From a virus: a DNA stretch of 64,000 nt. Below are positions 1 through 64,000 of the stretch, piece by piece. The stretch is taken from positions 62,001 to 126,000 of the IMG/VR virus record IMGVR_UViG_3300027509_000013. One strand, given 5' to 3'. The translations under genes were made by a program, and so were the position numbers. The notes beneath the pieces were generated by a model. The model was given only the letters and a program-made list of their open reading frames with translations. It was not told the origin of the DNA and did not search any database. How positions within the stretch are numbered: position 1 is the first letter of the stretch; every line of letters begins with the position of its first letter.

Positions 1-777
1 AATTGTGAGTGCTGCTACTTGTTTATCTGTGCATAGATCGTGACAGTCTTCTTGTGGTTCATCCAATGGTATCTTACAGTTTACATCTTGACCACTGATT
101 TTGAGCATTTCTCTTTGACCTTTAAGAATCTCAAACTTATGCGTACTATCACTAAATTTAGATATCTCTCTAATTCCTGCATCTACTGATACATCAAAGT
201 CATCACAACCGATGTAAGTAGAAACGATTGCAGTTGAGTCAATATTGGTAGCCATTATTTCCAATGTACCGTTTGTGGCTTTAAATCTGAAGTCGTCTAG
301 AGTTGATATAACTGAGTTAACAGATCTTGCAGTATTTACTTTATCGAGCATATCCGCTAAGACCTTCATTTCAAGCTTAAAACTTGCACCCTTGGTTGTA
401 CTAGCTTTTTTCTTTTTGTTCTGTTGTACTGGCTTTACTGACTCCACAGAGTCAGTTTGAGAGTTGTCTTTTGTAGATTTCACCACATCCGCGGCAGCCC
501 CTTTAGTTGTTGACTTCTGCTTAGATTTCTGCTTCTCTACTACTAACGATTCTACATAAGAAGAATAAGACTCTTCTGTTAGTAGTTCTTCTCCTACATT
601 TACATAAAAAACTTTACCTCTCTCACTAAGCAAATAAGCATCTGGAAACATCTCCAATACTACTTCTTTACCAATACCTTTAGTAGATAACTTCACTCTA
701 CCCTTAATCGGTTCTACTTTACTCTTCTGTAGTATCTTCTTACCCTCTACTACATTACTAATGTTAATTGAATTCAT
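1..777 (-). CDS. DnaN-like sliding clamp, N-terminal part (cut by window edge)
   Basis: Reading leftward from ATG at 777, the frame stays open to base 1 (259 codons). Residues about 131-259 read like domain 1 of a bacterial beta clamp: a helix with LADMLDKVNTAR, then strands around FRFKATNGTLEIMATNID, then an IREISKFSDS segment, and MLKISGQD before a strand ending CKIPL. A clamp would tether a DNA polymerase to the template. The first 75 residues are a separate small domain (VKLSTKGIGKEV, EMFPDAYLLSERGKVFYV), followed by a Lys/Ser/Thr-rich linker (80-130), which ordinary clamps lack. The start is preceded by the shared AT-rich leader at 783-812. The clamp call rests on fold-level pattern only; the C-terminal two domains would lie outside the window. 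Confidence 0.6.
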   Translation of the reverse strand, partial: MNSINISNVVEGKKILQKSKVEPIKGRVKLSTKGIGKEVVLEMFPDAYLLSERGKVFYVNVGEELLTEESYSSYVESLVVEKQKSKQKSTTKGAAADVVKSTKDNSQTDSVESVKPVQQNKKKKASTTKGASFKLEMKVLADMLDKVNTARSVNSVISTLDDFRFKATNGTLEIMATNIDSTAIVSTYIGCDDFDVSVDAGIREISKFSDSTHKFEILKGQREMLKISGQDVNCKIPLDEPQEDCHDLCTDKQVAALTI

Positions 778-782
778 AACTT

Positions 783-812
783 AAAATTTGATTTGATTTA
801 AAATGGTTTATA
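783..812 (-). promoter_or_regulatory. Shared AT-rich leader element
   Basis: Upstream of the clamp gene the plus strand reads TTTGATTTGATTTAAAATGG followed by TTTA. Close copies precede the genes starting at 5411, 5762 and 7110, and looser ones those at 4361 and 6214. On the mRNA sense strand it is an A-rich leader with AAATCAAATCAAA, likely a translation or stability element because Shine-Dalgarno sites are absent here. Confidence 0.5.
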
Positions 813-832
813 ATTAAAATTCCTATTCTTTA

Positions 833-1201
833 CTATTCTATACTAAACAGTCTCCATCGACTATATTCAGTTTCATATATAAATACTCCTATCATCTCAT
901 TCATCTTATAGAAGTACATTATCTCTTCTGAGTGTAAATCCCTCAACACCCAGTAACTTGTATAAATGATGCCCTCAGCATCATTTTCATCTTCATACAA
1001 TTGTATTTGATTCCTTTTATTTATGATCCCTAAAAAATCATAATTGTCATTCACCACATAATCTACACCAGTTAATGAATATACATATACCTCTCCGTTC
1101 ATCTGAGCATTACACCTAACACACCAAAAACCTATTAACATCATCACTAAAAAAAATGTCAATAATCTTATCTCTTCTACCTTCTTCTCTCTATTACTCA
1201 T
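833..1201 (-). CDS. Small membrane-anchored or exported protein, unknown function
   Basis: 122 residues. A charged N-terminus (about 12 residues) is followed by a hydrophobic segment (residues 13-32, LLTFFLVMMLIGFWCV), which could be a signal peptide or single membrane anchor; a cysteine at about 30 is a possible but poor lipobox. The rest is acidic and Tyr-rich (SLTGVDYVV, EIMYFYKMNEM) with predicted strand character. It follows the 1209-1514 gene by 7 bases, so the two are probably one leftward transcription unit from the promoter near 1540. Family not recognised. Confidence 0.6.
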   Translation of the reverse strand: MSNREKKVEEIRLLTFFLVMMLIGFWCVRCNAQMNGEVYVYSLTGVDYVVNDNYDFLGIINKRNQIQLYEDENDAEGIIYTSYWVLRDLHSEEIMYFYKMNEMIGVFIYETEYSRWRLFSIE

Positions 1202-1208
1202 ATCTATT

Positions 1209-1514
1209 CTATTTAATGGCTCTATCTACTAAACTTGTAAAATACATCAGCACTCCAACAATCATCGCAAATACATAACATTTCAAATACAATACATCCA
1301 CAATAACTATAATCGCATAAAACACCATCAATATCCAATTCACTCTCCTATCTCTCGGATATCTAAAATGCTTTATCCTATTCAACTCTTTCCACTCCAC
1401 ATGGTCCCTCATCTCGTCTCTCTCCTGAATACTCATCTCTCCCCTTCTCATCCCTCTCTCCGCTATCCACCTATTCTCCCAATCCCTTAAACTCTTTACT
1501 TTCTTTAATCTCAC
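1209..1514 (-). CDS. Small integral membrane protein, unknown
   Basis: 101 residues. The N-terminal half is strongly charged and arginine-rich (RDWENRWIAERGMRRGEM), the C-terminal half has two adjacent hydrophobic helices (about 60-76 and 79-96: ILMVFYAIIVIVDVLYL, then CYVFAMIVGVLMYFTSLV). It probably sits in the host inner membrane with the charged part in the cytoplasm. First gene of a unit that includes 833-1201. Unknown function; membrane proteins of this size in phages are sometimes superinfection or host-takeover factors, which is only a guess here. Confidence 0.6.
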   Translation of the reverse strand: MRLKKVKSLRDWENRWIAERGMRRGEMSIQERDEMRDHVEWKELNRIKHFRYPRDRRVNWILMVFYAIIVIVDVLYLKCYVFAMIVGVLMYFTSLVDRAIK

Positions 1515-1539
1515 TTCCTTTTCTTTAATTTAAACTCTA

Positions 1540-1547
1540 CAAATATA
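1540..1547 (-). promoter_or_regulatory. Predicted Bacteroidota -7 box, leftward
   Basis: Leftward TATATTTG fits TAnnTTTG and lies 26 bases before the ATG at 1514, giving a leader of about 20 bases. A -33 element at the right distance is not clear. It sits in the 198-base gap 1515-1712, where I see no gene. Confidence 0.5.
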
Positions 1548-1712
1548 AATAAAATTTTTTTTGTAATACCTCCAATCTCTTATCAATCGCGGTTCTCTCA
1601 GCCGTTTTTAGCACTTTTTTAACTCTTTTAACATCAAATATTTTTGTCGACAAAGGTTGTTTTGCTCAATGTTTACGGGTGTTCAGCGATTTTTTGAGAT
1701 AAAAAATGAAGG

Positions 1713-2174
1713 TTATAAAATGTTAGTAGTTAATTTAGAATTATTAATAACATTTCTTTCTTTTTTTGATCGTGCATAGAATGAATCTAGTGTAAGATTT
1801 TTGAATTTGGCTTTAAAAAGATTTTCTAAAAATTGAGTAGATTGATAGAGGACATATTGAGTTAGATCAAGATTGACTTCACTTATGGAGTAATAGATAT
1901 GTTTGTGTTGTCGTCGAGAGTTGACGATTCCAAGTAGTTTGAGTCTATTAAGTTTCTGCGAGACGTTAGATTGTGTATCTCTAATAGTGGTGTAGATGGT
2001 AGTGACATCGATATCAGGTTTTTCCTTTAGGAGTTGAATTATTTTGTATCCAGTATTGGTAGGATTATAGATATAACCGTTTAGTTCTTTGATAATGGAT
2101 GCAGCCTTATCGTGTTTAGTGATAGGGAAAGATCGTTGTTTTTTGATTTGGTTTAGTTTTTTAGGTTTAGGCAT
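1713..2174 (-). CDS. ArsR-type winged-helix regulator
   Basis: 153 residues. Residues about 35-110 have the ArsR winged-helix layout: a helix with GYKIIQLLKEKPDIDV, then a recognition helix in DTQSNVSQKLNRLKLLGIV and a wing RRQHKHIYYSIS. The N-terminus is very basic (KPKKLNQIKKQR), the C-terminus (116-153) adds a helix rich in Phe and Lys. No Cys metal-binding pair is visible, so it is probably not a metal sensor. It overlaps the 3' end of the preceding gene by 8 bases, suggesting one operon. It is the only clear DNA-binding regulator of the leftward small-gene block. Confidence 0.7.
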   Translation of the reverse strand: MPKPKKLNQIKKQRSFPITKHDKAASIIKELNGYIYNPTNTGYKIIQLLKEKPDIDVTTIYTTIRDTQSNVSQKLNRLKLLGIVNSRRQHKHIYYSISEVNLDLTQYVLYQSTQFLENLFKAKFKNLTLDSFYARSKKERNVINNSKLTTNIL

Positions 2175-2412
2175 GAGTTTTGTTTTTAGAGGTTAGATAT
2201 TCTTTTCTAGCTTTATCAAATATGGTACTGGCGTTTGTTCCTTCGGGGTGTCTTACGGTTATGTAGTAAGAAATAGGAGTATCTAATGAGGATTCAATTA
2301 CTTGTGTTTCCTCATTGCTTTTGAAGTGCTTAATGTAGACCTTATGAGAGTGGTTGTTGAATAGTTCTAACATATTGTTAGGTGTTATTCTTCTTCTTAT
2401 AGTTGTGTGCAT
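2167..2412 (-). CDS. Small unknown protein
   Basis: 81 residues, basic, with a central strand-rich part (VYIKHFKSNEETQVIESS, ISYYITVRH) and a charged C-terminal helix. The stop overlaps the start of the ArsR gene by 8 bases and the start lies 4 bases after the 2417-2722 gene, so the three are likely cotranscribed. Not recognised. Confidence 0.55.
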   Translation of the reverse strand: MHTTIRRRITPNNMLELFNNHSHKVYIKHFKSNEETQVIESSLDTPISYYITVRHPEGTNASTIFDKARKEYLTSKNKTHA

Positions 2413-2416
2413 GGTA

Positions 2417-2722
2417 TTAAGAGTTTTGGTTGTTATGAAAAAGGATTAAGTTGTCTTCAAATGACATGTTATCAAAGTCTAATGTATTTCTTTCGTACTG
2501 GTATTTAATTAGGCTTAGTTCTGTTCCTTTGTTTATCGCGCAATGAATAAAAGCATTAACTATGTGGACGTTATAGTTCTTATGAGTAGGCTCTATTAAG
2601 TCTTCTATATTTTTGTGTCTGTATAGGCTTCTTATATTTAGAGGTATATCATTTCCTTTAAAGTAATTATTTAGGTATTTTCTTTTTACTATGTATACCA
2701 TGATATTTTCTAATGTATTCAT
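2417..2722 (-). CDS. Small unknown protein
   Basis: 101 residues, rich in Asn, Ile and Tyr and probably helical (NTLENIMVYIVKRKYLNNYF; HIVNAFIHCAINKGTELSLI). No motif identified. It heads a three-gene set with 2167-2412 and the ArsR gene; the 69-base gap upstream holds no clear promoter. Confidence 0.55.
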   Translation of the reverse strand: MNTLENIMVYIVKRKYLNNYFKGNDIPLNIRSLYRHKNIEDLIEPTHKNYNVHIVNAFIHCAINKGTELSLIKYQYERNTLDFDNMSFEDNLILFHNNQNS

Positions 2723-2791
2723 TTTTGATTTAGTTTGTAGGCTTCGCTAATATTCCTTTGGTGCTTCGCCCAGGTTAGGTGATAGTTTGAT

Positions 2792-3394
2792 TTAAGATTC
2801 TAATTCATTTGAGTAATCCCAAATAACATTGAAAGAGATAGAGCAATTTTCACATTTATGTAATGATCGTTCGTGTCCTTCTTTGGTGTTCTTCTTCCAT
2901 TTACGGAATTCAATAGAGTTAAAATGATTTCGGGGATCGTCTACTCCTTGTGTCTCCCAGTTATCACATGATGGACATTGAATTTGTATATCTGTCTTGT
3001 TACTTCTGATTGTAGTTGAGAGTCGTTTACCTTCCTTTAGTAGTTGTTTTACTTCTTCCTTTTTTTGATTGTCAATAGCTAAGTTATATTTATCAAAAAA
3101 TTCTTGTAGTTCGTCTATAATAACGTCAGGAGTTGGTAATTTAAAATCTTCTTTTAGTGTTTGACCTTCCTTGTTTTCTATTTTAACATAGAAGTTATTG
3201 CTTTGTGTTGTTGTAAATGGGATAGTAGTATCTGGACTATAAATTATTACATTAAATCCATCTATTGTATGGCTTACATTCTCACGGCCTGCATTTTCAT
3301 CATGCTTTACACTTCCTTTGATTGTAAAGTGTTGTTTTAACTTGTGGTATACCTCATTGAGGATTAATACTTGGATTGCTTTTGATAGTTTCAT
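2792..3394 (-). CDS. Unknown protein with C-terminal zinc ribbon
   Basis: 200 residues. Residues about 1-110 are mixed alpha/beta without a known motif. Near the C-terminus CPSC (about 139-142) and CENC (about 182-185) form a four-Cys zinc ribbon. Such ribbons bind nucleic acid or stabilise small domains. Its stop-to-start distance to the upstream gene at 3397 is 2 bases, so it is translated from the same message. Function unknown. Confidence 0.6.
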   Translation of the reverse strand: MKLSKAIQVLILNEVYHKLKQHFTIKGSVKHDENAGRENVSHTIDGFNVIIYSPDTTIPFTTTQSNNFYVKIENKEGQTLKEDFKLPTPDVIIDELQEFFDKYNLAIDNQKKEEVKQLLKEGKRLSTTIRSNKTDIQIQCPSCDNWETQGVDDPRNHFNSIEFRKWKKNTKEGHERSLHKCENCSISFNVIWDYSNELES

Positions 3395-3396
3395 AA

Positions 3397-3723
3397 TTAG
3401 AATAGTGTTAATTGATTTTTGATTAAAAATGGTTTGATCTTATTAATTGTGTCTTCGTGTCCGTTTCTTTTAAGGAATCTCAAAGCTTGTTTTCTGTAGT
3501 GTGCATCAGCATCATTGACCGTCGCGAAATAGTTGTCGTGGTCTACGCTAACTGATCCGCATACTCCTGAGCATACACCTTTCTCATTCACTATGAAAGA
3601 TTTTGACGAATAGATCCTGCCTTTATGCTCTATGTACTCGTATCTAAAATAGCTTTTGCCATTGTCGTAAAGAGATACTTCTGTGCATCCCTCTAGGACT
3701 ACACCATGTTCGTTTACTCTCAT
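3397..3723 (-). CDS. Small unknown protein
   Basis: 108 residues with strand-rich N-terminal half (EHGVVLEGCTEVSLYDNG, SYFRYEYIEHKGRIY) and a basic C-terminus. GVCSGVCG (about 50-57) contains a Cys pair. The gene overlaps the preceding one (3720-3959) by 4 bases (ATGA type), a sign of coupled translation. Its 3' end, coding PFLIKNQ, also carries a looser copy of the AT-rich leader used by the next gene. Not recognised. Confidence 0.55.
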   Translation of the reverse strand: MRVNEHGVVLEGCTEVSLYDNGKSYFRYEYIEHKGRIYSSKSFIVNEKGVCSGVCGSVSVDHDNYFATVNDADAHYRKQALRFLKRNGHEDTINKIKPFLIKNQLTLF

Positions 3724-3959
3724 AGTATTTGATTGATTTTTATTGATTCTAATGTGTATTTAATGCTATTTACTTGTTCTACATTGTGATGTTCAAGCAT
3801 TTTGATTGCAGTTTCTAAAGCTTCTTTATTTACTATGTTAGTCATCTTCTCTTTAAAGCATTGTAGAGCCTTATCTTTATTGCTGAATACACCCATTAGA
3901 TAAGAGGTACCATCTGAATAGATTTTTTTCATTACTGTCAAGGTTTCTAAATGTTCCAT
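3720..3959 (-). CDS. Small unknown protein
   Basis: 79 residues, two parts: a strand segment (LETLTVMKKIYSDGTSYLMG) and a helical part with several Lys/Glu pairs. It is in a tight chain with its neighbours (4-base overlap downstream, 2-base gap upstream). Not recognised. Confidence 0.5.
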   Translation of the reverse strand: MEHLETLTVMKKIYSDGTSYLMGVFSNKDKALQCFKEKMTNIVNKEALETAIKMLEHHNVEQVNSIKYTLESIKINQIL

Positions 3960-3961
3960 GA

Positions 3962-4201
3962 TTATAAATTTTCAGTTAGATAAAGTAATGAATCAGTATC
4001 AAATGAGCATCTAGAAAGAACAGTCTTTTTGCTTATCTTCTTAAATCTGTTCTTTGCTCTGTCGAATTCCTTAAAGCCTTTGACTTGCCTTTGCCCTAAG
4101 TTAGGAATCAGATCACTAAAATCTTGCCAAGATTGGAAGATTAAAGAGTCTTTGGTATTGTGAAATTCTACTAAGTAGATGTGTATGCCAGTGTTTAACA
4201 T
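3962..4201 (-). CDS. Small unknown protein
   Basis: 79 residues, N-terminal strands (IHIYLVEFHNTKDSLIFQSW) and a basic C-terminal half (FDRAKNRFKKISKKTVLSR), which could contact nucleic acid. Starts 4 bases after the stop of the 51-residue gene 4206-4361. Not recognised. Confidence 0.5.
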   Translation of the reverse strand: MLNTGIHIYLVEFHNTKDSLIFQSWQDFSDLIPNLGQRQVKGFKEFDRAKNRFKKISKKTVLSRCSFDTDSLLYLTENL

Positions 4202-4205
4202 GATG

Positions 4206-4361
4206 TTATTTTTTAAGTGATTTAATCCAAGATTCGACCTTTCTAACTTGCTTGTTAGTAGCTACTAATTTGGCTTTATTACCTCCAATTTTTTGAAGGG
4301 ATGCGACATCCTTTAAAAGTTCGTCGCGTCTATTATTTAAAATGATGAGATCGTTTGACAT
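4206..4361 (-). CDS. 51-residue unknown protein
   Basis: A short open frame from ATG at 4361 to TAA at 4206, exactly filling the space between two tightly packed genes. The peptide is helical and basic (LNNRRDELLKDVASLQKIGG near the N-terminus, VRKVESWIKSLKK at the end). The fit to its neighbours (4 and 2 bases) is the main support. Function unknown. Confidence 0.5.
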   Translation of the reverse strand: MSNDLIILNNRRDELLKDVASLQKIGGNKAKLVATNKQVRKVESWIKSLKK

Positions 4362-4363
4362 GA

Positions 4364-4750
4364 TTAAAATGATTTAGTTGAATTTTTGATATCCTTAATA
4401 ACTAAGGGTTTTATTTCTTCTAATAACTGGATTTTGGTTTCTTCTGTTAGTATTTCGTTACCCTTGTATCTGTTTACAGAATTGCAGCAACAACAATATA
4501 TCAATTTGCCTTGTGGCATAATTTTAATGTGTGCTTTACTTCGCTTTGATTCGCTGCCCTTTACGATGTCTATTTCTAGCCTTATAAACCATCCTGACCA
4601 CTCAACCCGAAAGTCAAGACCTAACGATTTTAGATAGATGCAGACTTCGTTATATTTTATGTCTCTCTGAAAATTAGCTAATGTGATCGCTTCTTTCTTT
4701 TTGATTTCCTCAGATTTAATCTGAGTTTGTACTTGGTTATAAATATCCAT
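4364..4750 (-). CDS. Unknown protein with Cys cluster
   Basis: 128 residues. Helical N-terminus (VQTQIKSEEIKKKEAITLAN), strands in the middle (LDFRVEWSGWFIRLEIDIV), a CCCC run at about 92-95 (KLIYCCCCNSV) and a helical acidic C-terminus. The four adjacent cysteines are unusual and could be redox or metal related, but no family is recognised. Confidence 0.55.
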   Translation of the reverse strand: MDIYNQVQTQIKSEEIKKKEAITLANFQRDIKYNEVCIYLKSLGLDFRVEWSGWFIRLEIDIVKGSESKRSKAHIKIMPQGKLIYCCCCNSVNRYKGNEILTEETKIQLLEEIKPLVIKDIKNSTKSF

Positions 4751-4803
4751 TGATTTGTGATTTTATGATTCTAAAAATGTGAAGTTAATAATAAAATTAA
4801 TAT

Positions 4804-4836
4804 GTCGGGCAACAACTGATTAAGAAGTTGCCCGAC
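4804..4836 (-). terminator. Strong hairpin after the 4845-5411 gene
   Basis: GTCGGGCAAC and GTTGCCCGAC form a perfect 10-base stem. In the leftward direction it follows the 4845-5411 stop and is followed by a U-rich but interrupted run (ATATTAATTTTATT). Likely an intrinsic terminator or mRNA 3'-end stabiliser. Confidence 0.6.
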
Positions 4837-4844
4837 TAAATAGA

Positions 4845-5411
4845 TTAAGCCTTTTTAAACGCTTCTGCATCTTCTTTGATCCATCCAATATGCTTAAAGA
4901 GAGGAATCCAATGTTGATTGTAAAAATTATATCCTGCACCTGCTATGAATAGGTAGTTTTCTCCACTCTCGTGATGCTCTATTACTCCAATTCCCATTCT
5001 GTATAAATCATCAGTATCGCAGTACTCCGAATCAGTCCAAAGGTCACTACATCTCCAAATCGTATTCCACATAGGATACCATTCTCTTTCGTCTCTCCAT
5101 TCTTCAAATTCTGACTTCTCAGATACCCACTCAACAAAATCTTCATCCTCTATTGCTGCGTCAATATTTACTGCGTCAAAATCCTCGTCCATTTCTTCCT
5201 CGTAGTCTTGAAGTAATGTTTCGAAGTCCATTCTGTCAAACTCTCTGACTAACTCAGAATTTGAAGGCTGTATTATATCCCAATCTTCGGGATAATTGCC
5301 AAGAGTCTCAAAGTGACTTAACGCGTTAAATTCTCTGTTGAAATAATACTCAGCTTGTGATTTTGCTGAATTAAGATTAATTGTAATTGGCTTTACTTTA
5401 GATTGATTCAT
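4845..5411 (-). CDS. Highly acidic unknown protein
   Basis: 188 residues. Residues about 50-110 are dominated by Asp and Glu (LLQDYEEEMDEDFDAVNI, IEDEDFVEWVSEKSEFEEWR), the remainder is Trp/Tyr rich with a compact C-terminal segment (GIGVIEHHESGENYLFIAG). It has its own AT-rich leader (5412-5455) and a strong 3' hairpin, so it is probably an independent, well expressed unit. Acidic phage proteins of this size sometimes mimic DNA to block host restriction or other DNA-binding proteins; that is an analogy only, as no known family (Ocr, ArdA) is recognised. Confidence 0.6.
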   Translation of the reverse strand: MNQSKVKPITINLNSAKSQAEYYFNREFNALSHFETLGNYPEDWDIIQPSNSELVREFDRMDFETLLQDYEEEMDEDFDAVNIDAAIEDEDFVEWVSEKSEFEEWRDEREWYPMWNTIWRCSDLWTDSEYCDTDDLYRMGIGVIEHHESGENYLFIAGAGYNFYNQHWIPLFKHIGWIKEDAEAFKKA

Positions 5412-5455
5412 AACTTTAATAATTTGATTTGATTTAAATGGTTTGATTTAAAATG
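5412..5455 (-). promoter_or_regulatory. Shared AT-rich leader element
   Basis: Upstream of the acidic-protein gene, TTTGATTTGATTTAAATGG plus a second partial copy. Same element as at 783-812. Confidence 0.5.
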
Positions 5456-5762
5456 TTTGATTTATCCAATAGCGCATGATCGGTTGCTTTTTGTTTTGGA
5501 CTGTCCAATAAATTGTAAGAATATTATCTTTTATTTCGTATTCATCAGACTTTGGGTAATGCATCCAACTATCAATCGTTTTACCCTCTCTTTCTACTTT
5601 ACGTGTAAATGCATTCGTTTGAATGATCCCTATTTTTGCGCTCTCTAAAGTGACCCAATTTCCATTAATAAACCTTTGCGCCTCAATGAATGCGGAATCT
5701 TTTAAAACTCTCTTAAATTGTGCCAATGATTTGAATACTTTCTTTTCGATAACTCTGTTCAT
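5448..5762 (-). CDS. Small unknown protein
   Basis: 104 residues, basic. Helical start (EKKVFKSLAQFKRVLKDSAF), then strands with several aromatic residues (WVTLESAKIGIIQTN, NILTIYWTVQNKKQPIM). Preceded by the shared leader at 5763-5788 and, further upstream, the small-RNA candidate. Not recognised. Confidence 0.55.
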   Translation of the reverse strand: MNRVIEKKVFKSLAQFKRVLKDSAFIEAQRFINGNWVTLESAKIGIIQTNAFTRKVEREGKTIDSWMHYPKSDEYEIKDNILTIYWTVQNKKQPIMRYWINQTF

Positions 5763-5785
5763 GATAATTTGATTTAAAATGGTTT

Positions 5786-5867
5786 AAAAAAAGTGAGTCG
5801 GTCAAAGGTTATATAAATTTCTCAGGTCTATTCTAACAGTACACGACCGACCCACAATACAAATGTA
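5786..5867 (-). ncRNA. Candidate ~69-nt structured small RNA with own promoter and terminator
   Basis: Leftward TACATTTG (5867-5860) fits the -7 box, placing the start about 5855, the first base of an 11-base stem. GTGGGTCGGTC (5855-5845) pairs with GACCGACTCAC (5803-5793) with one mismatch, enclosing 41 bases, and is followed directly by seven U (5792-5786). So the predicted transcript is a single closed stem-loop ending in an intrinsic terminator. No open frame of note lies inside. The alternative is an attenuator in the leader of 5448-5762. Confidence 0.6.
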
Positions 5868-5902
5868 ATATAAATTCTACAATTAATATGACATTAAAGG
5901 TT

Positions 5903-6214
5903 TTATTCTTCCAATTTGCGAAGAATTAATTTCAATACTTGTTCCTTGTCTAGATTCCATATTCTAAAACGTCTACTTCCTAATTTGGTCGCGCCTGCTC
6001 TTCTCTGGAGTTGCACCCTTGTAACTGTAGGCATTTCAAATACTTTTGCCTTTACGGTTTTTTCTGCTCCTACTGACTCAATAATAAACCTTTGGAGTGC
6101 TTCCAAGTCGGCACTATCAATAGTGATACTTTTACTCGTTTTCTTTCCAATTGATTCGGTTGATAAGATTACGGTTATACATTCTATTCCGTTCCTTTCC
6201 TTCTTTAACTTCAT
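5903..6214 (-). CDS. Small basic unknown protein
   Basis: 103 residues. Strand-helix start (ECITVILSTESIGKKTSKSI; ADLEALQRFIIESVGAEK), then a very basic C-terminal half (VQLQRRAGATKLGSRRFRIW), ending in a leucine-rich helix. The basic tail suggests nucleic-acid or ribosome contact, unproven. Not recognised. Confidence 0.55.
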   Translation of the reverse strand: MKLKKERNGIECITVILSTESIGKKTSKSITIDSADLEALQRFIIESVGAEKTVKAKVFEMPTVTRVQLQRRAGATKLGSRRFRIWNLDKEQVLKLILRKLEE

Positions 6215-6262
6215 AATAATTTTATTTTTTTGATTTTTAATAACTGGTTTGATCCTTGGATT

Positions 6263-6493
6263 TTATCCAAAAATGAAATTTACTTTTCTAAGATTCTTCA
6301 TTGAATTCTGTAGGAACATAAGACTCTGATATGTCTTTTGTAGTTCATCCTGAGAGACTTCTTCGTCTCTAATTATTGATTTTTGAGTCATCAATATATC
6401 TAGATACTTATCAAATGTCTTATCACAGTCATGCGTGTAAAAATCATTTAATAGCGTGTGAATTGCTCGTAGTACTTGGTCTTGTGTCTTCAT
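6263..6493 (-). CDS. Small helical unknown protein
   Basis: 76 residues, almost entirely predicted helix (VLRAIHTLLNDFYTHDCDK, DELQKTYQSLMFLQNSMKNL). Starts 4 bases after the gene at 6497. Not recognised. Confidence 0.55.
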   Translation of the reverse strand: MKTQDQVLRAIHTLLNDFYTHDCDKTFDKYLDILMTQKSIIRDEEVSQDELQKTYQSLMFLQNSMKNLRKVNFIFG

Positions 6494-6496
6494 GGT

Positions 6497-6721
6497 TTAA
6501 AAATGATTTTTGATTAAGAATTTATTTAATGCGCTTAACATTTGAACCCTCGCAGCTAGTGGCGAAAGTACATTATATGGGTCTACATCTTTGACAAAAT
6601 AATTCCAAATCTCTTGGAAGTCTTCGCCTGAAGACTTAACATAGTTGTTCAATCTGTTTACACAACTTTTATTGTAGTCTGATAAGTTGTCAATGATGTG
6701 CTGCAAGTGGTTATCTAACAT
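6497..6721 (-). CDS. Small helical unknown protein
   Basis: 74 residues, helical (LQHIIDNLSDYNKSCVNRLN; LAARVQMLSALNKFLIKN). Its last codons overlap a loose copy of the leader element serving the next gene; both this gene and 3397-3723 end near FLIKN for that reason. Not recognised. Confidence 0.5.
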   Translation of the reverse strand: MLDNHLQHIIDNLSDYNKSCVNRLNNYVKSSGEDFQEIWNYFVKDVDPYNVLSPLAARVQMLSALNKFLIKNHF

Positions 6722-6751
6722 GGTAATTTTTCATTTAATGGTGTGAAAATT

Positions 6752-6781
6752 GGCGAACGTCTTAGTCTGGTGAAGGTCGCC
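6752..6781 (-). terminator. Hairpin after the 6793-7110 gene
   Basis: GGCGACC pairs with GTTCGCC (one mismatch) leftward, followed by AATTTT. A weak intrinsic terminator candidate between 6793-7110 and 6497-6721. Confidence 0.4.
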
Positions 6782-6792
6782 TAAATGATTAT

Positions 6793-7110
6793 CTACAATT
6801 CTTTAGCATAAGATAAAAACAACTCCATCTCATGCTCTTTATCTTCTTCAGATAGACTATTCCAGTCATTAATTGATTCGGCTAAAACTTCTGTTATACT
6901 TTCATCTCCATCATAAACAATAGGATAGCCTCCGCTATTTGTCACATTTATGTACGAAATAAAAACATTCGATGTAGACCAGTAATCTAATAGGTAAACT
7001 TTTAATTGATTTCTTTTAGTCCTCAATTGAGAAACTGTAAAGTAAGTATTTTCTAAAATAGCTTCAATAAATTGTGCCGTCGTTGGTTTGTTTATTTGAT
7101 AAAAGTCCAT
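6793..7110 (-). CDS. Small acidic unknown protein
   Basis: 105 residues; helical N-terminus (KPTTAQFIEAILENTYFTV), central strands (LKVYLLDYWSTSNVFISYIN) and an acidic helical C-terminus (LSEEDKEHEMELFLSY). It is the first gene of the leftward small-gene block, with a promoter at 7153-7183 and the shared leader at 7111-7145. Not recognised. Confidence 0.6.
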   Translation of the reverse strand: MDFYQINKPTTAQFIEAILENTYFTVSQLRTKRNQLKVYLLDYWSTSNVFISYINVTNSGGYPIVYDGDESITEVLAESINDWNSLSEEDKEHEMELFLSYAKEL

Positions 7111-7152
7111 AACTTAAATTTTGATTTTGATATAAATGGTTAAACAATAATT

Positions 7153-7183
7153 CAAAGGTAATACAATTATTTGAATTATTCAA
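7153..7183 (-). promoter_or_regulatory. Predicted leftward promoter for the early small-gene block
   Basis: Leftward TTG (7183-7181), 20 bases, then TACCTTTG (7160-7153), matching the Bacteroidota housekeeping pattern. The start would be near 7148, giving a 38-base leader to ATG at 7110. Confidence 0.6.
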
Positions 7184-7231
7184 GTATTGGAATAAATAGG
7201 GATTAATATTTTTACTTATCACTATCAATTC

Positions 7232-7332
7232 ATTATCTCTTTCTTACTCTCTCCCTCTCTCTCGTACTCTCTCCTGACTCTCCTTCCATCTCCTGACTCT
7301 GGTACTCACTCTCTCTTCTTGCTCTCTCTCAG
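7232..7332. repeat. Polypyrimidine/polypurine tract
   Basis: About 100 bases almost purely C and T on the plus strand, with the 10-mer CTCCTGACTC occurring twice (about 7271 and 7291). The opposite strand is correspondingly purine-rich. No reading frame explains it. Such tracts can form triplex DNA, act as origin elements or be part of a structured RNA. Confidence 0.5.
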
Positions 7333-7510
7333 GAGGTCCTACTTCATCGGGTGGCTCTTGCCGTATGGTTACATTTACTAATACCCCGCGCGACGCCTGG
7401 CACTGACTTGACCGGGGGGTATTCGAAAGTCCGAGAGGACAACCCCCGATATATTATACATGACCCCCAGACCGAGCAATGTGGTTGTTAAAGCATGAAT
7501 GGTAAATAAG

Positions 7511-7543
7511 TATTATCTTAGTATAGATAATTACTTTTTTAAG
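7511..7543 (+). terminator. Rightward terminator 1
   Basis: ATTATCT and AGATAAT form a 7-base AT stem with a 6-base loop, followed by TAC and six T. Confidence 0.5.
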
Positions 7544-7557
7544 ATTTGGAAGTCTAT

Positions 7558-7587
7558 GAGGTCGGTCCAGGAGGTACCGGCCTTTTT
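7558..7587 (+). terminator. Rightward terminator 2
   Basis: AGGTCGGT pairs with ACCGGCCT (8 pairs, one G-U) around CCAGGAGGT and is followed by five T. Strong intrinsic terminator. Confidence 0.65.
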
Positions 7588-7671
7588 ATTGATAAGAATC
7601 AGGGTTTTATTGATCTCCAAGGGTTTCGTTGGATGCAATGGAATGAGGTTGGTATTAACTCATGTTGGTTG

Positions 7672-7703
7672 GGGCAGTCTTTTAGGTTAGACTGCCCCTT
7701 TTT
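7672..7703 (+). terminator. Rightward terminator 3
   Basis: GGGGCAGTCT and AGACTGCCCC form a perfect 10-base stem followed by five T. It overlaps the last codons of the leftward gene 7682-8356, so rightward transcription really ends here against that gene. Confidence 0.7.
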
Positions 7704-8356
7704 ATTTGGTTATTAGTGTTCATAAATCTTTTTATGTTAGAAAGGTCGTGTTGGAGACTTATTAATTTGGATTCCATAAGCATCACAATCATAGCGCAGA
7801 CATGGAGATCTTTATGTGTTTTAGCTAGTCCATTTAATTGATATCTAGTTCCCTCGACTGAGAGTATAAGAGGTTTGATAGACAATGTAATTTTTTTGCT
7901 AGAATCTGTAATATCTATTGAATGTTTGATCACCTCGTATATATCTAGATCATCTTCTATTCTTTGGCCTACTATTTTGTCTCCAGAGAAGTGTTTTACT
8001 TCAGTTCTGAGTCCGACGTAAGCTTTGTAAGCAAGTATTAAGTCTTTGAACTCTTTATCGATGTCAATTTCGTCGATACCTTGTTCTTTTATTGATACAT
8101 TATCCATTTGGAAGCACATCTTCTCAAATTCTTTATTAGTGAGAACAGAGATCTCAAGATTAGCATCTTTAATGATCCAATCATTTTCATTTAATAGGTT
8201 CATAGTTTCATTCAATCCAATTATTCGAGGATCTTCAGCTAGAGTACATTTGAACCTATACTCTGTTCCTCTTAGGAAATTGTTTATTCTATCGAATTTA
8301 ATAGCTGTTCTTTGCCACTGCATTGCTTCGATTTCTTCTTTTCTTGTGTATTTCAT
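7682..8356 (-). CDS. Unknown protein
   Basis: About 224 residues from the ATG at 8356 (start sequence KYTRKEEIEAMQWQRTAIKF). A longer frame to 8473 exists but would overlap the upstream gene by 100 bases, so the start 14 bases after that gene's stop is preferred. Predicted alpha/beta with a helical C-terminus (CAMIVMLMESKLISLQHDL). It probably shares a transcript with 8370-9404. Not recognised. Confidence 0.6.
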   Translation of the reverse strand: MKYTRKEEIEAMQWQRTAIKFDRINNFLRGTEYRFKCTLAEDPRIIGLNETMNLLNENDWIIKDANLEISVLTNKEFEKMCFQMDNVSIKEQGIDEIDIDKEFKDLILAYKAYVGLRTEVKHFSGDKIVGQRIEDDLDIYEVIKHSIDITDSSKKITLSIKPLILSVEGTRYQLNGLAKTHKDLHVCAMIVMLMESKLISLQHDLSNIKRFMNTNNQIKRGSLT

Positions 8357-8369
8357 AGATCGTTGTGTT

Positions 8370-9404
8370 TTAGTATGAGAAATTAGGTGTGATATTGATA
8401 TTGTAGTTGTGTTTAAAGAAAGCCTTAGTAGCTTTTTTGGAAGAGTAGTCTTTATCGGAGCAGACAATGCCATTTTCCATGTAAGAGCAGAATAGGCATC
8501 CTAGGATCTTTTTATCTTGAATAAAGGTTCCGGCTAGAGGTTGTTCGGAAGCACATTGAGGGCAGAAGCCTTTGATTCTAGTAGGATCTGATATACGACC
8601 ACCTGCGTAGTAGTTTATAGTATCAGGACAGATAACAAAATGGTTTTCATCTGGGATGTTTGATACTTCCGAGAGATCGAGGTTAAAATAGATCATAGAA
8701 TCCCTCATAGGCATAGCAGGGAATAGATATCCTGGTGTTTTGAGTTCATGAGTACACTTTTGATCTTTCTTGTTGATATTTTGTGTGATTTGCTTGAATC
8801 CATGGTCAAGCATGATTATTTTTAGTCTAGTGGCCATAGCATCGTTGTAGCCGTATATTTTATCGAAATAAATCTGTCTAGAGTCCTTATCTATCCAAGT
8901 AAGGCTTCTGGCAAGTAGCACTTCGCCGCGTTTCACCCTTTTAGAGATACAAGCAGCAGTGATCATCTGTCTATCGTACCAGTTAGCAGAATCTATTTTA
9001 GCCTGACTCTCTACCATGCAAGTCCATAATCCATTTTTATTATGCTGTCTGTATTTGTAGAAGTTTTGAGGTCTAAAGAGATAAGAAGGGCTATTAGTGT
9101 AGAAGTAATCGATATTAGTAAGCGAGCAAGCTTTGATTATGTCCAGAGCCTTGTTAGTAGTAAGAGAAGAGTATTTACCTACTCTGGCGATGAGTTTACC
9201 CGGCTTTACCTTACGATTATGCTTATCTAGCAGCATAGGAGAGCCAGGAATAGACTTTAGCGGTTGTTTTCGCATAATCTTAGCCAAAGGAGCTGAAAGT
9301 CGCTTCACGGAGCTTAAATCGTGCATTCCAAGGGTCTCTTGGTACTTAGAAATAGGGGAATAGAAGATAGAATCTTGTATAGATCGTCGCTTAAATCGTT
9401 GCAT
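8370..9404 (-). CDS. Conserved-looking phage protein with C-terminal zinc ribbon
   Basis: 344 residues. N-terminal third is basic and helical (LSAPLAKIMRKQPLKSIPG). The middle contains CMVES followed by VKRGEVLLARSLTW and IYFDKIYGYND, a layout I associate with an uncharacterised family found in many large phages. At the C-terminus CPQC (about 284) and CLFC (about 305) form a zinc ribbon. Function unknown. It heads the leftward pair with 7682-8356; no good promoter was found between 9405 and 9480. Confidence 0.6.
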   Translation of the reverse strand: MQRFKRRSIQDSIFYSPISKYQETLGMHDLSSVKRLSAPLAKIMRKQPLKSIPGSPMLLDKHNRKVKPGKLIARVGKYSSLTTNKALDIIKACSLTNIDYFYTNSPSYLFRPQNFYKYRQHNKNGLWTCMVESQAKIDSANWYDRQMITAACISKRVKRGEVLLARSLTWIDKDSRQIYFDKIYGYNDAMATRLKIIMLDHGFKQITQNINKKDQKCTHELKTPGYLFPAMPMRDSMIYFNLDLSEVSNIPDENHFVICPDTINYYAGGRISDPTRIKGFCPQCASEQPLAGTFIQDKKILGCLFCSYMENGIVCSDKDYSSKKATKAFFKHNYNINITPNFSY

Positions 9405-9451
9405 AATGTAAAATTAAAGAAATTTATTATGTATTAGTTGAAAAATTGTCT

Positions 9452-9459
9452 TAGATTTG
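9452..9459 (+). promoter_or_regulatory. Predicted -7 box, rightward
   Basis: TAGATTTG fits TAnnTTTG; the -33 element is poor. It would start a transcript near 9465 leading through the terminator-like hairpin at 9596 into the first tRNA cluster. The gap 9405-9644 otherwise holds only a possible 22-codon GTG frame near 9498. Confidence 0.4.
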
Positions 9460-9595
9460 TTTCGAATTAAGAAGTTAGCAATAGACAATACATTAAAGTG
9501 AAAACAAAAATTCAACAAAGGCATCCTCGCAACTATCACACTCGTGATGGAGTAGACGCTATTTGACCTTTTGTAAAGAACTATTAGTGTAGATG

Positions 9596-9630
9596 CCCCT
9601 CATGAGTGAAAGCTTATGAGGGGTTTTTTT
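9596..9630 (+). terminator. Hairpin plus T-tract before the tRNA-Pro cluster
   Basis: CCCCTCAT and ATGAGGGG form an 8-base stem followed by TTTTTTTATTTT. The tRNA-Pro begins 15 bases later, so the cluster must be transcribed through it or start within it. Same layout at all five clusters. Confidence 0.7.
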
Positions 9631-9644
9631 ATTTTGATCAATAT

Positions 9645-9720
9645 AGGGATGTAGCTTAGTGGCCAGAGCGCGTATTTTGGGAATACGAAGGCGAGTGTTC
9701 AAATCACTCCATCCCTACCA
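9645..9720 (+). tRNA. tRNA-Pro(TGG)
   Basis: Cloverleaf with acceptor AGGGATG/CATCCCT, anticodon stem CGTAT/ATACG around TTTGGGA (anticodon TGG), T-arm GAGTG-TTCAAAT-CACTC, and an encoded 3' CCA. Confidence 0.9.
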
Positions 9721-9725
9721 ATTAT

Positions 9726-9801
9726 GGTAGCCTTGTGCTGTTTTGCAATGCAGCCGGACTGTGGATCTGGTGCGACGGGTTGGATTCCCGAGGTTTACCC
9801 A
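9726..9801 (+). tRNA. tRNA-His(GTG)
   Basis: Anticodon stem CCGGA/TCTGG around CTGTGGA (GTG). D-stem GCTG/CAGC. The acceptor (GGTAGCC with GGTTTACC) starts with the extra G typical of His but has a mismatch, and the T-loop is TTGGATT rather than TTCRA, so it is somewhat degenerate. Confidence 0.75.
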
Positions 9802-9806
9802 ATAAT

Positions 9807-9879
9807 AGCCATGTAGCTCAACTGGCAGAGCGCTTCCCTACGAAGGAAGGGGTTGGGAGTTCGACTCTCTCCATGGTTA
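9807..9879 (+). tRNA. tRNA-Arg(ACG)
   Basis: Acceptor AGCCATG/CATGGTT, anticodon stem CTTCC/GGAAG around CTACGAA (ACG, expected A-to-I modification), T-arm GGGAG-TTCGACT-CTCTC. CCA not encoded. A short hairpin GGCGC-TTC-GCGCC lies just downstream (about 9900-9912). Confidence 0.9.
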
Positions 9880-9923
9880 CTAAAATTTTAAAAATCGACG
9901 GCGCTTCGCGCCTAGATACACAT

Positions 9924-10003
9924 GGTCAGGTAGCCACCCTCCTCTTCTAAAGGAGTAAGTGTAATTGGAGCTGAAAATCGGGGTTCGAATCCCTGTCTGA
10001 TCA
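9924..10003 (+). tRNA. Atypical tRNA-Arg(TCT) without a normal D-arm
   Basis: Acceptor GGTCAGG/TCTGATC, T-arm CGGGG-TTCGAAT-CCCTG and anticodon arm CTCCT-CTTCTAA-AGGAG (TCT) are all good. But only 8 bases (TAGCCACC) separate acceptor and anticodon stems, and 23 bases (with GTAATTGG) separate anticodon and T arms. TAGC can pair with GCTG in that insert, enclosing the anticodon arm. Confidence 0.65.
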
Positions 10004-10028
10004 CTATTAAATAATAAATTTATTATTG

Positions 10029-10036
10029 TATATTTG
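10029..10036 (+). promoter_or_regulatory. Predicted -7 box, rightward
   Basis: TATATTTG 18 bases before the ATG at 10054; the -33 is unclear. Would serve 10054-10320, tRNA-Gln and following genes. Confidence 0.5.
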
Positions 10037-10053
10037 TAAAAAATATATTAATT

Positions 10054-10320
10054 ATGACAGCATCGGAATTGTTAAATAAAGTACTGACTAAAGTATTTGC
10101 ACTTCAATCTTTATCTGGTAAAATCAGGATAAAGACTGAAGAAAATAAAATGCAAGAACTAAATCTGTTTATTGTCTACTCTAATCATCCTGTTCAGTAT
10201 AACAATAAAATAAGTATTCTGAATTCTGATGATCATGATCTTGAAGAAATTTGGGAACAATTCAAAGAAGATGTTGATACCAATATAAGAGCAATTGATC
10301 ATATCGTTAATATGCCTTAA
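10054..10320 (+). CDS. Small unknown protein
   Basis: 88 residues; basic helical N-terminal part (ASELLNKVLTKVFALQSLSG), strand (LNLFIVYSNHPVQYN) and an acidic C-terminus (DLEEIWEQFKEDVDTNI). Lies between tRNA-Arg and tRNA-Gln with its own -7 box. Not recognised. Confidence 0.55.
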   Translation: MTASELLNKVLTKVFALQSLSGKIRIKTEENKMQELNLFIVYSNHPVQYNNKISILNSDDHDLEEIWEQFKEDVDTNIRAIDHIVNMP

Positions 10321-10329
10321 ATTACACAA

Positions 10330-10402
10330 TGATGGTTAGCATAACTGGTTAGTGCATCGGGTTTTGGTCCCGAGGGATGGAGTTCGAGTCTCCGACCGTC
10401 AT
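10330..10402 (+). tRNA. tRNA-Gln(TTG)
   Basis: Acceptor TGATGGT/ACCGTCA, D-arm with GG, anticodon stem TCGGG/CCCGA around TTTTGGT (TTG), T-arm TGGAG-TTCGAGT-CTCCG. CCA not encoded. Confidence 0.9.
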
Positions 10403-10417
10403 CTAAATTACTGTTTT

Positions 10418-10714
10418 ATGAATGATACAAACATACCTGGTCCTTCCTTTACGGACTTTCTATATGCTGATATACCTACATTTACATCAGGTGAAGGTGT
10501 AGATACTCTTGAATATTTCAAACCTATCATACCAGATCCTGGTCCTAGACAGTTTAATTTATTTGTAGGCACCGAAGGATTCTTTCTTATTAGTGACGGG
10601 TTTAAAGATGAAAGAGATCGATCAGAACGTAAACACTGGCTAGCTCAAAGAATAGCTTACAGGAACCTGATCGATGGTAGAGAATATTACTCACGATTTA
10701 ATAGCCCAGTATGA
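10418..10714 (+). CDS. Small unknown protein
   Basis: 98 residues from the ATG at 10418; the frame continues upstream into tRNA-Gln, so the first ATG after the tRNA is chosen. Aromatic, acidic N-terminal half (FTDFLYADIPTF), C-terminus RNLIDGREYYSRF. Stop overlaps the next start (ATGA). Not recognised. Confidence 0.5.
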   Translation: MNDTNIPGPSFTDFLYADIPTFTSGEGVDTLEYFKPIIPDPGPRQFNLFVGTEGFFLISDGFKDERDRSERKHWLAQRIAYRNLIDGREYYSRFNSPV

Positions 10715-10884
10715 GAAGATTTATAGGTCAGGAGATAGATGTCGGATCATTCTATACTTTAAGATACAGGTGGGTTTACCTGCCAAATGAGGCCTACATC
10801 GAAGTTCCGCGGCAAATCCGACCATCAGTGCACTCAAACAAACAAAACATCCTCTACAGCGGCCAAAAACTACTTATCCGATGA
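10711..10884 (+). CDS. 57-residue basic unknown protein
   Basis: Short frame overlapping its neighbours by 4 bases on each side (ATGA junctions at 10711 and 10881), which supports it as a real gene. The peptide is basic and aromatic (FYTLRYRWVYLPNEAYIEV). Not recognised. Confidence 0.5.
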   Translation: MRRFIGQEIDVGSFYTLRYRWVYLPNEAYIEVPRQIRPSVHSNKQNILYSGQKLLIR

Positions 10885-11006
10885 ATAAATACTACAAACA
10901 AGCTATTATTGAAAGATATCAAAGCCACAATGGATGCTTATCATGCTTTATATTTATTATCTGGATTTTAGTAATGCTTATTGCATTGATACTTTCTTAC
11001 TCATGA
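10881..11006 (+). CDS. 41-residue single-span membrane peptide
   Basis: Basic N-terminus (NKYYKQAIIERYQ) followed by a hydrophobic helix of about 20 residues (CFIFIIWILVMLIALILSY). Coupled to the previous gene by a 4-base overlap; converges with the leftward gene at 10997. Could be a small membrane effector; holin-like size is noted but unsupported here. Confidence 0.45.
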   Translation: MNKYYKQAIIERYQSHNGCLSCFIFIIWILVMLIALILSYS

Positions 11007-11251
11007 AAAAACAAGAAATAAATCCAAGCACCAATAAATAAAAGTACAGGTATAAAACCAAAAATGAAATAACGAAATTTTCTATAGTATATCATTTTCT
11101 TCTCCTTTATTATAAGCTGATCATAATAGTAGTTAATAGCTTTGGGAATAGAACTACTCCAATAACCAAATGATATAGAAGATTCCTCGTAGTGCTCGAG
11201 AGCTCTTTTCCTCAAATCTTCTAGTGGTGTTTGTGCTGCTTGATTATCCAT
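10997..11251 (-). CDS. Small membrane-anchored unknown protein
   Basis: 84 residues with one C-terminal hydrophobic helix (about 58-80, FRYFIFGFIPVLLFIGAWIY). The N-terminus is charged and helical. Overlaps the upstream gene (11244) by 8 bases; same operon. Confidence 0.55.
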   Translation of the reverse strand: MDNQAAQTPLEDLRKRALEHYEESSISFGYWSSSIPKAINYYYDQLIIKEKKMIYYRKFRYFIFGFIPVLLFIGAWIYFLFFHE

Positions 11252-11690
11252 TGTCTAATTTTATTTTAGCATCTATTTCTAAACCAATTATATCATGCAA
11301 CTCTTTCCTCAGATTCTTAGCTGTCTTTTCTGCTTCCAGTATCCCAGATATCAATTTCTTATGTCTTAATTTAGGATCGTGAATCCTTTTATCTCTAGGC
11401 TTGCTAATTGCAACCGAAGCCAAATCAAAACCTAAATTAGCTATTGCAACATTCAAATCATCTAGATATAAATCTCTAGGAAAACCAAATGCATTTCCAT
11501 CAGTTAATTGCTTGAAAATAATCATTTGAGGAACTGGATTGATTTCATGCTGTTCGCAGATTATTTTAGCCTCTTCTAAGCTTTGCTTGCTGTATCCAAC
11601 ATAAGTGCCTCCAGTCCTAGAAGCACATTTTAAAAGATGTATGGTTTTACCACTTCTTCTTGATTTATATAGTATTTGTACATTATTCAT
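11244..11690 (-). CDS. Small P-loop NTPase-like protein
   Basis: 148 residues. Near the N-terminus YKSRRSGKT (about 8-16) resembles the Walker A of terminases and related ATPases, and LYLDDLN (about 75-81) a Walker B. The protein then becomes basic and helical (RDKRIHDPKLRHKKLI; KTAKNLRKELHDII). It is too short for a full terminase and lacks the nuclease half. Possibly a DNA-binding ATPase or a decayed terminase/helicase piece. Overlaps neighbours by 8 bases on both sides. Confidence 0.55.
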   Translation of the reverse strand: MNNVQILYKSRRSGKTIHLLKCASRTGGTYVGYSKQSLEEAKIICEQHEINPVPQMIIFKQLTDGNAFGFPRDLYLDDLNVAIANLGFDLASVAISKPRDKRIHDPKLRHKKLISGILEAEKTAKNLRKELHDIIGLEIDAKIKLDNG

Positions 11691-11871
11691 TTTTTGATTT
11701 TATTTGTTCTTTAAGCCATAAAAAAGCTATTTCTTTTGATTCAAAATCAGAGCTTGCATCTGATACATATACACCAACTCTTTGTTTAGTGCTTTTAGCT
11801 ATAAATGATACATAATGCTCTGTTCCATTATGCTCTACCTCTGTTAATTCTATAAATCTATCTAAAGTCAT
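11683..11871 (-). CDS. Small unknown protein
   Basis: 62 residues, mainly strands then a C-terminal helix (IAFLWLKEQIKSKNE). First gene of a three-gene leftward unit (11871 to 10997). A -7 box (11876-11883) lies so close that the message may be nearly leaderless. Confidence 0.5.
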   Translation of the reverse strand: MTLDRFIELTEVEHNGTEHYVSFIAKSTKQRVGVYVSDASSDFESKEIAFLWLKEQIKSKNE

Positions 11872-11875
11872 AAAT

Positions 11876-11883
11876 CAAATATA
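11876..11883 (-). promoter_or_regulatory. Predicted -7 box, leftward
   Basis: Leftward TATATTTG ends 4 bases before the ATG at 11871, predicting a very short or absent leader. The -33 region is not convincing. Confidence 0.4.
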
Positions 11884-11901
11884 CAAAAAATTTTTATTTA
11901 G

Positions 11902-11976
11902 TACACCAGGTGGGCTACGATCCCACGATCCCTCGATTAAAAGTCGAGTACTTTAGTCCAACTAAGCTACTGGTGC
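11902..11976 (-). tRNA. tRNA-Lys(TTT)
   Basis: Acceptor GCACCAG/CTGGTGT, anticodon stem CTCGA/TCGAG around CTTTTAA (TTT), T-stem GTGGG/CCCAC but with a non-standard loop ATCGTAG. Confidence 0.85.
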
Positions 11977-11978
11977 AT

Positions 11979-12054
11979 TGGAGAACGTAGACGGGCTCGA
12001 ACCGTCGTATCCGGATTTGCAGTCCGGCGCCTATGCCATCTCAGCCATACGTTC
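11979..12054 (-). tRNA. tRNA-Cys(GCA)
   Basis: Acceptor GAACGTA/TACGTTC, anticodon stem CCGGA/TCCGG around CTGCAAA (GCA), T-arm GACGG-TTCGAGC-CCGTC; encoded 3' CCA. Confidence 0.9.
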
Positions 12055-12059
12055 ATTAG

Positions 12060-12127
12060 CACAGGATGAATGAGTCGAACACTCTCGTAAGGGTTTGGAA
12101 TCCTTTTAGCTCCACAGCCTATCCTGC
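12060..12127 (-). tRNA. tRNA-Trp(CCA), short D-arm
   Basis: 68 bases. Acceptor GCAGGAT/ATCCTGT, D-arm reduced to GCT-GTGG-AGC, anticodon loop TTCCAAA (CCA) on stem AAGGA/CCCTT (one mismatch), T-arm GAGTG-TTCGACT-CATTC. Confidence 0.75.
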
Positions 12128-12133
12128 ATAAAT

Positions 12134-12216
12134 GATTGATCCTCGGATTCGAACCGACCTCTGCCATTGCCACTCACTTTTCAGCGCGGGAGGAATCGAA
12201 CCTCAAAATCAATCAT
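12134..12216 (-). tRNA. tRNA-like composite element, identity unresolved
   Basis: Leftward, TGATTGAT and ATCAATCA form a good acceptor-like stem. Inside are two T-arm-like hairpins, GAGG-TTCGATT-CCTC near the 5' end and TCGG-TTCGAAT-CCGA near the 3' end, with GTGGCAATGGCAGAG (D-arm-like) between them. It does not fold as a normal cloverleaf. Either a chimera of two tRNA pieces or an extreme D-armless tRNA with loop TTCGATT. Confidence 0.4.
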
Positions 12217-12218
12217 AG

Positions 12219-12290
12219 CGACAATGGACAGATTCGAACTGCCGTCCTCGGAACTTCACCCCGATGCTAAGCCACCTCAGCTACATTGTC
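12219..12290 (-). tRNA. tRNA-Phe(GAA)
   Basis: Acceptor GACAATG/CATTGTC, anticodon stem TCGGG/TCCGA around GTGAAGT (GAA), T-arm GGCAG-TTCGAAT-CTGTC. Confidence 0.9.
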
Positions 12291-12294
12291 AAAT

Positions 12295-12330
12295 AAAAAA
12301 AGCCTCGCAAAATTAATTACGAGGCTTTTT
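12295..12330 (-). terminator. Hairpin plus T-tract before tRNA-Phe cluster
   Basis: AAAAAGCCTCG pairs with CGAGGCTTTTT (11 pairs) leftward, then the T-tract TTTTTTTATTT runs directly into G1 of tRNA-Phe. The stem can also terminate rightward transcripts. Confidence 0.7.
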
Positions 12331-12416
12331 CATATGATCTAATCACATAGGTTTAGCAATCTCGCAATTCATGCAAAGAGAAACAAAACCATTTTTTTGT
12401 AATTAAAATCATAATG

Positions 12417-12436
12417 CAAATATAGTGTTATATTTG
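12417..12436. promoter_or_regulatory. Divergent pair of -7 boxes
   Basis: CAAATATA (12417-12424; leftward TATATTTG) and TATATTTG (12429-12436; rightward) form a near palindrome. They would drive the leftward tRNA cluster and the rightward gene at 12449. Neither has a good -33. Confidence 0.5.
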
Positions 12437-12448
12437 TTAAAAAATAAC

Positions 12449-12775
12449 ATGATATCAAAACTTTCTTCAGAAGTAATCGATTTCGTAGCTAAAGTAGAAG
12501 CCAAATATCTTGAATACATGCAGGAGAGATTCCCTAATAATCGTATTGAGGAATTTGAAGTAACTGAAAACAAAAAGTACGTTAAGGTTATTCAATCAGG
12601 TGCCTTCTGCTTTATCAATAGAGAAAATGGGGATATCTATATGGCTAAAACATTTAGTTCTCCATCATTAAAAAATCCTCGAGGTAATTTATTCTCTAAA
12701 CAACTGGGAATGGAAGCGATATCTGAAAGATCTGCAGGAGGTAGAATCCATCCCCATATTAGGTATCTAAGATAA
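12449..12775 (+). CDS. Small unknown protein
   Basis: 108 residues from the ATG at 12449, 12 bases after the -7 box; an in-frame start at 12425 would overlap the promoter. N-terminal helix with EVIDFVAKVEAKYLEYMQE, then strands (FCFINRENGDIYM) and a glycine/basic C-terminus. A general pattern seen in many small phage proteins, family not named. It is the only rightward gene inside the leftward tRNA region. Confidence 0.55.
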   Translation: MISKLSSEVIDFVAKVEAKYLEYMQERFPNNRIEEFEVTENKKYVKVIQSGAFCFINRENGDIYMAKTFSSPSLKNPRGNLFSKQLGMEAISERSAGGRIHPHIRYLR

Positions 12776-12779
12776 AAAG

Positions 12780-12850
12780 CGGGCCATCCCGGGCTCGAAC
12801 CGAGGATAACGGAGAGACAGTCCGTCGTATTACCACTATACTAATGGCCC
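12780..12850 (-). tRNA. tRNA-Asp(GTC)
   Basis: Acceptor GGGCCAT/ATGGCCC, anticodon stem ACGGA/TCCGT around CTGTCTC (GTC), T-arm CTCGG-TTCGAGC-CCGGG. Confidence 0.9.
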
Positions 12851-12854
12851 ATTG

Positions 12855-12928
12855 AGCCTAAGCAGGGATTCGAACCCCGGACATCTTCATTACAAATGAA
12901 GCGCTCTGACCAGCTGAGCTACTTAGGC
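12855..12928 (-). tRNA. tRNA-Thr(TGT)
   Basis: Acceptor GCCTAAG/CTTAGGC, standard D-arm, anticodon stem CTTCA/TGAAG around TTTGTAA (TGT), T-arm CGGGG-TTCGAAT-CCCTG. Its 5' end overlaps the stop codon of the HNH gene. Confidence 0.92.
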
Positions 12929-13365
12929 AAGTTTTTATTTAAATGAGACATTTTACCTCCACATCTTCGGCTACATGTAGGTGTTTTTCCCATTGATAGT
13001 TTATGATTTATATTTTTACAGTCTTTTGAAAATTCATTTTTACAAATTGGACAAATTAAGGTTATCATTGTTTTAGATTTCCCAATATGCTTATTGTGCT
13101 TCACTATATTCTCTTTTCTGGAAAGGATTTGAAGATTTGATATAGAATCATTCATTTTATTTTCATCTATATGATCTACATGCTCTTCTGGCCTTAAATA
13201 CCTTCTTACATGACAACTCATTATATATCTAGCATATGAAGTCGAAGTTTTTGTCCCATCTCTCCGAACCAATGCGACAACTCTTCTTGGTTCTTTGTTT
13301 GTATTTACATATCCTGCGATGTAATCTTTATAATATGGCCATCTTAATACTATTTTTGTTGACAT
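12919..13365 (-). CDS. HNH homing endonuclease-like protein
   Basis: 148 residues. The HNH core is visible at about 57-85: an EEHVDHIDENKMNDSISNLQ segment in which HVDH, N and the downstream N are the expected ββα-metal residues, followed by ILSRKENIVKHNKH. The C-terminus carries CPIC (about 107) and CSRRC (about 134), a zinc-finger module typical of free-standing phage HNH endonucleases. It would nick or cut a specific site and copy itself there. It sits in the tRNA array and its last bases overlap tRNA-Thr by 10, a typical insertion next to a conserved target. Confidence 0.85.
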   Translation of the reverse strand: MSTKIVLRWPYYKDYIAGYVNTNKEPRRVVALVRRDGTKTSTSYARYIMSCHVRRYLRPEEHVDHIDENKMNDSISNLQILSRKENIVKHNKHIGKSKTMITLICPICKNEFSKDCKNINHKLSMGKTPTCSRRCGGKMSHLNKNLPK

Positions 13366-13385
13366 ATAAATTTATTTACTTAATG

Positions 13386-13462
13386 TATCTGCGGAGAGAC
13401 TTGAACTCTCATGTGACCAATTACGCTTTCGACAAGATATAAGCTTGAGGCGATACGCAGAC
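13386..13462 (-). tRNA. Atypical D-armless tRNA, anticodon TAT (Ile)
   Basis: Acceptor GTCTGCG/CGCAGAT and T-arm GAGAG-TTCAAGT-CTCTC are good. After TA come 5 bases (TCGCC), then an anticodon-like arm CAAG-CTTATAT-CTTG (TAT), then 21-23 bases containing GCGTAATTGG before the T-arm. No D-arm can be drawn in the usual place. Same layout as 9924-10003 and 13797-13873. Confidence 0.55.
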
Positions 13463-13474
13463 AATATAACATTG

Positions 13475-13545
13475 TAGTTCTGGCAGGACTTGAACCTGCG
13501 TCCATGGTATGTAACACCACTGCTCGGCCACTGAGCTACAGAACT
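13475..13545 (-). tRNA. tRNA-Val(TAC)
   Basis: Acceptor AGTTCTG/CAGAACT, standard D-arm, anticodon stem GTGGT/ACCAT around GTTACAT (TAC), T-arm GCAGG-TTCAAGT-CCTGC. Confidence 0.9.
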
Positions 13546-13548
13546 AGA

Positions 13549-13609
13549 GCCGCTTTCATTTATAACGCGCCAACGTCACCTTCTAAAAAGGCAGGTCATT
13601 ACAAGCGGG
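13549..13609 (-). ncRNA. Structured spacer, possible decayed tRNA
   Basis: Leftward CCGCTT and AAGCGG form an acceptor-like stem 60 bases apart. Between them TGCCT-TTTTAGA-AGGTG looks like an anticodon arm (TAG), followed by a GTTGG motif, but there is no T-arm. Function unclear. Confidence 0.25.
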
Positions 13610-13618
13610 ACCTGTTTG

Positions 13619-13692
13619 AGCACGAATTCGGGATCGAACCGAATCTATTCTAGCTTGGAAGGCTAGCGCACCACCATTTATGCGTCTCGTGC
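13619..13692 (-). tRNA. tRNA-Gly(TCC)
   Basis: Acceptor GCACGAG/TTCGTGC, anticodon stem CTAGC/GCTAG around CTTCCAA (TCC), T-arm TTCGG-TTCGATC-CCGAA. Confidence 0.9.
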
Positions 13693-13697
13693 TTATG

Positions 13698-13785
13698 TAC
13701 CTCAAGTTGATCTTAAAACTCTTCCTAGCTCCCTAAATGGGAGGGCTACAGAAATTCAAATCAAAATGGCTTGGGCCATCAGGTA
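13698..13785 (-). ncRNA. Structured spacer, unresolved
   Basis: Leftward TACCTGA and TGAGGTA ends can pair (one mismatch). Inside are GGC-CCAA-GCC and a hairpin CTCCC-ATTTA-GGGAG. It is tRNA-sized and placed like a tRNA, but no TTCRA loop or clear anticodon arm is seen. Confidence 0.25.
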
Positions 13786-13796
13786 ATTTCAGTTAG

Positions 13797-13873
13797 TTGG
13801 CACAATAGGATTCGAACCTATGTTTTCAACCGCTATCTTAGTCATGCGTATCAGGCATGCCGATTATGTGCCA
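13797..13873 (-). tRNA. Atypical D-armless tRNA-Ile(GAT)
   Basis: Acceptor TGGCACA/TGTGCCA, T-arm ATAGG-TTCGAAT-CCTAT and a perfect anticodon arm CATGC-CTGATAC-GCATG (GAT). Only TA plus 5 bases (ATCGG) precede the anticodon arm and 21 bases (containing GCGGTTGAAAAC) follow it. AATC may pair with GGTT around the anticodon arm. It and 13386-13462 are the only Ile tRNAs seen, which argues that they are functional. Confidence 0.65.
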
Positions 13874-13878
13874 ATATG

Positions 13879-13952
13879 CTGCTTTGCAAGGGATCGAACC
13901 TTGGACCTACGGATTAACAGTCCGCCGCTCTAACCAACTGAGCTACAAAGCA
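13879..13952 (-). tRNA. tRNA-Asn(GTT)
   Basis: Acceptor TGCTTTG/CAAAGCA, standard D-arm, anticodon stem GCGGA/TCCGT around CTGTTAA (GTT), T-arm CAAGG-TTCGATC-CCTTG. Confidence 0.92.
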
Positions 13953-13961
13953 ATGTAAGGG

Positions 13962-14008
13962 TAATCGTAAGATCTCGACGGCCACTTCGGACACCCTAAA
14001 ATCGATTA
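13962..14008 (-). ncRNA. Structured spacer between tRNA-Asn and tRNA-Ala
   Basis: TAATCG and CGATTA form an outer stem; the interior contains GTCCGAAGTGGCC. Too short for a tRNA; may be a processing element or remnant. Confidence 0.2.
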
Positions 14009-14011
14009 TTG

Positions 14012-14084
14012 TGGAGAAGAAGGGCTTCGAACCCTCAACCTTCTGATTGCAAATCAGATGCACGTCCTCTTGTGCTTCAACCCC
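14012..14084 (-). tRNA. tRNA-Ala(TGC)
   Basis: Anticodon stem TCTGA/TCAGA around TTTGCAA (TGC), D-stem GCAC/GTGC, T-arm GAGGG-TTCGAAG-CCCTT. The acceptor GGGGTTG/CTTCTCC has two T-T mismatches. Confidence 0.8.
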
Positions 14085-14087
14085 AAA

Positions 14088-14161
14088 TGGCGGGAGAGGG
14101 AGTCGAACCCTCGTCTTGGGCTTATGAGACCCAGCTGGAACCACCTCCAGTCTACCCCGCA
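14088..14161 (-). tRNA. tRNA with CAT anticodon (Met)
   Basis: Acceptor TGCGGGG/TCCCGCC with an unpaired first position (T1 against C72), as in initiators; anticodon loop CTCATAA on stem TGGGT/GCCCA; T-arm GAGGG-TTCGACT-CCCTC. The end mismatch and GGG/CCC pairs suggest initiator Met, but elongator Met or lysidine-type Ile cannot be excluded. Confidence 0.8.
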
Positions 14162-14174
14162 ATATATTTTCCAT

Positions 14175-14212
14175 AAAAAAAGGGACCAGAAAATTAATCC
14201 TGATCCCTTTTT
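14175..14212 (-). terminator. Hairpin plus T-tract before the tRNA-Met cluster
   Basis: Leftward GGGATCAG/CTGGTCCC stem (one mismatch) with loop containing TTAATTTT, then TTTTTTTATGG; tRNA starts 13 bases after the T-tract. It can also end the 15796-14372 operon. Confidence 0.65.
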
Positions 14213-14333
14213 GTATATTGTATGTTACTTACTTCAATACATAAAGAGACCAGGTGACGTATCATCGCCTCCGGCTACTATTGTAATATTGATATTGGTA
14301 ATAATTTGTTTCACTTTACTTTTTATTGAATGA

Positions 14334-14364
14334 CAAATGTACATTAAGTTTTATTACTAAGCAA
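14334..14364 (-). promoter_or_regulatory. Predicted leftward promoter of the 12.8-14.2 kb tRNA cluster
   Basis: Leftward TTG (14364-14362), 20 bases, TACATTTG (14341-14334). A good match to the Bacteroidota pattern. Transcripts from here meet the hairpin at 14212 before the first tRNA. The remaining gap 14213-14333 shows nothing else. Confidence 0.6.
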
Positions 14365-14371
14365 CAATTAA

Positions 14372-14806
14372 TCAATAATATCTTTTTGCTTGTAATGCTA
14401 TATCTATTTTAGCCCAGTTTACATAGTCTCTCCCTGTCGGGTTTTTGATCAATGGGCAACATATAGATGCATCATCGATATAAATGTGACAATAAGCTTT
14501 AGGACTTGTAGTCCATGTGTACTGTGTCGGATTTGTTTGGATCCCAAATAAATGAATTTCTCTGTCCTTAAACCAATTCACTGCTTGAGCTAGATAGTCT
14601 CCTGACTCAGTTATGATCTGAGGATCTTCTGATTCTGGATTGACTATATTTGATCTCATGGTAAATAAAATCAAATTATGTCCATTGGCTACTAACTTTT
14701 TAAGAGTCTTTACTGCTCCTGGAACGTCCGCTCCGACTTTAGGAAATTCATGTATCACACATGTTCCATCAAAATCTACCCCTACGTATCTATTTTCTTG
14801 CATCAT
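14372..14806 (-). CDS. HAD-superfamily hydrolase
   Basis: 144 residues. Motif I DFDGT (about 10-14) with nucleophile and acid aspartates, motif II at LILFTMRS (about 44-51), and motif IV at IYIDDAS (about 108-114) identify a compact HAD phosphatase without a large cap. Substrate unknown; small phage HADs may act on nucleotides or polynucleotide ends. Start overlaps the methylase-like gene's stop by 17 bases, so the two are coupled. Confidence 0.8.
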   Translation of the reverse strand: MMQENRYVGVDFDGTCVIHEFPKVGADVPGAVKTLKKLVANGHNLILFTMRSNIVNPESEDPQIITESGDYLAQAVNWFKDREIHLFGIQTNPTQYTWTTSPKAYCHIYIDDASICCPLIKNPTGRDYVNWAKIDIALQAKRYY

Positions 14807-15530
14807 TGAATAAGCTATTTATTTTTAAATCATTATATCTCTTCTGTCCATCAGTGAAGTAATCTATATCTTTTTCACAAACTACTAAAGTTAGATTCAT
14901 ATTATCGATTACATTAAGTTTATTGACAGCTAGAGCTAAACTCATGCTTCCTCCATGGGTGTCTAAGATCTTCTCTCCTGGCTTTGCATATTCCATTAGT
15001 AGCCATTCGTACAACTTAACTGGCTTTTGAGTAGGGTGTATTCTCTTTTCGTTGAGTTTCTTGTTCCCTTGCTGCTTTAGTGCCTTTACTCTATCTTTTC
15101 CACAGTATACTCCTTGCATCATTCCAGAGAACATGTAGTAAACGATGTCCATTCTGTTGCTAAAGCTTTGGTAGGCGATCTCACATCCATATTGGTCCGC
15201 GCCATTTGCTACTATCTTATCCCAGACTATTCTGCCGCCAACAAGATTAGGATAGTAGTTTGCACCCCAGATTATTTGATTCTTACTTACTCTAAATAAT
15301 TCGTCAAAGTACTCTGGTGGACTTCTCTGATCATCCCAATCTTTATGTTTGTATTTCGCTTGTTTTACTGGTCTATATGTTCCATTTGGTTGTTGAGCCC
15401 GACCTGATTTTGTAGAAGGCTTACTAGCACCTATTCCATATTCAAGATCTGGCATGGCTAAGTCGAAAAAGTTATCTCCGAGATCACGCATGAAATCCAT
15501 GTTGTCAGTATGTAGAAGAAGTATACTCAT
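14790..15530 (-). CDS. Adenine DNA methyltransferase-like protein with altered catalytic motif
   Basis: 246 residues. The fold is that of phage N6-adenine methylases of the beta order: FDLAMPDLEYGIG near residue 23-35 (catalytic region), NQIIWGANYY (about 89-98), then HPTQKPVKLYEWLL (about 164-177) and the AdoMet site as KILDTHGGSMSLALA (about 188-202). In relatives the catalytic motif is DPPY; here it reads DLEY, so both prolines are lost. It may be inactive, altered in specificity, or act as a binding protein. Neighbours: HAD gene downstream, zinc-ribbon protein upstream. Confidence 0.8.
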   Translation of the reverse strand: MSILLLHTDNMDFMRDLGDNFFDLAMPDLEYGIGASKPSTKSGRAQQPNGTYRPVKQAKYKHKDWDDQRSPPEYFDELFRVSKNQIIWGANYYPNLVGGRIVWDKIVANGADQYGCEIAYQSFSNRMDIVYYMFSGMMQGVYCGKDRVKALKQQGNKKLNEKRIHPTQKPVKLYEWLLMEYAKPGEKILDTHGGSMSLALAVNKLNVIDNMNLTLVVCEKDIDYFTDGQKRYNDLKINSLFNDARK

Positions 15531-15796
15531 TACAGCGCAGTACCAAGAAGTTGAGCCCCGGATTCAGAAGTATCCTTAGACATAACATATTGTTTTTCTC
15601 CTTCATCATCCCAAACACGATTAGAACAATCTGAACAGTATGTTTTCCCTTCTTCAGTAATAGACCATTCTCCTGCTTCTAAGATATCATCTTTTATTGC
15701 AGATTTCTCACTTAAAGCTACACATCCACTCCAAAGCTCATAGTTCTCTTTGCAGATATCACAAGATGCACACCACATTTTTACTTCTTCTATCAT
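15530..15796 (-). CDS. Small zinc-ribbon protein
   Basis: 88 residues with CASC-DIC (about 9-15) and CSDC (about 54-57), a probable zinc site, and an acidic C-terminus. Its stop overlaps the methylase start by one base. Not recognised; could be a cofactor of the methylase operon. Confidence 0.55.
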   Translation of the reverse strand: MIEEVKMWCASCDICKENYELWSGCVALSEKSAIKDDILEAGEWSITEEGKTYCSDCSNRVWDDEGEKQYVMSKDTSESGAQLLGTAL

Positions 15797-15817
15797 AATT
15801 TTTTTATTTTCGAATAA

Positions 15818-15888
15818 CCATCCGCTATCGGACTCCCTACCGATACCTGCTCCTTGGTGATCACCTTACTTTGGACGAGCTACGGATG
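15818..15888 (-). ncRNA. tRNA-sized structured element
   Basis: 71 bases in the gap between two leftward genes. CATCCGT/GCGGATG form a 7-pair end stem; GCTC/GAGC form a D-stem-like pair enclosing 24 bases; TATCGG-TAGGGAGT-CCGATA forms a 3' hairpin where a T-arm would be. No anticodon arm or TTCRA loop. Resembles the odd tRNAs in layout. Confidence 0.35.
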
Positions 15889-15900
15889 ATTGTTCTTCTC

Positions 15901-16335
15901 TTAATTAAATCCTAAATCAACTACTCTAGTACTCGGCGCTATCTCTTTCCAATTTCCTAATAATACTTCTGCAGGAGGCAAATCTAGTAAGCTTGCTAAA
16001 TCTATATAGGTGTCATAACATGAAGTAACATATAAATCTTTGAAATAACCCATTATAGCCATATGGTCCTGCAGAGAGATGTTTCTTAGTCTTAGATTTA
16101 AAGAACTGTCATCAATGGTCGACATTAGAATCCAGTAGTCTCCATGGTAACTATCAGGTTGAATAACTACACTGGTTGACTTTCCTCTATACTCAAATGT
16201 ATTTGGATTAGCATTGAGAAGGATCTTATGAGTATGAATGCCGACATCATCAGTATAATAGATCCAATGATTCTTGTATAAATCTGGAATAGGCTGATTA
16301 TGTCTGTATTCCCAATCTTTGATGTACTTAATCAT
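15901..16335 (-). CDS. Unknown protein
   Basis: 144 residues, rich in Tyr, Trp and Asp with many predicted strands (TSVVIQPDSYHGDYWILM). Ends with LGNWKEIAPSTRVVDLGFN. Overlaps the upstream gene by 8 bases. Not recognised. Confidence 0.55.
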   Translation of the reverse strand: MIKYIKDWEYRHNQPIPDLYKNHWIYYTDDVGIHTHKILLNANPNTFEYRGKSTSVVIQPDSYHGDYWILMSTIDDSSLNLRLRNISLQDHMAIMGYFKDLYVTSCYDTYIDLASLLDLPPAEVLLGNWKEIAPSTRVVDLGFN

Positions 16336-16768
16336 TATTAAACCGTTTTAACTCTCCACAATTTTGTGCATATTTAATAACTCCTTCCAATACATCTTTA
16401 GTCATTGATTCAATGTCATCATCAGTCATGTCTACACCCAATATTGGACCTTGAACTTTAACTGAAATACTTTGAATTTGACCTATTTTTACGAATCCAC
16501 ATTTGTGAGGACAGTTAAATACAGAAACTATGATGTTTTTGTCTTTACCTTCTAATGGCATTTTTACGTGTAAGTAACGTGGATCATTTGGTAATTGATA
16601 AGGATTATATTTCTCTTTCAGTGCTTCAAGCACAGCATAATAAGCCTTTTTTCTGCCTGGCATTATGTTTCCTGATAAATCTAAAGATTCCTTTAGAAGA
16701 GTTATCTCCTTATCATTCAAATCATTCATGTTGTCGCATACATCCTTAATTGCTTCTCTTATTTCCAT
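16328..16768 (-). CDS. Unknown protein
   Basis: 146 residues from the ATG at 16768; a longer frame would run into tRNA-Leu. Helical N-terminus (IREAIKDVCDNMNDLNDKEI), middle strands (KNIIVSVFNCPHKCGF) with a CPHKC pair, helical end. Not recognised. Confidence 0.55.
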   Translation of the reverse strand: MEIREAIKDVCDNMNDLNDKEITLLKESLDLSGNIMPGRKKAYYAVLEALKEKYNPYQLPNDPRYLHVKMPLEGKDKNIIVSVFNCPHKCGFVKIGQIQSISVKVQGPILGVDMTDDDIESMTKDVLEGVIKYAQNCGELKRFNND

Positions 16769-16781
16769 TATTGTGTATTTG

Positions 16782-16899
16782 AGGCCAGAGCAGGACTCGA
16801 ACCTGCAACACATCTTATATCGCTAGAAAATAAAGGTGTCTTAAAAATAAGAAGGATACTCCTAAAAAGTACTGCGTCTACCAATTCCGCCACCTGGCC
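16782..16899 (-). tRNA. tRNA-Leu(TAG) with a 49-base variable region
   Basis: Acceptor GGCCAGG/TCTGGCC, Leu-type D-arm (GCGGAATTGGTAGACGC), anticodon stem GTACT/AGTAT around TTTTAGG (TAG), T-arm GCAGG-TTCGAGT-CCTGC. The stretch between anticodon and T arms is 49 bases with two hairpins (CTTA-TTTT-TAAG and an ACAC...GTGT stem), far longer than the usual 13-21. Confidence 0.85.
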
Positions 16900-16904
16900 T
16901 TAGA

Positions 16905-16952
16905 TTTTAAAAATCGTCAGGGGACGATCAATATCCTTCAGAGTCCCCTGAC
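16905..16952 (-). terminator. Hairpin plus T-tract before tRNA-Leu
   Basis: GTCAGGGGAC and GTCCCCTGAC form a perfect 10-pair stem, leftward followed by GATTTTTAAAATC and then tRNA-Leu. Confidence 0.6.
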
Positions 16953-16967
16953 TTTATATGGTACTAT

Positions 16968-17097
16968 GCTTTTACAAGTATTTATGCTGACAATATAAAG
17001 AATCGCTCTACCCCTAAGCTACCCGACCTTGATTGTTTTTTAGAGGTCGGGATGGGATTCGAACCCATGACCTATTCCTTTAGTTTACTTGTAGCCT
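16968..17097 (-). tRNA. Candidate circularly permuted tRNA gene
   Basis: Leftward order is 3' half, 15-base linker, 5' half. The 3' half (17097-17044) has GGAAT, variable AGGTC, T-arm ATGGG-TTCGAAT-CCCAT, acceptor CCCGACC and T73. The 5' half (from 17028) has acceptor GGTCGGG, TA, D-arm GCTTAGGGGTAGAGC, then ATTCT. Acceptor halves pair perfectly, ATTCT pairs with GGAAT as the anticodon stem, and outer flanks TACAAGTA/TACTTGTA pair over 8 bases. The break is in the anticodon loop, so the anticodon is uncertain (ATA or CTA are possible). Neither half has another partner nearby. Confidence 0.6.
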
Positions 17098-17158
17098 TTC
17101 CCATGTATAATCCTGATGCTAAAGCTATTACCTCAACATTAAATCTAATATCTAGCAT
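17072..17158 (-). CDS. 28-residue open frame overlapping the permuted tRNA
   Basis: ATG at 17158 to TAG at 17072, peptide with a hydrophobic middle (NVEVIALASGLYMGKATSKL). Its end overlaps the 3' half of the permuted tRNA. It reads like protein rather than random sequence, but may be a chance frame. Confidence 0.3.
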   Translation of the reverse strand: MLDIRFNVEVIALASGLYMGKATSKLKE

Positions 17159-17196
17159 TTAATGAATCTGAACGTAATGCTTATGCTTCAGGTAAT

Positions 17197-17988
17197 TTAC
17201 TTTTTATGCAAATATGCAAACAAACTGTCAGCAGTAATGCTTGACTTTACACTTTCTACTTCATTAGCTTCTTTCAAAGCCTGAATAACAGCAACTCTAA
17301 GCTTAGATATTCTTGACAATACCTCTGCTTTTTCTCTTTGAGAAAAAGCTCCAGTAAATATTTGACGAGAACCCTCACCTAATGTAACAGTAGTTGTTTT
17401 TTGAGCAACTTTAGGAGTATAGCTAGCTCCATCAATCTTAGAAATATTTGGATCTTCTAAGATGTAATCGACTTTTTCAGTTGTTTTATTCTCAGTACGA
17501 ACTAATGGGTTTTCATAGATGCCTTTTCTTCCTTCATAAGACTCTTCTACAGTAGGATTCCACTCAACAGCATCTGATCTAACTGGTATGCTTGAATACA
17601 TACTCTTAAATTCAGGTGAGTCAATCAAAGATTTTAATCTAAGTAATTCTAAAGTAGACAAATCCTTCCACTTAATGTCATCAAAAATCAAATCAGCTTT
17701 AGCTGCGCCAGAAGCATTAGTAGCTTCTTGATCAAAAAGACTATCTATATAATCCTTAGAACTTAAAGAAAAGTAATCTAATTTTTCATCAACAGTAGTA
17801 ACCACTAATTGATTGCTTCTAAGTTTTGGGTCATCTACAGTTTGATCTTTTGGCTCATAAGTTTTCTTTTCACCAAAAAAAGCACCTTGATTTTTAGTGA
17901 AAAACTTAATGTAATTTTGAAGTGCTCTTTTAAATTCCTGACCAAGAGCATCGGTCTTTGCTAATAATACATTTAATTTTACATTCAT
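17197..17988 (-). CDS. Conserved-type unknown protein
   Basis: 263 residues. Helical ends and a central segment of short strands. The C-terminal part has REKAEVLSRISKLRVAVIQA, and an N-terminal K-rich helix followed by KDQTVDDPKLRSNQLVVTTV, an arrangement I associate with a widespread uncharacterised family in actinobacteria and phages. Function unknown. It has its own promoter (18007-18039) and a very short leader. The gap to the tRNA region downstream carries the 28-residue frame. Confidence 0.65.
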   Translation of the reverse strand: MNVKLNVLLAKTDALGQEFKRALQNYIKFFTKNQGAFFGEKKTYEPKDQTVDDPKLRSNQLVVTTVDEKLDYFSLSSKDYIDSLFDQEATNASGAAKADLIFDDIKWKDLSTLELLRLKSLIDSPEFKSMYSSIPVRSDAVEWNPTVEESYEGRKGIYENPLVRTENKTTEKVDYILEDPNISKIDGASYTPKVAQKTTTVTLGEGSRQIFTGAFSQREKAEVLSRISKLRVAVIQALKEANEVESVKSSITADSLFAYLHKK

Positions 17989-18006
17989 TATAATTCAATT
18001 TTGAAT

Positions 18007-18039
18007 CAAATGTAAACAAAATATTTTTTAATTAAGCAA
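18007..18039 (-). promoter_or_regulatory. Predicted leftward promoter for 17197-17988
   Basis: Leftward TTG (18039-18037), 22 bases, TACATTTG (18014-18007), ending 18 bases before ATG at 17988. Confidence 0.55.
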
Positions 18040-18056
18040 TAAATAAATATTTTTTT

Positions 18057-18093
18057 AAAAATAGCTGACATCGGTATTAACGATATCAGCTAT
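18057..18093 (-). terminator. Terminator after the 18.1-18.8 kb tRNA cluster
   Basis: ATAGCTGATATCG pairs with CGATGTCAGCTAT (one mismatch) leftward, then five T. It follows tRNA-Ser by four bases. Confidence 0.7.
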
Positions 18094-18097
18094 ATAG

Positions 18098-18185
18098 CGG
18101 TAAGTGAGAGGATCGAACTCTCAAGGCCTTTCAGCTCGCCATGTTTCAAATATGGTTCCGTCGCCTGCCATCGGATTGACCTACC
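18098..18185 (-). tRNA. tRNA-Ser(TGA)
   Basis: Acceptor GGTAGGT/ACTTACC, D-stem TCCG/CGGA, anticodon loop TTTGAAA (TGA) on CCATA/CATGG (one mismatch), long variable arm, T-arm GAGAG-TTCGATC-CTCTC. Confidence 0.88.
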
Positions 18186-18191
18186 ATGTTG

Positions 18192-18280
18192 CAGAAGGAG
18201 AGGGATTCGAACCCTCGCTACCAATTAAAGTAGACCTCAGATTAGCAGTCTGGTACTATTACCAACTCAGTCACCCTTCT
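18192..18280 (-). tRNA. tRNA-Ser(GCT)
   Basis: Acceptor AGAAGGG/TCCTTCT, anticodon stem CCAGA/TCTGA around CTGCTAA (GCT), variable arm CTAC...GTAG, T-arm GAGGG-TTCGAAT-CCCTC. Confidence 0.9.
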
Positions 18281-18284
18281 ATAG

Positions 18285-18368
18285 TGGGAATAGATGGAGT
18301 CGAACCACCCGAGTCATTATAACAACAGATTTACAGTCTGTCCCGCTACCCCTACGGTATATACTCCC
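18285..18368 (-). tRNA. tRNA-Tyr(GTA)
   Basis: Acceptor GGGAGTA/TATTCCC, D-arm CCG...CGG, anticodon stem ACAGA/TCTGT around CTGTAAA (GTA), long variable arm, T-arm GGTGG-TTCGACT-CCATC. Confidence 0.9.
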
Positions 18369-18372
18369 ATTG

Positions 18373-18446
18373 TACACACGATCGGACTTGAACCGATAAT
18401 CAACGCATTTTAAGTACGTCGGCGTTGCCATTTAGCCTACGTGTGC
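18373..18446 (-). tRNA. tRNA-Leu(TAA) with a short variable loop
   Basis: Acceptor GCACACG/CGTGTGT, D-stem GGC/GCC, anticodon stem ACGTA/TGCGT around CTTAAAA (TAA), T-arm ATCGG-TTCAAGT-CCGAT. The variable loop is only 5 bases, whereas bacterial Leu tRNAs have a long variable arm, so aminoacylation identity is uncertain. Confidence 0.75.
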
Positions 18447-18452
18447 TAAAAG

Positions 18453-18536
18453 TACCGAAGGTGGGACTCGAACCCACAAAGGTGTCACTTTCTAAAAGTG
18501 TGCAGTATGCCTAATTCCCACTTAACCCACTTCGGC
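18453..18536 (-). tRNA. tRNA-Leu(TAG), irregular D region
   Basis: Acceptor GCCGAAG/CTTCGGT, anticodon loop TTTAGAA (TAG) on CACT/AGTG, T-arm GTGGG-TTCGAGT-CCCAC. The D region is long (28 bases), with AGTG/TACT as the only possible stem. Confidence 0.75.
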
Positions 18537-18540
18537 AAAT

Positions 18541-18579
18541 AAAAAAAGCCCATTGCGATATTTCACGCAATGGGCTTTT
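18541..18579 (-). terminator. Hairpin plus T-tract before the tRNA-Leu cluster
   Basis: GCCCATTGCG and CGCAATGGGC form a 10-pair stem (longer with flanking A/T). Leftward it runs GGCTTTTTTTATTT directly into tRNA-Leu(TAG), as at tRNA-Phe. Confidence 0.7.
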
Positions 18580-18679
18580 GTAGTTCTTAACTTATTTCTA
18601 CATCAATACCGGTTGCGTTCGTCGTTAGACAAATAGAGCAGACTCGATAATGATGATGTATTTTTCATTGTATTATTTG

Positions 18680-18751
18680 TAACCCGTGAGATAATCGAAA
18701 TCTCCGCTTCACCTTGAAAAGATGACGTCCTGACCACTAGACCAACGGGCC
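18680..18751 (-). tRNA. tRNA-Glu(TTC)
   Basis: Acceptor GGCCCGT/ACGGGTT (two G-T pairs), anticodon stem TCATC/GGTGA around TTTTCAA (TTC), T-arm GAGAT-TTCGATT-ATCTC. The stretch 18603-18668 downstream holds a possible 21-residue frame of doubtful meaning. Confidence 0.85.
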
Positions 18752-18792
18752 TAGGTTCCTCAATTTCTATGTTAATATTGTTTCTCACAGTG

Positions 18793-18825
18793 CAAATGTA
18801 CTATAAAATATTGATTCGTTCCCAA
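18793..18825 (-). promoter_or_regulatory. Predicted leftward promoter of the tRNA-Glu to tRNA-Ser cluster
   Basis: Leftward TTG (18825-18823), 22 bases, TACATTTG (18800-18793), inside the last codons of the RNase H gene. Confidence 0.55.
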
Positions 18826-19430
18826 TCCCACTCAATTAATTCGTCACTGTTATCTCCTTCGATGTAAATTCCTCTATGTGTAACCTTCTTGGCTTCAAGC
18901 TCAGTGTCATCAAAAATAAACTTGTCTCCTGCTATCAGATCATAGATGTTATAGATGATTCTAGTACCATCCTTCATCTGTTTTCTAGCTGATTTCGCTT
19001 TTTCATCTGCTAATTCATTGCCCGGATTGCCATTATGTGATCTTACCCACTTGACATATAGCTTTTTATCTAGTATTCTGGCTAAGTTGATCATTCGTTC
19101 CCAAAGGTGCCTAGCAAAGACTCTCTCTCCATTGCTTTTCATCCATCGATTGTGCTCCCAGGTGTACATCCACCTAGCGACTCCTAATGCTACATACTTA
19201 TTGTCTGTGTAAATTACTGCCTTTCTAAATGACTTGGTATTCTCTACTAGATACTGCAAACTGGCTAATACTGCTCTGACTTCTAACTCAGCACTGTTGC
19301 CTTCTCCATTTCCAAGATTGATTTTTGGGTCATTTCCATCTTCATAGATTACTGAAGCCCATCCTCCAAGACCACCTTTGCCCAAACCTGAGCCATCGGT
19401 GTAAATTGTTGTGTCATAATTCATTCTCAA
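18801..19430 (-). CDS. rnhA: Ribonuclease HI with C-terminal extension
   Basis: 209 residues. Removes RNA from RNA-DNA hybrids, for example replication primers. Catalytic residues are all visible: D12 in YTDGSG, E48 in NSAELE, D76 in IYTDNK and D142 in NELADEKA, with the expected H near SHNGN (132). The glycine-rich loop after motif I (GLGKGGLGGWASVIYEDG) and the VKWVRSHNG block are typical. Normal RNase HI is about 155 residues; residues 150-209 form an extra strand-rich tail (DKFIFDDTELEAKKV). It starts 3 bases after the 19433 gene, in the leftward chain that runs from 23455. Confidence 0.9.
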   Translation of the reverse strand: MRMNYDTTIYTDGSGLGKGGLGGWASVIYEDGNDPKINLGNGEGNSAELEVRAVLASLQYLVENTKSFRKAVIYTDNKYVALGVARWMYTWEHNRWMKSNGERVFARHLWERMINLARILDKKLYVKWVRSHNGNPGNELADEKAKSARKQMKDGTRIIYNIYDLIAGDKFIFDDTELEAKKVTHRGIYIEGDNSDELIEWDWERINIL

Positions 19431-19432
19431 AT

Positions 19433-19678
19433 CTACGAAAAAAATAAATTATTTTTATTAATAGTATCACTTTCTTCGTAGATGAGTTGAATTACTCCTT
19501 TTTTGATGTTTCTGATTTTGACTGAAAATTCGCTGATACTAATTCCTCGAGATGAGCAAAACTCTATCGCAGGATCTTCTACTTTGTGTCGGGGGATGCT
19601 TTGGTTGAAGTAATCAGACAATAGATCAAATTCTTCTGGATATAGTTCTTTTATAATTTTTTCTAAGGTCGTGGACAT
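19433..19678 (-). CDS. Small unknown protein
   Basis: 81 residues, helical and acidic N-terminus (LEKIIKELYPEEFDLLSDYF), then a strand pair (ISISEFSVKIRNIKKGVIQL). In the RNase H operon, 1 base after the neighbour. Not recognised. Confidence 0.55.
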   Translation of the reverse strand: MSTTLEKIIKELYPEEFDLLSDYFNQSIPRHKVEDPAIEFCSSRGISISEFSVKIRNIKKGVIQLIYEESDTINKNNLFFS

Positions 19679-19679
19679 T

Positions 19680-20045
19680 TTAGTAGAAGTCTCCGTTCAT
19701 TAATCTTCTTGGTGACCAGTGACTTAATCCCATTACTGTTAATGGCCTAATGATCCTTGATAGTCTGGCTATCAAAAAGTCTTCGTCTACATGAGTTTCT
19801 GCTTCTTTTCTATGCCATTCTTTGACTGTCACTCCTTTTGGAAATGGAGTGAGGTTTTTCATTTGATCAGTAACTAAAGGTGGCCATTCAGCGTAAGACT
19901 TGACTTTAGCGGCACCAAAATACTTGTAGATTGGCTTTAGTTCTTCTGCGTTTTCTAATTCCCAGGCTTGAACAGCTTCCATAGCTGATGTTGTCAAGTA
20001 GCTATTGTTGTTTGTACAGAATGAGTAATATTTAACTTCTAACAT
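19680..20045 (-). CDS. Unknown protein
   Basis: 121 residues. N-terminal strand (LEVKYYSFCTNNNSYLTTSA) then helices; the C-terminus has SHWSPRRLMNGDFY, basic and aromatic. In a tight leftward operon. Not recognised. Confidence 0.55.
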   Translation of the reverse strand: MLEVKYYSFCTNNNSYLTTSAMEAVQAWELENAEELKPIYKYFGAAKVKSYAEWPPLVTDQMKNLTPFPKGVTVKEWHRKEAETHVDEDFLIARLSRIIRPLTVMGLSHWSPRRLMNGDFY

Positions 20046-20046
20046 T

Positions 20047-20385
20047 TTAGTTCATTGTTGCTTTTATGAATATCATACCTATATCAACATTAAAGAACAG
20101 TTTTTTATTTGAGCACTGCTCTAAAACCTTATAATAGATTCCTTCCTGGTCTTTATACTGTTTTTCTGCTCTCTCGTTGATAACACCGTGTATTATGGCT
20201 ACTTTGTCATACATATCTAAAGACTTACACACCCTACATAGCCTATGTAGTGCTTCCATTTTGTACTTAGAAACAAGACTAGCAAAGAACTCGTTTTTCA
20301 AATAAACAATCTCTACTTTCGGTAATTGACTGTATATCAATCTATCTTCTTCAGACTTAAACTTATCTTTTCTTTTATCAGACAT
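20047..20385 (-). CDS. Unknown helical protein
   Basis: 112 residues, mostly helical with a charged N-terminus (KRKDKFKSEEDRLIYS) and a Cys pair (LHRLCRVCKSL, about 44-48). Overlaps the upstream gene by 8 bases. Not recognised. Confidence 0.55.
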   Translation of the reverse strand: MSDKRKDKFKSEEDRLIYSQLPKVEIVYLKNEFFASLVSKYKMEALHRLCRVCKSLDMYDKVAIIHGVINERAEKQYKDQEGIYYKVLEQCSNKKLFFNVDIGMIFIKATMN

Positions 20386-21052
20386 GATCTGCTCTTAGTA
20401 TTTCCATCAACAAGGTACGGTTTATTCCATATTTATACTCAGAAATATTAGATAAATCTTTAATGCATCTTCTAAGTTTTTTGTCTACAGAGTTAAAAGA
20501 AAGTTCTGGAATCCCTGGATCGATACTACTCCAATGCTTTACATCTTGGTTCTGAGAAATCAATAAAGCATTTAATCCAATTGATAATGCTAGTAGTTTT
20601 CTATTGAATGCCAATTGGACAAATTCTGTCTTGTCTTCTTCTGTCGAAACACCAGGTATAGCTACTTGGCCATCAAATATTGGTTTTTTGATTTTAATAG
20701 CATACTTTAGGAATTCAAGTATTTTATTGAAGTAGATCTGAGAGATAAACATTTGCCTATGCTTTCTCATCTCGTAATAGCATGCATGCATATCATGTGC
20801 ATACTGGGTATCGACAAAGAGAGATTGGACTGTGTTGATATCACCTATGCTTAGCATTTCATAGAAAGTATAAGTATTATGATTTATTGAATGCTCGTTG
20901 TTTGGATCATTTTGGAGCTCGCCGATATCCATCAGTATGATATCTTCTACTGGCTCTAGGTAGACTTTGATTCTAAGGTTACTCATGAGATCGTCGAATC
21001 CCATTGGTTCTGTACCTGTAATTACATCAAATAGTAGTTTGTACTGTTCCAT
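20378..21052 (-). CDS. Predicted degenerate nucleotidyltransferase-fold protein
   Basis: 224 residues. The order TGTEPMGFDDLMSNLRIKVY and YLEPVEDI near the N-terminus, then YTFYEMLSIGD, VQSLFVDTQYA and a FISQIYFNKILEFL helix, resembles phage proteins of the DNA polymerase beta-like nucleotidyltransferase superfamily, where the first block is G-S-x-G then SDxD. Here the acidic catalytic pair is missing (DLMSNLR), so if related it is probably inactive or very divergent. It is moderately acidic overall. Confidence 0.4.
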   Translation of the reverse strand: MEQYKLLFDVITGTEPMGFDDLMSNLRIKVYLEPVEDIILMDIGELQNDPNNEHSINHNTYTFYEMLSIGDINTVQSLFVDTQYAHDMHACYYEMRKHRQMFISQIYFNKILEFLKYAIKIKKPIFDGQVAIPGVSTEEDKTEFVQLAFNRKLLALSIGLNALLISQNQDVKHWSSIDPGIPELSFNSVDKKLRRCIKDLSNISEYKYGINRTLLMEILRADHV

Positions 21053-21170
21053 TAGTCGTCTGGTTTTTTACTTTGTGTTTACATTTGCCACACTGCTTAT
21101 GGCATATCGGCCTTCCTGTTTTCTGCTTCGCACAGTAGAATGTAGGAGTATTCTTTGATGAATGTTTCAT
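21027..21170 (-). CDS. 47-residue Cys-rich protein in an overlapping frame
   Basis: ATG at 21170 to TGA at 21027. It fills the 44-base gap between the genes at 20378 and 21097 and overlaps both in another frame. The peptide is basic with Cys at 13, 23, 27 and 30 (YCAK, ICHKQCGKCKHK), a plausible zinc site. The Cys spacing and exact fit argue for a real gene. Confidence 0.4.
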   Translation of the reverse strand: MKHSSKNTPTFYCAKQKTGRPICHKQCGKCKHKVKNQTTNGTVQTTI

Positions 21171-21555
21171 AGTTTGTTTCTTTTTCAGAACATGAATCGA
21201 TTATGTTTTGAAACTCATGGAAAAAAGATAATCTCTTATATTCTCCTTTAACCATTCCGCTGATTGTCTTAGTCTTTATTTCTATAACAAATAAATCAGC
21301 AAGAGGCTTGTAAATGGCATATTGGATATTAGCAAAATCCATTTCAGTCCAATCGATTAATATCGAATTACTTATTTCAATTGGTTGATAATATTCTAAA
21401 ACTTCTTTGTAGTCTTTCTTGTAGTTCTTTTCTCCATTTTCGAATAGATCAGTTAAGTACAATCCATCAGGTGCTACATAGTCTACTTTTACTAAGTCAG
21501 AACTATCTTTCTTTTTTATGAAGTTACCTCTTCTTAAATTATGTCTCCAGTCCAT
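21097..21555 (-). CDS. Unknown protein
   Basis: 152 residues. A basic N-terminus (WRHNLRRGNFIKKKDS) is followed by strand-rich sequence (LVKVDYVAPDGLYLTDLFEN; LFVIEIKTKTISGMVKGEY) and helices. The pattern of strands with charged loops resembles a small beta domain. First gene in the chain toward RNase H; the 102-base gap 21556-21657 before it has no clear promoter. Not recognised. Confidence 0.55.
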   Translation of the reverse strand: MDWRHNLRRGNFIKKKDSSDLVKVDYVAPDGLYLTDLFENGEKNYKKDYKEVLEYYQPIEISNSILIDWTEMDFANIQYAIYKPLADLFVIEIKTKTISGMVKGEYKRLSFFHEFQNIIDSCSEKETNYETFIKEYSYILLCEAENRKADMP

Positions 21556-21657
21556 GTTTTATTTATTAAAATATTTTTTATATACGTATCTTATTACAAA
21601 GATTATATTTATCTTTGTTTCATGTCGCATTATGTGGACTATATAAAGGTTTGCCCT

Positions 21658-22575
21658 TTAGATAGAGACACTGGGAGGACAAGCAAGTAGAGAAGCAGTA
21701 GCTTTAGTATTTACCTCAATAGTACTACTCTCTTCCTCGACTAAAGAAGAGCACCCGCTCTTCTTTTTTTTATTCACTCTTTTAGAATCTAATGGTATGT
21801 TGTAAATAGACCATGCCTTTTGATACATACTAAAGTAGATATTGAAACCATTCTTGGTTTTATACTTACGATATTTGTATTCAAGACAAGGATTGGCCTT
21901 CATTACTTCATTTAGGTTACCACCAAATATTTCATTTACTTCTTTCGAATCACATTTGAACAAAAGTATCTTCTTAATCACTAAAGAAGGATGTAAGTAA
22001 TTCCACGAAGTTGATTTGCTTAGTTTGACACATTGCGATATCTTAGAGAGAGAGGCCCCAATGTCACAAGTCTTATAGACATGTTCTGTAACATCTAGTT
22101 TTTCAATACCGAACCTATTAAAGGTACTGGCATCATTCCTAACATATTTTTTATTCGCAAAAGCCCACCTATAGCGTCTCTGTACTATCGTGGCAGCCTG
22201 CTGTAGAATTTGAGTCATAAAAGCTTTGTAGCTCTTTATGTGCTTCTTATAAAGCCTCACTCTAGTCCTTCCAACGTGCTTGAAAATTTTATTTTTACCA
22301 AAGACTATAACATTGTCTTTAGAAATTTTAACTAATTGTAATTTCTCTAATTTGTCGATAGCTCTATAGCATTGTGATCTACTAAGATTTGTAGTCTTGC
22401 TAAACTCTCGAACTAATACACTTCTTTTTTCCCAACCTTTACCTGCTGTTAGGTAACTCAATACATTATAATACCAAAACTCCTTCGATAGATCTCTACC
22501 GAAAAAGTGAACTGCAGTGCTCATATCTACTAGAGCTACATGCTGAATATTATTGTGTTGGTTATCTTGCTGCAA
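21658..22575 (-). CDS. Winged-helix DNA-binding protein
   Basis: 305 residues. A winged-helix domain lies at about 48-92: LVREFSKTTNLSRSQCYRAI is the helix-turn-helix and LQLVKISKDNVIVF the wing. A second possible helix-turn-helix is at about 175-195 (GASLSKISQCVKLSKSTSW). The C-terminus is basic (KRVNKKKKSG) then Ser/Thr-rich. It could be a replication initiator or a transcription regulator. Start overlaps the nuclease gene by 14 bases, so they are coexpressed. Confidence 0.6.
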   Translation of the reverse strand: MQQDNQHNNIQHVALVDMSTAVHFFGRDLSKEFWYYNVLSYLTAGKGWEKRSVLVREFSKTTNLSRSQCYRAIDKLEKLQLVKISKDNVIVFGKNKIFKHVGRTRVRLYKKHIKSYKAFMTQILQQAATIVQRRYRWAFANKKYVRNDASTFNRFGIEKLDVTEHVYKTCDIGASLSKISQCVKLSKSTSWNYLHPSLVIKKILLFKCDSKEVNEIFGGNLNEVMKANPCLEYKYRKYKTKNGFNIYFSMYQKAWSIYNIPLDSKRVNKKKKSGCSSLVEEESSTIEVNTKATASLLACPPSVSI

Positions 22576-23455
22576 AGTGATTTATCATAAGTTTTGATTC
22601 TTTTAATCTGATTGGGAGCGGAAGGTACATCTTTTTATCTCTTTTCGGTTTCTTCAGCTTCATATTTTTGCTCGGAACATGGGAAATATACATCCCGATT
22701 GTTTTTATACCATCGTCCAATAGGAAATTTGCATAGCAACTCATCTTCATTGAATAGTAGTTTGCCTTAGAGTCCGCAATGTAAGAAAAAGGTGCCGGCC
22801 ATACCTGGCTCTTGTCGAAAGTACTGAAGCTTAGCTTAGCATCTGTCTTATAATCTCCAATAGTAGCTAAGAATTGGCTACCGGTCCAATACAACCATAA
22901 AATATCTGCCTGCCCTGCCAACCTATTAGCATGATCAACACACAAAGCTTCCAGAACTACTACATTTTCCCTGTAATTCTTCTTTATGAAGTCAATCACA
23001 TACTTGTTGTCATACCCAGGTCCTGTAGGCCTGACTATCACTCTGTACCTACAATTGTCAAATGGATTAAAGACAAATTCATCCTTAGCAATGAAATCCT
23101 CACAAACAAAATGTATAGCGGTACCATCAGATGATGTAGATTCACCTCTTTGAGCCCATTCAACAACATAAGCAGCTCCTTTCTCTTCTATTTCCTTAAT
23201 CTCTTCAGCTGTATGCCTTTGCTCAGCTAACCTAATCATTATCTCTAGTATATCATCATTAGCCCAATGCCCAGATATCTTCTTAGCTTCTTGCCAAAGA
23301 TCTTCATTGAAATTACGATAAGCTTTCATTATAGCAGTATCAGGATTGAACTTCTTTTTGTACTTGTTAGTAATTCTACTCACAGAAGTTAATAAACCAA
23401 TATCATCTTGATAGATGTGTCCTTCGTCAGTAAATAATATTGGTCCTTTTGTCAT
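22562..23455 (-). CDS. PD-(D/E)XK nuclease
   Basis: 297 residues. After an N-terminal helical region, AIHFVCEDF (about 120), then GQADILW (about 180) and IGDYKTD (about 195) match the E...D...(D/E)xK core of the PD-(D/E)XK superfamily: E in CEDF, D in QADI, D and K in GDYKT. A KANYYSMKMSCYANFLL helix follows, as in Cas4/RecB-type nucleases. It likely processes phage DNA ends or recombination intermediates. It has its own leftward promoter (23472-23479) and leads the leftward operon. Confidence 0.75.
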   Translation of the reverse strand: MTKGPILFTDEGHIYQDDIGLLTSVSRITNKYKKKFNPDTAIMKAYRNFNEDLWQEAKKISGHWANDDILEIMIRLAEQRHTAEEIKEIEEKGAAYVVEWAQRGESTSSDGTAIHFVCEDFIAKDEFVFNPFDNCRYRVIVRPTGPGYDNKYVIDFIKKNYRENVVVLEALCVDHANRLAGQADILWLYWTGSQFLATIGDYKTDAKLSFSTFDKSQVWPAPFSYIADSKANYYSMKMSCYANFLLDDGIKTIGMYISHVPSKNMKLKKPKRDKKMYLPLPIRLKESKLMINHFAAR

Positions 23456-23459
23456 TGTG

Positions 23460-23490
23460 TTTGTTGTTATGCAAATTTATCATATATTTG
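23460..23490 (+). promoter_or_regulatory. Late-region promoter, rightward
   Basis: TTTG (23460-23463), exactly 19 bases, TATATTTG (23483-23490): the best match to the Bacteroidota promoter in the window. The predicted start near 23495 gives a leader of about 19 bases to ATG at 23514. Confidence 0.75.
23472..23479 (-). promoter_or_regulatory. Predicted -7 box for the nuclease operon, leftward
   Basis: Leftward TAAATTTG fits TAnnTTTG and overlaps the spacer of the rightward promoter, so the two may compete. The -33 is poor. ATG at 23455 would have a leader of about 12 bases. Confidence 0.5.
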
Positions 23491-23513
23491 CAATAATAAT
23501 AAAATTTTTTTTA

Positions 23514-23948
23514 ATGGAAAACGGCGAAGTTAAAAATATACCTATATCAACAAACTCTTTAGAAGAGTTTGTAAAGTGGGGTGTCGGTATCTATTCTTTG
23601 GTTCTAATTAATACAGAAAGATCATTTGTTAAATTAGAGAGAGAGATATTCGAGCACATGATCATCAATCAGCTTGAACACGGCATACCTAAAGATAAAA
23701 CTGAAATGGAAATTTTAGCGAATCGATTAGTTGTTAGTAAAGTCACGAAATCTAGTGCCAGTTTCTTTACAACTCTTACCACTATGTATAAAAAGGGATT
23801 CATTCATAAATGTAAATCTGAAGGATATGCTAAAGTAGATCCAGAATTTCTGAAGGGATTACGGTCTGCTGATATTTTCTTTAACATTAAACTTGAAGGG
23901 AATGCCAAAAACATACTACAAGGAAACACTGTGGATCAAGGTGTTTAA
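23514..23948 (+). CDS. Unknown protein, first rightward late gene
   Basis: 144 residues from ATG at 23514, 24 bases after the -7 box. Helical, with KVTKSSASFFTTLTTMYKKG that could be a winged-helix-like segment (about 78-97). Position behind the strongest promoter suggests an early-late regulatory or packaging role, but no family is recognised. Confidence 0.55.
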   Translation: MENGEVKNIPISTNSLEEFVKWGVGIYSLVLINTERSFVKLEREIFEHMIINQLEHGIPKDKTEMEILANRLVVSKVTKSSASFFTTLTTMYKKGFIHKCKSEGYAKVDPEFLKGLRSADIFFNIKLEGNAKNILQGNTVDQGV

Positions 23949-24558
23949 TGAGGCCTATGAGATTCTTAAAGAAGATCCAAGGTTTAATCAAAAATGTAAT
24001 GCAGTTGATGTTAGAAAGTTTTATTCTTATTACTTTCGGTATTGTAGAACATGCATGAATACATTTCTGTTTCCAATAATTCACATTCCCGGATTAATGA
24101 AGATAGAACCAAGCGTGGCAAAGCTCAAAAAATTGCTGCGAAAAATATTCAAAGGTCAAAAAAGAATAGGGAATAAAACAGAAGAAGAGTACAACAAGCA
24201 TTTTTACCGAATATATGAAGCATATGTAAGAGGTAAATTTGGAACATATAACGAAAAATATTTATCTAAAAGATTTAAGTCAAATGAAAGAATCCGTTTT
24301 AAAGAAACTCAGTTTATTGGAAGAGGCAAGATTGCAAGCACTTCGAAGTTTTTTCGAAGAATATCCAAAACTTTCAGAGAGAGAGGAATCGATCTTGAAT
24401 ACGCAGACTCTAAAATCAAACACAGCCGTCATAGAGATTTGCTATTACAAAGACCCAAGCATGGAGAAGATAATGAATCTTCAGGATTCTTTGCGAAACA
24501 AGTTAGACGATCTGTACAAGATAATCCCTTACGGCTACGTCCATCACGCAGGACCTGA
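23902..24558 (+). CDS. Unknown basic protein with out-of-frame 3' overlap
   Basis: Starts at ATG 23902 (overlapping the previous gene by 47 bases). The first ~130 residues look like genuine basic helical protein (WIKVFNEAYEILKEDPRFNQ; YNKHFYRIYEAYVRGKFG). From about 24284 the same DNA is read in another frame by the next gene, and the sequence here becomes Arg/Ser-rich and low in order. Either a long tail overprinted on the next gene, or a frameshift joins the two. Confidence 0.5.
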   Translation: MPKTYYKETLWIKVFNEAYEILKEDPRFNQKCNAVDVRKFYSYYFRYCRTCMNTFLFPIIHIPGLMKIEPSVAKLKKLLRKIFKGQKRIGNKTEEEYNKHFYRIYEAYVRGKFGTYNEKYLSKRFKSNERIRFKETQFIGRGKIASTSKFFRRISKTFRERGIDLEYADSKIKHSRHRDLLLQRPKHGEDNESSGFFAKQVRRSVQDNPLRLRPSRRT

Positions 24559-24940
24559 TTTTGGTTATACAGTCAAGAACAATATTAGCTTAATTGGTGA
24601 AGGACCATATTCAACTGTTCTTCCTGAAGAACAGTTTATTTCAGTAAAATCAGGAACTTATGTTCAGTTCCAAGACTACTACATGAAGAGCATAAAGAAC
24701 CCTGGATTCGCTCACTTCATGAATAATTCTCACTCAGAGTCAAACATGACTAAAGTATCAGGTCAGCCAAACTTCTGGCACCATAAATACTTTGAATTCT
24801 TTGGAGACATGATTAAATTTATTGACCCAATTAAAAAGCCAGTAGCACACGATTTCTTTAAAATCGAAGTTACAACTGATTTAGTCTCATCTTTCATCGA
24901 AGATCTAGATGGATTTAAATTAGCGATAGGATGCAAATAG
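24284..24940 (+). CDS. Unknown protein
   Basis: 218 residues from ATG 24284 (an in-frame TTG lies at 24239). N-terminal coiled-coil-like helix (VLKKLSLLEEARLQALRSFF), then alpha/beta with aromatic residues (KYFEFFGDMIKFIDPIKKPV). It reads as normal protein throughout, including the 275 bases shared with the previous gene. Stop overlaps the next start by 10 bases. Not recognised. Confidence 0.6.
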   Translation: MKESVLKKLSLLEEARLQALRSFFEEYPKLSEREESILNTQTLKSNTAVIEICYYKDPSMEKIMNLQDSLRNKLDDLYKIIPYGYVHHAGPDFGYTVKNNISLIGEGPYSTVLPEEQFISVKSGTYVQFQDYYMKSIKNPGFAHFMNNSHSESNMTKVSGQPNFWHHKYFEFFGDMIKFIDPIKKPVAHDFFKIEVTTDLVSSFIEDLDGFKLAIGCK

Positions 24941-25425
24941 CATTGATCATAGTGGTAGTACTTTATTCTATAGGAGCAGGATTAGCTGTTTCTAAGAACT
25001 CTCAAATGAAAAGGAATGACTACAAAGGTATTCCTTGGATACAGTGCTTTAGTCCTATCAAAATGCTTAGCTTTTGCGTAGGCATGATGGCCGCCAAGTT
25101 CAAAGATGAATCGATCGATAACTTTTTTGCAAAAAAGAAAGTCTCTTTAATAACTGGTCGATTATTTTTGAATCCATTTAATCTATTTGTTCCTGACTTT
25201 ATAATTGAACAATTCTGGAACAGATGGAACACTTTCCCTTGTAGATTTGAATGTGCTAAAACAACTGACTCTAAGTGTATTGAAAATACTAAATGCGCCT
25301 GCAGTGGTAGAGGATTATTATTTAGTCCATTTGAATCATGCCCAACCCAAAAATATGTTAAATTCTTTTGGAGAAAATCTAAATGGATAGAATATAAAAA
25401 ATTAAATAATTTACAAAACTTATAA
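24931..25425 (+). CDS. Membrane-anchored Cys-containing unknown protein
   Basis: 164 residues. N-terminal hydrophobic helix (about 2-21, IALIIVVVLYSIGAGLAV), a second apolar stretch (about 45-58), then a Cys-rich C-terminal part (CRFECAKTTDSKC; CACSGRG). Unusual for a late gene upstream of packaging. Not recognised. Confidence 0.55.
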   Translation: MQIALIIVVVLYSIGAGLAVSKNSQMKRNDYKGIPWIQCFSPIKMLSFCVGMMAAKFKDESIDNFFAKKKVSLITGRLFLNPFNLFVPDFIIEQFWNRWNTFPCRFECAKTTDSKCIENTKCACSGRGLLFSPFESCPTQKYVKFFWRKSKWIEYKKLNNLQNL

Positions 25426-25439
25426 ATTTTAAATTTAAA

Positions 25440-25889
25440 ATGAGCAATTTTAATCGAGAAGTATTTAACAAGATTAGAGAAACAATTCCTCAGTATTTAG
25501 AGGTTGAAACAGAAGCAGGAGTTGACAAAGAAACAACTATTCGAATTCCATTTGATGTTGGTCAGCAAATCCAAACTGCCGTATTTCTTTGTGGATGCAC
25601 AGATGTAAGGTTTGAAGCTGCATTTGAGAACCCAGACAAGCCAAGGGAATGTACTGGATATTTACTCAAGTTTGTTTATAAGCCAAAGAAAGTTCAAGAT
25701 TGGGGGCAAGCTAAAAATACTCATCTAGGACAAGTTGTAGAAGCCTACATTCTTGGTGATGATGGACAACCTGCTAATCGAAACATAGGAAAAGGTGTGA
25801 CTGTTTCAATCGTAAACACAGTAAAAGCTCGTTATAACTTTAAGCTGTTAGCGATTACGTCAAACCCAGCACTATTGAATGAGACTTAG
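25440..25889 (+). CDS. Unknown strand-rich protein
   Basis: 149 residues, mainly strands (TTIRIPFDVGQQIQTAVFL; GYLLKFVYKPKKVQDWG) ending in a VTVSIVNTVKARYNFKLLAI segment. Fold suggests a small beta-barrel or OB-like domain; not recognised. Confidence 0.55.
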   Translation: MSNFNREVFNKIRETIPQYLEVETEAGVDKETTIRIPFDVGQQIQTAVFLCGCTDVRFEAAFENPDKPRECTGYLLKFVYKPKKVQDWGQAKNTHLGQVVEAYILGDDGQPANRNIGKGVTVSIVNTVKARYNFKLLAITSNPALLNET

Positions 25890-26148
25890 AACATTATCAG
25901 GAAAAGAAGTATTACACTGTTTTAGAGATTGCAAGGTGATGGATATCCAGAAGCCACCTTGCAATCTTTGTGTTTCAAAGATGGAGAAGTCACTTAGTAA
26001 AAGGAATATCTCTATAACCGAGACAAAACACGTCTTAGAACCACAAGAAGAGAGGATGAATATGACATTTGATCAACTCTGGTGGGCCAATGGTCCAACA
26101 CCTTGCAGAATACCAGGTTATAAGCCCGTATTAAAAAGGCAAGAATAA
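25879..26148 (+). CDS. Small Cys-containing unknown protein
   Basis: 89 residues with C14, C18 and a CNLC pair (about 28-31), possibly zinc-binding, and LWWANGPTPCRIPGY at the C-terminus. Overlaps the previous gene by 11 bases. TnpB follows after 55 bases. Confidence 0.5.
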   Translation: MRLRTLSGKEVLHCFRDCKVMDIQKPPCNLCVSKMEKSLSKRNISITETKHVLEPQEERMNMTFDQLWWANGPTPCRIPGYKPVLKRQE

Positions 26149-26164
26149 AGTCCTTTTTTTAATT

Positions 26165-27400
26165 AATATAGAAAAATATTTAAAAAAATAATAAAAGAAC
26201 TCAGTGAAGATAAATAAGTCATATAAATACAGAATTTATCCAAATGTAAAGCAAAAGATACTTATTGCTAAGACATTTGGCTGTGTGCGTATGTACTGGA
26301 ATTTATCTGTTGCTGAGTTTAATAAGCATTCTATTGAGTATAATCCTAAATATTTAACAGCTAAGCAGTTTAGGGATGAATATGAATTTCCTAAAGAAGT
26401 AAGTCATGGAGCTATACAACAAAAAAAGAGAGATTTTGAAAAGGCAAAGGCTCAATATTTTAATAAAAAAAGAAAGAAGAGTTTAGGTAGAATGAAATTT
26501 AAGTCTAGGCATAAAAGTAAAGACTCTTTCAGGATGACTAATAATAAGTTTAAGTTTAAAAAAGGTAAATTAAAAATAGAAAAACTAGGATTGATTAAAT
26601 TTGACAATCATAGACCACTGCCGGAAGATTGTAAATTAATGTCTGTCACTGTATCGAAAGATAGATGTGGGGATTATTTTGCTTCAATAAACTTTGAATT
26701 AGAGATACAAGCTAAGAAGAAAGTAATTAATGATAATGTAGGAATAGATTTAGGACTGAGTAGTATAGCTACACTTTCGAATGGGATGCAGTTTGGGAAT
26801 CCAAAAAGATTTAGAGAAAGCCAATCTAAATTAAAGAGAGCACAACAGCATTTAAGTAGGAAGAAAAAAGGTAGCGGTAGGTACTTGAAGCAGAAGCTAA
26901 AAGTAGCTAAGATTCATCGTAAGATATCAAGGCAGAGGGAGTGGCATTTGCATAACATTAGTCGATACATTGTTGACAACTTCAATGAAATCGGGATGGA
27001 AGATTTGAATGTTCAGGGAATGATGAAGAACAGGAAACTGGCTAAGTCATTAGCAGACTCTTCTATGTCGATGTTGAAAACGATGATTCAGTATAAGCAA
27101 AAAGAGTATGGCAAAGAAGTTGTTCAGATTGGTAGATTTGAGGCTTCAACGAAAGAGTGCCATGTTTGCAAGCACACGCAGGATATGAAGTTAAGCGACC
27201 GAATTTTTGAGTGTGGGAATTGTGGATTAACTATGGATAGAGATGTCCAAGCTGCAAGAGTAATTAGAAACAAGTCCGTAGGAGTTAATGCGGACTATAA
27301 TCGAACGAGGAGCAATAGTAAGACTTTACATCCACTTGTGGTTGTAAAGCGAATTGCATAGATCCGTTTAGAGTAAATTAGAAAAATATTTTTCTGAAAA
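26165..27400 (+). mobile_element. Solitary TnpB element (IS200/IS605-type, no TnpA)
   Basis: The TnpB gene is bounded by the direct repeat TAGAAAAATATTT (about 26168-26180 and 27379-27391). No TnpA transposase is next to it, so it would depend on one in trans. A guide (omega/reRNA) RNA would be expected from the 3' end of tnpB into the short right flank, but only ~50 bases separate it from the RuvC-like gene. Exact element ends are not certain. Confidence 0.5.
26204..27361 (+). CDS. tnpB: TnpB RNA-guided nuclease
   Basis: 385 residues from a GTG start (KINKSYKYRIYPN is the standard TnpB opening). The wedge and helical part (about 20-175) include QFRDEYEFPKEVSHGAIQQK and basic segments. RuvC-like catalytic residues are intact: D182 in VGIDLG, E266 in GMEDLN and D347 in MDRDVQ. 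The zinc knuckle CHVC...CGNC (about 319-338) is complete. It cleaves DNA next to a short motif, guided by an RNA from its own element end, and helps the transposon persist. Its insertion between late operon genes leaves both neighbours intact. Confidence 0.92.
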   Translation: MKINKSYKYRIYPNVKQKILIAKTFGCVRMYWNLSVAEFNKHSIEYNPKYLTAKQFRDEYEFPKEVSHGAIQQKKRDFEKAKAQYFNKKRKKSLGRMKFKSRHKSKDSFRMTNNKFKFKKGKLKIEKLGLIKFDNHRPLPEDCKLMSVTVSKDRCGDYFASINFELEIQAKKKVINDNVGIDLGLSSIATLSNGMQFGNPKRFRESQSKLKRAQQHLSRKKKGSGRYLKQKLKVAKIHRKISRQREWHLHNISRYIVDNFNEIGMEDLNVQGMMKNRKLAKSLADSSMSMLKTMIQYKQKEYGKEVVQIGRFEASTKECHVCKHTQDMKLSDRIFECGNCGLTMDRDVQAARVIRNKSVGVNADYNRTRSNSKTLHPLVVVKRIA

Positions 27401-27410
27401 ATTTATAACT

Positions 27411-27827
27411 ATGATTTACGTTGGAATAGATCCAGATGTTGATAAGAATGGAGTAGCTTTTTGGAACAGCAAAACAAAAGAGCTAGAATTATCTTGTGAA
27501 TCATTTTTCTCATTGTTTGACTTGCTTCAATCTCGTCAAGTCGACAAAGTTATAATTGAAGCAGGGTGGCTAAATAAGTCTAATTTTCACTTAATTCCAG
27601 GAATGACTAAATCCTCTGCAGCAGAAACGGGTAGAAGAGTTGGTCGGAATCATGAAGCAGGAATGAAGATTGTTGAGATGTGTGAGTATTTAAAGTTACC
27701 AAATCAAATCAAAAAACCTGAAAAGTCTAAAGTCAATCATAAAAAATTTGTATGGATGACAAAATACACTGGAGGACGTACTAATCAAGAAAAAAGAGAT
27801 GCAGCAATGTTAGTTTATGGATTATGA
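27411..27827 (+). CDS. RuvC-like Holliday junction resolvase
   Basis: 138 residues. Motif I GIDPDV (D7), motif II VIIEAG (E about 49) and the C-terminal EKRDAAMLVYG (D about 130) match the catalytic acids of RuvC/poxvirus-type resolvases. It would cut branched DNA so that it can be packaged, which suits its place just upstream of the terminase genes. Stop overlaps the next start by 4 bases. Confidence 0.8.
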   Translation: MIYVGIDPDVDKNGVAFWNSKTKELELSCESFFSLFDLLQSRQVDKVIIEAGWLNKSNFHLIPGMTKSSAAETGRRVGRNHEAGMKIVEMCEYLKLPNQIKKPEKSKVNHKKFVWMTKYTGGRTNQEKRDAAMLVYGL

Positions 27828-28363
27828 ATGAAGACTTTAAATCAGAAGAAATACTCCCAAGGTCTATAGTAGGCAATGTCCATACTGACGACTTTTTTGA
27901 AAAGAATCCAGAATTCTTATTGTTAGACTTTTGCATTATTCAAATCGATATGAAAGGTCGAGAGGAAGCCAGTAAGATGATGTGGACTCTCTTTTTGATA
28001 TACGACCCTAGAACTTGGAACTACGAAAGAAAGACTCAGGCCGAAAGGATTAAGATTGTTACAGCTAACTATAATCCAGATTTTAAGTTAGAAGATGCAG
28101 AGATCTACAAAGAATTTTATAGAGATTATGTTCTAGTAGATGATGATGTTAAGTTGTATTCTATTTTGTATGAAGAATTCTATAACAATGTTGCAGTTAG
28201 AGGGAAAAATGGGAATTTGGATATTAAGAATAAAGCTGCTGATAAAAAAGCGTTAGATGAGTTAAAGAATATTGTAACTCACAAATTTAATAAGACTAGA
28301 AGAGTCGCGACACAAGGAGTCAAGCAAAGAGGTGGAGCTAAATCATTAAGAAGTAAGATTTAA
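27824..28363 (+). CDS. Unknown protein, candidate small terminase
   Basis: 179 residues, helical, with a basic C-terminal tail (KFNKTRRVATQGVKQRGG). It lies between the resolvase and TerL with 1-base junctions, the usual place for a small terminase subunit. No helix-turn-helix is obvious, so this is positional inference. The acidic middle (VLVDDDVKLYSILYEEF) is typical of nothing specific. Confidence 0.4.
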   Translation: MNEDFKSEEILPRSIVGNVHTDDFFEKNPEFLLLDFCIIQIDMKGREEASKMMWTLFLIYDPRTWNYERKTQAERIKIVTANYNPDFKLEDAEIYKEFYRDYVLVDDDVKLYSILYEEFYNNVAVRGKNGNLDIKNKAADKKALDELKNIVTHKFNKTRRVATQGVKQRGGAKSLRSKI

Positions 28364-30699
28364 TGAGTATAACCAAAATAGAAAAGGTTAAACTCTATGA
28401 TATTGAAATTTGCAACTTAGACGATTTCATAAATCATACGCATCCAGAAATAAATGGATATTATGATGAAGAGAAATATATAGACTACTGGAAACCTGAA
28501 TTACGAAAGGTTTTAGAGGGAGTTTGGGGTCACGATTATAATGAGGAAAAAGATAGAGGGGGATATCGATTTATGACCGGTAGCCTCTATTTTTTTGCAA
28601 ACTACTTTGGAATGGAGAGAGATCATCCAAACCCAAGTAGACCAAGATATACTGGACTTCCAAAACTAACAACAAAAGATTGGTACATTGATTACGCTTT
28701 AGCCGAAATGGATGGCTTTAGTGGTTTCGAAGGTGATAAGAATATCACTTGCCATAAAATGATTGAGAAATTAGAGTTAGGTATACCGTTGACTCATTTC
28801 GAGATCGGATACATGAAACAAATAGAGCATAACCTCAAAAAAGAGGATGGCACCTATAAGAAGTACATGAATCCCCAAGAGTACCTATGGCAGCACTTTG
28901 ATAAGCCCATGGGAAAGGCTTTATATGAGTCAGAGAAGATGAACATACTTCTATTGACATCAAGAAGGATGGGTAAGTCGTATCACGTAATATCTCGAGC
29001 ACTGAGAGGATTTGTTCTTCAAGGAGCAAGATCACTTGATGACTATAGAGAGGCTAATACAAAATTCACTTGTGTTTTCGGTGCATTCTCAGATACTCAC
29101 ACAAAAGAGAATTACAGTAAATTCTTCGCAGCACATGATTTCTTAGATACAATAGGATCATACCAAGTTGATGAGTTTGATGACAAACCAGGAGATCTCG
29201 ACGGAAGTGGCTTCTTTTGGGCTCCATACAGCGGAGAACAAAAGCAAGGTGGACTAATTACCGATTCTCTTAAAGAAATAGGAGGTAAGAAGACACTAGA
29301 AGGAAGGAGTAAGATGTCTAGGGTTTCTTACAACAAGAAAAGTACTGCAGCAGTAGGATTTGCTGCCAATCTATACATTGGTGAAGAGGTCGGTACCTGG
29401 GCAAGGTTCACTCCGATTCATAATGCAAATGAGAATGCAACAAAGGTAGATTTCAAGTTTGGTAGTAGTATCTATATCGGTACGGGTGGTGAGATAAAAT
29501 ACTCTCAGAATGTTAGGAAAGCTTTCCATAACCCAGAATCTTTTGGAGGTGTTATCTTTAAGAATGTTTGGAAGACAGGTGGAAAGGGAACCAGTTGTTT
29601 TATTCCTACATACTATCACAAGCTAAGTTATTATGATGAGCTTGGTAATCATAAATTAGATGCAGCATTTGAAGATGCGATGTCTGAGAGAGAGAAGAAA
29701 GAGAAAATAGGAGGAAGTGAATTCACTGATCACATTGCTGATCACCCAATGATTTATGATGATATCTTCATGCAGTCAAGCAGAGGATATCTTCCAATTG
29801 CTCGTTCTTCTGCAAAGCTATCAACAATCGAAGCTGTTAATTTCTCAGAAAGAGGAATTCAAAAAGGTAGATTTATTTGGCCAGATACAAATAAAAAGAT
29901 TGTCCATTTTGAAAGAGATAATAAGCTTATTCCTTTTCTAAACAGAAAAGACATAGAAAATGCTAAAGATTCGGGAGATAAGTTTGGAGCTCACCTACTT
30001 TATTCGCCGCCAGAACCAGGAGACTTATGTGCGACAATATATGATCCAACAGACCATGATCAAGGAACATCGATGAATTGTGTTTTTACATTCAGATTTA
30101 ATGCTACCTATTCTGATCTTAAAATGGGAATGCTTGCTGAATGGATTGGCAGGACCGGAAGTACTAAGAAAGATGATTTCGAGGCAATCAAGCAGACCTT
30201 ATATTTCGAATCATTACTTTGTGGAGAGCTTAACAATCCTCACTTAGACAGCACATTAGAAGAAAAGGGTTTGTTTGACATAGCGCATCCAAGTCCTGAA
30301 GATGCTGTTAGAACTTTCCACCATGGATTTAAAAATAAGTACTGGCATGGCCTCCATAAGTTAGCGCATTTCAACATTAAAATGGAGAAATTAACAGGGG
30401 AATGGTTGAAAACAAAAATCGGTGAACGAAAAACTCATAGCGGAAAATATGTAGATATACAAATAATAGACGTTATAGAGAGTGAAATGTTTCATAATGA
30501 TATCGTGTATTATAATGATAACGATAACTTTGATATGGCAATGTGCATATTTATACTTGCAACAGTAGCAAAACAATATGAAATAGAAAGTCTGAGAAAT
30601 GACGATCCGATATCTAAAAATGAAGCTTGGGACCAAGTTGTAGATGCATATAATTCAGGTGAAGTTTACGATAACTTAAATGATCTTCTTTGGGTTTAG
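28363..30699 (+). CDS. terL: Terminase large subunit
   Basis: 778 residues. ATPase motor that drives DNA into the head and cuts the concatemer. Walker A variant LLTSRRMGKSY (about 198-208); a strand ending YIGEEVG (about 345) is a plausible Walker B with the catalytic Glu. The nuclease half has YDPTDHDQG (D560 region) and a C-terminal acidic pair in YNDNDNFDMA (about 718-724), as expected for the RNase H-like nuclease. N-terminal 190 residues are extra compared with short terminases. Followed after 12 bases by the portal gene. Stop codon is TAG. Confidence 0.85.
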   Translation: MSITKIEKVKLYDIEICNLDDFINHTHPEINGYYDEEKYIDYWKPELRKVLEGVWGHDYNEEKDRGGYRFMTGSLYFFANYFGMERDHPNPSRPRYTGLPKLTTKDWYIDYALAEMDGFSGFEGDKNITCHKMIEKLELGIPLTHFEIGYMKQIEHNLKKEDGTYKKYMNPQEYLWQHFDKPMGKALYESEKMNILLLTSRRMGKSYHVISRALRGFVLQGARSLDDYREANTKFTCVFGAFSDTHTKENYSKFFAAHDFLDTIGSYQVDEFDDKPGDLDGSGFFWAPYSGEQKQGGLITDSLKEIGGKKTLEGRSKMSRVSYNKKSTAAVGFAANLYIGEEVGTWARFTPIHNANENATKVDFKFGSSIYIGTGGEIKYSQNVRKAFHNPESFGGVIFKNVWKTGGKGTSCFIPTYYHKLSYYDELGNHKLDAAFEDAMSEREKKEKIGGSEFTDHIADHPMIYDDIFMQSSRGYLPIARSSAKLSTIEAVNFSERGIQKGRFIWPDTNKKIVHFERDNKLIPFLNRKDIENAKDSGDKFGAHLLYSPPEPGDLCATIYDPTDHDQGTSMNCVFTFRFNATYSDLKMGMLAEWIGRTGSTKKDDFEAIKQTLYFESLLCGELNNPHLDSTLEEKGLFDIAHPSPEDAVRTFHHGFKNKYWHGLHKLAHFNIKMEKLTGEWLKTKIGERKTHSGKYVDIQIIDVIESEMFHNDIVYYNDNDNFDMAMCIFILATVAKQYEIESLRNDDPISKNEAWDQVVDAYNSGEVYDNLNDLLWV

Positions 30700-30711
30700 C
30701 CAAATAGCATA

Positions 30712-33249
30712 ATGAGTAAAGATTTTATAGACAGAAAAAAAGCGCAGGAAAAAGATGATGGCATGGAGCCAAATCTATGGAAAGCGGTTTATACAGAGAA
30801 TGAGAAGAAAAGAGGAAACTATGCTATTCCAAGAGCAATAGTAGATATGCTTCGTAATCTTCAAGTTGATAGCCAGACTTACGAGAGAGAAATGGAGAAC
30901 TTGGAGCTGTCTTATGGTCAATGGACCAGATTAAAGAAAGCTCAGACAGGAACAACAATCAAGACTCAAGATAAAGGGAATGTGCAATATGGTACCAAAA
31001 GAGTCAATCATTATGGTGGTATAGAGACAATTGTTAGCGGTAAAGCAAGTGATATTCTAAGTCAAGGGTTGAGATGGGATGTAAGAGATTGGAGTAGAGA
31101 TGCGATCGTATTTCATCAGGAACAGCAAATTGTCAATGTAAAAAGATTCCTAAGTGCTGTTCATGTAAAACCAAAACTTGATAAAGTAAGAGCTCAAGTA
31201 AATTCTGAACTAGGACTAAAGACTGGATTGGATAACGTTGACGAGGAAGTATTCAGAGAAAGAGAAAGAATGGTCAATCAAAGGATTGATGAGTTAATAG
31301 ATCCTAGCATCAAAAAGGCATTAAACTCAAATAAGACTCCGACTCAGCGTCTTATGAAGAAGTTACTGGAAATATCATTAGATAGATTTGATTTCGAATA
31401 TGAACTTCAGAAAAAAGCAATAGCTAGTATTGCAAACTACAAAATGTTCTTTAGAAGAAGATTCCTTCATAATAAAGTAGAATTTGAAGCTTTAGATGAA
31501 ATAAATTCAGTCTATAGATTGAGTAATCGGAGCGAATTTATGGAGGACGGTTTGATGTTTAAAAACAGAAGATATCTTAGTCCAATAGAATTGATAGCAG
31601 AAAATGTAGGTTTACTTACAGCAGCGAACATAAAATCATGGGATGAATGTCTGGTCAAGATCCCTGACGGCATTCATCAAACCATGGTAGGAGGAATAGA
31701 TAGTAGTCATTTTGGGAATACTCCAGTAGAAATGATCAATCCGGATGTTACTTTTGATATTCCTAATAAAGAAGTTCAAGTCCATGGAGGTTACAAAAAT
31801 CAAGTAGGTGGAGTAACTTATGTTCCTAATTTAATGGAAAAACTGACAAATGCTTTTTATAATAATAAGAAAGCATATTGTATTGACTATTGTACGTGGA
31901 GATGGAGCACACCGGCATACCTGGTAGGTAGAGAGACTGAGAACGGTGAAATTCAAGAAGTGATACGAGGGGGACATTACAGAAAGAGTCCGGCTAATGG
32001 AGATATTTACACTAAAAAGATAGTATTACCAATGACTTGGGAGTGTGATGCTGATAGTGCAGGTAATTACTTAGGTCTTGGTCCAGTAGAAAATCAGTAC
32101 TTAGACCCATTTGATTATCAAAACCCAGTACTAGGAGTATTCGGAGCCGTTTTTAATTCCGATAATGGTAGAATTAAAAACATCAGTGAAGTAGAATTAG
32201 CCAAGGTCCATCAGCTGAGAAAAAATACAATCACAGAAAAAGTGCATGATAATATCGTAAAAGATAGAGGCCAGGTGTTATTTATTGATGATCGTATTAT
32301 TGAGAGCAAGTACAATGGAGGATTAGAGAATTTCTTGAACATGTTAATGAATCAAGAGATTATATTATACAGTAAAGATGCTACCAATCGTAAAGGATAT
32401 GATTATTCTGACGTAAGAGTTTTAGATCTTAGCAAGAGAGCAGATATCAATAGTGGATTGGCAGCGATCGCATTTTTTGATGATAACATAAGAAGGCAGC
32501 TAAGAACAACTGGTGCTCGAGAAGGTGAATTGAATTCATATACTGGGCAGGCAAGACTTCAAGTTGGCCTCGATAATGTAAATCGACAGAACTACAAACT
32601 GTTTTGGTTCTGGAATAAAGTGAAAGAAAGAATGCTTAATGCTTTGATGCATGGAGCACTTCATAAATACAATGATCACGATGAAATATTAAAGGCATAT
32701 TTAGATGATGAGTTATATGCTCACATGAAAAACAACATGCCTTCAATTAAAGGAAGTGTTATAAAAGCTAAGATTATTGATACCTTAGCTGAACTGCAAG
32801 ATCTCAAAGAACTTAAAAATTATTTAAAGAATTATGCAGCTACCGATGGAGATATTGCGTTCATATCTAAAGCCAATAAAGCTAAAACGACTACAGAGGT
32901 AGTAGAAATGGCTGAAGAACTTACTGAAAGAACAAGAGCAGACAGACAGAAAAATGCTCAAATAGAAGCAGAAGGTCGGAAGGCAGAAGCAGATAGAGTT
33001 GCAGAAGTTCAGAAGCGAGCTCAGGATATGGAGTATGGTTATAGGTATGATCAACTTGAAAATTCTAGGAAGAATACATTGATCAATTCAATGATAATGG
33101 CAAACGCTAGAGATAGTGATAGAGATGGTGTTCCTGATGATATCACTAAGAATAGAGAAACTTGGGCATTTAAAAACAAATTATTAGATAAAGAAATAGC
33201 AGGTAAAAGGCTAATGCAAGCAGAAAAATTAAATCACGACAAAAAATAA
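30712..33249 (+). CDS. Portal protein
   Basis: 845 residues. Directly after TerL. Expected portal layout: N-terminal helical part, a wing region around GGIETIVSGKASDILSQG, a helical region with DRFDFEYELQKKAIASIANY and FFRRRFLHNKVEF (about 225-255), then a clip/stem part with FFDDNIRRQLRTTGAREGEL and NRQNYKLFWFWNKVKERML (about 590-650), followed by a long charged coiled coil (about 690-845, TTEVVEMAEELTERTRADRQ). The portal forms the ring through which DNA enters. The long coiled tail is unusual. Confidence 0.75.
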   Translation: MSKDFIDRKKAQEKDDGMEPNLWKAVYTENEKKRGNYAIPRAIVDMLRNLQVDSQTYEREMENLELSYGQWTRLKKAQTGTTIKTQDKGNVQYGTKRVNHYGGIETIVSGKASDILSQGLRWDVRDWSRDAIVFHQEQQIVNVKRFLSAVHVKPKLDKVRAQVNSELGLKTGLDNVDEEVFRERERMVNQRIDELIDPSIKKALNSNKTPTQRLMKKLLEISLDRFDFEYELQKKAIASIANYKMFFRRRFLHNKVEFEALDEINSVYRLSNRSEFMEDGLMFKNRRYLSPIELIAENVGLLTAANIKSWDECLVKIPDGIHQTMVGGIDSSHFGNTPVEMINPDVTFDIPNKEVQVHGGYKNQVGGVTYVPNLMEKLTNAFYNNKKAYCIDYCTWRWSTPAYLVGRETENGEIQEVIRGGHYRKSPANGDIYTKKIVLPMTWECDADSAGNYLGLGPVENQYLDPFDYQNPVLGVFGAVFNSDNGRIKNISEVELAKVHQLRKNTITEKVHDNIVKDRGQVLFIDDRIIESKYNGGLENFLNMLMNQEIILYSKDATNRKGYDYSDVRVLDLSKRADINSGLAAIAFFDDNIRRQLRTTGAREGELNSYTGQARLQVGLDNVNRQNYKLFWFWNKVKERMLNALMHGALHKYNDHDEILKAYLDDELYAHMKNNMPSIKGSVIKAKIIDTLAELQDLKELKNYLKNYAATDGDIAFISKANKAKTTTEVVEMAEELTERTRADRQKNAQIEAEGRKAEADRVAEVQKRAQDMEYGYRYDQLENSRKNTLINSMIMANARDSDRDGVPDDITKNRETWAFKNKLLDKEIAGKRLMQAEKLNHDKK

Positions 33250-33255
33250 ATAACG

Positions 33256-34506
33256 ATGTTCGGACAAAATGGAATTAAGCCAGTAGGCGAAATAACTAGA
33301 GTTGAAAATATAGATGAGATAGGCAGAGTACCTATTGTTGATGAATCTAAAGTCGGTCAAGTAGATATCGGCAATCAAGGAAACTTTAAGGTAGAAGAAA
33401 CAGGTAAGCCTGCGGAAGACCCAGATAAACCAGTTGAAAAGTCACAAGAAGAATTAGCTGCCCAAGCAGCTGAATCGTCAGCAGATAAAGCAAAAGAGAC
33501 TAAAGCAGAAGATGATCCGGATAAATTTGAAGTAGAAACCGATCAAAATACTAAGAATGTAGAATTAGAAGAAGCTTTTACTATAAGTCAATCTAGCTAC
33601 ATCAATGAAGAAATGGGATATGAGATTGGTACCGAGTTCGAGAGTACGGAAGATATGCTTCGTAGTTTTGAGCAAGAAGTAATAGCTAAAAACTCAAAGG
33701 AAGGTGGGCCTCTCTATGATGTGATGTATAATAGAGTCAAAGAAGATTTGGGGGTTACAGATAGATTTGTGGAAGAAAGGCGACAATCTTTTATGGGAGT
33801 TGACCCACGAGAAATAGATAGTATAAGGCAGATTAAAAGATTAGTCAAAAATGCAGATATTAGCGATGAAGCTAATAGAAAGGAGATATTTAGAATTGGA
33901 CATGAGATAGCAGGATTAAGTCCAGAGAAAGCTGAATCTTATGCATCTAGAGATCTTGTTTCAGCTGACGCTGATAAATTACTAGAAACATCAATAGATG
34001 TAATCAATGGTTATGTTGACACTGAAGAGAAAAACTTCATGAATACATATAATGCATCTAAGGAAAAGTATGAAACACACCAAGCATCTGAAAGGCAAAA
34101 GACAGATAAATTGCTTAGAAGTGGAAATATTGGTGATAAAAAATATACAAGAGAGGATATTCAGAGTTATATAGATGCGAAGATGAAAAAGACAGAAGAA
34201 TATGATGATCCTGTCTTTGGAACAAGAAAAGTTAGTCTATTAGATAAACTTTCTCTTGAAACTTCGTTAGAGAAGAGACTGGCTCAAGAAATAGATATGG
34301 TTCTTGCAGTCAAAAACCCTAAAAAGGGAGAAAAAAAGAAAGAGAAAGCCAAACGAGGCTCAATCATAGAAGGAGTGAGTAAACTTACTGGAACTAAAGT
34401 AAACCTTAAAAACATGGGTGGACCTCCTCAATCTACAAGTACATCAGCAGAAGCTAATCCGAGTGGAGCTGATTTTATAAGTACACCGAAAACAATAAAA
34501 GCATAG
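33256..34506 (+). CDS. Candidate scaffold or head-assembly protein
   Basis: 416 residues, very acidic in the first 120 residues (Glu, Ala, Asp, Lys rich; PDKPVEKSQEELAAQAAESS) and helical thereafter, with a basic C-terminus (KAKRGSIIEGVSKLT). Placed between portal and capsid candidates, as scaffolds are. Not identified by motif; the call is by position and composition. No protease motif seen. Confidence 0.45.
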   Translation: MFGQNGIKPVGEITRVENIDEIGRVPIVDESKVGQVDIGNQGNFKVEETGKPAEDPDKPVEKSQEELAAQAAESSADKAKETKAEDDPDKFEVETDQNTKNVELEEAFTISQSSYINEEMGYEIGTEFESTEDMLRSFEQEVIAKNSKEGGPLYDVMYNRVKEDLGVTDRFVEERRQSFMGVDPREIDSIRQIKRLVKNADISDEANRKEIFRIGHEIAGLSPEKAESYASRDLVSADADKLLETSIDVINGYVDTEEKNFMNTYNASKEKYETHQASERQKTDKLLRSGNIGDKKYTREDIQSYIDAKMKKTEEYDDPVFGTRKVSLLDKLSLETSLEKRLAQEIDMVLAVKNPKKGEKKKEKAKRGSIIEGVSKLTGTKVNLKNMGGPPQSTSTSAEANPSGADFISTPKTIKA

Positions 34507-34518
34507 ATATCTTTAGAT

Positions 34519-36144
34519 ATGAATTTGAATCCAAGTATTGCCCAGAAGGGACTAGCAAATTATTATTTAGGAAAGGTTAAGAATCCATCAGCATCAAACT
34601 TGTCGTATGGAGCCTACCTAGATTCTCAGGCCTTTTACGAGATTTACCCAAATGCAATGAACTACGAGAAGTTGCAAGAGGTAAGTAACGAAATTGACGC
34701 TGATGACCGAATGTTTATTGGAGAAGATCGAGCTTCTATGCTTGAAATTTGGAACACAAGGTTTAGAAGAGAGACAACGACTAAGCAGTCAATTAAAGTT
34801 TATCAGCCTCTTAAAAGTACTGAGACTAACTTTAGAATCGTCAAGGTTCATTGTAAAAAAGATGTTAAAAAAGTTGGTTTGGGTCAATCAAAGTGGGAGA
34901 TGACCATTAACACAAGAGCTGCAAACCATAAAAACTGGTTCACTCTTAAAGATCATCCACACATCCGATTTGCTCCGACCCTTCAGCAGGGAACTCCAGA
35001 TGGAGCAGGAAACATGAGATTTGAATTCATGATTCCACAAGGACAACTCAAAGATTTCATTTATATTGAAAAACTTCAAGATGCTGAATTTGAATACAGT
35101 ATTGCTCCTTTAGAGGAAGCTGCAGTTCAAAGAGGTCTCTTAATGCCAAATAATCCGTATGCGAAAGCTTCGGTAATGTACCAATACCCAGGTACTAGGG
35201 CAGGTTGGGAGCACCAAATAACAGATATCTTCTGGCTTAATGCTGAGTACTACCAGATGGTAGAAAGTGATTGTGATGAAGGAGAAACACCTAATAGGGT
35301 TACTCTTTCTCAAATTGAAATGGAATTCCATAATAAGTGTGAGAATGTGATGGACCGATACCTTACGGTAGGTGCAGGTTATTCTCCATTGAATGGATTG
35401 CCAGTAGATCCTTATAACAGAAGAAACTATCAGATTGGACCATCATGGTTTGACTTCATGTTAGCGATGGGTGCTAAAACTTATTCATTCGATAACTTCA
35501 ATATTCTCGGAGAGATTGATAGATTTAAGAGAAACATCGGGAAAAACAAGAATGCATCAGCAAGAGATATGGTTTACCATATTATCACTGGTACAGTCGG
35601 TTACAATCATGTAGTTAAGCCTGAGCTTCAGAGACTTGATGTCTTTAATAACCAAGATCCTAAGTATGCATACAAAGACGTAGCAAGTATGTCTGGAAAG
35701 CAGCAAGGGGTTATGTTGGCTCCAAAACAAATCATGGGTGGATATATCGATCCATATGGTTGTTATGAAGTTCATATCGCAGACATCTTAGATAAAGGTG
35801 TTCTTTGTGGAAGACACAAGTTCAAAGGTTATCCTCAGAGTTCTGCTTGGATTATCATCATGGCAGCGAAAAGAGATGCAGATGACAGAGATAAGATGAG
35901 TAACTTTATCTTATATGAGCTTTCTGCAGCAGAAAGAAAAGATTACGTATGTGGTCAATTGACACCAATTGGATTTACTGATAAGATCTCGAACAAAGGA
36001 AGGTTCACTCAGGATGGAACATTAGGAGATAGCTATAAAGTAATTAGTGATTTCTGGAAGTTCATGTACGTATCGAATATGAAAGAAAACTGTGTTTACT
36101 TCCCAGATGTTAAGATGGAGAAGAAGCGTAGGTTTGCCGCATAA
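34519..36144 (+). CDS. Major capsid protein candidate
   Basis: 541 residues. Sits after the scaffold candidate; mixed alpha/beta without Cys clustering, with long helices early (LQEVSNEIDADDRMFIGED) and strands later (YIDPYGCYEVHIADILDKG). HK97-type capsids of this size are common in large phages. Its context and length support the call; no single diagnostic motif was seen. Confidence 0.6.
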   Translation: MNLNPSIAQKGLANYYLGKVKNPSASNLSYGAYLDSQAFYEIYPNAMNYEKLQEVSNEIDADDRMFIGEDRASMLEIWNTRFRRETTTKQSIKVYQPLKSTETNFRIVKVHCKKDVKKVGLGQSKWEMTINTRAANHKNWFTLKDHPHIRFAPTLQQGTPDGAGNMRFEFMIPQGQLKDFIYIEKLQDAEFEYSIAPLEEAAVQRGLLMPNNPYAKASVMYQYPGTRAGWEHQITDIFWLNAEYYQMVESDCDEGETPNRVTLSQIEMEFHNKCENVMDRYLTVGAGYSPLNGLPVDPYNRRNYQIGPSWFDFMLAMGAKTYSFDNFNILGEIDRFKRNIGKNKNASARDMVYHIITGTVGYNHVVKPELQRLDVFNNQDPKYAYKDVASMSGKQQGVMLAPKQIMGGYIDPYGCYEVHIADILDKGVLCGRHKFKGYPQSSAWIIIMAAKRDADDRDKMSNFILYELSAAERKDYVCGQLTPIGFTDKISNKGRFTQDGTLGDSYKVISDFWKFMYVSNMKENCVYFPDVKMEKKRRFAA

Positions 36145-36161
36145 ACTTAAAAACGACGACA

Positions 36162-37082
36162 ATGCAAAGAAGTGGAAAAGTTAGAGCAGTTTATTTGCCG
36201 ACTAACGAAATGTTTGAAAATGCCAAAGTAGTTACCCCTAACGAGGAAGGTGCGCTAGAGCCAGTTGAGGATTTTCAGGGGAGTTACGTTCCTGAAGGTT
36301 TTGAATTAATTAGACCCGAAAAGTATAAGGGTAAGATTGATATCGATATTAAACAAGAAGATCTCGATGAGTTTGTGCAGTCGATAGCACTGCAATCAAA
36401 GGACGGGCTTGTTTTTACTAAGATTACTAAGAATGTTGATAATGAAACTAAAGATTTTTGGTCACATGAAGAACTTTCGATAGAAGTCCCAACTAAAGGC
36501 AAAGTGTTTGATCTTTCAGACCCAATAGATTATTTCTGGTATGAAGTGATGAGTTCATATAATGCCTGTTGGGATCAAACTGCTCATGAAAGACCGGAAA
36601 ACTTAGTTGGTATCAGATGGACTATAGTGAAGGAAGGTGATAGATCTCAAGATAAAGAAGTGAAAACAGAAATTTCATTCTTGAGGTTAATTGACAGAAG
36701 TACGGCACCTAGGATTAAATTAATTATGGACCAAATGTCTATAGGATTTGATCCAGGTACTAAGAAAGATGATCTTGTAGTAGCTCTTTTAGACGATTAC
36801 GCTATTGATAACACTAGAAGATCTTCACTGGGAGATTCATATAGAGACTGTATTATTAGGATAACTGAGGGTAATGATATGCAAGTTGAGATTAGCGGAT
36901 TAGTTGAAGAGAGTAAGCATATTGGAATCTTGAAAAAGCAGAATAAACAAATACTCTTTAAAGGAAGATTCTTAGGAGATACCTTTATGGATGTAGTAGC
37001 ATACTTGAACACAGAAGAAGGAGAAGAAGATTTAGAGAAGATTAAAGAAGCTGTAGCAGAGTATAAGAATAAGGAAGATTAA
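36162..37082 (+). CDS. Unknown virion-module protein
   Basis: 306 residues, acidic. N-terminal strand region (GKVRAVYLPTNEMFENAKV) then alternating strands and helices; the C-terminal helix is very acidic (EEGEEDLEKIKEAVAEY). Its stop overlaps the next start by 1 base. Head completion or connector is plausible by position only. Confidence 0.55.
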   Translation: MQRSGKVRAVYLPTNEMFENAKVVTPNEEGALEPVEDFQGSYVPEGFELIRPEKYKGKIDIDIKQEDLDEFVQSIALQSKDGLVFTKITKNVDNETKDFWSHEELSIEVPTKGKVFDLSDPIDYFWYEVMSSYNACWDQTAHERPENLVGIRWTIVKEGDRSQDKEVKTEISFLRLIDRSTAPRIKLIMDQMSIGFDPGTKKDDLVVALLDDYAIDNTRRSSLGDSYRDCIIRITEGNDMQVEISGLVEESKHIGILKKQNKQILFKGRFLGDTFMDVVAYLNTEEGEEDLEKIKEAVAEYKNKED

Positions 37083-37804
37083 TGAAAGCACAAGAGGTTT
37101 ATTATCATGTAAACAATGGATTAAAACATCTTAGTGAAGAAGACGCAGGGAAAATAACGTTTGTAGCAAAAGTAGCCGCAATCAACCGTGCAAAAAATAA
37201 ATTTGAAGACTGGATATCTACAAAGACTAACCGAAATTCAACCGTAGATGGTTGGTTGAGGCCTTTAAAAAGGACACCTGAAAGCAAGGAGTCTGATATC
37301 TGGAAACTACTAGATAATCACTCAGATTATAATCTGTACCATTGCGATGACTGTGTTAAAAAGATAGAGTCAGTAATGGCGATTGCACAGAAAGGTAAAT
37401 GTGAGAATCGATTACACGTTGAGGTAGGTCATACTAGAAGTATCCCTTCTGGATTGATTACAAAGTTTAATAAGCCTGATTTTCAGTTGAATTGGACTTA
37501 CCGAGATGTAGTTGCTGAAGGGCTTAGAGTTTTTCATGGAGGTGACTTCGGTATAAAAGAAATCGAAGTTCACTGGATAGAAAAACATCCAGACCTTCAC
37601 TTTGCAAGTGAGGCTAGTGGTAACAACAATAATTACGAGTATTTCGGTGAGATAATTGGACATAACCAGGATTGGTTGTATGAAGACGGATCAGCGAATG
37701 TACTTATAGATATGGCGTTAACATGCTTGCTGTCATCGACAGAAGATATGAACGTTGTTTTAAATAGAGCATTAGCAAAAGAAAAAATAGTGAATAATGG
37801 CTAA
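37082..37804 (+). CDS. Unknown virion-module protein
   Basis: 240 residues, with a central Cys pair (YHCDDCVKKI, about 82-85) and strands (HLRVEV not seen; LHVEVGHTRSIPSGLITKF is). The start follows the previous stop by an overlap and the end overlaps the next gene by 8 bases. Function unknown; connector or tail-terminator roles fit the position. Confidence 0.5.
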   Translation: MKAQEVYYHVNNGLKHLSEEDAGKITFVAKVAAINRAKNKFEDWISTKTNRNSTVDGWLRPLKRTPESKESDIWKLLDNHSDYNLYHCDDCVKKIESVMAIAQKGKCENRLHVEVGHTRSIPSGLITKFNKPDFQLNWTYRDVVAEGLRVFHGGDFGIKEIEVHWIEKHPDLHFASEASGNNNNYEYFGEIIGHNQDWLYEDGSANVLIDMALTCLLSSTEDMNVVLNRALAKEKIVNNG

Positions 37805-39494
37805 AGATGTATTTTCAAGATTAAATGTGATTGCCCTTTGTGGTGACCAGAAAATAGTACCTAGAAATCAGGTTGCTTACGATGATGTTACAGATAGACT
37901 CAACGTAAAAGGTGGTCAAATCATGTTTTATGATAAGTCGACAAACTTGACTATTGATAAAACTGATGTTGCTACAGCAACTGAGATAACAGCAATAGTA
38001 GGTATCGGAAAAACTGGATCTACGCCTCACTGTTGGTTCGAGCTTACAGCTGGCGACATTGATTTGTGTCGTGATCAATTTGATATCAAATTCCAAGGTC
38101 CAAACTGCTCAACTGATAGTGAATTAGCTATTGAAGTAGGTTGTATTCAATGTGATAGCAGTTATCCTCTCGAGATTACTGTTTCAGATCCTAGAAGTAG
38201 AGAATTCTACGGTCATGAATTCAACACATTCTATCTAAGAGGAACAACTAGGTGTAAGCCTGGATGTGATCCAACGTGTAGTTGTTCTAAGAAATTTACT
38301 TGCTATGACTTAGCTTGTAAATACTATGAGGACGTTAAGAGTTGGTCAACTAATATTACAGTATGTAATGTTGAGTTCGATAACCAAAATCTAAGACACG
38401 TACCATTCGTATTAATTCCTCTTCAAGCAGGAGACTTAATATATAGAGCATGTCTTCCACAGTTAGATGACGAATGTTGTGCTAAGTGTGCAGGAATCGC
38501 TCCACTTGGAGAATTGACAATTACTCCTAAAGGAGAAGGTCAAGATCCGTTGGTAATCAACTTCGATGGATTTGGTGATGGAAAAATCATCATGAAAGAT
38601 GAATTAGATGCTCTTCAGGAGTATTTAGATAAGAAATTAGAGTGCATTAAAGGTGGAGCAGTAATCACTGGTGGACATGGATGTTGTCCAGTAGAGATTA
38701 AGTTCGCAGGATGTATTGATTCAGTTGAATGGGCGGGAATTGAGCTTTGCGAAGAAGATCCGTTCAGACCACAAGCTGTTGAAGCTGTATGTGGATTGTG
38801 TGGACCAAAAGAAGATGAAACTCATGTACCAGGATGTTTAATCCTAGTATGGATGAAGGGAGACAGAGGATTCTGTGCATGTAACTTCCCTGCAGATGTA
38901 AATCTAGATGAAAACAGAAGATCTTATATCCATGATGTAAACTTCATTGGTGAAGATTGGACTTATGGTTACCAAGCTTGGTACCATACAAGAAAGTACG
39001 ATACTCAGCAAGGTACTGGATATGATTGGATCATGGCAGCAATGCAAGGATATAGTCACTCTGGAGGAAGAGGTAATTTCAAGAGATATGGAGGTCACCT
39101 GATTGGTAAGTTCAAGAACAGAACATTAGAAGGTCAGGAGCTTTACAAAGCATTGACAAACCTTAAATGTGATGTTGATTACTGCGAGACGTCAATCGTT
39201 ATGCAGAGAGCTGAGTTAAATCATAGAGCTGCAAATGGAGTGACTACGAACAATAAGATAGCAATCCAGTTATTGAATCCAATCGGAGACAAAGACACTG
39301 CTATTGAAGTTCAAGAAATGTGGGAAGAAATCCACAAGAGAAACAGTGCTTGTAGATGCTTTGGGAAAGGATGTTATGAAGATTGCGATGGTGAAGAGAT
39401 TGACTATACAGCAGTACCTACATGCGATGATAAGTTAGCGGCAGGTGAATTAGAGCCTGAAGCTGATCCAAAAGCAAAGAAGAAGAAGAAGTAA
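37797..39494 (+). CDS. Cys-rich structural protein, candidate tail tube/sheath-like major protein
   Basis: 565 residues with about 40 cysteines, often as CxxC or CC (CKPGCDPTCSCSKKFTC; CCAKCAG; CGLCGP). The C-terminal half has GEDWTYGYQAWYHTRKYDTQ and SHSGGRGNFKRYGGHLIGKF, then a lysine tail (KAKKKKK). A strong hairpin follows at 39504, as expected for an abundant message. Function unproven: major tail or decoration protein is my guess from position and size. The Cys content suggests disulfides in the virion. Confidence 0.5.
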   Translation: MAKDVFSRLNVIALCGDQKIVPRNQVAYDDVTDRLNVKGGQIMFYDKSTNLTIDKTDVATATEITAIVGIGKTGSTPHCWFELTAGDIDLCRDQFDIKFQGPNCSTDSELAIEVGCIQCDSSYPLEITVSDPRSREFYGHEFNTFYLRGTTRCKPGCDPTCSCSKKFTCYDLACKYYEDVKSWSTNITVCNVEFDNQNLRHVPFVLIPLQAGDLIYRACLPQLDDECCAKCAGIAPLGELTITPKGEGQDPLVINFDGFGDGKIIMKDELDALQEYLDKKLECIKGGAVITGGHGCCPVEIKFAGCIDSVEWAGIELCEEDPFRPQAVEAVCGLCGPKEDETHVPGCLILVWMKGDRGFCACNFPADVNLDENRRSYIHDVNFIGEDWTYGYQAWYHTRKYDTQQGTGYDWIMAAMQGYSHSGGRGNFKRYGGHLIGKFKNRTLEGQELYKALTNLKCDVDYCETSIVMQRAELNHRAANGVTTNNKIAIQLLNPIGDKDTAIEVQEMWEEIHKRNSACRCFGKGCYEDCDGEEIDYTAVPTCDDKLAAGELEPEADPKAKKKKK

Positions 39495-39503
39495 AAGTGA
39501 AAA

Positions 39504-39529
39504 GCGACCTAGTTTGATTACTAGGTCGC
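39504..39529 (+). terminator. Perfect hairpin after the Cys-rich major protein gene
   Basis: GCGACCTAG and CTAGGTCGC form a 9-pair stem with an 8-base loop. No T-tract follows, so it is more likely an mRNA 3' stabiliser or partial terminator. Confidence 0.45.
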
Positions 39530-39557
39530 AATTCAAAAATTCAAATAAGAGATAAGA

Positions 39558-39893
39558 ATGAACAAATTAGATCCAAGAAATATGAAGGCAGGAGGTATTT
39601 ATATCTCTGGTAACCTAATGAGTAAGTTTGGAGCACTTAAAGCAAACGATCTTATTGGAGCCATGGAAGAGATGGAGCATGCGCCTCATTGTGCTTGTAT
39701 TGGTTTGTCTTGTTGTCCAATTCCTCATATTTATATGAGGAATAAAGATTGCACTGTAAAACTCAATGCTTGGGTTAATGCAGCAGGAGATGGTTTTGAA
39801 TTTGGAGATGATGAAGCGATGCAGGATTTTTGCGATACTCAACTAGCAGGAGGTAAAGAGAAAAAAGCTGAGGAAGTTACTGAAAAGAAATAA
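39558..39893 (+). CDS. Small Cys-rich unknown protein
   Basis: 111 residues. HCACIGLSCCPIPHIY (about 47-62) is a tight Cys/His cluster, followed by NKDCTVKLNAWVNAAGDG; the C-terminus is charged. Likely a small virion protein translated with the next gene (1-base junction). Confidence 0.55.
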   Translation: MNKLDPRNMKAGGIYISGNLMSKFGALKANDLIGAMEEMEHAPHCACIGLSCCPIPHIYMRNKDCTVKLNAWVNAAGDGFEFGDDEAMQDFCDTQLAGGKEKKAEEVTEKK

Positions 39894-40426
39894 TGAAAGA
39901 TACATCTATACAGTTAGCTGATTCAAATGAGCTTTTGTGTGGATTATGCATAAAAAAGTTTAAGCTTGAATTTTGTTATGTAAGTAAAGACTACATACAA
40001 ATATTTGATAAGTCGATATTTTATGGAGAGCCAGGTACTCCGGTTACTGGACAGTATGAAATTTTTGTAGGTTACGAGACTACGAACCCAACAAAATCTA
40101 TTTTTATAAATGCAGGAGGCTGTACAATGATCGATCTCAGATCAGTTGATTTTAATTGCCTTCGAGATGGAGCTTATTGTGTTCGGACCATATCATGCGG
40201 AAGACCAATTAGTATCGAGGTTCCATATTTCCCGACGTTAGAATGCACTGTTGATAATTTACTATTGAAAGATCCTGAAAATGATGATTTTCAATCAATG
40301 GCAGATGATATCGATATGGCTAAAAAAGCTGTAAAATATCAGATGTTTGATCAAGCAATAATACTTTATCAAAGTATTGAAAAAAGAGTTAAAAAATGTA
40401 ATGGCAAAATGTGTCAAATGTATTGA
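39893..40426 (+). CDS. Unknown virion-module protein
   Basis: 177 residues. N-terminal two thirds strand-rich with scattered Cys (LLCGLCIKKFKLEFC; GQYEIFVGYETTNPTKS), C-terminal part helical (DDIDMAKKAVKYQMFDQAII). Ends in an overlap of 26 bases with the next gene. Confidence 0.55.
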   Translation: MKDTSIQLADSNELLCGLCIKKFKLEFCYVSKDYIQIFDKSIFYGEPGTPVTGQYEIFVGYETTNPTKSIFINAGGCTMIDLRSVDFNCLRDGAYCVRTISCGRPISIEVPYFPTLECTVDNLLLKDPENDDFQSMADDIDMAKKAVKYQMFDQAIILYQSIEKRVKKCNGKMCQMY

Positions 40427-41132
40427 TCAGAAAAAGTTAACTCTTGATGATTTATGTAATCTTCAAGAGTCTCTTTGTCAATACATCATTTGCCAAGCAG
40501 ACCTAAGAGCTCGCTATATCAAAGGATATACCGACAATAAAGTTGACATACCTGAATTGAAATTGGCCAAAAGATATTTGACTCTCATCGAGAAGATGAT
40601 AAAGCAAGTGTCTTTAACTGGTGAGTTGGATCAATGTTATTGCAATATTGATTATTCGAAGTTACAATCTTCGGTAATTGAATTAACATTGAACTCAGAT
40701 ACCGGATTAGAGTCTCAGGAAGTAGATACATCTGCAATACAGCAATGGATCTATGATAACCCGAGATGTTTACCAATTGATAAGTGGGAGCAGTATTGCT
40801 ATGAAATACCGTTAGTCCTTGATTTGAAAATCGAAGAACTTACATCAGAAGAAATTAAATTCTTGTATCATGTTAAAAGCATGAAATTAGAAGAAGATGA
40901 ATTCTTGTTTGATGTTAAATCAGAAGTTTCTAAGGAAGAAAAGTTAACTTTTCGTGTAAATGAACAGACAAAAGTAAAAAGTTCCGTTTCATATAAAGTG
41001 AAGAGTGATGGAACACATCGAGATTATAGTTTTAAAGTGAAAGACGAAACATTGAATTCGTTGAGTTTTAAAGCCAAAGTGAGAGAAGAGAAGATCGGAC
41101 TATTAAAAAAAATGACAAGAACAAATGGATAA
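40401..41132 (+). CDS. Unknown virion-module protein
   Basis: 243 residues from the ATG at 40401 (a TTG lies at 40377). N-terminal CVKC (about 4-7), helices, then a basic strand-rich C-terminal half with repeated strand-like phrases (YHVKSMKLEEDEFLFDVK, KLTFRVNEQTKVKSSVSYKV). Adaptor between head and tail adhesins is a possibility. Not recognised. Confidence 0.5.
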   Translation: MAKCVKCIDQKKLTLDDLCNLQESLCQYIICQADLRARYIKGYTDNKVDIPELKLAKRYLTLIEKMIKQVSLTGELDQCYCNIDYSKLQSSVIELTLNSDTGLESQEVDTSAIQQWIYDNPRCLPIDKWEQYCYEIPLVLDLKIEELTSEEIKFLYHVKSMKLEEDEFLFDVKSEVSKEEKLTFRVNEQTKVKSSVSYKVKSDGTHRDYSFKVKDETLNSLSFKAKVREEKIGLLKKMTRTNG

Positions 41133-44100
41133 GCGTCGTTTCAAAATATCATTAGACAAGCTAGCGTCATACATTGATTCTAGCTGTAGCAATATTGTTG
41201 TCAAGTGGGATACTCCTGAATGTGGAGATATCAATTGCTTTAAAAATGAAGCCAAAACTCATTTAATTGTTGAAGTCCCAGATTATTGTAATGACACCTG
41301 TTTTTATGGTGTCGTTAGTTGTGAGCACCCATGCGAAGGTGTAAAATCTAAACAAATAAAAGTTTGTCCATGTACTACTGATACTGATTGTAAAGCTTGT
41401 GAAGAGTGTGATCAAAAGTTAGGGTATTGTGTTGATGTTTGTCCAGAAGAACTTTTCTGTTCAGACAATGGATGTGTTGAGTGTGACGACTTAAACCCTT
41501 GCCCAGATGGTAAGGTATGTAATAACGGTTCTTGTGATTGCCCAGCTGATAGGCCTTATGATGTAGATGGTGTTTGTATGCCATGTACGCCTGACACATG
41601 CCCACCAGGGTATATGTGTACGTCTGAAGGATGTGTGATTATAGAATGTTCTGATGGCTTTGTAGTTCACCCAGATACCAATGAATGTGTTGAGTGTGTA
41701 ACTGATTTCCACTGTACAGGAGGAAAGATTTGTACAGACAACGGTTGTGTTTGTCCAGATGGATTCTTTGATTATGGAGATGGAATCTGTGTCCCAATTG
41801 GGTGTACTAGCGATGATGAATGTGGAAAATGTGAAACTTGCGATACTGTTAATGGGCAATGTCTTCCTAAAGCTTGTCCAGATGGGTATTTCTGTCATCC
41901 AGTAACAGGAGAATGTGTAGAAGAGTGTGATTGCTCTAATCCAACTTGTGGCACCAATTCAGCATGTATTCCTGCCGGTAACGGAAAATGTTACTGCAGT
42001 CCATGTAGTGGATCTTGTTTAGATGGAGATTGCGGAGAGGGATGTTATTGTGATCAAGAAAACCAATGTCAAGTAAATACATGTACTGGATCATGTGAAA
42101 ATGGTACAGACTGTGGAGATGGTTGCGGATGTAATCAAGATACAAAACAATGTGAGCCTTGTGATAGCGCTACATGTACTGAATGTGGAACACTTTTAGG
42201 GTGTGAATGCGTCGGTAATACTTGTGGTGACTGTGCAGATGGAGAATACGTAACAAGCGTTTCAGACTGTCCACCAGGATATGGATTATATATGGGGCAG
42301 TGTGTATGCTGTAGTAATTTCCCATGTGATCAGTGTGCAGGAGTAATTGGTTGTGAATGTGCAGATGGTGTTAATTGTGGTGGTGGAGATAATTCATGTG
42401 CTGATAAATTTGAAGGAGTAGTATTAGACTGTCCAGATGAAGAGTATTCATGTGCATTAGAAGCATCTTTAGAGCTTAAAGAACAATGTCCATGTCCAGT
42501 AATTACAGCAAGTAGTGTATTTGACAATATAGTTTTCAATCAGTCAGAATATACTTCGGACATCAAAGTAGAGCTTTGGAAAGGATTTGGAGATGCATTA
42601 ACTTATCAATCATTAGATAGGTTAGATGATACATCTAGTCCTAATATTGCAGATAATGAAATGCTTGATGATGGAGCAATTAAATTATGTGTAGATGTTT
42701 ATTATGACATCTTCGATGCTAATAATAATTATTTGGATTCTAAGATGCAGAGATCATATGAGTCTCCGATTGTATCGATGGCTGATATTGCAGAATATAC
42801 ATTCCAAGGAGTACCAGTTAATAGTGTTGGTTCAGTTTATCAATCTGGAATAGTTACTCGAGTTCAGGTATTAATTAAGAAAGTTGATAAGTGGAGATTC
42901 CCGAATACTTGTGAGTATGATGAGGTAAGAACACTTATCACATATGGATTTAGAAATAACACTATGCTAGATGCTAATCTAGGAAGTGGTACTGATAAGA
43001 TCCCAATGGCAGCCAATGTAACAACAGATGATACTAGATATCCATTGTTTACTTGGTATAGGTCTATTGATAATGTATATGATCAAACAGAAATAATTTA
43101 TCAATCTTATATTGGACCAGTAGATGCAGATGGAAAGTATGTGTCTAGACTTTATGGACCAAACAATTGGCCTGCGAATCAGGCGCATCCTTTAAGTGAT
43201 GCGAATCATGAAGGGCTATTAATTCCTAATCGATTCTATTATGTTCAAAATGATTGTGGATGTGAATCAGAAAAAGCATTTGACTTCGGTAAAGTCATTT
43301 TCTGTAATCCATGTGAGGTTAATGGAGAGTTACAGCAATGTGGTAGAACATTGAAAATAAATACTCCATTTGAGCCGTGTAGTGTTAATCAAGATCTGAC
43401 TCAGTTTACTGATATTACTGGAAGTAACTATCCGGTGGCAATAGATGCTCAAACTAAGTGGACTCTATGGATTAATGGAGCAGAGATAACAACATTCGTT
43501 CATAATGGAACATTAGATACAATGGTTGTCGATGGTACTACTAACTCTATGTTTAGCGAGTATACGGCATTAAATCCAAATGAAATAATTACTGAAGCTT
43601 ATCTCGAGCAGAATCATGGAGAAGATGGTCAGTGTAGAATACAGTTTGAATTAGAAAGCATAGATTTAGGTGAAGTAGAGAGCACTACTGATTGTAGTGC
43701 AGGTGGAGCAAATAAATATCAATTGACAGTACCTCAAAATCAGCAAGACGGTCAGATTGTAAATGTAAGTCCTTCAGGTCTTGGATCACTTCAATCTGGA
43801 AACTGGATTATTGACTTAAATAAAGGTGAAACTACAACACTTATATTCACTTATGATACTGGATGTACTATAGAGCAATCTTTCTATGAAGAATGCTGTA
43901 GTGATGTTAGTGTTAGTGTAACTTCAAGTGGAGGATGTGGATCTAATGTTCAATTTTCAGCAACAGCTTCTGGAGGAACACCTTCTTATGATATAGTTTG
44001 GTTTGAAAATGGAACAGAAGTAGCTACTGGAAATAATTATTCGCCTGGTGATTCAAGTCAACACACAGTAGAAGCTCAAGTAACTGATGCAACAGGGTGT

Positions 44101-46455
44101 ACAGCAAAACAAACACATACAAATCAGGCTACAGATCAACCAGATGTTGAATTCCAAGTTACTGATTTAGATTGTAATAACTCTAATGGAGCTATTACTG
44201 TAACAATTATAGGATATGATCAGTCTGTAGTAACTACATTGAGTTATACTTCATCTACTGTTTCAGGAGGTCAAGGGCCAAGTGGAGTGTTAACAAATTG
44301 GACTAGTGGTGGAGTTAATACAAACATTGGCAATATCAATGAAAAGTCAACTTATACATTCCAGACATTAGTAGTAGGTGATTGTACTTATCAAATAAAT
44401 GAAACAGTTACAGTAAATCCTTCATCTACCGGATCTTTCGGATTGAGTTTAAATGATGGACCTACTTATTGTACAGGAGATACAGTTAATTATGAGATCA
44501 CTGGTCCTGCGGGAGCATCGTTCATAGTAAGCACTCCAGGAGGTTCAGGAAATACATCAGGAACAATTCCAATTAGTGGAACGTCTGGAGGTAATTCTTT
44601 CTCAGGAAGCTTTATAGCTTCTACTGGAGGAAATATAACTGTAAGTGAGAATGGAAGTAATTCAGATTGCCCAATAAATAGCGACACAGAAGTTATTACT
44701 GTAGAGAGTGGAATTCAAATAACAGTAACGGCAGAGTGTATTGGAGGAATCCAAACACTTACATTTAGTGATTCTGTAGCAAGTGTTCAAGTCACAGCAG
44801 GAAGTGGAACACCTTCTGGAAGCGGAACATCTTGGCAGATAGTTGGTGGTCAAGCAACTGAGATAGCATTTACTCCATTAGTTTTATCTAATTGTAATGG
44901 AAACAATACAGTAGATTTAATGGCATGTGGATGTGCAGCATTTGATATTGATTTAAGTTATACAATAAATGGAGGAACATCTACAGTTTATGATGCAAGT
45001 ACGCCAATACCTGCGGCTGATGGAGATACAGTAGTTGTTACTGTAACTAATCCATTAAATTGTACAGATTATACTTGGGATAACTTTACTGGTGGTGGAG
45101 GTGGATTGTCAAATTCATTTACTTATACCTTTAATCCAATAGATGATAATAGAAGTGTGATTGTAACGTGTAATGTAAATGGATCTCCATGTACGACTAC
45201 ACTACCTATATTATTTACTGATATTACTGATAGTTGTACACCGCCAAGTAATAGTGATGTAGTCTTAAATGTTGGAGAGTTTAATACTTATGCAGCAGGG
45301 CTGAACATAAATACAAGTGATATTCCTGGTTTCTGTGATAGTGTAGGTAATGATGGATTTGGAACAGCAGGATTCATATTGAATGTAGCAGGAGGTGGAT
45401 CAGAGGCTTATCTGACTCTTGGAACTCAAGGAATGAATGTTCCTGCAGCAGTAGCAAATGGAGTGTTCTTTGAAGCTACATGGGATGCAGGAAGTGGATT
45501 GCCTACTACATTTAGTGTATCAATTTGTTCTACATTATACCAATGGCCAATTGTATGGAACTGTCCACAGCAGATTAATCTAGAGTTTGCTTCTTCAAGT
45601 CCTGTATCTTGTCAAAGTCAAAATAGTAGTAATGGATCAATAACTGTATCAACACCAACAGGAGGCGATGGAGCACCATATACATATAATTGGGTATTCC
45701 CAGATTTAACTCCTGTTCAAACAAATGGACCAACTATAACAGGTCTTAATCAGTCTGGAACTTATACAGTTTATGCGGAGGATGCTAGTGGAAATATAAG
45801 TCAAACAGTTACTATTAATTTATCTGATCTGAATAATTGCAATTGCGTAGAAGTAGACCTTGGAGTTGATGGAACATTTGATAATTGCGCAACAACAGTA
45901 GCCAACACTGGAAGTGCCTGTAGCCTTGGAAATAACGGAACACCTTGTTTAGATACTTGTGATAATTGGTCTAATGTTGGAGGTACTGCTGATATATTAG
46001 GTCCTGAAAACAATGTACATGGCCCTGCAAATGTAAATGAGCTTGCTCCAGGATTTGTACATAATTCTAATTTTGCAGGAGCTTTAGCAACGGAATTTGG
46101 AACTAGAGAAGGGTTTAGTACAGAAATAACTGTAATAGCAGGAAAGTGTTATCAAGTATGTTTTGATATGGGAAGTCTTTCTGCAATAACTAATGGAGGT
46201 TTAATAAGAACATCTAGCGGAGGATGGGAGGTTTCTTTAAATGGAAACACACTTCAAACATCGCCTGTAACATTTGATGGTGTAGGTTCTCAATCATTCA
46301 GTAATGCTTGTCTTAATTTTACTGCCGCAGTTTCAGGTACTGTAGATTTAATATTTACTGCATACACTGTGGCAAATATTGATTCAAGTGGTTCTTATAT
46401 GGGTATTGACAATATCGTTGTTACTCAAAAAGATAATTGTACAGATAATTGTTAA
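41125..46455 (+). CDS. Giant Cys-rich adhesin with SprB/PKD-like modules
   Basis: 1776 residues. Residues about 75-430 are a run of short Cys-rich repeats of EGF/TNFR style, each about 35-40 residues with six or so Cys and a CP(D/A)G/CPDGY phrase. About 440-850 is a beta-rich domain. About 850-1600 contains SprB/PKD-like modules, for example SSGGCGSNVQFSATASGGTP and GNNYSPGDSSQHTVEAQVTD, as in Bacteroidota gliding adhesins; the last 180 residues are a jelly-roll-like domain with GIDNIVVTQ. Likely a tail fibre or tip protein that contacts the host; the mix imitates host surface proteins. Confidence 0.7.
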   Translation: MDKRRFKISLDKLASYIDSSCSNIVVKWDTPECGDINCFKNEAKTHLIVEVPDYCNDTCFYGVVSCEHPCEGVKSKQIKVCPCTTDTDCKACEECDQKLGYCVDVCPEELFCSDNGCVECDDLNPCPDGKVCNNGSCDCPADRPYDVDGVCMPCTPDTCPPGYMCTSEGCVIIECSDGFVVHPDTNECVECVTDFHCTGGKICTDNGCVCPDGFFDYGDGICVPIGCTSDDECGKCETCDTVNGQCLPKACPDGYFCHPVTGECVEECDCSNPTCGTNSACIPAGNGKCYCSPCSGSCLDGDCGEGCYCDQENQCQVNTCTGSCENGTDCGDGCGCNQDTKQCEPCDSATCTECGTLLGCECVGNTCGDCADGEYVTSVSDCPPGYGLYMGQCVCCSNFPCDQCAGVIGCECADGVNCGGGDNSCADKFEGVVLDCPDEEYSCALEASLELKEQCPCPVITASSVFDNIVFNQSEYTSDIKVELWKGFGDALTYQSLDRLDDTSSPNIADNEMLDDGAIKLCVDVYYDIFDANNNYLDSKMQRSYESPIVSMADIAEYTFQGVPVNSVGSVYQSGIVTRVQVLIKKVDKWRFPNTCEYDEVRTLITYGFRNNTMLDANLGSGTDKIPMAANVTTDDTRYPLFTWYRSIDNVYDQTEIIYQSYIGPVDADGKYVSRLYGPNNWPANQAHPLSDANHEGLLIPNRFYYVQNDCGCESEKAFDFGKVIFCNPCEVNGELQQCGRTLKINTPFEPCSVNQDLTQFTDITGSNYPVAIDAQTKWTLWINGAEITTFVHNGTLDTMVVDGTTNSMFSEYTALNPNEIITEAYLEQNHGEDGQCRIQFELESIDLGEVESTTDCSAGGANKYQLTVPQNQQDGQIVNVSPSGLGSLQSGNWIIDLNKGETTTLIFTYDTGCTIEQSFYEECCSDVSVSVTSSGGCGSNVQFSATASGGTPSYDIVWFENGTEVATGNNYSPGDSSQHTVEAQVTDATGCTAKQTHTNQATDQPDVEFQVTDLDCNNSNGAITVTIIGYDQSVVTTLSYTSSTVSGGQGPSGVLTNWTSGGVNTNIGNINEKSTYTFQTLVVGDCTYQINETVTVNPSSTGSFGLSLNDGPTYCTGDTVNYEITGPAGASFIVSTPGGSGNTSGTIPISGTSGGNSFSGSFIASTGGNITVSENGSNSDCPINSDTEVITVESGIQITVTAECIGGIQTLTFSDSVASVQVTAGSGTPSGSGTSWQIVGGQATEIAFTPLVLSNCNGNNTVDLMACGCAAFDIDLSYTINGGTSTVYDASTPIPAADGDTVVVTVTNPLNCTDYTWDNFTGGGGGLSNSFTYTFNPIDDNRSVIVTCNVNGSPCTTTLPILFTDITDSCTPPSNSDVVLNVGEFNTYAAGLNINTSDIPGFCDSVGNDGFGTAGFILNVAGGGSEAYLTLGTQGMNVPAAVANGVFFEATWDAGSGLPTTFSVSICSTLYQWPIVWNCPQQINLEFASSSPVSCQSQNSSNGSITVSTPTGGDGAPYTYNWVFPDLTPVQTNGPTITGLNQSGTYTVYAEDASGNISQTVTINLSDLNNCNCVEVDLGVDGTFDNCATTVANTGSACSLGNNGTPCLDTCDNWSNVGGTADILGPENNVHGPANVNELAPGFVHNSNFAGALATEFGTREGFSTEITVIAGKCYQVCFDMGSLSAITNGGLIRTSSGGWEVSLNGNTLQTSPVTFDGVGSQSFSNACLNFTAAVSGTVDLIFTAYTVANIDSSGSYMGIDNIVVTQKDNCTDNC

Positions 46456-46458
46456 AAC

Positions 46459-46815
46459 ATGAATTATACAGAAGATATAATAAACGTAATAGGACCTGAT
46501 TACAGACCTAATCAGGATACACCGAGTCCCTTTATATTCAACTTCACATGGAGTACTACCATTGATGTTAATCACGAAGAAGATCCTATCGGTTTTGAGG
46601 ATGAGTATTACAGAGCATTTATTGATAAGATAAATGAGAAGAGAGATAAGTTTAAAACTGGAAGAATAATACAGAGACAGGTATTCTTTAATAGAACAGC
46701 GCATGTTTATGAAGGATATCACTATCAGTTAGTAGCGACGAAAAACCAAGACGGTTCGACCGCAATAACATTTTTTGCAGCAATAGAGGTTCCATTTGGT
46801 GACCTCCCAAAATAA
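46459..46815 (+). CDS. Small unknown virion-module protein
   Basis: 118 residues, acidic, strand-rich at the ends (FIFNFTWSTTIDVNHEED; HYQLVATKNQDGSTAITFF). Lacks the Cys richness of its neighbours. Lies 9 bases before the next gene. Possibly a connector or chaperone for the adhesins. Not recognised. Confidence 0.5.
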   Translation: MNYTEDIINVIGPDYRPNQDTPSPFIFNFTWSTTIDVNHEEDPIGFEDEYYRAFIDKINEKRDKFKTGRIIQRQVFFNRTAHVYEGYHYQLVATKNQDGSTAITFFAAIEVPFGDLPK

Positions 46816-46824
46816 GGTTAGAAT

Positions 46825-48567
46825 ATGTGTAGACCATGTGGATATAGTTATGTGACAAATAGTAAGCCAGTATGCGACAATTGCATATGGGCTCCAAGTT
46901 TGATGTGGAACTGCGATGATGGGCCAAACCCTGGACAACCATGGGATTTGTTTAACATCTTAACAGAGTCAGGATATGAATTGCCTGAAGGCAATTGGGA
47001 GTTTAAACTTATTAGTTTTGATCACCAAGGATTTTCAAGTGTTAGCATCGATGCAGCATCTGGAGATGTTGATGTCGTAATGACAAATACTTACATTAAG
47101 AGAAAGTATTATAAGATCAACTATAAAATAGTAGAGATTGATGGGACTAGATCAAGTAGTGGATGTATTGAAATATGTACTAAGAATCAGTGTTTAGATT
47201 GCGAAGGAGAGTGTGATCCACTTACAGCAGATTGTCTTGTCGGCCACGATGTTTATATCGATGCTGAATGCAACTATACAAATACAGTTGATGTCTCATC
47301 ATGGGATTATGACAATTGGGTTATAAATAGCTCGAATGGTTGTGTAGCCAATGTTTTACTTTCAGCGAATGTATTGACTTTTGATACAGTAGGATGTCAA
47401 CCAGGTGCTAATTCATTTGAGTTATCACTGTACAGAGGCTGTTTAGTTAAGAATGTAACTATTAATTTCGAGATAAAAGATAAGTGTATTCATGTTCCGC
47501 AGGGTTATGTATGTGACTCATGTAGTGGAGCAATGATTAAAACAGAAGGGGGAGATTATGATGCTCCAGGATCTCACCCAGTATACACAGAAGTAATTGG
47601 ATGTGATGATGCAGAAGTTTATACTGTATTGACTGCTGATGAAACATTAGTGTCGAATGTAGTAGTTACATCAAGTGGAATCACATACGATATCGTTTGT
47701 AGTGATCAGCTTCCAACTACTACAAAAGTAGTATATGAAGTTTCAGCTTGTGGAGCTTCGACTACTGGATTCTACAATCTGAATTTAGACTTATGTGCTA
47801 ATTCTAATTGTGGTCCAAATGAAGTATGTAATCCATGTACTGGTTTATGTGAAGAAGTTTGTCCAGTAGTTACAGTAGGAGTAAAGCCTGTTATTTCAAG
47901 TGGTGTATTAAATGACACATTTCAGGGAGTAACAAATACGGCAGATTGTCCTACAAAGATGCCGCCAGTAGTAATAACGCCACCAAATCCAATTTCACCA
48001 GTAACAATAGGTGTAAGCGAAGAGGTATGTAATACAGAAGGAGGACTTAATCCATGTGACAATGTAGTACTTCCAGATGATTGCCCATGTTGGGAGTGTA
48101 AAGTAGAGAATGGTAAGCCAGTTCTCTATAAGGCAGAAGAAGTATGGGATGATAGTATTCTTGATGAAGTTTGTGAAGGAGATCTGTTTACGATATTTGG
48201 AACATGTGGAACACCGAAACAAGGGTTTGGCCGAAGAGCTGAAGTATGGGACGAGTCTTGTCTTGATGACATTTGCTGTGAAGATACGGTAACACTTATT
48301 GGAACTTGTAATACTTCTAAAGTATACAAAGGAAGGAAAACAGAAGTTTGGGATACGGGTGACTTATCTAAAGTCTGTGGAGCTAAAGAGTACACAAGTA
48401 ATTGTGGAAACATAAAGATATTCAATGGAACAATGGTCGAAGTTTGGGATACGAGTAATATTGATTTAACTAAGCTTTGTGATAATGATACAGTTTGTGT
48501 TTTTGGAAGTTGTGGTACTCCAAAAGAGTTTAGGGGAGAAAAACCATGCTTTACCGCTGAAATTTAA
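46825..48567 (+). CDS. Cys-rich structural protein with EVWD tandem repeats
   Basis: 580 residues. The N-terminus has CRPCGYSY and CDNCIW. The middle is strand-rich. The last 140 residues hold four tandem copies of about 36 residues with the frame (A/T/V)EVWD...LD.(I/V)C...T.(F/I)G.CGTPK...GRK. Such units may stack as a stalk. Function unknown, virion or adhesin. Confidence 0.6.
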   Translation: MCRPCGYSYVTNSKPVCDNCIWAPSLMWNCDDGPNPGQPWDLFNILTESGYELPEGNWEFKLISFDHQGFSSVSIDAASGDVDVVMTNTYIKRKYYKINYKIVEIDGTRSSSGCIEICTKNQCLDCEGECDPLTADCLVGHDVYIDAECNYTNTVDVSSWDYDNWVINSSNGCVANVLLSANVLTFDTVGCQPGANSFELSLYRGCLVKNVTINFEIKDKCIHVPQGYVCDSCSGAMIKTEGGDYDAPGSHPVYTEVIGCDDAEVYTVLTADETLVSNVVVTSSGITYDIVCSDQLPTTTKVVYEVSACGASTTGFYNLNLDLCANSNCGPNEVCNPCTGLCEEVCPVVTVGVKPVISSGVLNDTFQGVTNTADCPTKMPPVVITPPNPISPVTIGVSEEVCNTEGGLNPCDNVVLPDDCPCWECKVENGKPVLYKAEEVWDDSILDEVCEGDLFTIFGTCGTPKQGFGRRAEVWDESCLDDICCEDTVTLIGTCNTSKVYKGRKTEVWDTGDLSKVCGAKEYTSNCGNIKIFNGTMVEVWDTSNIDLTKLCDNDTVCVFGSCGTPKEFRGEKPCFTAEI

Positions 48568-48630
48568 TCGAGTTTGACGACTATTGCGATTAAAAACGTT
48601 AGATAATAATAGGACAAATAAATAGATACA

Positions 48631-51600
48631 ATGGCAAATTTAGTAAGTAACGGAAATAAATGGTGCAGAAAAGTACCAATTCAGTTAGATCAGATAGCAG
48701 GAGCTACATCTACTGTTTTCAATAACTTCTCTGTAGATATTCCAAATCTTAATGGACTTGAAATATCAAGTAACAGTCTTACAGATGCTTCAGGAAATGT
48801 TATTAATGGAACCATCAATGGCGAATCAATAGAGTTTGGAGATTTGCCATATGGCTGCTACGAATTGAGTTACTGCTTAACGGTAGTTGATGCTACAGTT
48901 ATTGAGTGTCCAATAGTTAGAGCCGTTGTAGTGAATTACGACAACTGTCCAGATGGCGAGAATAAGAGTGCAGGAACATTCTATCAAGACTGTAATGATT
49001 GCTCATCTGCAGCAGATTGTTTGGCGGCTCAGTTTACTGACGGATCGCCAGTACCTGGTTCAGGTACTCTTAATGATCCATGGGTCTTCCCATTACCAAG
49101 CGGACCTATTGTAATTGAGGGAGGTAATAATGTAGACGTAGTATATGATAATGATACATTAACATGGACAGTAAACGGTTGCTGTACAACATTTAACGCT
49201 GCTACAGGAGAGTTAACAAATAACTTCGCCGATGGAACATCAACAACTAATGTAATAACAACAAATATTACAGCAGGAAATAACATAACTATTACTGGAA
49301 CAGGGACACCTTCTGATCCAATTGTAGTTAATGGTTGTTGTGTAAGTTATGACCCTTTAACAGGAGACTTAACAATAACAGATGCTCAAGGAAACGATAC
49401 AGTTGTAAGCCTTGTAGTAAATGTAACTTCAACAGGAGATACAGTAGTTGTAACAAACCCCACTCCAGGAACTTTCAATGTGGAAGTTAGGACAGACCTA
49501 GAGTTAACTAACAACAATAATGGTACAACAACATATGTATTTACACATCCAGATGGAACTACCACAACAGCTTGTTATAAAAACTGTGATGTAGGAACAG
49601 CAGATGCTGTAGATGGATCTCATAACATAACTTGTGGACCAAACTTTATTGATGTAAAACCAACAGGACCAGATATTCCATGTACATTTGGTGTAACAAC
49701 TTATGAACTTGTAAGTAATACACCAGGTATTACAGCAATTGATATAGGAAACGGAGTTTTTGTTGTAGAGCCAGAAGATTGTTCTGACCCTTTTGCAGGA
49801 ACAGAGAATTTAGTTTACAATATACTATGTGATGGAAATGTTGTAGATACGGCAACAGAATTTTTCTCACAGGATGTACAAGGAGATCTCAAAGTAGCAA
49901 AAGATTTCTCGGTAGACTATGCTGAAACAGGAGACACTATTCAGATAGTACTTATAGCAGAGAATGTTGGTCCTGGACCGATTACACTAGTACAATTAAC
50001 GGATGCTTTAGCACCCAACTTTACTTACTCATCAGATGATGGTGGGTCTCAAGGAACAACAAGTAATCCTGGACCATTCACATGGGACGTAGGAAATTTA
50101 GCAGTTGGACAAGTAGAGACATTAGTTATTAATGTTATAGTTGCAGCAGCCGCAGGATTTGGTAACTTACCAAACACAGTGATTGGAACATCTCCAGATG
50201 ATCCTAATGATGCTTATGGTAGCGATGTAATAATTGAAACACCGGAAGTATTAACAGACTTAGCAATAACTAAAACAGCAGATGTAACAGAAACAATACC
50301 AGGAGGTACTGTGACATTTACAATAACTGTTGTGAATAATGGCCCAGCTACATCAACAGGATTTACAGTAGAAGACGTATTTGATGCTAATTATACAAAC
50401 TTAGCTTCGGCATCACCAGGAGTTACATTCTCTGGAAATACTCTAACTTGGAATAACAATATTCCACTTCCTGCGACACAAACATTAAGTATAACAGTAA
50501 CAGCAGAAATAGCAGATACAGCAGCAGGAACAATACCTAACGTATCTACCATTACAGACAGTAATGAAAATGATCCAGTATCATCAAATGATACAGATAA
50601 CCAAGATGTAAGGGTGTTAGAGAGTGATATGAGTATCACTAAGACATTTATTGCACCACCTGAAAGCAGGGTGACAACAGGAGAGCCTAATGATGATGGT
50701 GAGGTTACATTAACTTTTTCTCAAACTAAGGCGGGATCAGCAATAACAACTTGTGAGTGTACAAGAGTGGAGTTTGAATTATTTCAAGCTGGAATACCTG
50801 TTTATGCAGAAATACAAGGAGATTTATGCACACCAGTTGAAAATTGGACATCTGTTACTGGATTTGATATAACTCCTTATGTGAGTGGTTCTGCAAGTGA
50901 CGGAGGTGTAGTTGTTTTTGCGAAAGAACAGTGGGCTCTAGATAGTGGCTACAACGAATTAGATGGAGCTAATCAATTCCAAAATATAATTGTACACACC
51001 TATGTTGGTGGTAACGGTTGTGGAACAATCAATGACTGTCCGATTGAATCAAGTAATGTAGATAATTCTGACAGGATATGTAGAACACTAATAACGGGGT
51101 CAGATAACCAAGCGTTTTTAGTAGCAAGTGATGATGGCATAACTAAAACATTTAGTAATTATTCTCAGCCATATTCATCACCAACAAATCCAAATTCTGG
51201 AATATTGGGTAGTATTATTCAATCTCCAAGTAGTAATAGTGTGATTAGATTGACTAACACTAATGGACCAGCTGGAAACTGCCCTAGTGGTGGATACTGG
51301 GATGTTATACATTTAGCTTCAGATGTAATTACGTTAGTAGAAGTTGGTTTAACGGGTTCTGCGGACATTACATCATCAGTAGTTTTAACAAATATAGGAC
51401 CAGGTGTATGGAATTATCCAAATGAGATAGGTCCAGCGGTAGTCTCATTGCTTCCTTCATTAAAGCCTTTACCCACTCTTGTAGGGTCTATTAATAATCC
51501 GGCAAACTTAGTTTGTGACGGTCAGGTAGTTAATTGGATGAAGTTCGCAAATTGCTTTGACGTAGGTGAAACTTTGGTTTACCCTAATGACTTGCATTTT

Positions 51601-51663
51601 ACTCATAGTGAGGGTGGAAATACTGAAATAATTCTTAATGTAAACTTCCTCTACGGTTACTAA
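48631..51663 (+). CDS. DUF11-type surface/tail adhesin
   Basis: 1010 residues. N-terminal strand-rich region, then threonine-rich beta repeats (about 170-350; TTNVITTNITAGNNITITGT). About 420-540 and 545-670 are two DUF11-type Ig-like domains, the second with DLAITKTADVTETIPGG and VTFTITVVNNGPATSTGFTV. The C-terminal third is a further beta-rich domain with Cys pairs. DUF11 is common in bacterial cell-surface proteins; here it is likely a tail fibre. Confidence 0.65.
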   Translation: MANLVSNGNKWCRKVPIQLDQIAGATSTVFNNFSVDIPNLNGLEISSNSLTDASGNVINGTINGESIEFGDLPYGCYELSYCLTVVDATVIECPIVRAVVVNYDNCPDGENKSAGTFYQDCNDCSSAADCLAAQFTDGSPVPGSGTLNDPWVFPLPSGPIVIEGGNNVDVVYDNDTLTWTVNGCCTTFNAATGELTNNFADGTSTTNVITTNITAGNNITITGTGTPSDPIVVNGCCVSYDPLTGDLTITDAQGNDTVVSLVVNVTSTGDTVVVTNPTPGTFNVEVRTDLELTNNNNGTTTYVFTHPDGTTTTACYKNCDVGTADAVDGSHNITCGPNFIDVKPTGPDIPCTFGVTTYELVSNTPGITAIDIGNGVFVVEPEDCSDPFAGTENLVYNILCDGNVVDTATEFFSQDVQGDLKVAKDFSVDYAETGDTIQIVLIAENVGPGPITLVQLTDALAPNFTYSSDDGGSQGTTSNPGPFTWDVGNLAVGQVETLVINVIVAAAAGFGNLPNTVIGTSPDDPNDAYGSDVIIETPEVLTDLAITKTADVTETIPGGTVTFTITVVNNGPATSTGFTVEDVFDANYTNLASASPGVTFSGNTLTWNNNIPLPATQTLSITVTAEIADTAAGTIPNVSTITDSNENDPVSSNDTDNQDVRVLESDMSITKTFIAPPESRVTTGEPNDDGEVTLTFSQTKAGSAITTCECTRVEFELFQAGIPVYAEIQGDLCTPVENWTSVTGFDITPYVSGSASDGGVVVFAKEQWALDSGYNELDGANQFQNIIVHTYVGGNGCGTINDCPIESSNVDNSDRICRTLITGSDNQAFLVASDDGITKTFSNYSQPYSSPTNPNSGILGSIIQSPSSNSVIRLTNTNGPAGNCPSGGYWDVIHLASDVITLVEVGLTGSADITSSVVLTNIGPGVWNYPNEIGPAVVSLLPSLKPLPTLVGSINNPANLVCDGQVVNWMKFANCFDVGETLVYPNDLHFTHSEGGNTEIILNVNFLYGY

Positions 51664-51682
51664 TAAATAATAAAAGACAAAA

Positions 51683-52666
51683 ATGAATTATATAAATAAT
51701 ACAGTCTGCTGGGAAATAGCAGTAACAAATAATGGACCAGATGACAACACAAATGTAGTTGTAACAGAGTCTTTACCTACAGAGTTAACCTTTGTATCAG
51801 CCACTATTAGTGGTACAGCTACAGCAGTGCCTTATGATACAGGAACAGGAGTTCTTACAGTAGGTAATGTAGCAGATGGAGCTACAGTAAACATCACATT
51901 TTGTGCAGAGATTACAGGAGGAGCAGGAACAACAGTAACTAACTCAGCATCCGTAAGTGGAGATAACGCTGATACAGTGACTACTGATAACTCAGATGAT
52001 GATGAATTAGTAATTGAGGCAGTAGTTACAGGAAACGATGCTTGTAACTGCGTAGGGAGTCTTGAAACACAAGGAATGTCGGAAGGTTCACTTGCAGTAA
52101 ATGGGGCTTTATGGGGAGGGCAGCCCCCTGCAGTTTCAGGTATAGCAGTGAGTTCATATACTTTCCCTATTACTGTTACATATACAATAAATGGAGGGAA
52201 TGTTATCACTCAAACGTATACTATGCCAGGACCATTTACAGACCCTAACATAGGAGTAGGCGATTTGGTAGAGTATGTAGTGACTAATAGTACAGGAACT
52301 TTATATACAGGTGTCTACACTGAGTCAGCATCTGGGTCAGGGGGATATTTAAAAGGTCAAGGTATAACGCCAACTAATCTAATAAATAATTGTGCAACAG
52401 GAGGGGGTATAGATTTAGAAGTTAGATTTTATACAAACGTAGATTCTTCTGTAGGAGATAATGGAGAGACTGTTGAAGTCAGTTATGATGGAGGTACAAC
52501 ATACATCCCTTATACACCAAGTGGAGGTGGAGGAACAGGTTTTGATGTCCATACTTTTACATCAATTACTTTACCATTTGTAGGAGCTATTTATACAAGA
52601 GTGTTAGATTCAAGCGGAAACTTGCTTCAAGAGCAGGGTCAATACGCAAACATAGCTGACTGTTAG
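51683..52666 (+). CDS. DUF11-type protein, second adhesin piece
   Basis: 327 residues, 19 bases after the previous stop. Begins inside what looks like a DUF11 domain (VCWEIAVTNNGPDDNTNVVV; LPTELTFVSATISG), followed by two more beta domains and a Gly-rich segment (PSGGGGTGFDVHTFTSI). Either a separate small adhesin or a split end of the previous gene. Confidence 0.6.
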   Translation: MNYINNTVCWEIAVTNNGPDDNTNVVVTESLPTELTFVSATISGTATAVPYDTGTGVLTVGNVADGATVNITFCAEITGGAGTTVTNSASVSGDNADTVTTDNSDDDELVIEAVVTGNDACNCVGSLETQGMSEGSLAVNGALWGGQPPAVSGIAVSSYTFPITVTYTINGGNVITQTYTMPGPFTDPNIGVGDLVEYVVTNSTGTLYTGVYTESASGSGGYLKGQGITPTNLINNCATGGGIDLEVRFYTNVDSSVGDNGETVEVSYDGGTTYIPYTPSGGGGTGFDVHTFTSITLPFVGAIYTRVLDSSGNLLQEQGQYANIADC

Positions 52667-52683
52667 AAACATAATAATAACAA

Positions 52684-52722
52684 ATGAAGTGTAATAGTTG
52701 CGGATGCCCAGTTGTAAAGTAG
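52684..52722 (+). CDS. 12-codon Cys-rich micro-ORF
   Basis: ATG to TAG coding MKCNSCGCPVVK, preceded by an A-rich leader like those of its neighbours. CxxCxC in 12 residues; length alone means it could be chance or a leader peptide. Confidence 0.25.
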   Translation: MKCNSCGCPVVK

Positions 52723-52733
52723 TATAGATTAAA

Positions 52734-53819
52734 ATGAATGCATTTAAAGATTTTTCAAAAAAGCAATCTGGAAGAAGGATTGAGTATCAAGGTAAGACGA
52801 TTACTGTTGATGGGGAGATTTTATTGCAGAAAGGAGACTGCTACGATGATCTTATTTGTAAGTTAGGAGAAACAATCTCAGCTTTATCAGATGAAGAATA
52901 CGAAGTAGCATGTCTTAATAGTAATTGTAAGCCAAGTGACTCTACGAAAGTGCAGGGTCCAGAAGCAATAAAGAGCATAATCACCAAGCTATGCAATCTA
53001 CAAAGTGAAGATGTTTGCTATGATGGAGAGTTTTATGCTTTAGGAACTGGGATAAGCGAAAGCGCTACTCCTTTACTTGGTAAAGAATTCAATTGGGAAT
53101 TAGCAACTTCCGGTACCAAAAGCATATTGACATATAGTTCGACTGACGGAATCGGTGGCTTACCGTCAGGATATTCAGTCGGATCAGTTGATCTTAAAGT
53201 AAAGGGATCTGGTTCAAATGGAGTAATGGAGCTCATTAGAGATTCAAGACTAGCAGATGGAACAGTAGATATTCCAATAGATAGGTTTCCTGCGATCGTA
53301 AATATGGACACAAGGGTGATAGGCCCAGAGGGGCAATACTCATTAAGGGCAGTAGCTTATTTGGCTTCTCCTGGCAGTTATGGAGATTGTCCAATATTTG
53401 AGGTACATGATTACACAGCAGGGAAGAAAAAGAAGAAGACAACTCTGACAGAAATATTCGATAAGATTCTAAGCACCTTAGCAGGCGTTCAGAATTACAT
53501 TAATAGCTTAAAGAACTTTGGAGTATCTGGAACAGATTTTTGTAATGGTTTGGGAATAAAAGCATTGTTAGGTCAGTGTATTGCTCAGGCTCAGAGGAAT
53601 CAGGAAAGCATTACTGGATTGAATACAGTGAATATTGATGGTGTAGCAGGATGTGATTTATCTCAGGAGTATACTTTGCAAGAAGCTTTTACAGCAATGG
53701 CTAACAATCTTAATGAGTTAAATCAAAGTCAGCAACAGCAGAATGAAGATATTGACAATGTAGAAGGATTGGCAGGAGAAATAGCTAGTCAAAGTAATAA
53801 TGAAGATAACAGCGTATAA
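52734..53819 (+). CDS. Tail-module protein with helical C-terminus
   Basis: 361 residues. N-terminal helix and strands (GRRIEYQGKTITVDGEILLQ), a middle beta region (YSLRAVAYLASPGS), a basic cluster (GKKKKKTTL) and a helical C-terminal region with Gln/Asn-rich coiled coil (LNELNQSQQQQNEDIDNVEG). Resembles a fibre base with a trimerising coil. Not recognised. Confidence 0.55.
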   Translation: MNAFKDFSKKQSGRRIEYQGKTITVDGEILLQKGDCYDDLICKLGETISALSDEEYEVACLNSNCKPSDSTKVQGPEAIKSIITKLCNLQSEDVCYDGEFYALGTGISESATPLLGKEFNWELATSGTKSILTYSSTDGIGGLPSGYSVGSVDLKVKGSGSNGVMELIRDSRLADGTVDIPIDRFPAIVNMDTRVIGPEGQYSLRAVAYLASPGSYGDCPIFEVHDYTAGKKKKKTTLTEIFDKILSTLAGVQNYINSLKNFGVSGTDFCNGLGIKALLGQCIAQAQRNQESITGLNTVNIDGVAGCDLSQEYTLQEAFTAMANNLNELNQSQQQQNEDIDNVEGLAGEIASQSNNEDNSV

Positions 53820-53841
53820 CAAGATGCATTAGATCGTCGTG

Positions 53842-53879
53842 ACTTTCGGGGGCCGTTAAACGCTCTCGGGAGTTTTTTT
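53842..53879 (+). terminator. Intrinsic terminator
   Basis: ACTTTCGGG pairs with the CTCGGGAGT side (including G-U pairs) and is followed by seven T. It ends the transcript of the 52734-53819 gene and suggests a new start for the following genes. Confidence 0.6.
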
Positions 53880-53891
53880 AAAGAAAGGTAA

Positions 53892-54527
53892 ATGACACAT
53901 AAGTTAATTAAGGATGCAGTAGCGGCAGGAATGAAGGGTAACTTTTCCGAAATGGTTAGGTTACTTTGTTGCATTAAGGATGGCATTGACACCTTAACTG
54001 AAGCTGTTGAGGGAACAAAGCAGTGTGTTGTTCCTCCACCTGTTATTTCATCAACTACAGTAAAGTGTTGTACTCCTACTTGTGAAGCAGTATTTGTAAC
54101 AACAAAGCTGACCACTACCTATGTAATGGTCACAGAAGATCCATGTGTCTTAGATATTGCAGGAACAGTAGAAGAAGTTACAAGGAAAAATGCAGACGGA
54201 TCAGATTTTACAGGTGAAGTAGCAACTTTAAGTAATAATTGTGATTTTGGAAGGGTAGAAATAGAGCCATTACCGGGAACAATTTGTGCTATAGTCGATG
54301 AGAAGTGTATTACTGGAATAGTAAAATATATCAGAAAGACTTATGAGTGTGGTGGTGGTGCTCCTGTTATAACTGTAGAAGGATTTATGGTGCCAGGAGC
54401 AACTGATTTGGTTGCTGATATAGAAGAAACAGCTTGTCCAACTTATGTTAAGTTAGATAGTCCTTTGTGTTTCCCTGCGCTTCCAGATGATGTTGAGTAT
54501 TTAGAAATTAAAGAATGCCCTAAGTAG
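53892..54527 (+). CDS. Cys-containing beta-rich protein
   Basis: 211 residues. Short helical N-terminus, then strands with many Val/Thr (CVVPPPVISSTTVKCCTPTC). Several Cys and a CGGGAPV segment. Likely a virion protein like its neighbours. Not recognised. Confidence 0.5.
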   Translation: MTHKLIKDAVAAGMKGNFSEMVRLLCCIKDGIDTLTEAVEGTKQCVVPPPVISSTTVKCCTPTCEAVFVTTKLTTTYVMVTEDPCVLDIAGTVEEVTRKNADGSDFTGEVATLSNNCDFGRVEIEPLPGTICAIVDEKCITGIVKYIRKTYECGGGAPVITVEGFMVPGATDLVADIEETACPTYVKLDSPLCFPALPDDVEYLEIKECPK

Positions 54528-54544
54528 GGTTAAAATAATAAAGT

Positions 54545-57500
54545 ATGTATTGTACTAAATATGCAGAAGTAATAAAAGGCATTCCTACTGGGAATGTTAT
54601 TTGTATTGATTCAGATCCTGCTAGTCCGACATTTGGAGAGAAGGTTGAATGTACAGAGTGTACTGATTGTCCTACAGCTCCAGTCATTGTCCATGACGTT
54701 GAAATGGTATGCAATGAGTATACTGATGTGTATGATGCATATTGCTATGTAATTACAGATGGGGTTAAAGCGGAACCAGTTATAGTACCTACAGAAACTC
54801 CATGTGATCAAAACCCACCAGAAGCAACTTCTAATAGAGTTTGTATTAATGGAGTAATTAATATAGTTACATATCTAATTGCGGAAGGAGAAGAACCAGT
54901 AGAGCTTAGTTCTATTCCTACTGAAGAATTATGTGCTGAGGTAGATGCTGATATCATTATCGATTGTAAGGGTGGAACTGAGACAGTAAAGGTTGATCAG
55001 CGTGTTTCTATTGTTGGTGCTGAGAATATTATTCCAGTTAGAGTAGTAGAAGATTGCGAGCCTACAGTAACAGTAGAAGTAGATTACAAATGTGATACAG
55101 CTCAGGGAATTCAAATAAGATGTGAAAATACTTATACAGATGGAGTTTTAACTTCAACTGTTGAGACGCCTACGACTATCCCATGTGATGATAAGAGTAT
55201 TGATTTTGAGAAAGTAAGAATTTGTGATTTAGTTACAAAGACTATTCATTTACAGATTTGTTCATTTGATCAAGATGGAGTAAAGACATTAGTTGAAGAT
55301 GTAGACACAGGAGAGCCATGTGCTTTAGATAGTGTTGCAGTCGATTATGAATTGATTTGTAATACAGATACCAATGTTTATGATCTTCATACATTCACTA
55401 CTGTAAATGGAGTGGCAGGATTACCTGTTATTACTCCGACGACGACTCCATGTGATGAGCCAAAGCCTGATTTTGAAAAGATTAGATTGTGTGATTCAGG
55501 AACAGGAACTTACCATGTTCAAATTTGCTCTATTGCAGAAGATGGAACTAAGACGATATTAGAAGATATTGATACAGGTCAGTCTTGTGATGGTAGTACG
55601 CCTCAATTGATTAGAGAATGTATTGGTGGATTCATCAATATCGTTTCTTATGTTTTAGATGAAGCAGGTGGTAGAACGTTAGTCGAAGCTGTTCCTACTC
55701 TCGAGGTATGTGATTTGGGAGAGCCAATAGTAGAAACTGATATAGAATACATTTGTAATACAGACACAAATGTTTACGATCAGCATTTAATAGTTACTAC
55801 TGATGGAGTAGCTGCGGCACCTATCATCACGCCGACTACTACGCCTTGTGATGAAGAAAAGCCAGACTTTGAAACAGTAGAATATTGTGACTTAGGAACA
55901 GGAACAATACATTCTATTACTTATCAAATATTAGATGGAGTTCAAACTGTATTTTCAGATATTGATACTGGATCTGTATGTTTGGTTGATGATGTTGAAA
56001 TAGATAATGAGTTTGTTTGTAACGAGGATACTAATGTCTATGACATGCATACCATTACAACAGTTAATGGTGTAGCTGGACCGATTGTCATTACGCCTAC
56101 AACAACATCGTGTGATGATCAAACTCCAACGCCTTTAGTGGTAAGAGAATGTAGGGATGATGTTATCAACATAGTTTGTTATTCGGTGGCAGAAGATGGT
56201 ACTAAGACGGAAGTGTTAGCCAAACCTACAGATGAATATTGCGAGAAATGTAAAGGAGAACCTAAAGTTTATAAAGGAAAGAAGTATAGATTTGCTTTTG
56301 AAAATTCAAAAACAAGATTTACTAATTCATATAAAGTTGAATTCACTTTAAATAACGGAACAATAAGAGTTGTTGATCTTCCTACTGCGACCAATTGGGG
56401 TACTCAAATGGATGATGTTACTGGTTGGGGTAAAGTTCTTACGGATGCATTCCCTGAGTTATGTGAGGTAACAAGACACTGGGCTGATTGGAAGCAAAGC
56501 CAATTACCTCAAAGTGGTGCGGGATCTATACCTCAGACAGATATGTTAGGATTAAATGAGGTGGATACCTTAGTTGGTCAATATATTCAGTTTGAAGCAT
56601 GTCCAGATCAATTAGACTACTTACCTGTTGGAGCTAGATTTCTTGAAAGGAATGGTTCTCCATGGGAAACTACAGCTATCTATTTACTAAAAGAGGGTGC
56701 AACAGAATATAAGACATTCTGTATTAGTTGTGATGAAGATTGTGCTGAAATTGTAGATAAATGCTTTATTCCTGCAGAAGATTCATTCCCAGTAACTCCT
56801 GAGCCACAATGTACATTCAATACATTCCAAGTATGTGAGTGGGCACCCGACATGGCTGATCCAAACGATCCAAATGTAATAATACCAGGTTCAGTTGTTA
56901 CTCAAAATATATTTTTAAGGTTTGCTTATTGTGGAGCTGAATCTGAGTCAGAAGCTTTTACGTTAGATGCTGATGGTAATGAAACAGAATTTATTCCTGT
57001 TGCTCCAAATTATTTGGCACCATGCGATAGCGGATCTCCAATAATGCCAGATGTAGATTGTCCCTCAGATTGTAATTGGACAAGAAATGATGGAGTAATA
57101 CATGCAGCTGCTTTAGATAACAATAATTGGACAGGAGCAGGAAATAATTGGGGACTAATAAGACCTCAGTGGGATGCTACTATGGAAATTGAGTTAGCAG
57201 ATAGTACAACATTTGTTTTAACTCAGACAGCTAGTTCAAATGCATATGATCAATTAGCACAATGGGAAGCAGCATTTTTAGCTCAAGGGCATTACTGCAA
57301 GGTAGGATTGTATTGTGATAATTGGCGTGGATGTGCTAAGAGTCCTAATCCTAATGCTCCTTCTGGGTTAGATTGGCCAGTAGAGGTTGCTTTTGGTAAT
57401 TATCTATATGTTGAAAGTTGTGATGCAACTAAACTTCCAGTGAAAGCTACGATATTAAAGGCTAGCGGACCTTCTGGTGCCGCTAATGCAGTTGGAGCAG

Positions 57501-58120
57501 TAAATGACAATACTGGTGCTAAGACGATCCCATTCTTGTATTATGAGTGTGTGAGTTGTGATGGAAATTACTATAAAGATTGTGATGGTAATTTAATCGA
57601 TAAGCCATGTTGTGCTTGTGTTGGAGTTTTGCCAGCTAAAGATTTATCTCAAGATATTTTAGATAAACTGTGTGAAATAGCAGAACTACTTACAGTTAAA
57701 CCTGGTTGTGATGAAGTCTGTGAATCTGCTCCTTTCTGTGTGAGAGGTTTTGATTACCAAGATCTTGACACATGGGAAAAAGGTTCTATGGAATGGGAAA
57801 CTCCAACAGGAGTATCTGTAGATCAGCCTATTTCTCAAGATGATGGCGGTAAAGCCTCTTGGTACGCTAATCTTATAGCTAATGTAAATAGTAATGCAGG
57901 TTGGACCATGAGTGTAGTTACAGATGTAAATTCTACAGATCAGGGGCCTAAGCCGGTGTTCCAATTTGTTGGACCTTGTGATTCAGAATTAGTTATTGTA
58001 AGAAATGGCGGAGACACCTTAACACTTACTGTAGATGCTGATGGAGTAATGACGGGTACATTTGAAGATGGCGGTAATAACATTGCTTCTGAGACATTTG
58101 TAAATTGTGGAGGAAAGTAA
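54545..58120 (+). CDS. Giant repeat protein with Cys-bearing modules
   Basis: 1191 residues. About residues 55-580 contain five or six copies of a repeat of roughly 75-90 residues that includes CNTDTNVYD, PTTTPCDE, DFEKIRLCD and LEDIDTG. Each has two or more Cys, suggesting disulfide-linked beta modules. The C-terminal half (about 590-1191) is mixed, with DDVTGWGKVLTDAFPELCEV and AQWEAAFLAQGHYC and small Cys groups. Likely a tail fibre stalk with a receptor-binding end. Stop overlaps the next start by 1-4 bases. Confidence 0.6.
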   Translation: MYCTKYAEVIKGIPTGNVICIDSDPASPTFGEKVECTECTDCPTAPVIVHDVEMVCNEYTDVYDAYCYVITDGVKAEPVIVPTETPCDQNPPEATSNRVCINGVINIVTYLIAEGEEPVELSSIPTEELCAEVDADIIIDCKGGTETVKVDQRVSIVGAENIIPVRVVEDCEPTVTVEVDYKCDTAQGIQIRCENTYTDGVLTSTVETPTTIPCDDKSIDFEKVRICDLVTKTIHLQICSFDQDGVKTLVEDVDTGEPCALDSVAVDYELICNTDTNVYDLHTFTTVNGVAGLPVITPTTTPCDEPKPDFEKIRLCDSGTGTYHVQICSIAEDGTKTILEDIDTGQSCDGSTPQLIRECIGGFINIVSYVLDEAGGRTLVEAVPTLEVCDLGEPIVETDIEYICNTDTNVYDQHLIVTTDGVAAAPIITPTTTPCDEEKPDFETVEYCDLGTGTIHSITYQILDGVQTVFSDIDTGSVCLVDDVEIDNEFVCNEDTNVYDMHTITTVNGVAGPIVITPTTTSCDDQTPTPLVVRECRDDVINIVCYSVAEDGTKTEVLAKPTDEYCEKCKGEPKVYKGKKYRFAFENSKTRFTNSYKVEFTLNNGTIRVVDLPTATNWGTQMDDVTGWGKVLTDAFPELCEVTRHWADWKQSQLPQSGAGSIPQTDMLGLNEVDTLVGQYIQFEACPDQLDYLPVGARFLERNGSPWETTAIYLLKEGATEYKTFCISCDEDCAEIVDKCFIPAEDSFPVTPEPQCTFNTFQVCEWAPDMADPNDPNVIIPGSVVTQNIFLRFAYCGAESESEAFTLDADGNETEFIPVAPNYLAPCDSGSPIMPDVDCPSDCNWTRNDGVIHAAALDNNNWTGAGNNWGLIRPQWDATMEIELADSTTFVLTQTASSNAYDQLAQWEAAFLAQGHYCKVGLYCDNWRGCAKSPNPNAPSGLDWPVEVAFGNYLYVESCDATKLPVKATILKASGPSGAANAVGAVNDNTGAKTIPFLYYECVSCDGNYYKDCDGNLIDKPCCACVGVLPAKDLSQDILDKLCEIAELLTVKPGCDEVCESAPFCVRGFDYQDLDTWEKGSMEWETPTGVSVDQPISQDDGGKASWYANLIANVNSNAGWTMSVVTDVNSTDQGPKPVFQFVGPCDSELVIVRNGGDTLTLTVDADGVMTGTFEDGGNNIASETFVNCGGK

Positions 58121-58410
58121 TGAGTAGAAAATCTAAAATAACCAATAGTAAAAAAGCTGCTAAAGCTTATATAGAATATCTCTTAACATTGAGTTTTGTA
58201 GATGATGTTTATATAGGCGGCAGTAGAAGTACTGAAACCAAAAAAGAGCCTACTAAAGACTCTGATTGGGATATACAAGTAATTTGTAAAAACAAACCAA
58301 AGAGAATCTTTTATACAAGTCCTAGAAATCTAGGTGTACTTCATGCTGATGTACATTGGAGAACTAAGCAAAGTGCAGAAGCTGTTCATTGGTCTAAAAT
58401 AATAAAATAA
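58120..58410 (+). CDS. Minimal nucleotidyltransferase (MNT-type) in the tail module
   Basis: 96 residues from ATG at 58120. The signature GGSRS (33-37), 10 residues, then DSDWD (47-51) is the G-S...DxD active site of the polymerase-beta-like nucleotidyltransferases, and ADVHW (about 76-80) a third strand. Such domains transfer NMP to a protein, RNA or small molecule, or form the toxin/antidote MNT-HEPN pair. Embedded in a virion module it is unexpected; whether it modifies virion or host molecules is open. Junctions with both neighbours are tight. Confidence 0.65.
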   Translation: MSRKSKITNSKKAAKAYIEYLLTLSFVDDVYIGGSRSTETKKEPTKDSDWDIQVICKNKPKRIFYTSPRNLGVLHADVHWRTKQSAEAVHWSKIIK

Positions 58411-59759
58411 TGGCTGGAAGTCAAGCAATATACGATTTACTCTGTAAGCTGTGCGGTAACGATAAAGAGTTACTAGAAAAACTATGTGATGTTTATGAAA
58501 TAGTTAGCGAACTTCCTACAGAGATTCCTCCGTGCCCTCCTTGTCCAGATGCCCCTAAATGTGCATCTAGTACTGTTTGCTATAATGTTCAAGAAAAGAT
58601 ATTAGTTAATATAGGTTCTGGAGATTGTGATCCTGCAGATTTAGAATTAGGTGATACTATATGCTCTAATGTCTTTTTAGATGCTAACGGTAATGGTGGT
58701 AGTTTTTCTCTTCCACCAAGTTATAAAGGTGTCACGTATGATGGCAGTCAATTTTGTTGGATACTAGACGCTACTAATTCTGGTGGTAGTGTAATGTATC
58801 CAGTCACTTATATAGATGTAAATGGGAAACACCATACAACTGAATTATTAGTTTGTTCAGGAGGCACTGATCAATTAACTATACTCTTAGATAATATTAC
58901 AGAGTATAAATGCATGATATGTGATGATGGAGAAGGTCCATCTTTCTTTGATATTGCAACAGGAAAAAAATTAGAAGAGTCTCCTCAAGGAGAATTAACT
59001 TCTTGCTTTAATCAGATCAATATTCCACCTTGTCCTCAATGTACCGAAGTTATATTCCCAGATCACATACAACTAGAGAGAGTTGAGGGATGTGTAAGCG
59101 GTGTGTCAGCATACAGAGAAGACACAATAACTAATGGAGTAAGAGTAGAAGGTCCAGTAGTTACACAGACTCCTATTACTGGAGATTTTTCACCTTATCC
59201 TTGTTCTTATGTCCCTTGCGATACTGTTACATGTGATATAGAAACTGCTAATTGCTGTTGTTTCAATGATATGAATGTAGATATAACTCAACTTAGTGGA
59301 GGTTATGTTAATCAGTTATTACCTTGTGATTGTGGTAAGTCTGGAGATTTCTCTTTCAAATTTAAGATGTGTAACTTTGTAAATGATGCCTTATTCAGAA
59401 TAGGTGTTACAGATAATTGCGGTTCAACATCTATTTCTGATTTAGATCATGGTTTTTATATTCTGACAAGGGCAAATATATCAATTCCATATTCTTATAC
59501 GTATATAGTAGAGGGTAGCGGAATTGCTTCAGGAACTACTTGGGTGAACTACGAAAGAGTTGGTATTCCTAAGTGTGTGGAATATGAAATAAGAAGAGTT
59601 GGAGCTAACATAGAATACTATGTAGAAGGTGTATTAAAGTACACAAGACCTGACTTAACAGGAGGAGCTACCTTATTCCCATATGCTAATATACATGGTA
59701 CGTGGGCAGTAGATGGTTCTTTTGATTTAACCAATATTAACTTTTGTGAAATAGTATAA
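58410..59759 (+). CDS. Cys-rich structural protein
   Basis: 449 residues. N-terminal helix then Cys-rich segments (PPCPPCPDAPKCASSTVC; CEIVK not present). The C-terminal part is strand-rich with CDCGKSGDFSFKFKMCN and NIHGTWAVDGSFDLTNI. Likely a tail component. Not recognised. Confidence 0.5.
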   Translation: MAGSQAIYDLLCKLCGNDKELLEKLCDVYEIVSELPTEIPPCPPCPDAPKCASSTVCYNVQEKILVNIGSGDCDPADLELGDTICSNVFLDANGNGGSFSLPPSYKGVTYDGSQFCWILDATNSGGSVMYPVTYIDVNGKHHTTELLVCSGGTDQLTILLDNITEYKCMICDDGEGPSFFDIATGKKLEESPQGELTSCFNQINIPPCPQCTEVIFPDHIQLERVEGCVSGVSAYREDTITNGVRVEGPVVTQTPITGDFSPYPCSYVPCDTVTCDIETANCCCFNDMNVDITQLSGGYVNQLLPCDCGKSGDFSFKFKMCNFVNDALFRIGVTDNCGSTSISDLDHGFYILTRANISIPYSYTYIVEGSGIASGTTWVNYERVGIPKCVEYEIRRVGANIEYYVEGVLKYTRPDLTGGATLFPYANIHGTWAVDGSFDLTNINFCEIV

Positions 59760-59761
59760 TT

Positions 59762-60025
59762 ATGTGTACAGAATTAGAAATAATAAAATCTCAAGGAGGA
59801 CTTGAAGGATTGTCTAATGAAGACATCAAAACATTAGCTGAAGGATTTATTTTGTCATCTGAGATTGGTGGAGATTCAGATGTAAGAGAAAGATTTGAGA
59901 AAATAAAAAAGGAATATACTGTCAAGCAATTAAAAGCAATAATCAAAGAAGCAGGAATAACTGGTTACAGTCGACTTAGAGAAGATGATTTAATTCAAAT
60001 TGTAATCGACAATAATCTATTGTAG
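59762..60025 (+). CDS. Small helical protein with SAP/Rho-N-like end
   Basis: 87 residues. YTVKQLKAIIKEAGITGYSR then LREDDLIQIVI at the C-terminus resemble the Rho N-terminal/SAP helix-hairpin that binds nucleic acid. Could be a DNA-binding virion component. The gap 60026-60103 to the next gene is AT-rich without clear signals. Confidence 0.45.
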   Translation: MCTELEIIKSQGGLEGLSNEDIKTLAEGFILSSEIGGDSDVRERFEKIKKEYTVKQLKAIIKEAGITGYSRLREDDLIQIVIDNNLL

Positions 60026-60103
60026 CAATTGTAATTTGTATCGTTAATAGATAACCCAAAACGATTAAAACTCGTTATTTAGGTATACATACAATAATAA
60101 ACA

Positions 60104-61138
60104 ATGGCTCAAGTAAAAGATATATTCTTCAATAAAGGTGTTCCTAAAGGTACTACCTATCCTTTGACGCAACGTCAAATCGATTCTTGGCCAAAGGGAA
60201 CTCAAGCCGTTTCACCTTATGCAATGACTCACAAGTGGGTACACTTGCAGGCTAAAGATATGCCTTTTGAGCCATTTACAACAAGTCAAGAAGAGTTCTG
60301 GACACAGTTGATAGAAGTAGCTGAAGGAGTTCAGATGGCGAGATCTAGGAGATGGAAGCCATTTGTGAATGTTCCATACATGGAAGACACTCCAACTTCT
60401 GGATGTATAATCAAAGATTATAAAGTTCACCGACCAGATCAGGCAGCCGAGTTAGTGCATGCTGATTGGCCAGATGAAATAGTAAATCATTTGTGTGAAT
60501 TTCTAATTGGCAAAGAAGCTAAGTGGAGAAACATTACAAATGAAGGAAACTATGGCAACTTCACTAATGGACCGGTATTTATAAATCGAGTTATTGGATG
60601 GGCAATACATCATGTAAGTCCTACTTGTTTTGCTCACAAGTGGTATTATGGAGTACCTAGACCAGAAGAAGTTATAGGTGCTTTTGTTCGTGGAGAGATC
60701 CATTCTCCAAACGAAGAGCAAAATAAAAAATTAAGAAAAATCATTAAAGGTTCTTGGACAAGAGACATATTGAGAGATCAAAGACTCTTCACTATGTATA
60801 AGGGGAACACCCCAGGTTCTATAGGATCACCTAAGCATCCAAGTTTCGGAGCGATGCATAGTGCTATGGCAGCTGTTACCCTCATTCTTCCAGTATTTTT
60901 TGACTTGACACCTGAAGAGCTTTATGAAGTTCGTCAGACAACGGTAAACACATCATGGTATAGATTACTTGCAGGAGTCCATTATAGAATGGACAACATG
61001 TATGGAATCGAACTAGGAGAGAGAGTAGTAGAAAAAGTTCTACCATCTTACTTAGCTAAGTATGGTGCTGATAAGAGAAAAGTACAAAGAATCATTTCAT
61101 CACATAGAAATGTAAACTGGTTACAGTATGCATCTTAA
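60104..61138 (+). CDS. Vanadium haloperoxidase/PAP2-like protein
   Basis: 344 residues. Active-site layout of the PAP2/vanadium haloperoxidase superfamily: K179-x6-R186-P187 (HKWYYGVPRP), then HPSFGAMHSAMAA (245-257) where PSGH is expected, and R287-x5-H293 (YRLLAGVHYRMDN). The middle motif is altered (FGAMH in place of SGH). No signal peptide or multi-span membrane region is evident, unlike lipid phosphatases. It could halogenate, act as a phosphatase or be structural; chemistry unverified. It opens the lysis/right module. Confidence 0.7.
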   Translation: MAQVKDIFFNKGVPKGTTYPLTQRQIDSWPKGTQAVSPYAMTHKWVHLQAKDMPFEPFTTSQEEFWTQLIEVAEGVQMARSRRWKPFVNVPYMEDTPTSGCIIKDYKVHRPDQAAELVHADWPDEIVNHLCEFLIGKEAKWRNITNEGNYGNFTNGPVFINRVIGWAIHHVSPTCFAHKWYYGVPRPEEVIGAFVRGEIHSPNEEQNKKLRKIIKGSWTRDILRDQRLFTMYKGNTPGSIGSPKHPSFGAMHSAMAAVTLILPVFFDLTPEELYEVRQTTVNTSWYRLLAGVHYRMDNMYGIELGERVVEKVLPSYLAKYGADKRKVQRIISSHRNVNWLQYAS

Positions 61139-61151
61139 ATTATTTGTTAAA

Positions 61152-62036
61152 ATGAGAATACTTTTTGTATTTATTCTTTTCTTTATTTCTTTACAATCTT
61201 GTAGTAATCCAAGTGGGGAGTCTGGTAAAGAAACAGAAACAGTTATTGATAGCTCTTTTGTACCTCACAGTGGAACGGCTTATATGGATTGTGGGATGAG
61301 CCCATATTTATTATTGGGAGATCAGATGTTTACAGATGCAGATACATATTATGAGTGTTCTGTTCGGTTTATAAAAATTGCAAACGAAAAAGAGCCAGAA
61401 GTAGTAAATGCAAGCTTAATAAATAAAGCAATTGAAAATGCGAACATTCATTTTGAATCTTCTAGAATAAGATTTAAAGTAGAAGAGATCGTTGTTGTTG
61501 AAGATCCAAATGCATTTAGGGAAGGGATATCTATGTATCAAAAGCATGGCAGAACGTATAGTGAAAGAGGATATTTGAATGTCTTCATTTATCCAAGTAC
61601 TATAGGAACATACAGTGCGGCAGCAGGAGGAATTCCAAGTAGGTTTTTTGCTATAAAGGAATATTACTTGGCCACGAGTACTTTTGCTCATGAAGCTGCG
61701 CATTGCTTCGGACTTTATCATATCTTTACAAAAGATGATAGTGGATCTAAAAGTACATTTGCAACAGGTGATCTTATTTGTGATACTCCTTATGCTGATT
61801 TTTATTCGCAAGGTAATTCCCTCGGATACACAGGTAGAGTTACTGACAATTGCGAATATGTAGGTCCATTAGGGGGATTGACACAAGAAGAGCATAATAT
61901 AAATATTAGGAATATTACTGGATATTCTTTACTAGAATGTAGAAAAGAATTTACAAAAGATCAAATAGATCGAGTTCATTGGATTATAAATAATTCTCAG
62001 GATTTAAAAGAAATGCTTAAAATGGTAGATATATGA
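61152..62036 (+). CDS. M43-type metalloprotease lipoprotein
   Basis: 294 residues from ATG at 61152, after the overlap with the previous stop. Signal peptide with lipobox (LFFISLQSC). HEAAHCFGLYH (about 180-190) is the HExxHxxGxxH zinc motif of M43 (pappalysin/cytophagalysin), and GDLICDTPYAD (about 205) is the matching downstream block. Exported to the periplasm or outer surface, it would degrade host surface or cell-wall proteins, perhaps aiding exit. The stop overlaps the next gene by 4 bases. Confidence 0.8.
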   Translation: MRILFVFILFFISLQSCSNPSGESGKETETVIDSSFVPHSGTAYMDCGMSPYLLLGDQMFTDADTYYECSVRFIKIANEKEPEVVNASLINKAIENANIHFESSRIRFKVEEIVVVEDPNAFREGISMYQKHGRTYSERGYLNVFIYPSTIGTYSAAAGGIPSRFFAIKEYYLATSTFAHEAAHCFGLYHIFTKDDSGSKSTFATGDLICDTPYADFYSQGNSLGYTGRVTDNCEYVGPLGGLTQEEHNINIRNITGYSLLECRKEFTKDQIDRVHWIINNSQDLKEMLKMVDI

Positions 62037-62374
62037 AAAATTTAATTGTTTTGTTTTTTGTTTTACTTAATTCAGTTTGCTTTGGGCAAAGTGATTTGTT
62101 TTCAGTCGACGTAACTCCTGAGAACTATCTATACACTGAGTTGAATTCATTGAGTAATGATGCTGAATTAATTATAGACTGTGTAGACTATGATTATAGA
62201 AGTGCTGAGTTTTATGATGGACGAGGGATTCCTCTTGTTTACATTCATGAGTCAGGAGTATTGATTTTCTTAAAGTCAGATAATCCAGATAACTTGCACA
62301 TCATATATTCAGATATAAACGATCGAGTTTTGACAAAGTTAGATCAATTAAAATACATTTATTATCATGAATAA
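62033..62374 (+). CDS. Small exported unknown protein
   Basis: 113 residues with a typical signal peptide (KNLIVLFFVLLNSVCFGQ, cleavage near 20). The mature part is acidic (SVDVTPENYLYTELNSLSND) with strands. A partner of the lysis module by position. Not recognised. Confidence 0.55.
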   Translation: MKNLIVLFFVLLNSVCFGQSDLFSVDVTPENYLYTELNSLSNDAELIIDCVDYDYRSAEFYDGRGIPLVYIHESGVLIFLKSDNPDNLHIIYSDINDRVLTKLDQLKYIYYHE

Positions 62375-63014
62375 GATAATAGCAATACTAATATCAGTAC
62401 TTCTTTTGACATGTTGTCGACACAAGTACGATATTCCTGTTTGTTCTGTTACTGAGGATAGAGTAGCTTTTCAAGATGGATTCGAAGAGTCAGATTCGGT
62501 TATTCTTTCTGGACTTGCAGATGCTTATGGTGCAGATCAGATTTATCTTGTATTTCATACTGATGCCACATACAAAGGCAGAGAGTTTGAGGGTCCAGAT
62601 GAAATAAATCAATTTTTTAAAAATCATTATGGATGGAGAAGTCCTGGTTATATTGAATGGTTAGATCGAGATTGTGAATGGCACCAGTTAAAATCATTTA
62701 ATATCGATTGTGTTATTGAGCCATGGGAGATATCTAATGGAGCAAGAGGTTATAATACAATAGCTGTACATTTAGCTTATAGCTCTTCATTAAGAATGTG
62801 GAATACTGGGGATGACACTCGGACGGATTGCATGAAGGATGCTATTGCAGATAGGGTAAAATTATATAAATCGATTTGTCCAAATGTAAAAGTCATAGGA
62901 CATAGGGATTTGTCACCTGATTTAAACGGAGATGGAATAATAACCAGTAATGAGTTTACAAAGACCTGTCCAAATTTTGATGTAGCTAAAGAATATAAAC
63001 ACTTGCTTGAATGA
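62367..63014 (+). CDS. N-acetylmuramoyl-L-alanine amidase (Amidase_2), putative lipoprotein endolysin
   Basis: 215 residues. N-terminal lipobox (LLLTC, C16). Amidase_2 zinc ligands are H64 in VFHTDAT, H179 in GHRDLSPD and C201 in KTCPNFD; the NGDGIITSNEFTKTCP block is typical of Bacteroidota phage and host amidases. It cleaves the glycan-peptide bond of peptidoglycan for lysis. A lipid-anchored endolysin would need the Sec pathway and stay membrane-bound until activated. Overlaps neighbours by 8 and 4 bases. Confidence 0.8.
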   Translation: MNKIIAILISVLLLTCCRHKYDIPVCSVTEDRVAFQDGFEESDSVILSGLADAYGADQIYLVFHTDATYKGREFEGPDEINQFFKNHYGWRSPGYIEWLDRDCEWHQLKSFNIDCVIEPWEISNGARGYNTIAVHLAYSSSLRMWNTGDDTRTDCMKDAIADRVKLYKSICPNVKVIGHRDLSPDLNGDGIITSNEFTKTCPNFDVAKEYKHLLE

Positions 63015-63739
63015 ACACAGTAGGACATTACATAGAAGCAGTAAGAAATTATGCTGAAGACCCTAGTGGGAAACCACAAGTGACATACGCCATTCCTCCA
63101 AGGATGGCTTATTTCTATTTAATGGTACAGGTAAATTCTTTGAAGTTTCAGTTTGAGCAAAACACTAAAAGAGACTTAGACAAGACTAATCCAACTGTTT
63201 ATATCGAGTGTCAAGACATTTGTGAAGTTCCTATTAGTGATTGTCCAAACGGGCCGACAGACTGCACATGGTACATGTTAGAGAAGCCATTACCTAAGTT
63301 CCATGGAGTAATGCTAGATCATGTGTATATTTCGTATTCAGGTGGATGGAATGAGATTAATTACCGAAATCTAAAAGAATTTGGAAATAGAGAGAAGTCA
63401 TTTAGAAAATGGATATCAAATGCATCTGGATATACTATCAAGAACAAAGGTTCTGAGAGTTATTTAATGCTTCAGTTTGAAGATGATCGAATGCCGGATA
63501 AGATCTCTTTTGGAGGTAAGTGGCCAGATCCGATAGAATTAACTGAATGGTTAGATGAGTCAGAAGAGATATGTGATTTAACGGAGCTGCCATGGGATAT
63601 AAGTCCAGAATATGAGGCGTTAGCTATTCAGAGAACTTATGATATGATCACATCGTTAATGAGAAGAATGGGAGAAGGAGATAATATTGCAGATGACGTA
63701 GATGGAAGTCATAAGCCAAGAGAACAATTAACGACGTGA
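63011..63739 (+). CDS. Unknown late protein
   Basis: 242 residues, mixed alpha/beta. Strands with aromatic residues (YAIPPRMAYFYLMVQVNSLK), Cys pairs (VYIECQDICEVPISDC), later SYLMLQFEDDRMPDKIS. Could be a tail or baseplate component at the end of the structural module. Its stop overlaps the GTG of the last gene by 3 bases. Confidence 0.5.
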   Translation: MNTVGHYIEAVRNYAEDPSGKPQVTYAIPPRMAYFYLMVQVNSLKFQFEQNTKRDLDKTNPTVYIECQDICEVPISDCPNGPTDCTWYMLEKPLPKFHGVMLDHVYISYSGGWNEINYRNLKEFGNREKSFRKWISNASGYTIKNKGSESYLMLQFEDDRMPDKISFGGKWPDPIELTEWLDESEEICDLTELPWDISPEYEALAIQRTYDMITSLMRRMGEGDNIADDVDGSHKPREQLTT

Positions 63740-64000
63740 TAAATAAGGAAGAAGCATTTGATGTAATATTTGACAACTATGATCAGAATGGTCGACGAGA
63801 GTTGAGAGCTAGCACAGTTTTAAAAGACTATGTAGAAAATTATGAAGGAGAGAAAATAGGAACAAGTATCTTATTTTTATTTTTTGCGATGAATACTATC
63901 GCTCGAATAATGCTTAGAATTATGCTTTACGATCGGGGAGTGTTTACGTTACCTGAAGGATTGGGAAGTATTTTTTTGTATAGGAAAGAGAGAAAATTTG
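63736..64000 (+). CDS. Partial unknown protein (cut by the window edge)
   Basis: GTG start overlapping the previous stop (GTGA). Open to base 64000 (88 codons). N-terminus acidic/helical (EEAFDVIFDNYDQNGRRELR), then a hydrophobic stretch (SILFLFFAMNTIARIMLRIM) that could be a membrane segment. Function unknown. Confidence 0.5.
   Translation, partial: MINKEEAFDVIFDNYDQNGRRELRASTVLKDYVENYEGEKIGTSILFLFFAMNTIARIMLRIMLYDRGVFTLPEGLGSIFLYRKERKF

Follow-up and report, generated by a model that had tools for sequence, protein, structure and literature searches.

Arginine and isoleucine tRNA genes with a transposed D-arm in bacteriophages

Introduction

A 64,000-nucleotide stretch of the IMG/VR virus record IMGVR_UViG_3300027509_000013 (positions 62,001 to 126,000, here called the window) contains three tRNA-like genes in which no hairpin lies between the acceptor stem and the anticodon arm. 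The locus raises the question of whether these are real tRNAs and, if so, what has become of the D-arm. The original prediction, made from the sequence alone, described them as tRNAs with no D-arm, in which TA and 5–6 further bases join the acceptor and anticodon stems, 21–23 bases with D-loop-like GG motifs lie between the anticodon and T arms, and short segments on either side of the anticodon arm pair, nesting it inside a D-like stem. The observation is confirmed and reaches far beyond this window. The interpretation of the genes as real tRNAs with a nested anticodon arm is supported, although two of the three proposed pairings needed correction and function in translation is inferred rather than shown. 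‘No D-arm’ is better stated as ‘D-arm transposed’, as the D-loop with G18G19 and base 20 is present but follows the anticodon arm. Genes of this kind occur in many bacteriophages, including long-studied laboratory phages, and are nearly invisible to gene finders.

Three tRNA genes in the window

The window is part of a 132-kb record. Its terminase is 26% identical, over 96% of its length, to that of Cellulophaga phage phi14:2 and is more weakly related to crAss-like phage terminases; the portal also matches crAss-like phages. ARAGORN finds 18 ordinary tRNAs but calls none of the three genes studied here, tRNA-Arg(TCT) at 9924–10003 (+), tRNA-Ile(TAT) at 13386–13462 (−) and tRNA-Ile(GAT) at 13797–13873 (−). 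Each has a 7-bp acceptor stem, T8A9, then 6, 5 and 5 nt, respectively, a 4–5 bp anticodon arm with U33, 23, 21 and 21 nt holding GTAATTGG, GTAATTGG and ATAGCGG, and a 5-bp T arm with TTCRANT. The Rfam cloverleaf model (RF00005) scores Arg at 30.5 bits and Ile(GAT) at 39.7 bits and does not report Ile(TAT). No other Ile tRNA is found in the 132-kb record, although the record may be incomplete. In the window, these genes are the only Ile tRNAs and the only AGA reader found, and AGA accounts for 188 of 272 Arg codons in 15 large ORFs.

The Arg gene (class I, see below) spans positions 1–73 without an encoded CCA. The 5′ strand of the wrapped D-stem (U8 A9 G10 C11 C12 A13 C14) is at 9931–9937 (+), followed by the anticodon arm CTCCT-CTTCTAA-AGGAG at 9939–9955 (+). 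The inner 3′ strand (GTG) at 9959–9961 (+) pairs with positions 12–14, including C12–G15; the bulged D-loop TAATTGGA, with G18, G19 and A20, is at 9962–9969 (+); and the outer 3′ strand (GCTG) at 9970–9973 (+) pairs with T8–C11. The T arm CGGGG-TTCGAAT-CCCTG is at 9979–9995 (+). The proposed pairing TAGC/GCTG is right but is only the outer half; an inner half (C12–G15, 13–37 and 14–36) exists too. Two trained models of the layout, R1 and R2, give this gene 91.8 bits (R1, which had it in its training set) and 50.7 bits (R2, which did not).

The Ile(TAT) gene (class II) has U20 and A73. Its D-loop GTAATTGG is at 13417–13424 (−), and C11–G15, G12–C and C13–G close the inner stem, so that the real pairing is CGC/GCG and not TCG/CGA as first proposed. 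It scores 76.4 bits with R2, whose training set contained a copy shifted by one base, and 41.1 bits with R1, whose training set did not contain it. The Ile(GAT) gene also has U20 and A73, with the D-loop ATAGCGG at 13830–13836 (−). It belongs to the same subfamily as the sequences at our loci L068, L178 and L192 (AGTAAG-GTAATTGG-TTGAAAAT). Here T11–A15 replaces C11–G15, and relatives favour T11–A15 and C12–G over the proposed AATC/GGTT. This gene is the weakest fit of the three, scoring about equally with R1 (40.5 bits; not in its training set) and the cloverleaf model.

Other unusual elements lie nearby. A tRNA-His(GTG)-like gene at 9726–9801 (+) is reported by neither ARAGORN nor Rfam; its T-loop TTGGATT and D-loop ...TTGCAA... 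suggest that the 19–56 elbow pair is swapped from G–C to C–G. A tRNA-like element at 12132–12216 (−), with acceptor TGATTGAT/ATCAATCA, has two T-arm-like motifs and no clear anticodon and is possibly a fusion or remnant. A Leu-like tRNA of 118 nt at 16782–16899 (−) has a very long variable region, and its loop TTTTAGG leaves the anticodon ambiguous between TTA (which would read UAA) and TAG. A weak YrlA (Y RNA-like) match at 16984–17104 (−), 34 bits against a gathering score of 69, is located near a DUF7873 ORF.

Distribution of the layout

Searching for relatives through neighbouring proteins (DNA methyltransferase, DUF7873 and terminase) gave only one contig with identical proteins and distant hits. 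The motif search was the productive route. We scanned 2.9 million viral contigs with the motif GTAATTGG-N8-16-GTTCGAATC, which fixes the D-loop and T-loop but no anticodon, acceptor or stem. Of at least 121 sites, 121 were examined, and 91 of these passed a layout filter. Of the 30 that did not pass, several are ordinary type II tRNAs or chance matches, and a few (L016, L026, L028, L086 and L125) are members that the filter missed. After removal of duplicates and five stray hits, 73 distinct tRNAs remained, the Arg gene of the window among them, all reading Arg, Ile or CAT. That a pattern specifying neither anticodon nor acceptor gave 73 distinct sequences with the same layout is far beyond chance. 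All 73 have U8A9 and the conserved C. Class I (31 sequences) has 6 nt between A9 and the anticodon arm, and class II (42 sequences) has 5.

Motif searches with an Ile GAT or Ile TAT anticodon returned 41 and at least 119 contigs, respectively. A later scan of the collected loci with a looser motif and any anticodon gave 207 distinct sequences: 92 Arg (TCT, ACG, CCT, TCG and GCG), 109 Ile (TAT and GAT), 6 CAT and nothing else. Part of this set was gathered with Ile anticodons, so the proportions are not prevalences, and the scan required the two innermost pairs. The CAT members resemble the Ile ones at positions 20 and 73 and are probably Ile2 (inference). In all 207, only 5–6 nt lie between A9 and the anticodon arm, too short for a hairpin arm, and the acceptor 5′ strand is first and the 3′ strand last.

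The class II gene of Escherichia phage heid (Felixounavirus) has matches in 242 phage records, among them Salmonella phage Felix O1 (25951–26029), Klebsiella phages KB57 and KpS8, and Justusliebigvirus. They are mostly unannotated or partly under an HNH ORF; a few are labelled ‘tRNA-OTHER’, ‘Undet’ or ‘TERM’. Other carriers are Mycobacterium phage Cosmo (CCT, by inspection of the alignment), Streptomyces phages Yaboi (TCT, annotated Val-aac; and CCT, unannotated) and Mildred21 (TCG, annotated Phe-gaa), Limnohabitans phage DC31 and Pseudomonas phage PA11. The Streptomyces phage genes annotated tRNA-Val(aac) and tRNA-Phe(gaa) (L130:6001–6079 and L134:2001–2076) are better read as transposed tRNA-Arg (TCT and TCG). 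For PA11, absent from training, R1 gives 90.8 bits against 38.7 for the Rfam cloverleaf.

A pattern scan of 84,980 species genomes gave 21 hits, of which five (L136, L143, L146, L148 and L155) have the layout. L143 is surrounded by HNH endonucleases typical of phages; the others, which were not resolved, may be prophages or binned phage contigs. R1 found one of 395 Bacteroidota, the one already known. R2 found none of 398 Bacillota, but it also missed the known positive there (G002), so this zero is weak. Phage T5 was examined because of its stable ‘tRNA-like’ RNAs; none is of this type, and its Arg and Ile(GAT) tRNAs are ordinary.

Secondary structure

A first MAFFT alignment of the three window tRNAs was not structural and single-sequence minimum free energy folds do not show the arrangement clearly, so we relied on covariation. 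In class I, positions 8–11 pair with 47–50 and 12–14 with 36–38 (numbering of our class I alignment, A2), wrapping the anticodon arm; the D-loop UAAUUGGA bulges from between the two halves of the 3′ strand. In class II, 9–10 and 11–13 do the same. Compensatory changes in relatives had been put forward in advance as the test of the nested stem, and relatives show them. On 23 (class I) and 24 (class II) sequences, 94.9% and 98.0% of cells pair, against 65–66% in shuffles, with covariation scores of 0.86 and 0.88 against 0.24 and 0.22; 0 of 500 shuffles reach them, and slid controls reach at most 0.21. Those totals include the ordinary acceptor, anticodon and T stems. Within the wrapped stem, class I pairs 10–48, 11–47, 13–37 and 14–36 and class II pairs 12 and 13 change on both sides, with 93.5% of cells paired in the outer helix of class I. 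Pair 14–36 of class I fails in 7/23 sequences, and the outer pairs of class II do not vary. RNAalifold finds the inner helix unaided.

Before any filter on pairing in this stem, the innermost variable pair forms in 73/73 sequences (31/31 and 42/42 by class), using all four Watson–Crick types (GC, CG, AT and TA). The conserved C–G15 pair becomes T–A in 4 of 207, a change on both sides. The sequences are related, so these counts are not independent events. We met no relative with an ordinary D-arm that would point to a sequence error here. The segment after the anticodon arm is neither a short variable loop nor a self-paired variable arm, as it pairs with positions 10–14.

Identity elements and genomic context

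Bacterial Arg identity is A20 (the main ArgRS determinant), C35, U/G36 and A/G73; Ile identity includes A73 and U20 (PMC9976931). The base after G18G19 is A in 92/92 Arg members and U in 110/115 Ile or CAT members; base 73 is A in 115/115 Ile or CAT members and mixed in Arg. The identity elements are therefore consistent with the anticodon, although other Ile elements of the published table (C4–G69 and C29–G41) are not general here. CCA is encoded in 19 of 21 members whose canonical neighbours encode CCA and in 8 of 179 whose neighbours do not (Fisher P 2e-18, not corrected for relatedness). Of the members, 52% lie within 20 nt of another tRNA on the same strand. In stretches with at least three ordinary tRNAs, the same anticodon is also canonical in 27 cases and not in 188. 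Twenty-two loci carry such genes with no ARAGORN tRNA in the stretch examined, and ARAGORN overlaps only 9 of 283 copies.

Two leads bear on origin and spread. T5's ordinary Arg(UCU) tRNA (L308:18774–18848) shares acceptor and T-arm sequence with the transposed Arg(TCT) tRNA of Justusliebigvirus PATM (L310:1501–1579), which suggests descent from, or recombination with, a canonical Arg tRNA. HNH endonuclease ORFs abut or overlap transposed tRNAs in the window (12919–13365, −) and at L128, L131, L134 and L311; they lie within 50 nt of 12% of transposed and 2.6% of canonical tRNAs in the same loci, so homing endonucleases may have helped spread. Both are leads only.

Discussion

Our comparative data suggest that these are most likely functional elongator tRNAs for Arg and Ile codons with a rearranged secondary structure, a reading to which we assign a probability of roughly 0.85. 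In this view, after the acceptor 5′ strand and U8–A9, the chain runs down a D-stem 5′ strand straight into the anticodon arm, returns through a linker of a few nucleotides, pairs with the lower D-stem (C12–G15 and two neighbours in class I; 11–13 in class II), bulges out as the D-loop (UAAUUGG+N20), pairs with the upper D-stem up to A9/U8 and enters the T arm. The fold would be a three-way junction of acceptor, T arm and a long D/anticodon hairpin, not a four-arm cloverleaf. The helix between elbow and anticodon stem would have about seven layers, close to the number in a cloverleaf tRNA. We infer that G18G19 still dock on the T-loop so that the L shape persists, that host ArgRS reads A20 plus C35 and U/G36, that host IleRS reads U20, A73 and the anticodon, and that phages use these tRNAs to decode Arg and Ile codons. 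Covariation does not bear on the docking because the search motifs fixed both loops. The layout, the wrapped stem, the conserved identity bases, CCA co-encoding, membership of tRNA arrays and the phage distribution rest directly on comparison of sequences, whereas transcription, processing, charging, use on the ribosome and the three-dimensional fold are inferred; there are no expression, aminoacylation or structural data. The restriction to Arg and Ile is unexplained; single origin with anticodon switching, or selection by host systems that attack Arg and Ile tRNAs, are candidate reasons, neither of which was tested. It is probable, on the evidence so far, that the architecture is aminoacylated by host ArgRS/IleRS and used on bacterial ribosomes during infection by many unrelated phages, which would make it the first non-cloverleaf tRNA of a bacterial translation system.

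The best surviving alternative, though unlikely, is that the genes encode tRNA mimics or decoys that keep a tRNA shape to occupy a host nuclease, synthetase or regulator but do not decode. Phage tRNAs are linked to evasion of tRNA-targeting defences (PMC10264068), and restriction to Arg and Ile would fit a specific attacker. However, the charging determinants track the anticodon, the anticodon loops are ordinary, there are several isoacceptors (TCT, ACG, CCT, TCG and GCG; GAT, TAT and CAT), CCA is co-encoded and a canonical anticodon in the same stretch is rarely duplicated. D-armless tRNAs with a long, independently folded variable region, like some mitochondrial tRNAs or a type II variable arm, would fit the 5–6 nt before and the 21 nt or more after the anticodon arm, but this is very unlikely as the long segment covaries with positions 10–14 and carries the D-loop, with a base 20 that tracks amino acid identity. 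Decaying or recombined pseudogenes, or precursors that need splicing or permutation to become cloverleaves, would fit the poor cloverleaf scores and the few ARAGORN calls but are equally unlikely given the compensatory changes and conserved identity bases across unrelated phages, a length close to that of ordinary tRNAs and pairs that all nest in the encoded order, so that nothing needs rearranging.

The order acceptor, D-arm, anticodon arm, T-arm is treated as universal for cytosolic tRNAs, and a widespread natural exception suggests that the tRNA shape and identity set can be reached by another strand order. It lets the need for a cloverleaf be tested directly with E. coli phages and adds parts for genetic-code engineering. 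It also corrects phage annotation: these genes are missing or mislabelled in most of the hundreds of records that hold them, so counts of phage tRNAs and their codon coverage are off. We found no earlier description of this shape in the open literature, preprint servers and most subscription papers lying outside the search, and the novelty rests on this together with PMC7609411, PMC9976931 and PMC11551756.

Among known systems, the non-canonical tRNAs reviewed in PMC7609411 (tRNA-Sec, mitochondrial tRNAs and others) also depart from the standard cloverleaf, but the passages considered concern arm sizes or losses, and the words phage, viral and permuted do not occur in that review. Permuted tRNA genes of algae and archaea share an altered strand order in the gene, with the 3′ half encoded upstream of the 5′ half, but are processed to ordinary cloverleaves; here, the ends are normal and the RNA is read as folding in the encoded order. 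D-armless metazoan mitochondrial tRNAs and the artificial mini HisT of E. coli (PMC11551756) likewise have no hairpin between acceptor and anticodon arms and a 4–6 nt connector, but they lack the D-loop altogether and lose D-loop/T-loop contacts, whereas here the D-loop is kept in a new place; that 2024 study states that all known bacterial tRNAs are canonical cloverleaves. Canonical bacterial tRNA-Arg and tRNA-Ile (RF00005) share the acceptor, anticodon and T arms, U8, the T-loop, G18G19, A20 (Arg) or U20 (Ile), A73 (Ile) and the length; they differ in that, in the phage genes, the D-loop and the 3′ half of the D-stem follow the anticodon arm, giving a predicted three-way junction instead of four arms.

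What the first reader, a model, noticed from the sequence alone, without database searches (positions are those of the whole stretch)
16968..17097. Apparently circularly permuted tRNA gene
Directly visible: leftward, the 3' half of a tRNA (anticodon-stem 3' strand GGAAT, AGGTC, T-arm, acceptor CCCGACC) comes first, then a 15-base linker, then the 5' half (acceptor GGTCGGG, TA, D-arm, ATTCT). The acceptor halves pair over 7 of 7, the anticodon stem over 5, and the outer flanks TACAAGTA/TACTTGTA over 8, bringing the two ends together at the anticodon loop. Permuted tRNA genes are known in some algae and archaea and would be unusual in a phage. A functional one would need joining at the anticodon loop.
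Basis: partly seen in the sequence, partly recalled or inferred. Interest (0 to 1): 0.9.

Follow-up and report, generated by a model that had tools for sequence, protein, structure and literature searches.

The report
Y RNA-like tRNA mimic in phage
A phage gene that looks like a tRNA with its two halves swapped is most likely not a scrambled tRNA but a 'Y RNA', a known kind of RNA that imitates a tRNA; it is unusual because the phage lacks the protein such RNAs normally partner with.

Summary
The swapped-halves layout is real (16973-17093, minus strand): outer stem, anticodon-type stem, T-arm, acceptor strand, 16-nt linker, acceptor strand, D-arm. No dinucleotide shuffle of the 132-kb record scores as high (0 of 150). 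The window lies in a crAss-like phage record. A joining-dependent permuted tRNA is not the best reading: the same layout marks the tRNA-like domain of bacterial Y RNAs (YrlA). Rfam YrlA matches it full length (34 bits, below the gathering score of 69). In 160 Ro60/TROVE loci fetched here, 45 such elements lie on the Ro60 strand and none on the other. But it is not a standard Y RNA. The phage has no detectable Ro60. The GGNTACTTC motif and bulged Ro stem of Ro60-linked Y RNAs are missing. Its acceptor linker is longer (16 nt against mostly 3-11) and begins with C74, as in 17 of 18 tRNA genes of this phage. I place it in an orphan class with elements in Racecar-type Arthrobacter phages and contigs L201, L223 and L255, all without detectable Ro60. 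No bulge-helix-bulge at the junction, splicing endonuclease or RNA ligase was found. Verdict: new variant of a known kind. A genuinely joined tRNA (anticodon CUA) or a two-piece tRNA is not excluded.

The parts
17086..17093 (-). outer stem, 5' strand TACAAGTA
   Evidence: pairs 8/8 with 16973-16980; chance 0.035
17079..17085 (-). AACTAAA, 5' side of the internal loop; CTA-type bases also stand here in the Rfam YrlA consensus
17074..17078 (-). 3' strand of the anticodon-type stem, GGAAT
   Evidence: pairs with 16999-17003
17069..17073 (-). variable region AGGTC
17052..17068 (-). T-arm ATGGG-TTCGAAT-CCCAT
17045..17051 (-). acceptor stem, 3' strand CCCGACC
   Evidence: pairs 7/7 with 17022-17028
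17029..17044 (-). 16-nt linker TCTAAAAAACAATCAA; begins N73-C74-TAAA like the phage's tRNA-Arg, -Gln and -Lys genes
17022..17028 (-). acceptor stem, 5' strand GGTCGGG
17005..17019 (-). D-arm GCTT-AGGGGTA-GAGC, preceded by TA (17020-17021)
16999..17003 (-). 5' strand of the anticodon-type stem, ATTCT
16973..16980 (-). outer stem, 3' strand TACTTGTA
16984..17104 (-). full-length Rfam YrlA (RF02553) match, 34.0 bits, below the gathering score of 69
16909..16952 (-). 10-bp hairpin (GTCAGGGGAC/GTCCCCTGAC, 17-nt loop) followed by a T-run; possible 3' end of the transcript. Read by eye: the terminator scan does not call it because its loop is too long for that scan

Best explanation
The element encodes a Y RNA-type tRNA mimic (the YrlA layout) that has lost, or never had, the Ro60-binding part. 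SHOWN by sequence: a permuted tRNA-like core, an extended arm in place of the anticodon loop, no Ro60 gene found, and no conserved Ro60 motif. INFERRED: it is transcribed leftward as one small RNA that is never rejoined. The T- and D-arms form a tRNA elbow on a closed acceptor hairpin, while the two ends pair into a long arm. It therefore cannot decode, and works by binding proteins that recognise the tRNA elbow and acceptor arm (tRNA-modifying or tRNA-processing enzymes, PNPase, tRNA-cutting nucleases, or a host Ro60), as decoy or tether, to protect the phage's large tRNA set or redirect RNA decay during infection. Because the linker starts like a real tRNA 3' end, RNase P and 3' processing may open the acceptor loop and leave a two-piece RNA with a true acceptor end.
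For: Rfam YrlA matches full length with 34 bits and is the only YrlA match in the tRNA-rich region of the window. Phage Y RNAs beside annotated Ro60 genes score in the same range: Trax 44.1, csAssE-Sib 28.5. In 160 Ro60/TROVE loci, 45 permuted elements lie on the Ro60 strand and 0 on the other, most just upstream; bacterial Ro60 loci show the same. 17 such phage RNAs have compensatory changes in 18 of 23 consensus pairs, so the layout is a conserved RNA that works unjoined. Sister elements occur in phages and contigs without detectable Ro60: Racecar, Mimi, Talia1610, L201, L223, L255. L201's flank (TTCTTAACGCCTTTTAAGC|GGGTGGTC) resembles the Ro60-linked pattern (TACTTCGCC..TAAGC|GGGTGGTC), which points to descent from Y RNAs. 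Racecar's first element cannot give U33 on joining, so that member is not a decodable tRNA (read by eye).
Against: The YrlA score is below the gathering cut-off, and the YrlA model also rings weakly in 11 of 14 control genomes. In the viral Y RNA model only the tRNA-like core matches, not the Ro stem, and a tandem tRNA pair in the window scores nearly as high (41 against 38 bits). GGNTACTTC is absent; no Ro60 was found. The 16-nt linker exceeds the 3-11 nt usual in Ro60-linked Y RNAs. No expression data; no diverged homologue.
Confidence: 0.6

Rival explanations
1. A genuine circularly permuted tRNA gene: the ends are cut and joined at the anticodon loop, the linker is removed by RNase P and 3' processing, and CCA is added. 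With the usual 7-nt loop the joined sequence is UUCUAAA, anticodon CUA (an amber suppressor).
For: All helices and tRNA core positions are canonical. The linker starts T73-C74-TAAAA, as the phage's tRNA genes do (17 of 18 have C74). The orphan class as a whole has C74 (7 of 7 against 7 of 28 non-GNRA Ro60-linked loops, P = 0.0005), and L223 and L255, in which 6 of 8 and 8 of 8 normal tRNAs encode CCA, carry CCA there. The linker length fits known permuted tRNAs (1-74; PMC3978253).
Against: No bulge-helix-bulge at the junction. No RtcB, RNA ligase, Rnl1-type ligase or splicing endonuclease family in the record. U33 plus purine 37 also arises in 7 of 24 Ro60-linked Y RNAs. The known examples reviewed in PMC3978253 are algal and archaeal only. 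Large ORFs read through under the standard code, so no need for an amber suppressor is seen.
Confidence: 0.12
2. A two-piece, permuted tRNA-like RNA: the acceptor loop is cut and the ends matured (with CCA) but the anticodon side is never joined, much as two-piece tmRNA is made from a permuted gene.
For: tRNA-like linker start and longer linkers of the orphan class (7 of 7 against 5 of 39 with 9 nt or more, P = 1.5e-5); extended arm replacing the anticodon loop.
Against: Processing not shown. The orphan set is small (7, one of them, L050, from a contig that has Ro60) and was delimited after the fact. The tmRNA_permuted model matches only at noise level (E 4.4).
Confidence: 0.13
3. A non-functional relic left by duplication and deletion of tRNA genes in the array.
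For: The locus lies in a tRNA-rich region; no diverged homologue shows conservation; the outer stem alone is within reach of chance.
Against: All helices are perfect. Its nearest tRNAs in the window are only distant matches. The same layout recurs in unrelated phages.
Confidence: 0.12

Closest known systems
YrlA-type bacterial Y RNA (Rfam RF02553), partner of Ro60/Rsr
   Same: order T-arm, acceptor hairpin, D-arm; 5' and 3' ends paired into a long arm; full-length Rfam match
   Different: no Ro60 gene found; no GGNTACTTC and no bulged Ro stem; 16-nt acceptor loop instead of a short loop; score below gathering
Circularly permuted tRNA genes of algae and Thermofilum (PMC3978253)
   Same: order of halves; complete acceptor, T, D and anticodon stems; linker length in range
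   Different: no BHB at the junction; no splicing enzymes found; the layout is shared with Y RNAs
Two-piece (permuted) tmRNA (Rfam RF04321; comparison from own knowledge)
   Same: permuted gene, acceptor loop that could be excised, extended helix in place of the anticodon arm
   Different: full D-stem, no G3-U70, no sign of a tag-coding part; model match only at noise level

Membership tests
YrlA / bacterial Y RNA | permuted tRNA-like domain with D-, T- and acceptor arms | tested here: met
YrlA / bacterial Y RNA | Rfam gathering score | tested here: not met
   34 against 69 bits; Ro60-linked phage Y RNAs also miss it (Trax 44.1, csAssE-Sib 28.5)
YrlA / bacterial Y RNA | long stem closing the 5' and 3' ends | tested here: met
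   8 bp plus short extensions; chance 0.035
YrlA / bacterial Y RNA | Ro60-binding region (GGNTACTTC and bulged stem, as defined here from Ro60-linked RNAs) | tested here: not met
   model R1 matches positions 37-115 only; the 5' flank has GGCTACAAG
YrlA / bacterial Y RNA | Ro60/TROVE gene in the same genome | tested here: not met
   no hit with PF05731, the crAss001 protein, an 11-member alignment, or iterated viral profiles; the record is probably complete
YrlA / bacterial Y RNA | binding of Rsr and PNPase | not testable with these tools
   needs RNA pull-down
Circularly permuted tRNA gene | 3' half before 5' half with all tRNA stems | tested here: met
Circularly permuted tRNA gene | bulge-helix-bulge at the junction | tested here: not met
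Circularly permuted tRNA gene | splicing endonuclease or ligase available | tested here: inconclusive
   none in the phage record; host unknown
Circularly permuted tRNA gene | circular or joined transcript | not testable with these tools
   needs RNA from infected cells

The most novel reading that the evidence does not exclude
Phages rich in tRNA genes carry a Ro60-free class of permuted tRNA genes, probably derived from Y RNAs, whose acceptor ends are matured like real tRNAs, giving either the first permuted or two-piece tRNAs in phages or a chargeable tRNA decoy.
Probability: 0.22. Interest if true: 0.85.

Novelty: new variant of a known kind. Interest (0 to 1): 0.55.

Why it matters
It explains a striking 'permuted tRNA' as a tRNA-mimic RNA and shows that this layout is a good marker for phage Y RNAs, which tRNA finders miss. 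The Ro60-free members raise a testable question: what does a Y RNA-like tRNA mimic do for a phage that carries a nearly full tRNA set but no Ro60? It could be a tRNA decoy against tRNA-cutting defences, a tether for host RNases, or a step from Y RNA to a permuted tRNA.

Tried and rejected
(1) Simple permuted tRNA needing joining: kept only as a rival. (2) Permuted group I intron: no intron family matched the region. (3) Permuted tmRNA: noise-level match only. (4) Searches for homologues of the element: exact acceptor pattern in IMG/VR, distant blastn in phages, and neighbour-protein search gave only an identical contig or unrelated hits. (5) YrlA search over about 46 crAss-like terminase relatives: no convincing permuted element. 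(6) Model R1 does not separate the element from tandem tRNAs, so its score is not used as evidence. (7) Non-permuted tandem tRNAs were removed from the comparison with ARAGORN; one leftover in L223 (2756-2844) was dropped by hand before the final Fisher tests. (8) The key papers on YrlA (PMC4201824, PMC6281776, PMC6047535) are not held; reviews were used.

Full report
Observation. All stems pair: acceptor 7/7, T 5/5, D 4/4, anticodon-type 5/5 (one G-U), outer 8/8. The linker is 16 nt, not 15. ARAGORN misses it. A scanner written for permuted cloverleaves gives it the top score of 30; the next in the 131,999-base record scores 24.5, and none of 150 dinucleotide shuffles reaches 30. A second contig from another dataset is 99.99% identical over the stretches compared, so it is not an assembly fault.

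Setting. The window is 62001-126000 of a virus record. Its terminase is closest to Cellulophaga phage phi14:2 and other Crassvirales. The record is probably complete and circular: its ends share 9 bases and one reading frame stays open across the join. The window holds 18 ARAGORN tRNAs plus three found only by Rfam. Downstream of the element lie a hairpin with a T-run (read by eye; not called by the terminator scan) and a Leu-like tRNA.

What it is. A low-threshold Rfam search matched YrlA, the Y RNA-like family, over its full length (34.0 bits, gathering 69). No other place in the tRNA-rich region matches YrlA. YrlA is described as a tRNA mimic whose ends form a long stem and whose domain resembles the D, T and acceptor arms of tRNA (PMC8394870). 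The YrlA model is not specific by itself: tandem tRNAs reach 24-26 bits and many control genomes ring weakly.

Independent test. I fetched Ro60/TROVE loci from viruses and bacteria and ran the scanner. In 160 loci, 45 permuted elements were found, all on the Ro60 strand, none on the opposite one, 42 of them upstream. Seventeen aligned phage examples show compensatory changes in 18 of 23 pairs. Permuted tRNA-like RNAs are thus the ordinary companions of Ro60, in bacteria as well, and they function unjoined.

How this one differs. The phage has no TROVE gene by Pfam, by the crAss001 protein, by an 11-member alignment or by iterated viral profiles; those profiles do find divergent Ro60-like genes that Pfam misses. 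The invariant-looking TACTTC motif is absent; note that the 17 aligned examples had been selected for it, but most other Ro60-adjacent elements carry it or a close variant. A covariance model of Ro60-linked phage Y RNAs matches only the core of this element. Similar elements without the motif occur in Arthrobacter phages Racecar, Mimi and Talia1610 and in contigs L201, L223 and L255, none with detectable Ro60. As a group, with L050, they have longer acceptor linkers (7 of 7 with 9 nt or more, against 5 of 39, P = 1.5e-5) and C at position 74 (7 of 7, against 7 of 28, P = 0.0005). In this window 17 of 18 tRNA genes also have C74, and Arg, Gln and Lys continue CTAAA as the element does. L223 and L255, whose tRNAs mostly encode CCA, have CCA there. 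These comparisons are small and were framed after seeing the data.

Joining. There is no bulge-helix-bulge at the junction, and no RtcB, RNA ligase, Rnl1-type ligase or splicing endonuclease in the record. A canonical-looking joined loop (UUCUAAA, anticodon CUA) can be written, but U33 with purine 37 is also found in 7 of 24 Ro60-linked Y RNAs, so it is not evidence. Known permuted tRNAs are reported from algae and an archaeon (PMC3978253).

Mechanism. Most likely the RNA is a stable tRNA mimic that binds tRNA-recognising host proteins through its elbow (inferred). Whether its acceptor loop is opened is the main open point.

Verdict. The layout is real and meaningful; the permuted-tRNA reading is probably wrong, though not excluded; the element is best called an orphan Y RNA-like tRNA mimic, a new variant of a known kind.

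Noticed in passing
window 16782-16899 (-): Leu-like tRNA (Rfam 42.5 bits, missed by ARAGORN) with about 49 nt between anticodon stem and T-arm; loop TTTTAGG reads as anticodon UUA, i.e. a possible stop-codon suppressor, directly downstream of the element.
   Followed up: partly
window 13797-13873 (-): tRNA found only by Rfam (39.7 bits) with an irregular anticodon arm; CTA lies in the loop but without U33. Possibly degenerate.
   Followed up: partly
window, all tRNA genes: 17 of 18 ARAGORN tRNAs have C directly after the discriminator base but few encode CCA.
   Followed up: yes
L015:5810-6716 and L016:7179-7702: Next to the TROVE genes of crAss001 and cr106_1 lie tRNA-like RNAs in normal (not permuted) order whose anticodon arm is replaced by a long arm with GTGTAG..TTACTTCAA, the motif of Ro60-linked Y RNAs; they match model R1 full length.
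   Followed up: partly
L017:5756-5900: In phage csAssE-Sib an annotated tRNA-Lys sits inside a Y RNA-type stem (GTGGTGATGGGGTTAGTTACTTC..TTCCCTC).
   Followed up: no
L206:848-2308, L252:8378-9793, L254:4373-5755, L215:5422-7155, L249:2775-4301: Divergent Ro60-like proteins that Pfam TROVE misses; in L206, L252, L254 and L215 they lie near permuted elements whose 5' flank carries ACAGCAA (or a close form) instead of TACTTC.
   Followed up: partly
L009:11591-14501: Protein kinase, PP2C phosphatase and VWA-domain genes in a row.
   Followed up: no
L008:3959-5560 and L008:10279-11451: A chaperonin (Cpn60) gene and an IS605 OrfB/TnpB-like gene in the phage record.
   Followed up: no
L007:927-16010: One ORF of 5027 aa in the phage record.
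   Followed up: no

What the first reader, a model, noticed from the sequence alone, without database searches (positions are those of the whole stretch)
60104..61138. Phage protein with a vanadium haloperoxidase/PAP2 active site
K-x6-RP, a modified PSGH-like block (HPSFGAMHS) and R-x5-H are spaced as in the superfamily. I know of no common phage use of this enzyme. It could make hypohalous acid, dephosphorylate lipids or precursors, or have become structural. The altered middle motif makes the activity uncertain. Position at the start of the lysis module suggests an envelope or exit role.
Basis: partly seen in the sequence, partly recalled or inferred. Interest (0 to 1): 0.75.

Follow-up and report, generated by a model that had tools for sequence, protein, structure and literature searches.

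The report
Phage relative of algal vanadium bromoperoxidases
A virus of bacteria related to the crAss-like phages carries a shortened, altered relative of the seaweed enzymes that make bleach-like halogen compounds; similar genes sit beside the shell genes of other uncultured phages, which hints at a little-explored use of this enzyme fold by viruses.

Summary
ORF 60104-61138 (344 aa) has K179-x6-R186-P, H245-PSFGAM-H252 and R287-x5-H293. A profile of 14 vanadium-haloperoxidase (VHPO) relatives without the window protein scores it 57.1 bits; the best of 5,000 shuffles scores 5.3. The family is specific: red-algal/Acaryochloris-type vanadium bromoperoxidases (relatives' profile vs PDB E~1e-140; structural Z 9.5-11 against acid phosphatases at 7.9 or less). 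The window protein lacks the N-terminal ~140 residues of those enzymes, keeps all six charged/His pocket residues, but has Met for the motif-2 Gly that all 17 aligned relatives keep. One clear kin was found: a 313-aa protein with an intact motif, directly upstream of the portal-type gene of an uncultured podovirus-like contig. A separate clade of full-length phage VHPOs occurs on 14 IMG/VR contigs, several near major capsid genes; 50,697 public phage records gave none. The record is a crAss-like-type phage. Most likely: a late-made, oxyanion-binding VHPO-type enzyme carried or released with virions. Haloperoxidase activity is unproven; phosphatase or structural roles remain open.

The parts
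60104..61138 (+). VHPO/PAP2-superfamily protein, 344 aa, short phage lineage
60638..60664 (+). motif 1, K179-x6-R186-P187
   Evidence: K, R and P invariant in A5, 18 rows
60836..60862 (+). motif 2, H245-P-S-F-G-A250-M251-H252-S; M251 replaces the Gly found in all 17 aligned relatives
60962..60982 (+). motif 3, R287-x5-H293 (H293 = expected axial vanadate ligand)
58410..59759 (+). upstream Cys-rich 449-aa ORF of the late module, function not identified
59762..60025 (+). 87-aa ORF with Rho_N-like C-terminal half, directly upstream
   Evidence: PF07498 E 7.5e-6; phrog_2724
61128..62036 (+). downstream gene overlapping the VHPO-like gene by 11 bases: M43-type zinc metalloprotease with a lipobox-like N-terminus
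   Evidence: HEAAHCFGLYH and LQSC read by eye
62367..63014 (+). amidase/endolysin with a lipobox-like N-terminus
   Evidence: phrog_21433 E 4e-16, phrog_822 E 3e-15

Best explanation
The gene encodes a shortened, strongly diverged protein of the bromoperoxidase branch of the vanadium haloperoxidase/PAP2 superfamily, from a phage lineage that lacks the N-terminal ~140 residues but keeps the catalytic helical bundle and its cationic oxyanion pocket (supported here by homology, alignment and model). Inferred: it is made late with the virion and lysis genes, has no evident export signal, binds vanadate (or phosphate) between K179, R186, R287 and H293 with H252 as acid/base and H245 behind it, and oxidises halide with hydrogen peroxide to a hypohalous species in or around the virion or at lysis. 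The likely targets are host-envelope or extracellular-matrix molecules, or the peroxide itself. The Gly-to-Met change probably tunes or weakens the pocket rather than removing oxyanion binding, because the Gly supplies a backbone NH (recalled from VHPO structures) that Met also has. Identity step about 0.95; active haloperoxidase about 0.4.
For: Profile score 57.1 bits vs 5.3 for the best of 5,000 shuffles. The nearest kin L074 aligns over 307 residues, E 2e-21 for the single comparison, with canonical HPSYPAGH. The two-row profile finds vanadium bromoperoxidases first in PDB, 1qi9 E 4e-10. VIA-align: the ten best entries are all VHPOs, Z 9.5-11.0 over 218-244 residues. Of 58 columns conserved in at least 16 of 17 relatives the window keeps 29, and keeps 6 of 6 charged/His pocket columns (K179, R186, H245, H252, R287, H293); hypergeometric P 0.012, columns chosen after the fact. 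With the Gly column counted it is 6 of 7. Gene order. GC and codon use are in the range of the phage's other late genes. Related phage genes in virion modules.
Against: M251 replaces a Gly kept by all 17 aligned relatives and by L074. Pfam cut-off not reached. Model modest: mean pLDDT 52.8, pTM 0.50, residues 1-108 under 50, and it was guided by an alignment of VHPOs; no Foldseek hit at E<=0.001. Only one copy of this sequence was found, so selection on the pocket cannot be measured directly. No evidence here for halide, peroxide or vanadate use, nor for presence in virions.
Confidence: 0.45

Rival explanations
1. Virion structural or scaffolding protein: the VHPO fold was recruited as a pseudoenzyme, for example as part of a neck or tail assembly, and the pocket is residual.
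For: M251 at an otherwise invariant Gly and loss of half of the conserved columns, 29 of 58 kept; relatives lie near portal and capsid genes; the window gene follows the late virion-type module.
Against: All six charged/His pocket positions are kept; L074 and most long phage VHPOs have intact motifs.
Confidence: 0.28
2. PAP2-type phosphatase acting on phosphorylated lipid carriers, nucleotides or phosphosugars at the envelope, using the same pocket without vanadate.
For: Same superfamily; apo-VHPOs are known to hydrolyse phosphate esters (recalled); motif 1 spacing K-x6-RP as in acid phosphatases (recalled), where the long relatives of A4 have K-x7-RP; acid phosphatases are the next structural group, Z up to 7.9; neighbours act on the envelope.
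Against: Sequence and fold both rank bromoperoxidases first; H245, typical of bromoperoxidases (recalled), is kept; no membrane helix or signal peptide is evident by eye.
Confidence: 0.2
3. Inactive remnant on its way to loss, with no present role.
For: Long branch, 1.9 changes per column; altered motif 2.
Against: Intact 344-codon frame, phage-like codon use, overlap with the next gene, all six charged/His pocket positions kept.
Confidence: 0.06

Closest known systems
Red-algal, brown-algal and Acaryochloris vanadium bromoperoxidases (1qhb, 1up8, 5lpc, 8q21, 1qi9)
   Same: Catalytic bundle, motifs 1-3 with the bromoperoxidase His (H245), best sequence and structure matches.
   Different: 344 aa instead of about 560-670; lacks the N-terminal part and the loop between motifs 2 and 3; Met for the motif-2 Gly; phage gene in a late module.
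Long phage VHPO clade found here (14 IMG/VR contigs, about 507-532 aa)
   Same: Phage-borne, same branch; several near capsid or tail genes.
   Different: Full length, canonical motif 2 in most; separate clade, SH-aLRT 100.
L074 protein, IMGVR_UViG_3300002061_000007 (313 aa)
   Same: Short architecture, K-x6-RPEE, 26% identity over 307 residues.
   Different: Canonical HPSYPAGH; podovirus-like contig, gene directly upstream of the head-tail adaptor gene.
Class A acid phosphatases / PAP2 lipid phosphatases (PhoN, PgpB)
   Same: Superfamily and bundle core; Z up to 7.9.
   Different: Lower structural and sequence rank; no bromoperoxidase-type H245 block (recalled).
Cyanophage Syn10 flavin-dependent halogenase VirX1
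   Same: A halogenating enzyme from a phage, described as the first characterised from a virus (PMC8407142, passages read).
   Different: Flavin enzyme of a different fold (fold recalled); no vanadium.

Membership tests
Vanadium haloperoxidases, bromoperoxidase branch (group 1 of PMC13198595) | Homology over the catalytic domain | tested here: met
   57.1 bits by a profile made without it; PDB hits
Vanadium haloperoxidases, bromoperoxidase branch (group 1 of PMC13198595) | VHPO helical-bundle fold | tested here: met
   Ten best VIA-align rows are VHPOs, Z 9.5-11.0. Moderate: pTM 0.50, alignment-guided model, Foldseek best E 2.4e-3
Vanadium haloperoxidases, bromoperoxidase branch (group 1 of PMC13198595) | Motifs 1 and 3: Lys, Arg, Arg and axial His | tested here: met
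   K179, R186, R287, H293; the same residue in all 17 aligned relatives
Vanadium haloperoxidases, bromoperoxidase branch (group 1 of PMC13198595) | Motif 2 intact, (S/A)-G-H | tested here: not met
   A250-M251-H252: His kept, Gly replaced by Met. Therefore not filed as a vanadium haloperoxidase proper, only as a VHPO-like superfamily protein
Vanadium haloperoxidases, bromoperoxidase branch (group 1 of PMC13198595) | Full-length N-terminal region | tested here: not met
   Residues 4-9 align with the RDxPF block, which lies about 135-160 residues into most of the long phage frames
Vanadium haloperoxidases, bromoperoxidase branch (group 1 of PMC13198595) | Vanadate-dependent halide oxidation | not testable with these tools
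   Needs purified protein
Pfam PF01569 PAP2 superfamily | Curated gathering score 27.2 bits | tested here: not met
   23.6 bits, E 4.7e-5. Insensitive for this branch: only 10 of 15 members of A3 match at E<=0.01
PAP2 phosphatases | Phosphatase activity | not testable with these tools
   Needs purified protein
crAss-like phages (Crassvirales) | Terminase and portal of the group | tested here: met
   Terminase: 49 phage records, best Cellulophaga phage phi14:2, 26% over 96%; portal phrog_6547. That these hit records are crAss-like is partly recalled; full taxonomy not tested

The most novel reading that the evidence does not exclude
Unrelated tailed phages (T4-like, podovirus-like, crAss-like) have taken up algal-type vanadium haloperoxidases at least twice as virion-module proteins. 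Phages would then carry or release a hypohalite-making (or peroxide-disarming) enzyme, and the crAss-like form would show a working pocket with Met in place of the Gly.
Probability: 0.2. Interest if true: 0.85.

Novelty: new variant of a known kind. Interest (0 to 1): 0.6.

Why it matters
VHPOs are known from algae, fungi, cyanobacteria and bacteria. Here members of the bromoperoxidase branch lie on phage contigs near capsid, tail and portal genes, while 50,697 public phage records gave no VHPO match with four query proteins and the paper searches listed below found no report. If active, phages would have a route to halogen chemistry and peroxide handling at infection or lysis, and the canonical phage forms could be tested at once. 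The window form also offers a natural test of whether the motif-2 Gly is needed.

Tried and rejected
Mycobacterium phage Reindeer as a relative: E 0.2, match antisense across two unrelated genes; rejected. Single-sequence AlphaFold2: pLDDT 33.9, not used. IMG/VR scan with the single protein: nothing. Motif-3 DNA pattern in IMG/VR: 0 matches. Two-row alignment A7 in IMG/VR: 1 of 56 candidates confirmed, again the L074 contig. Bacteroidota genomes: 4 of 395 match the protein at E<=0.001 and 4 of 395 match A7 at E<=1e-6, all only around motifs 2-3 of 409-517 aa frames; no close bacterial donor. A3 profile: 13 of 296 Bacteroidota genomes and 5 of 140 Myxococcota genomes at E<=1e-5. L009 (identical portal, 35-kb contig) has no match to the protein. 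Four IMG/VR contigs (L010, L011, L012, L014) look host-like by eye and are kept out of the phage count. BFVD: one clear row, an uncharacterised 578-aa Sylvanvirus protein, probability 1.00 but E 0.011; no phage row of weight.

Papers: searches of the PMC library. No listed title or abstract start reports a phage vanadium haloperoxidase; most listed papers were not opened. Passages read: PMC9317374 (TM4 mycobacteriophage proteins resembling haloperoxidases, type not said), PMC8407142, PMC6864650, PMC11871015, PMC13198595 (passages 100, section 18 whole 101), PMC1876218 (alpha/beta-hydrolase haloperoxidase, unrelated; 111).

Full report
OBSERVATION. The ORF at 60104-61138 is intact and encodes 344 aa. 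Pfam PAP2 matches at E 4.7e-5 but under the curated cut-off. PHROGs and NCBIfam give nothing of weight. The nine best PDB sequence hits are vanadium bromoperoxidases at E 0.005-0.006.

CONTEXT. The window is positions 62001-126000 of a 131,999-base virus record. The terminase has matches in 49 of 50,697 public phage records, best Cellulophaga phage phi14:2 at 26% identity over 96%, the others listed mostly gut phages and Flavobacterium phages (that these are crAss-like is partly recalled). The portal matches phrog_6547. The gene lies on the late strand after large Cys-rich ORFs and an 87-aa Rho_N-like ORF, and overlaps the next gene by 11 bases. That gene is an M43-type metalloprotease with a lipobox-like start; an amidase follows after one more gene. 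GC 0.390 is slightly above the other late genes compared (0.329-0.384) and the codon-use score lies within their range.

RELATIVES. Alignment-guided scans of IMG/VR confirmed 10 loci of 44 candidates and 19 of 48. Of the 19 contigs, four look host-like by eye (L069-L072, the same contigs as L010, L011, L012 and L014), one is L074, and 14 carry a long VHPO of about 507-532 aa (one, L060, cut by the contig end). A profile of 15 rows including the window protein matches 1qhb, 1up8, 5lpc and 8q21 end to end at E about 1e-140, which fixes the branch: red-algal/Acaryochloris-type bromoperoxidases. None of four query proteins (window, L016, L008, L074) found a VHPO in 50,697 phage records (E limits 1, 0.001, 0.001, 0.1; the only hits, two Reindeer records, are noise).

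HOMOLOGY TEST. A profile of the 14 relatives without the window protein scores it 57.1 bits, against 5.3 for the best of 5,000 shuffles. The relatives were fetched by resemblance to the window protein, so this is not blind. The single pair with L074, which was found by a scan with other phage VHPOs, is E 2e-21 over 307 residues. A two-row profile of window and L074 finds 1qi9 at E 4e-10 and 5lpc/8q21 at about 6e-7.

FOLD. With 18 rows AlphaFold2 gives mean pLDDT 52.8 and pTM 0.50; 100 residues lie at 70-90 and residues 1-108 under 50. Foldseek ranks seven VHPO chains first (probability 1.00, best E 2.4e-3, none at E<=0.001). VIA-align puts ten VHPO entries at Z 9.5-11.0, then acid phosphatases at 7.9 and less, with unrelated folds from 5.3. 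The tool warns that Z under about 13 can be a common arrangement in helical bundles, and the model was guided by VHPO rows, so this supports rather than proves.

POCKET. Of 58 columns conserved in at least 16 of 17 relatives, the window keeps 29; it keeps 6 of 6 charged/His pocket columns but not the motif-2 Gly, which all 17 have. The hypergeometric P for 6 of 6 is 0.012, post hoc. Ala at the Ser position is common in this branch. Outside the branch the Gly position varies: Ala in two Bacillota plasmid proteins (L003, L005) and Glu and Asn in the two repeats of a Rhizobium protein (L006). Residue roles (axial His, acid/base His, backbone NH of Gly) are recalled from VHPO structures; PMC13198595 section 18 states three conserved motifs and the motif-3 His-vanadate bond, and reports the motif-2 His replaced in 24 algal group-2 sequences.

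PHAGE SETTING ELSEWHERE. L074: the gene ends at 6585 and a head-tail adaptor gene (phrog_332, E 3e-33) starts at 6586; a weak major head protein match and a tail protein follow. Long clade: chosen neighbours were scanned with PHROGs on 11 of 14 contigs; 6 of 11 gave a structural match, namely major head proteins on L016, L061, L065, L067 and L068 and a tail protein on L007. The genes chosen from L008, L062, L013, L015 and L017 gave none (L015: GroEL; L017: dehydrogenase). L060 and L073 carry ORFs whose starts equal those of the L016 and L061 capsid genes (by eye, not scanned); L059 was not scanned. Only a few neighbours per contig were scanned, so this is a tendency, not a census.

TREE. 27 rows, 394 columns, quick method: the 13 long phage rows form one clade (SH-aLRT 100); window and L074 pair (99), but both have very long branches (1.9 and 2.36), so the pairing and a separate origin are provisional.

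MECHANISM. Supported here: family, catalytic-domain homology, kept cationic pocket, altered Gly, late-module position. Inferred: oxyanion (vanadate) binding, halide oxidation, release or packaging with virions, and target. Probabilities: superfamily identity about 0.95; active haloperoxidase about 0.4; structural or pseudoenzyme about 0.28; phosphatase about 0.2.

NOVELTY. VirX1, a flavin halogenase from cyanophage Syn10, is called the first halogenase characterised from a virus (PMC8407142, passages), so phage halogenation as such has a precedent. A phage vanadium haloperoxidase was not found in the paper searches named under Tried and rejected; that library lacks most subscription journals and all preprints.

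Noticed in passing
window 61128-62036: Phage-encoded M43 (pappalysin-like) zinc metalloprotease with lipobox-like start and HEAAHCFGLYH motif; PF05572 E 8e-7 above its cut-off; no match in 50,697 phage records.
   Followed up: partly
L016, L061, L065, L067, L068, L007 and further loci: A clade of full-length, mostly canonical vanadium-bromoperoxidase-like genes on IMG/VR phage contigs, several near major capsid genes; stronger candidates for activity than the window protein.
   Followed up: partly
L068:5179-6756 and L065:4002-5576: Motif 2 also varies in the long phage clade, before the Gly: HPSANAGH (L068) and HPSYMAGH (L065).
   Followed up: no
L019 39-1307, 2417-3706, 3850-6405: Three VHPO frames in tandem in a Gemmatimonadetes metagenome-assembled genome.
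   Followed up: no
window 26204-27361: Transposase ORF (phrog_506, E 2e-110) inside the phage late region, shortly before the terminase.
   Followed up: no
L052 927-16010 (window's own record, outside the window): 5,027-aa ORF, very large for a phage protein; content not examined.
   Followed up: no
window 9645-18751: Eighteen tRNA genes for 18 different amino acids in a 9-kb stretch.
   Followed up: no
window 58105-58410: Small nucleotidyltransferase-like ORF (Polbeta E 0.0035, below cut-off; weak MntA antitoxin similarity, E 0.033) among the late genes.
   Followed up: no
BFVD A0A3G5AI90 (Sylvanvirus): An uncharacterised 578-aa giant-virus protein is the only BFVD row with Foldseek probability 1.00, a possible VHPO in a giant virus.
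   Followed up: no
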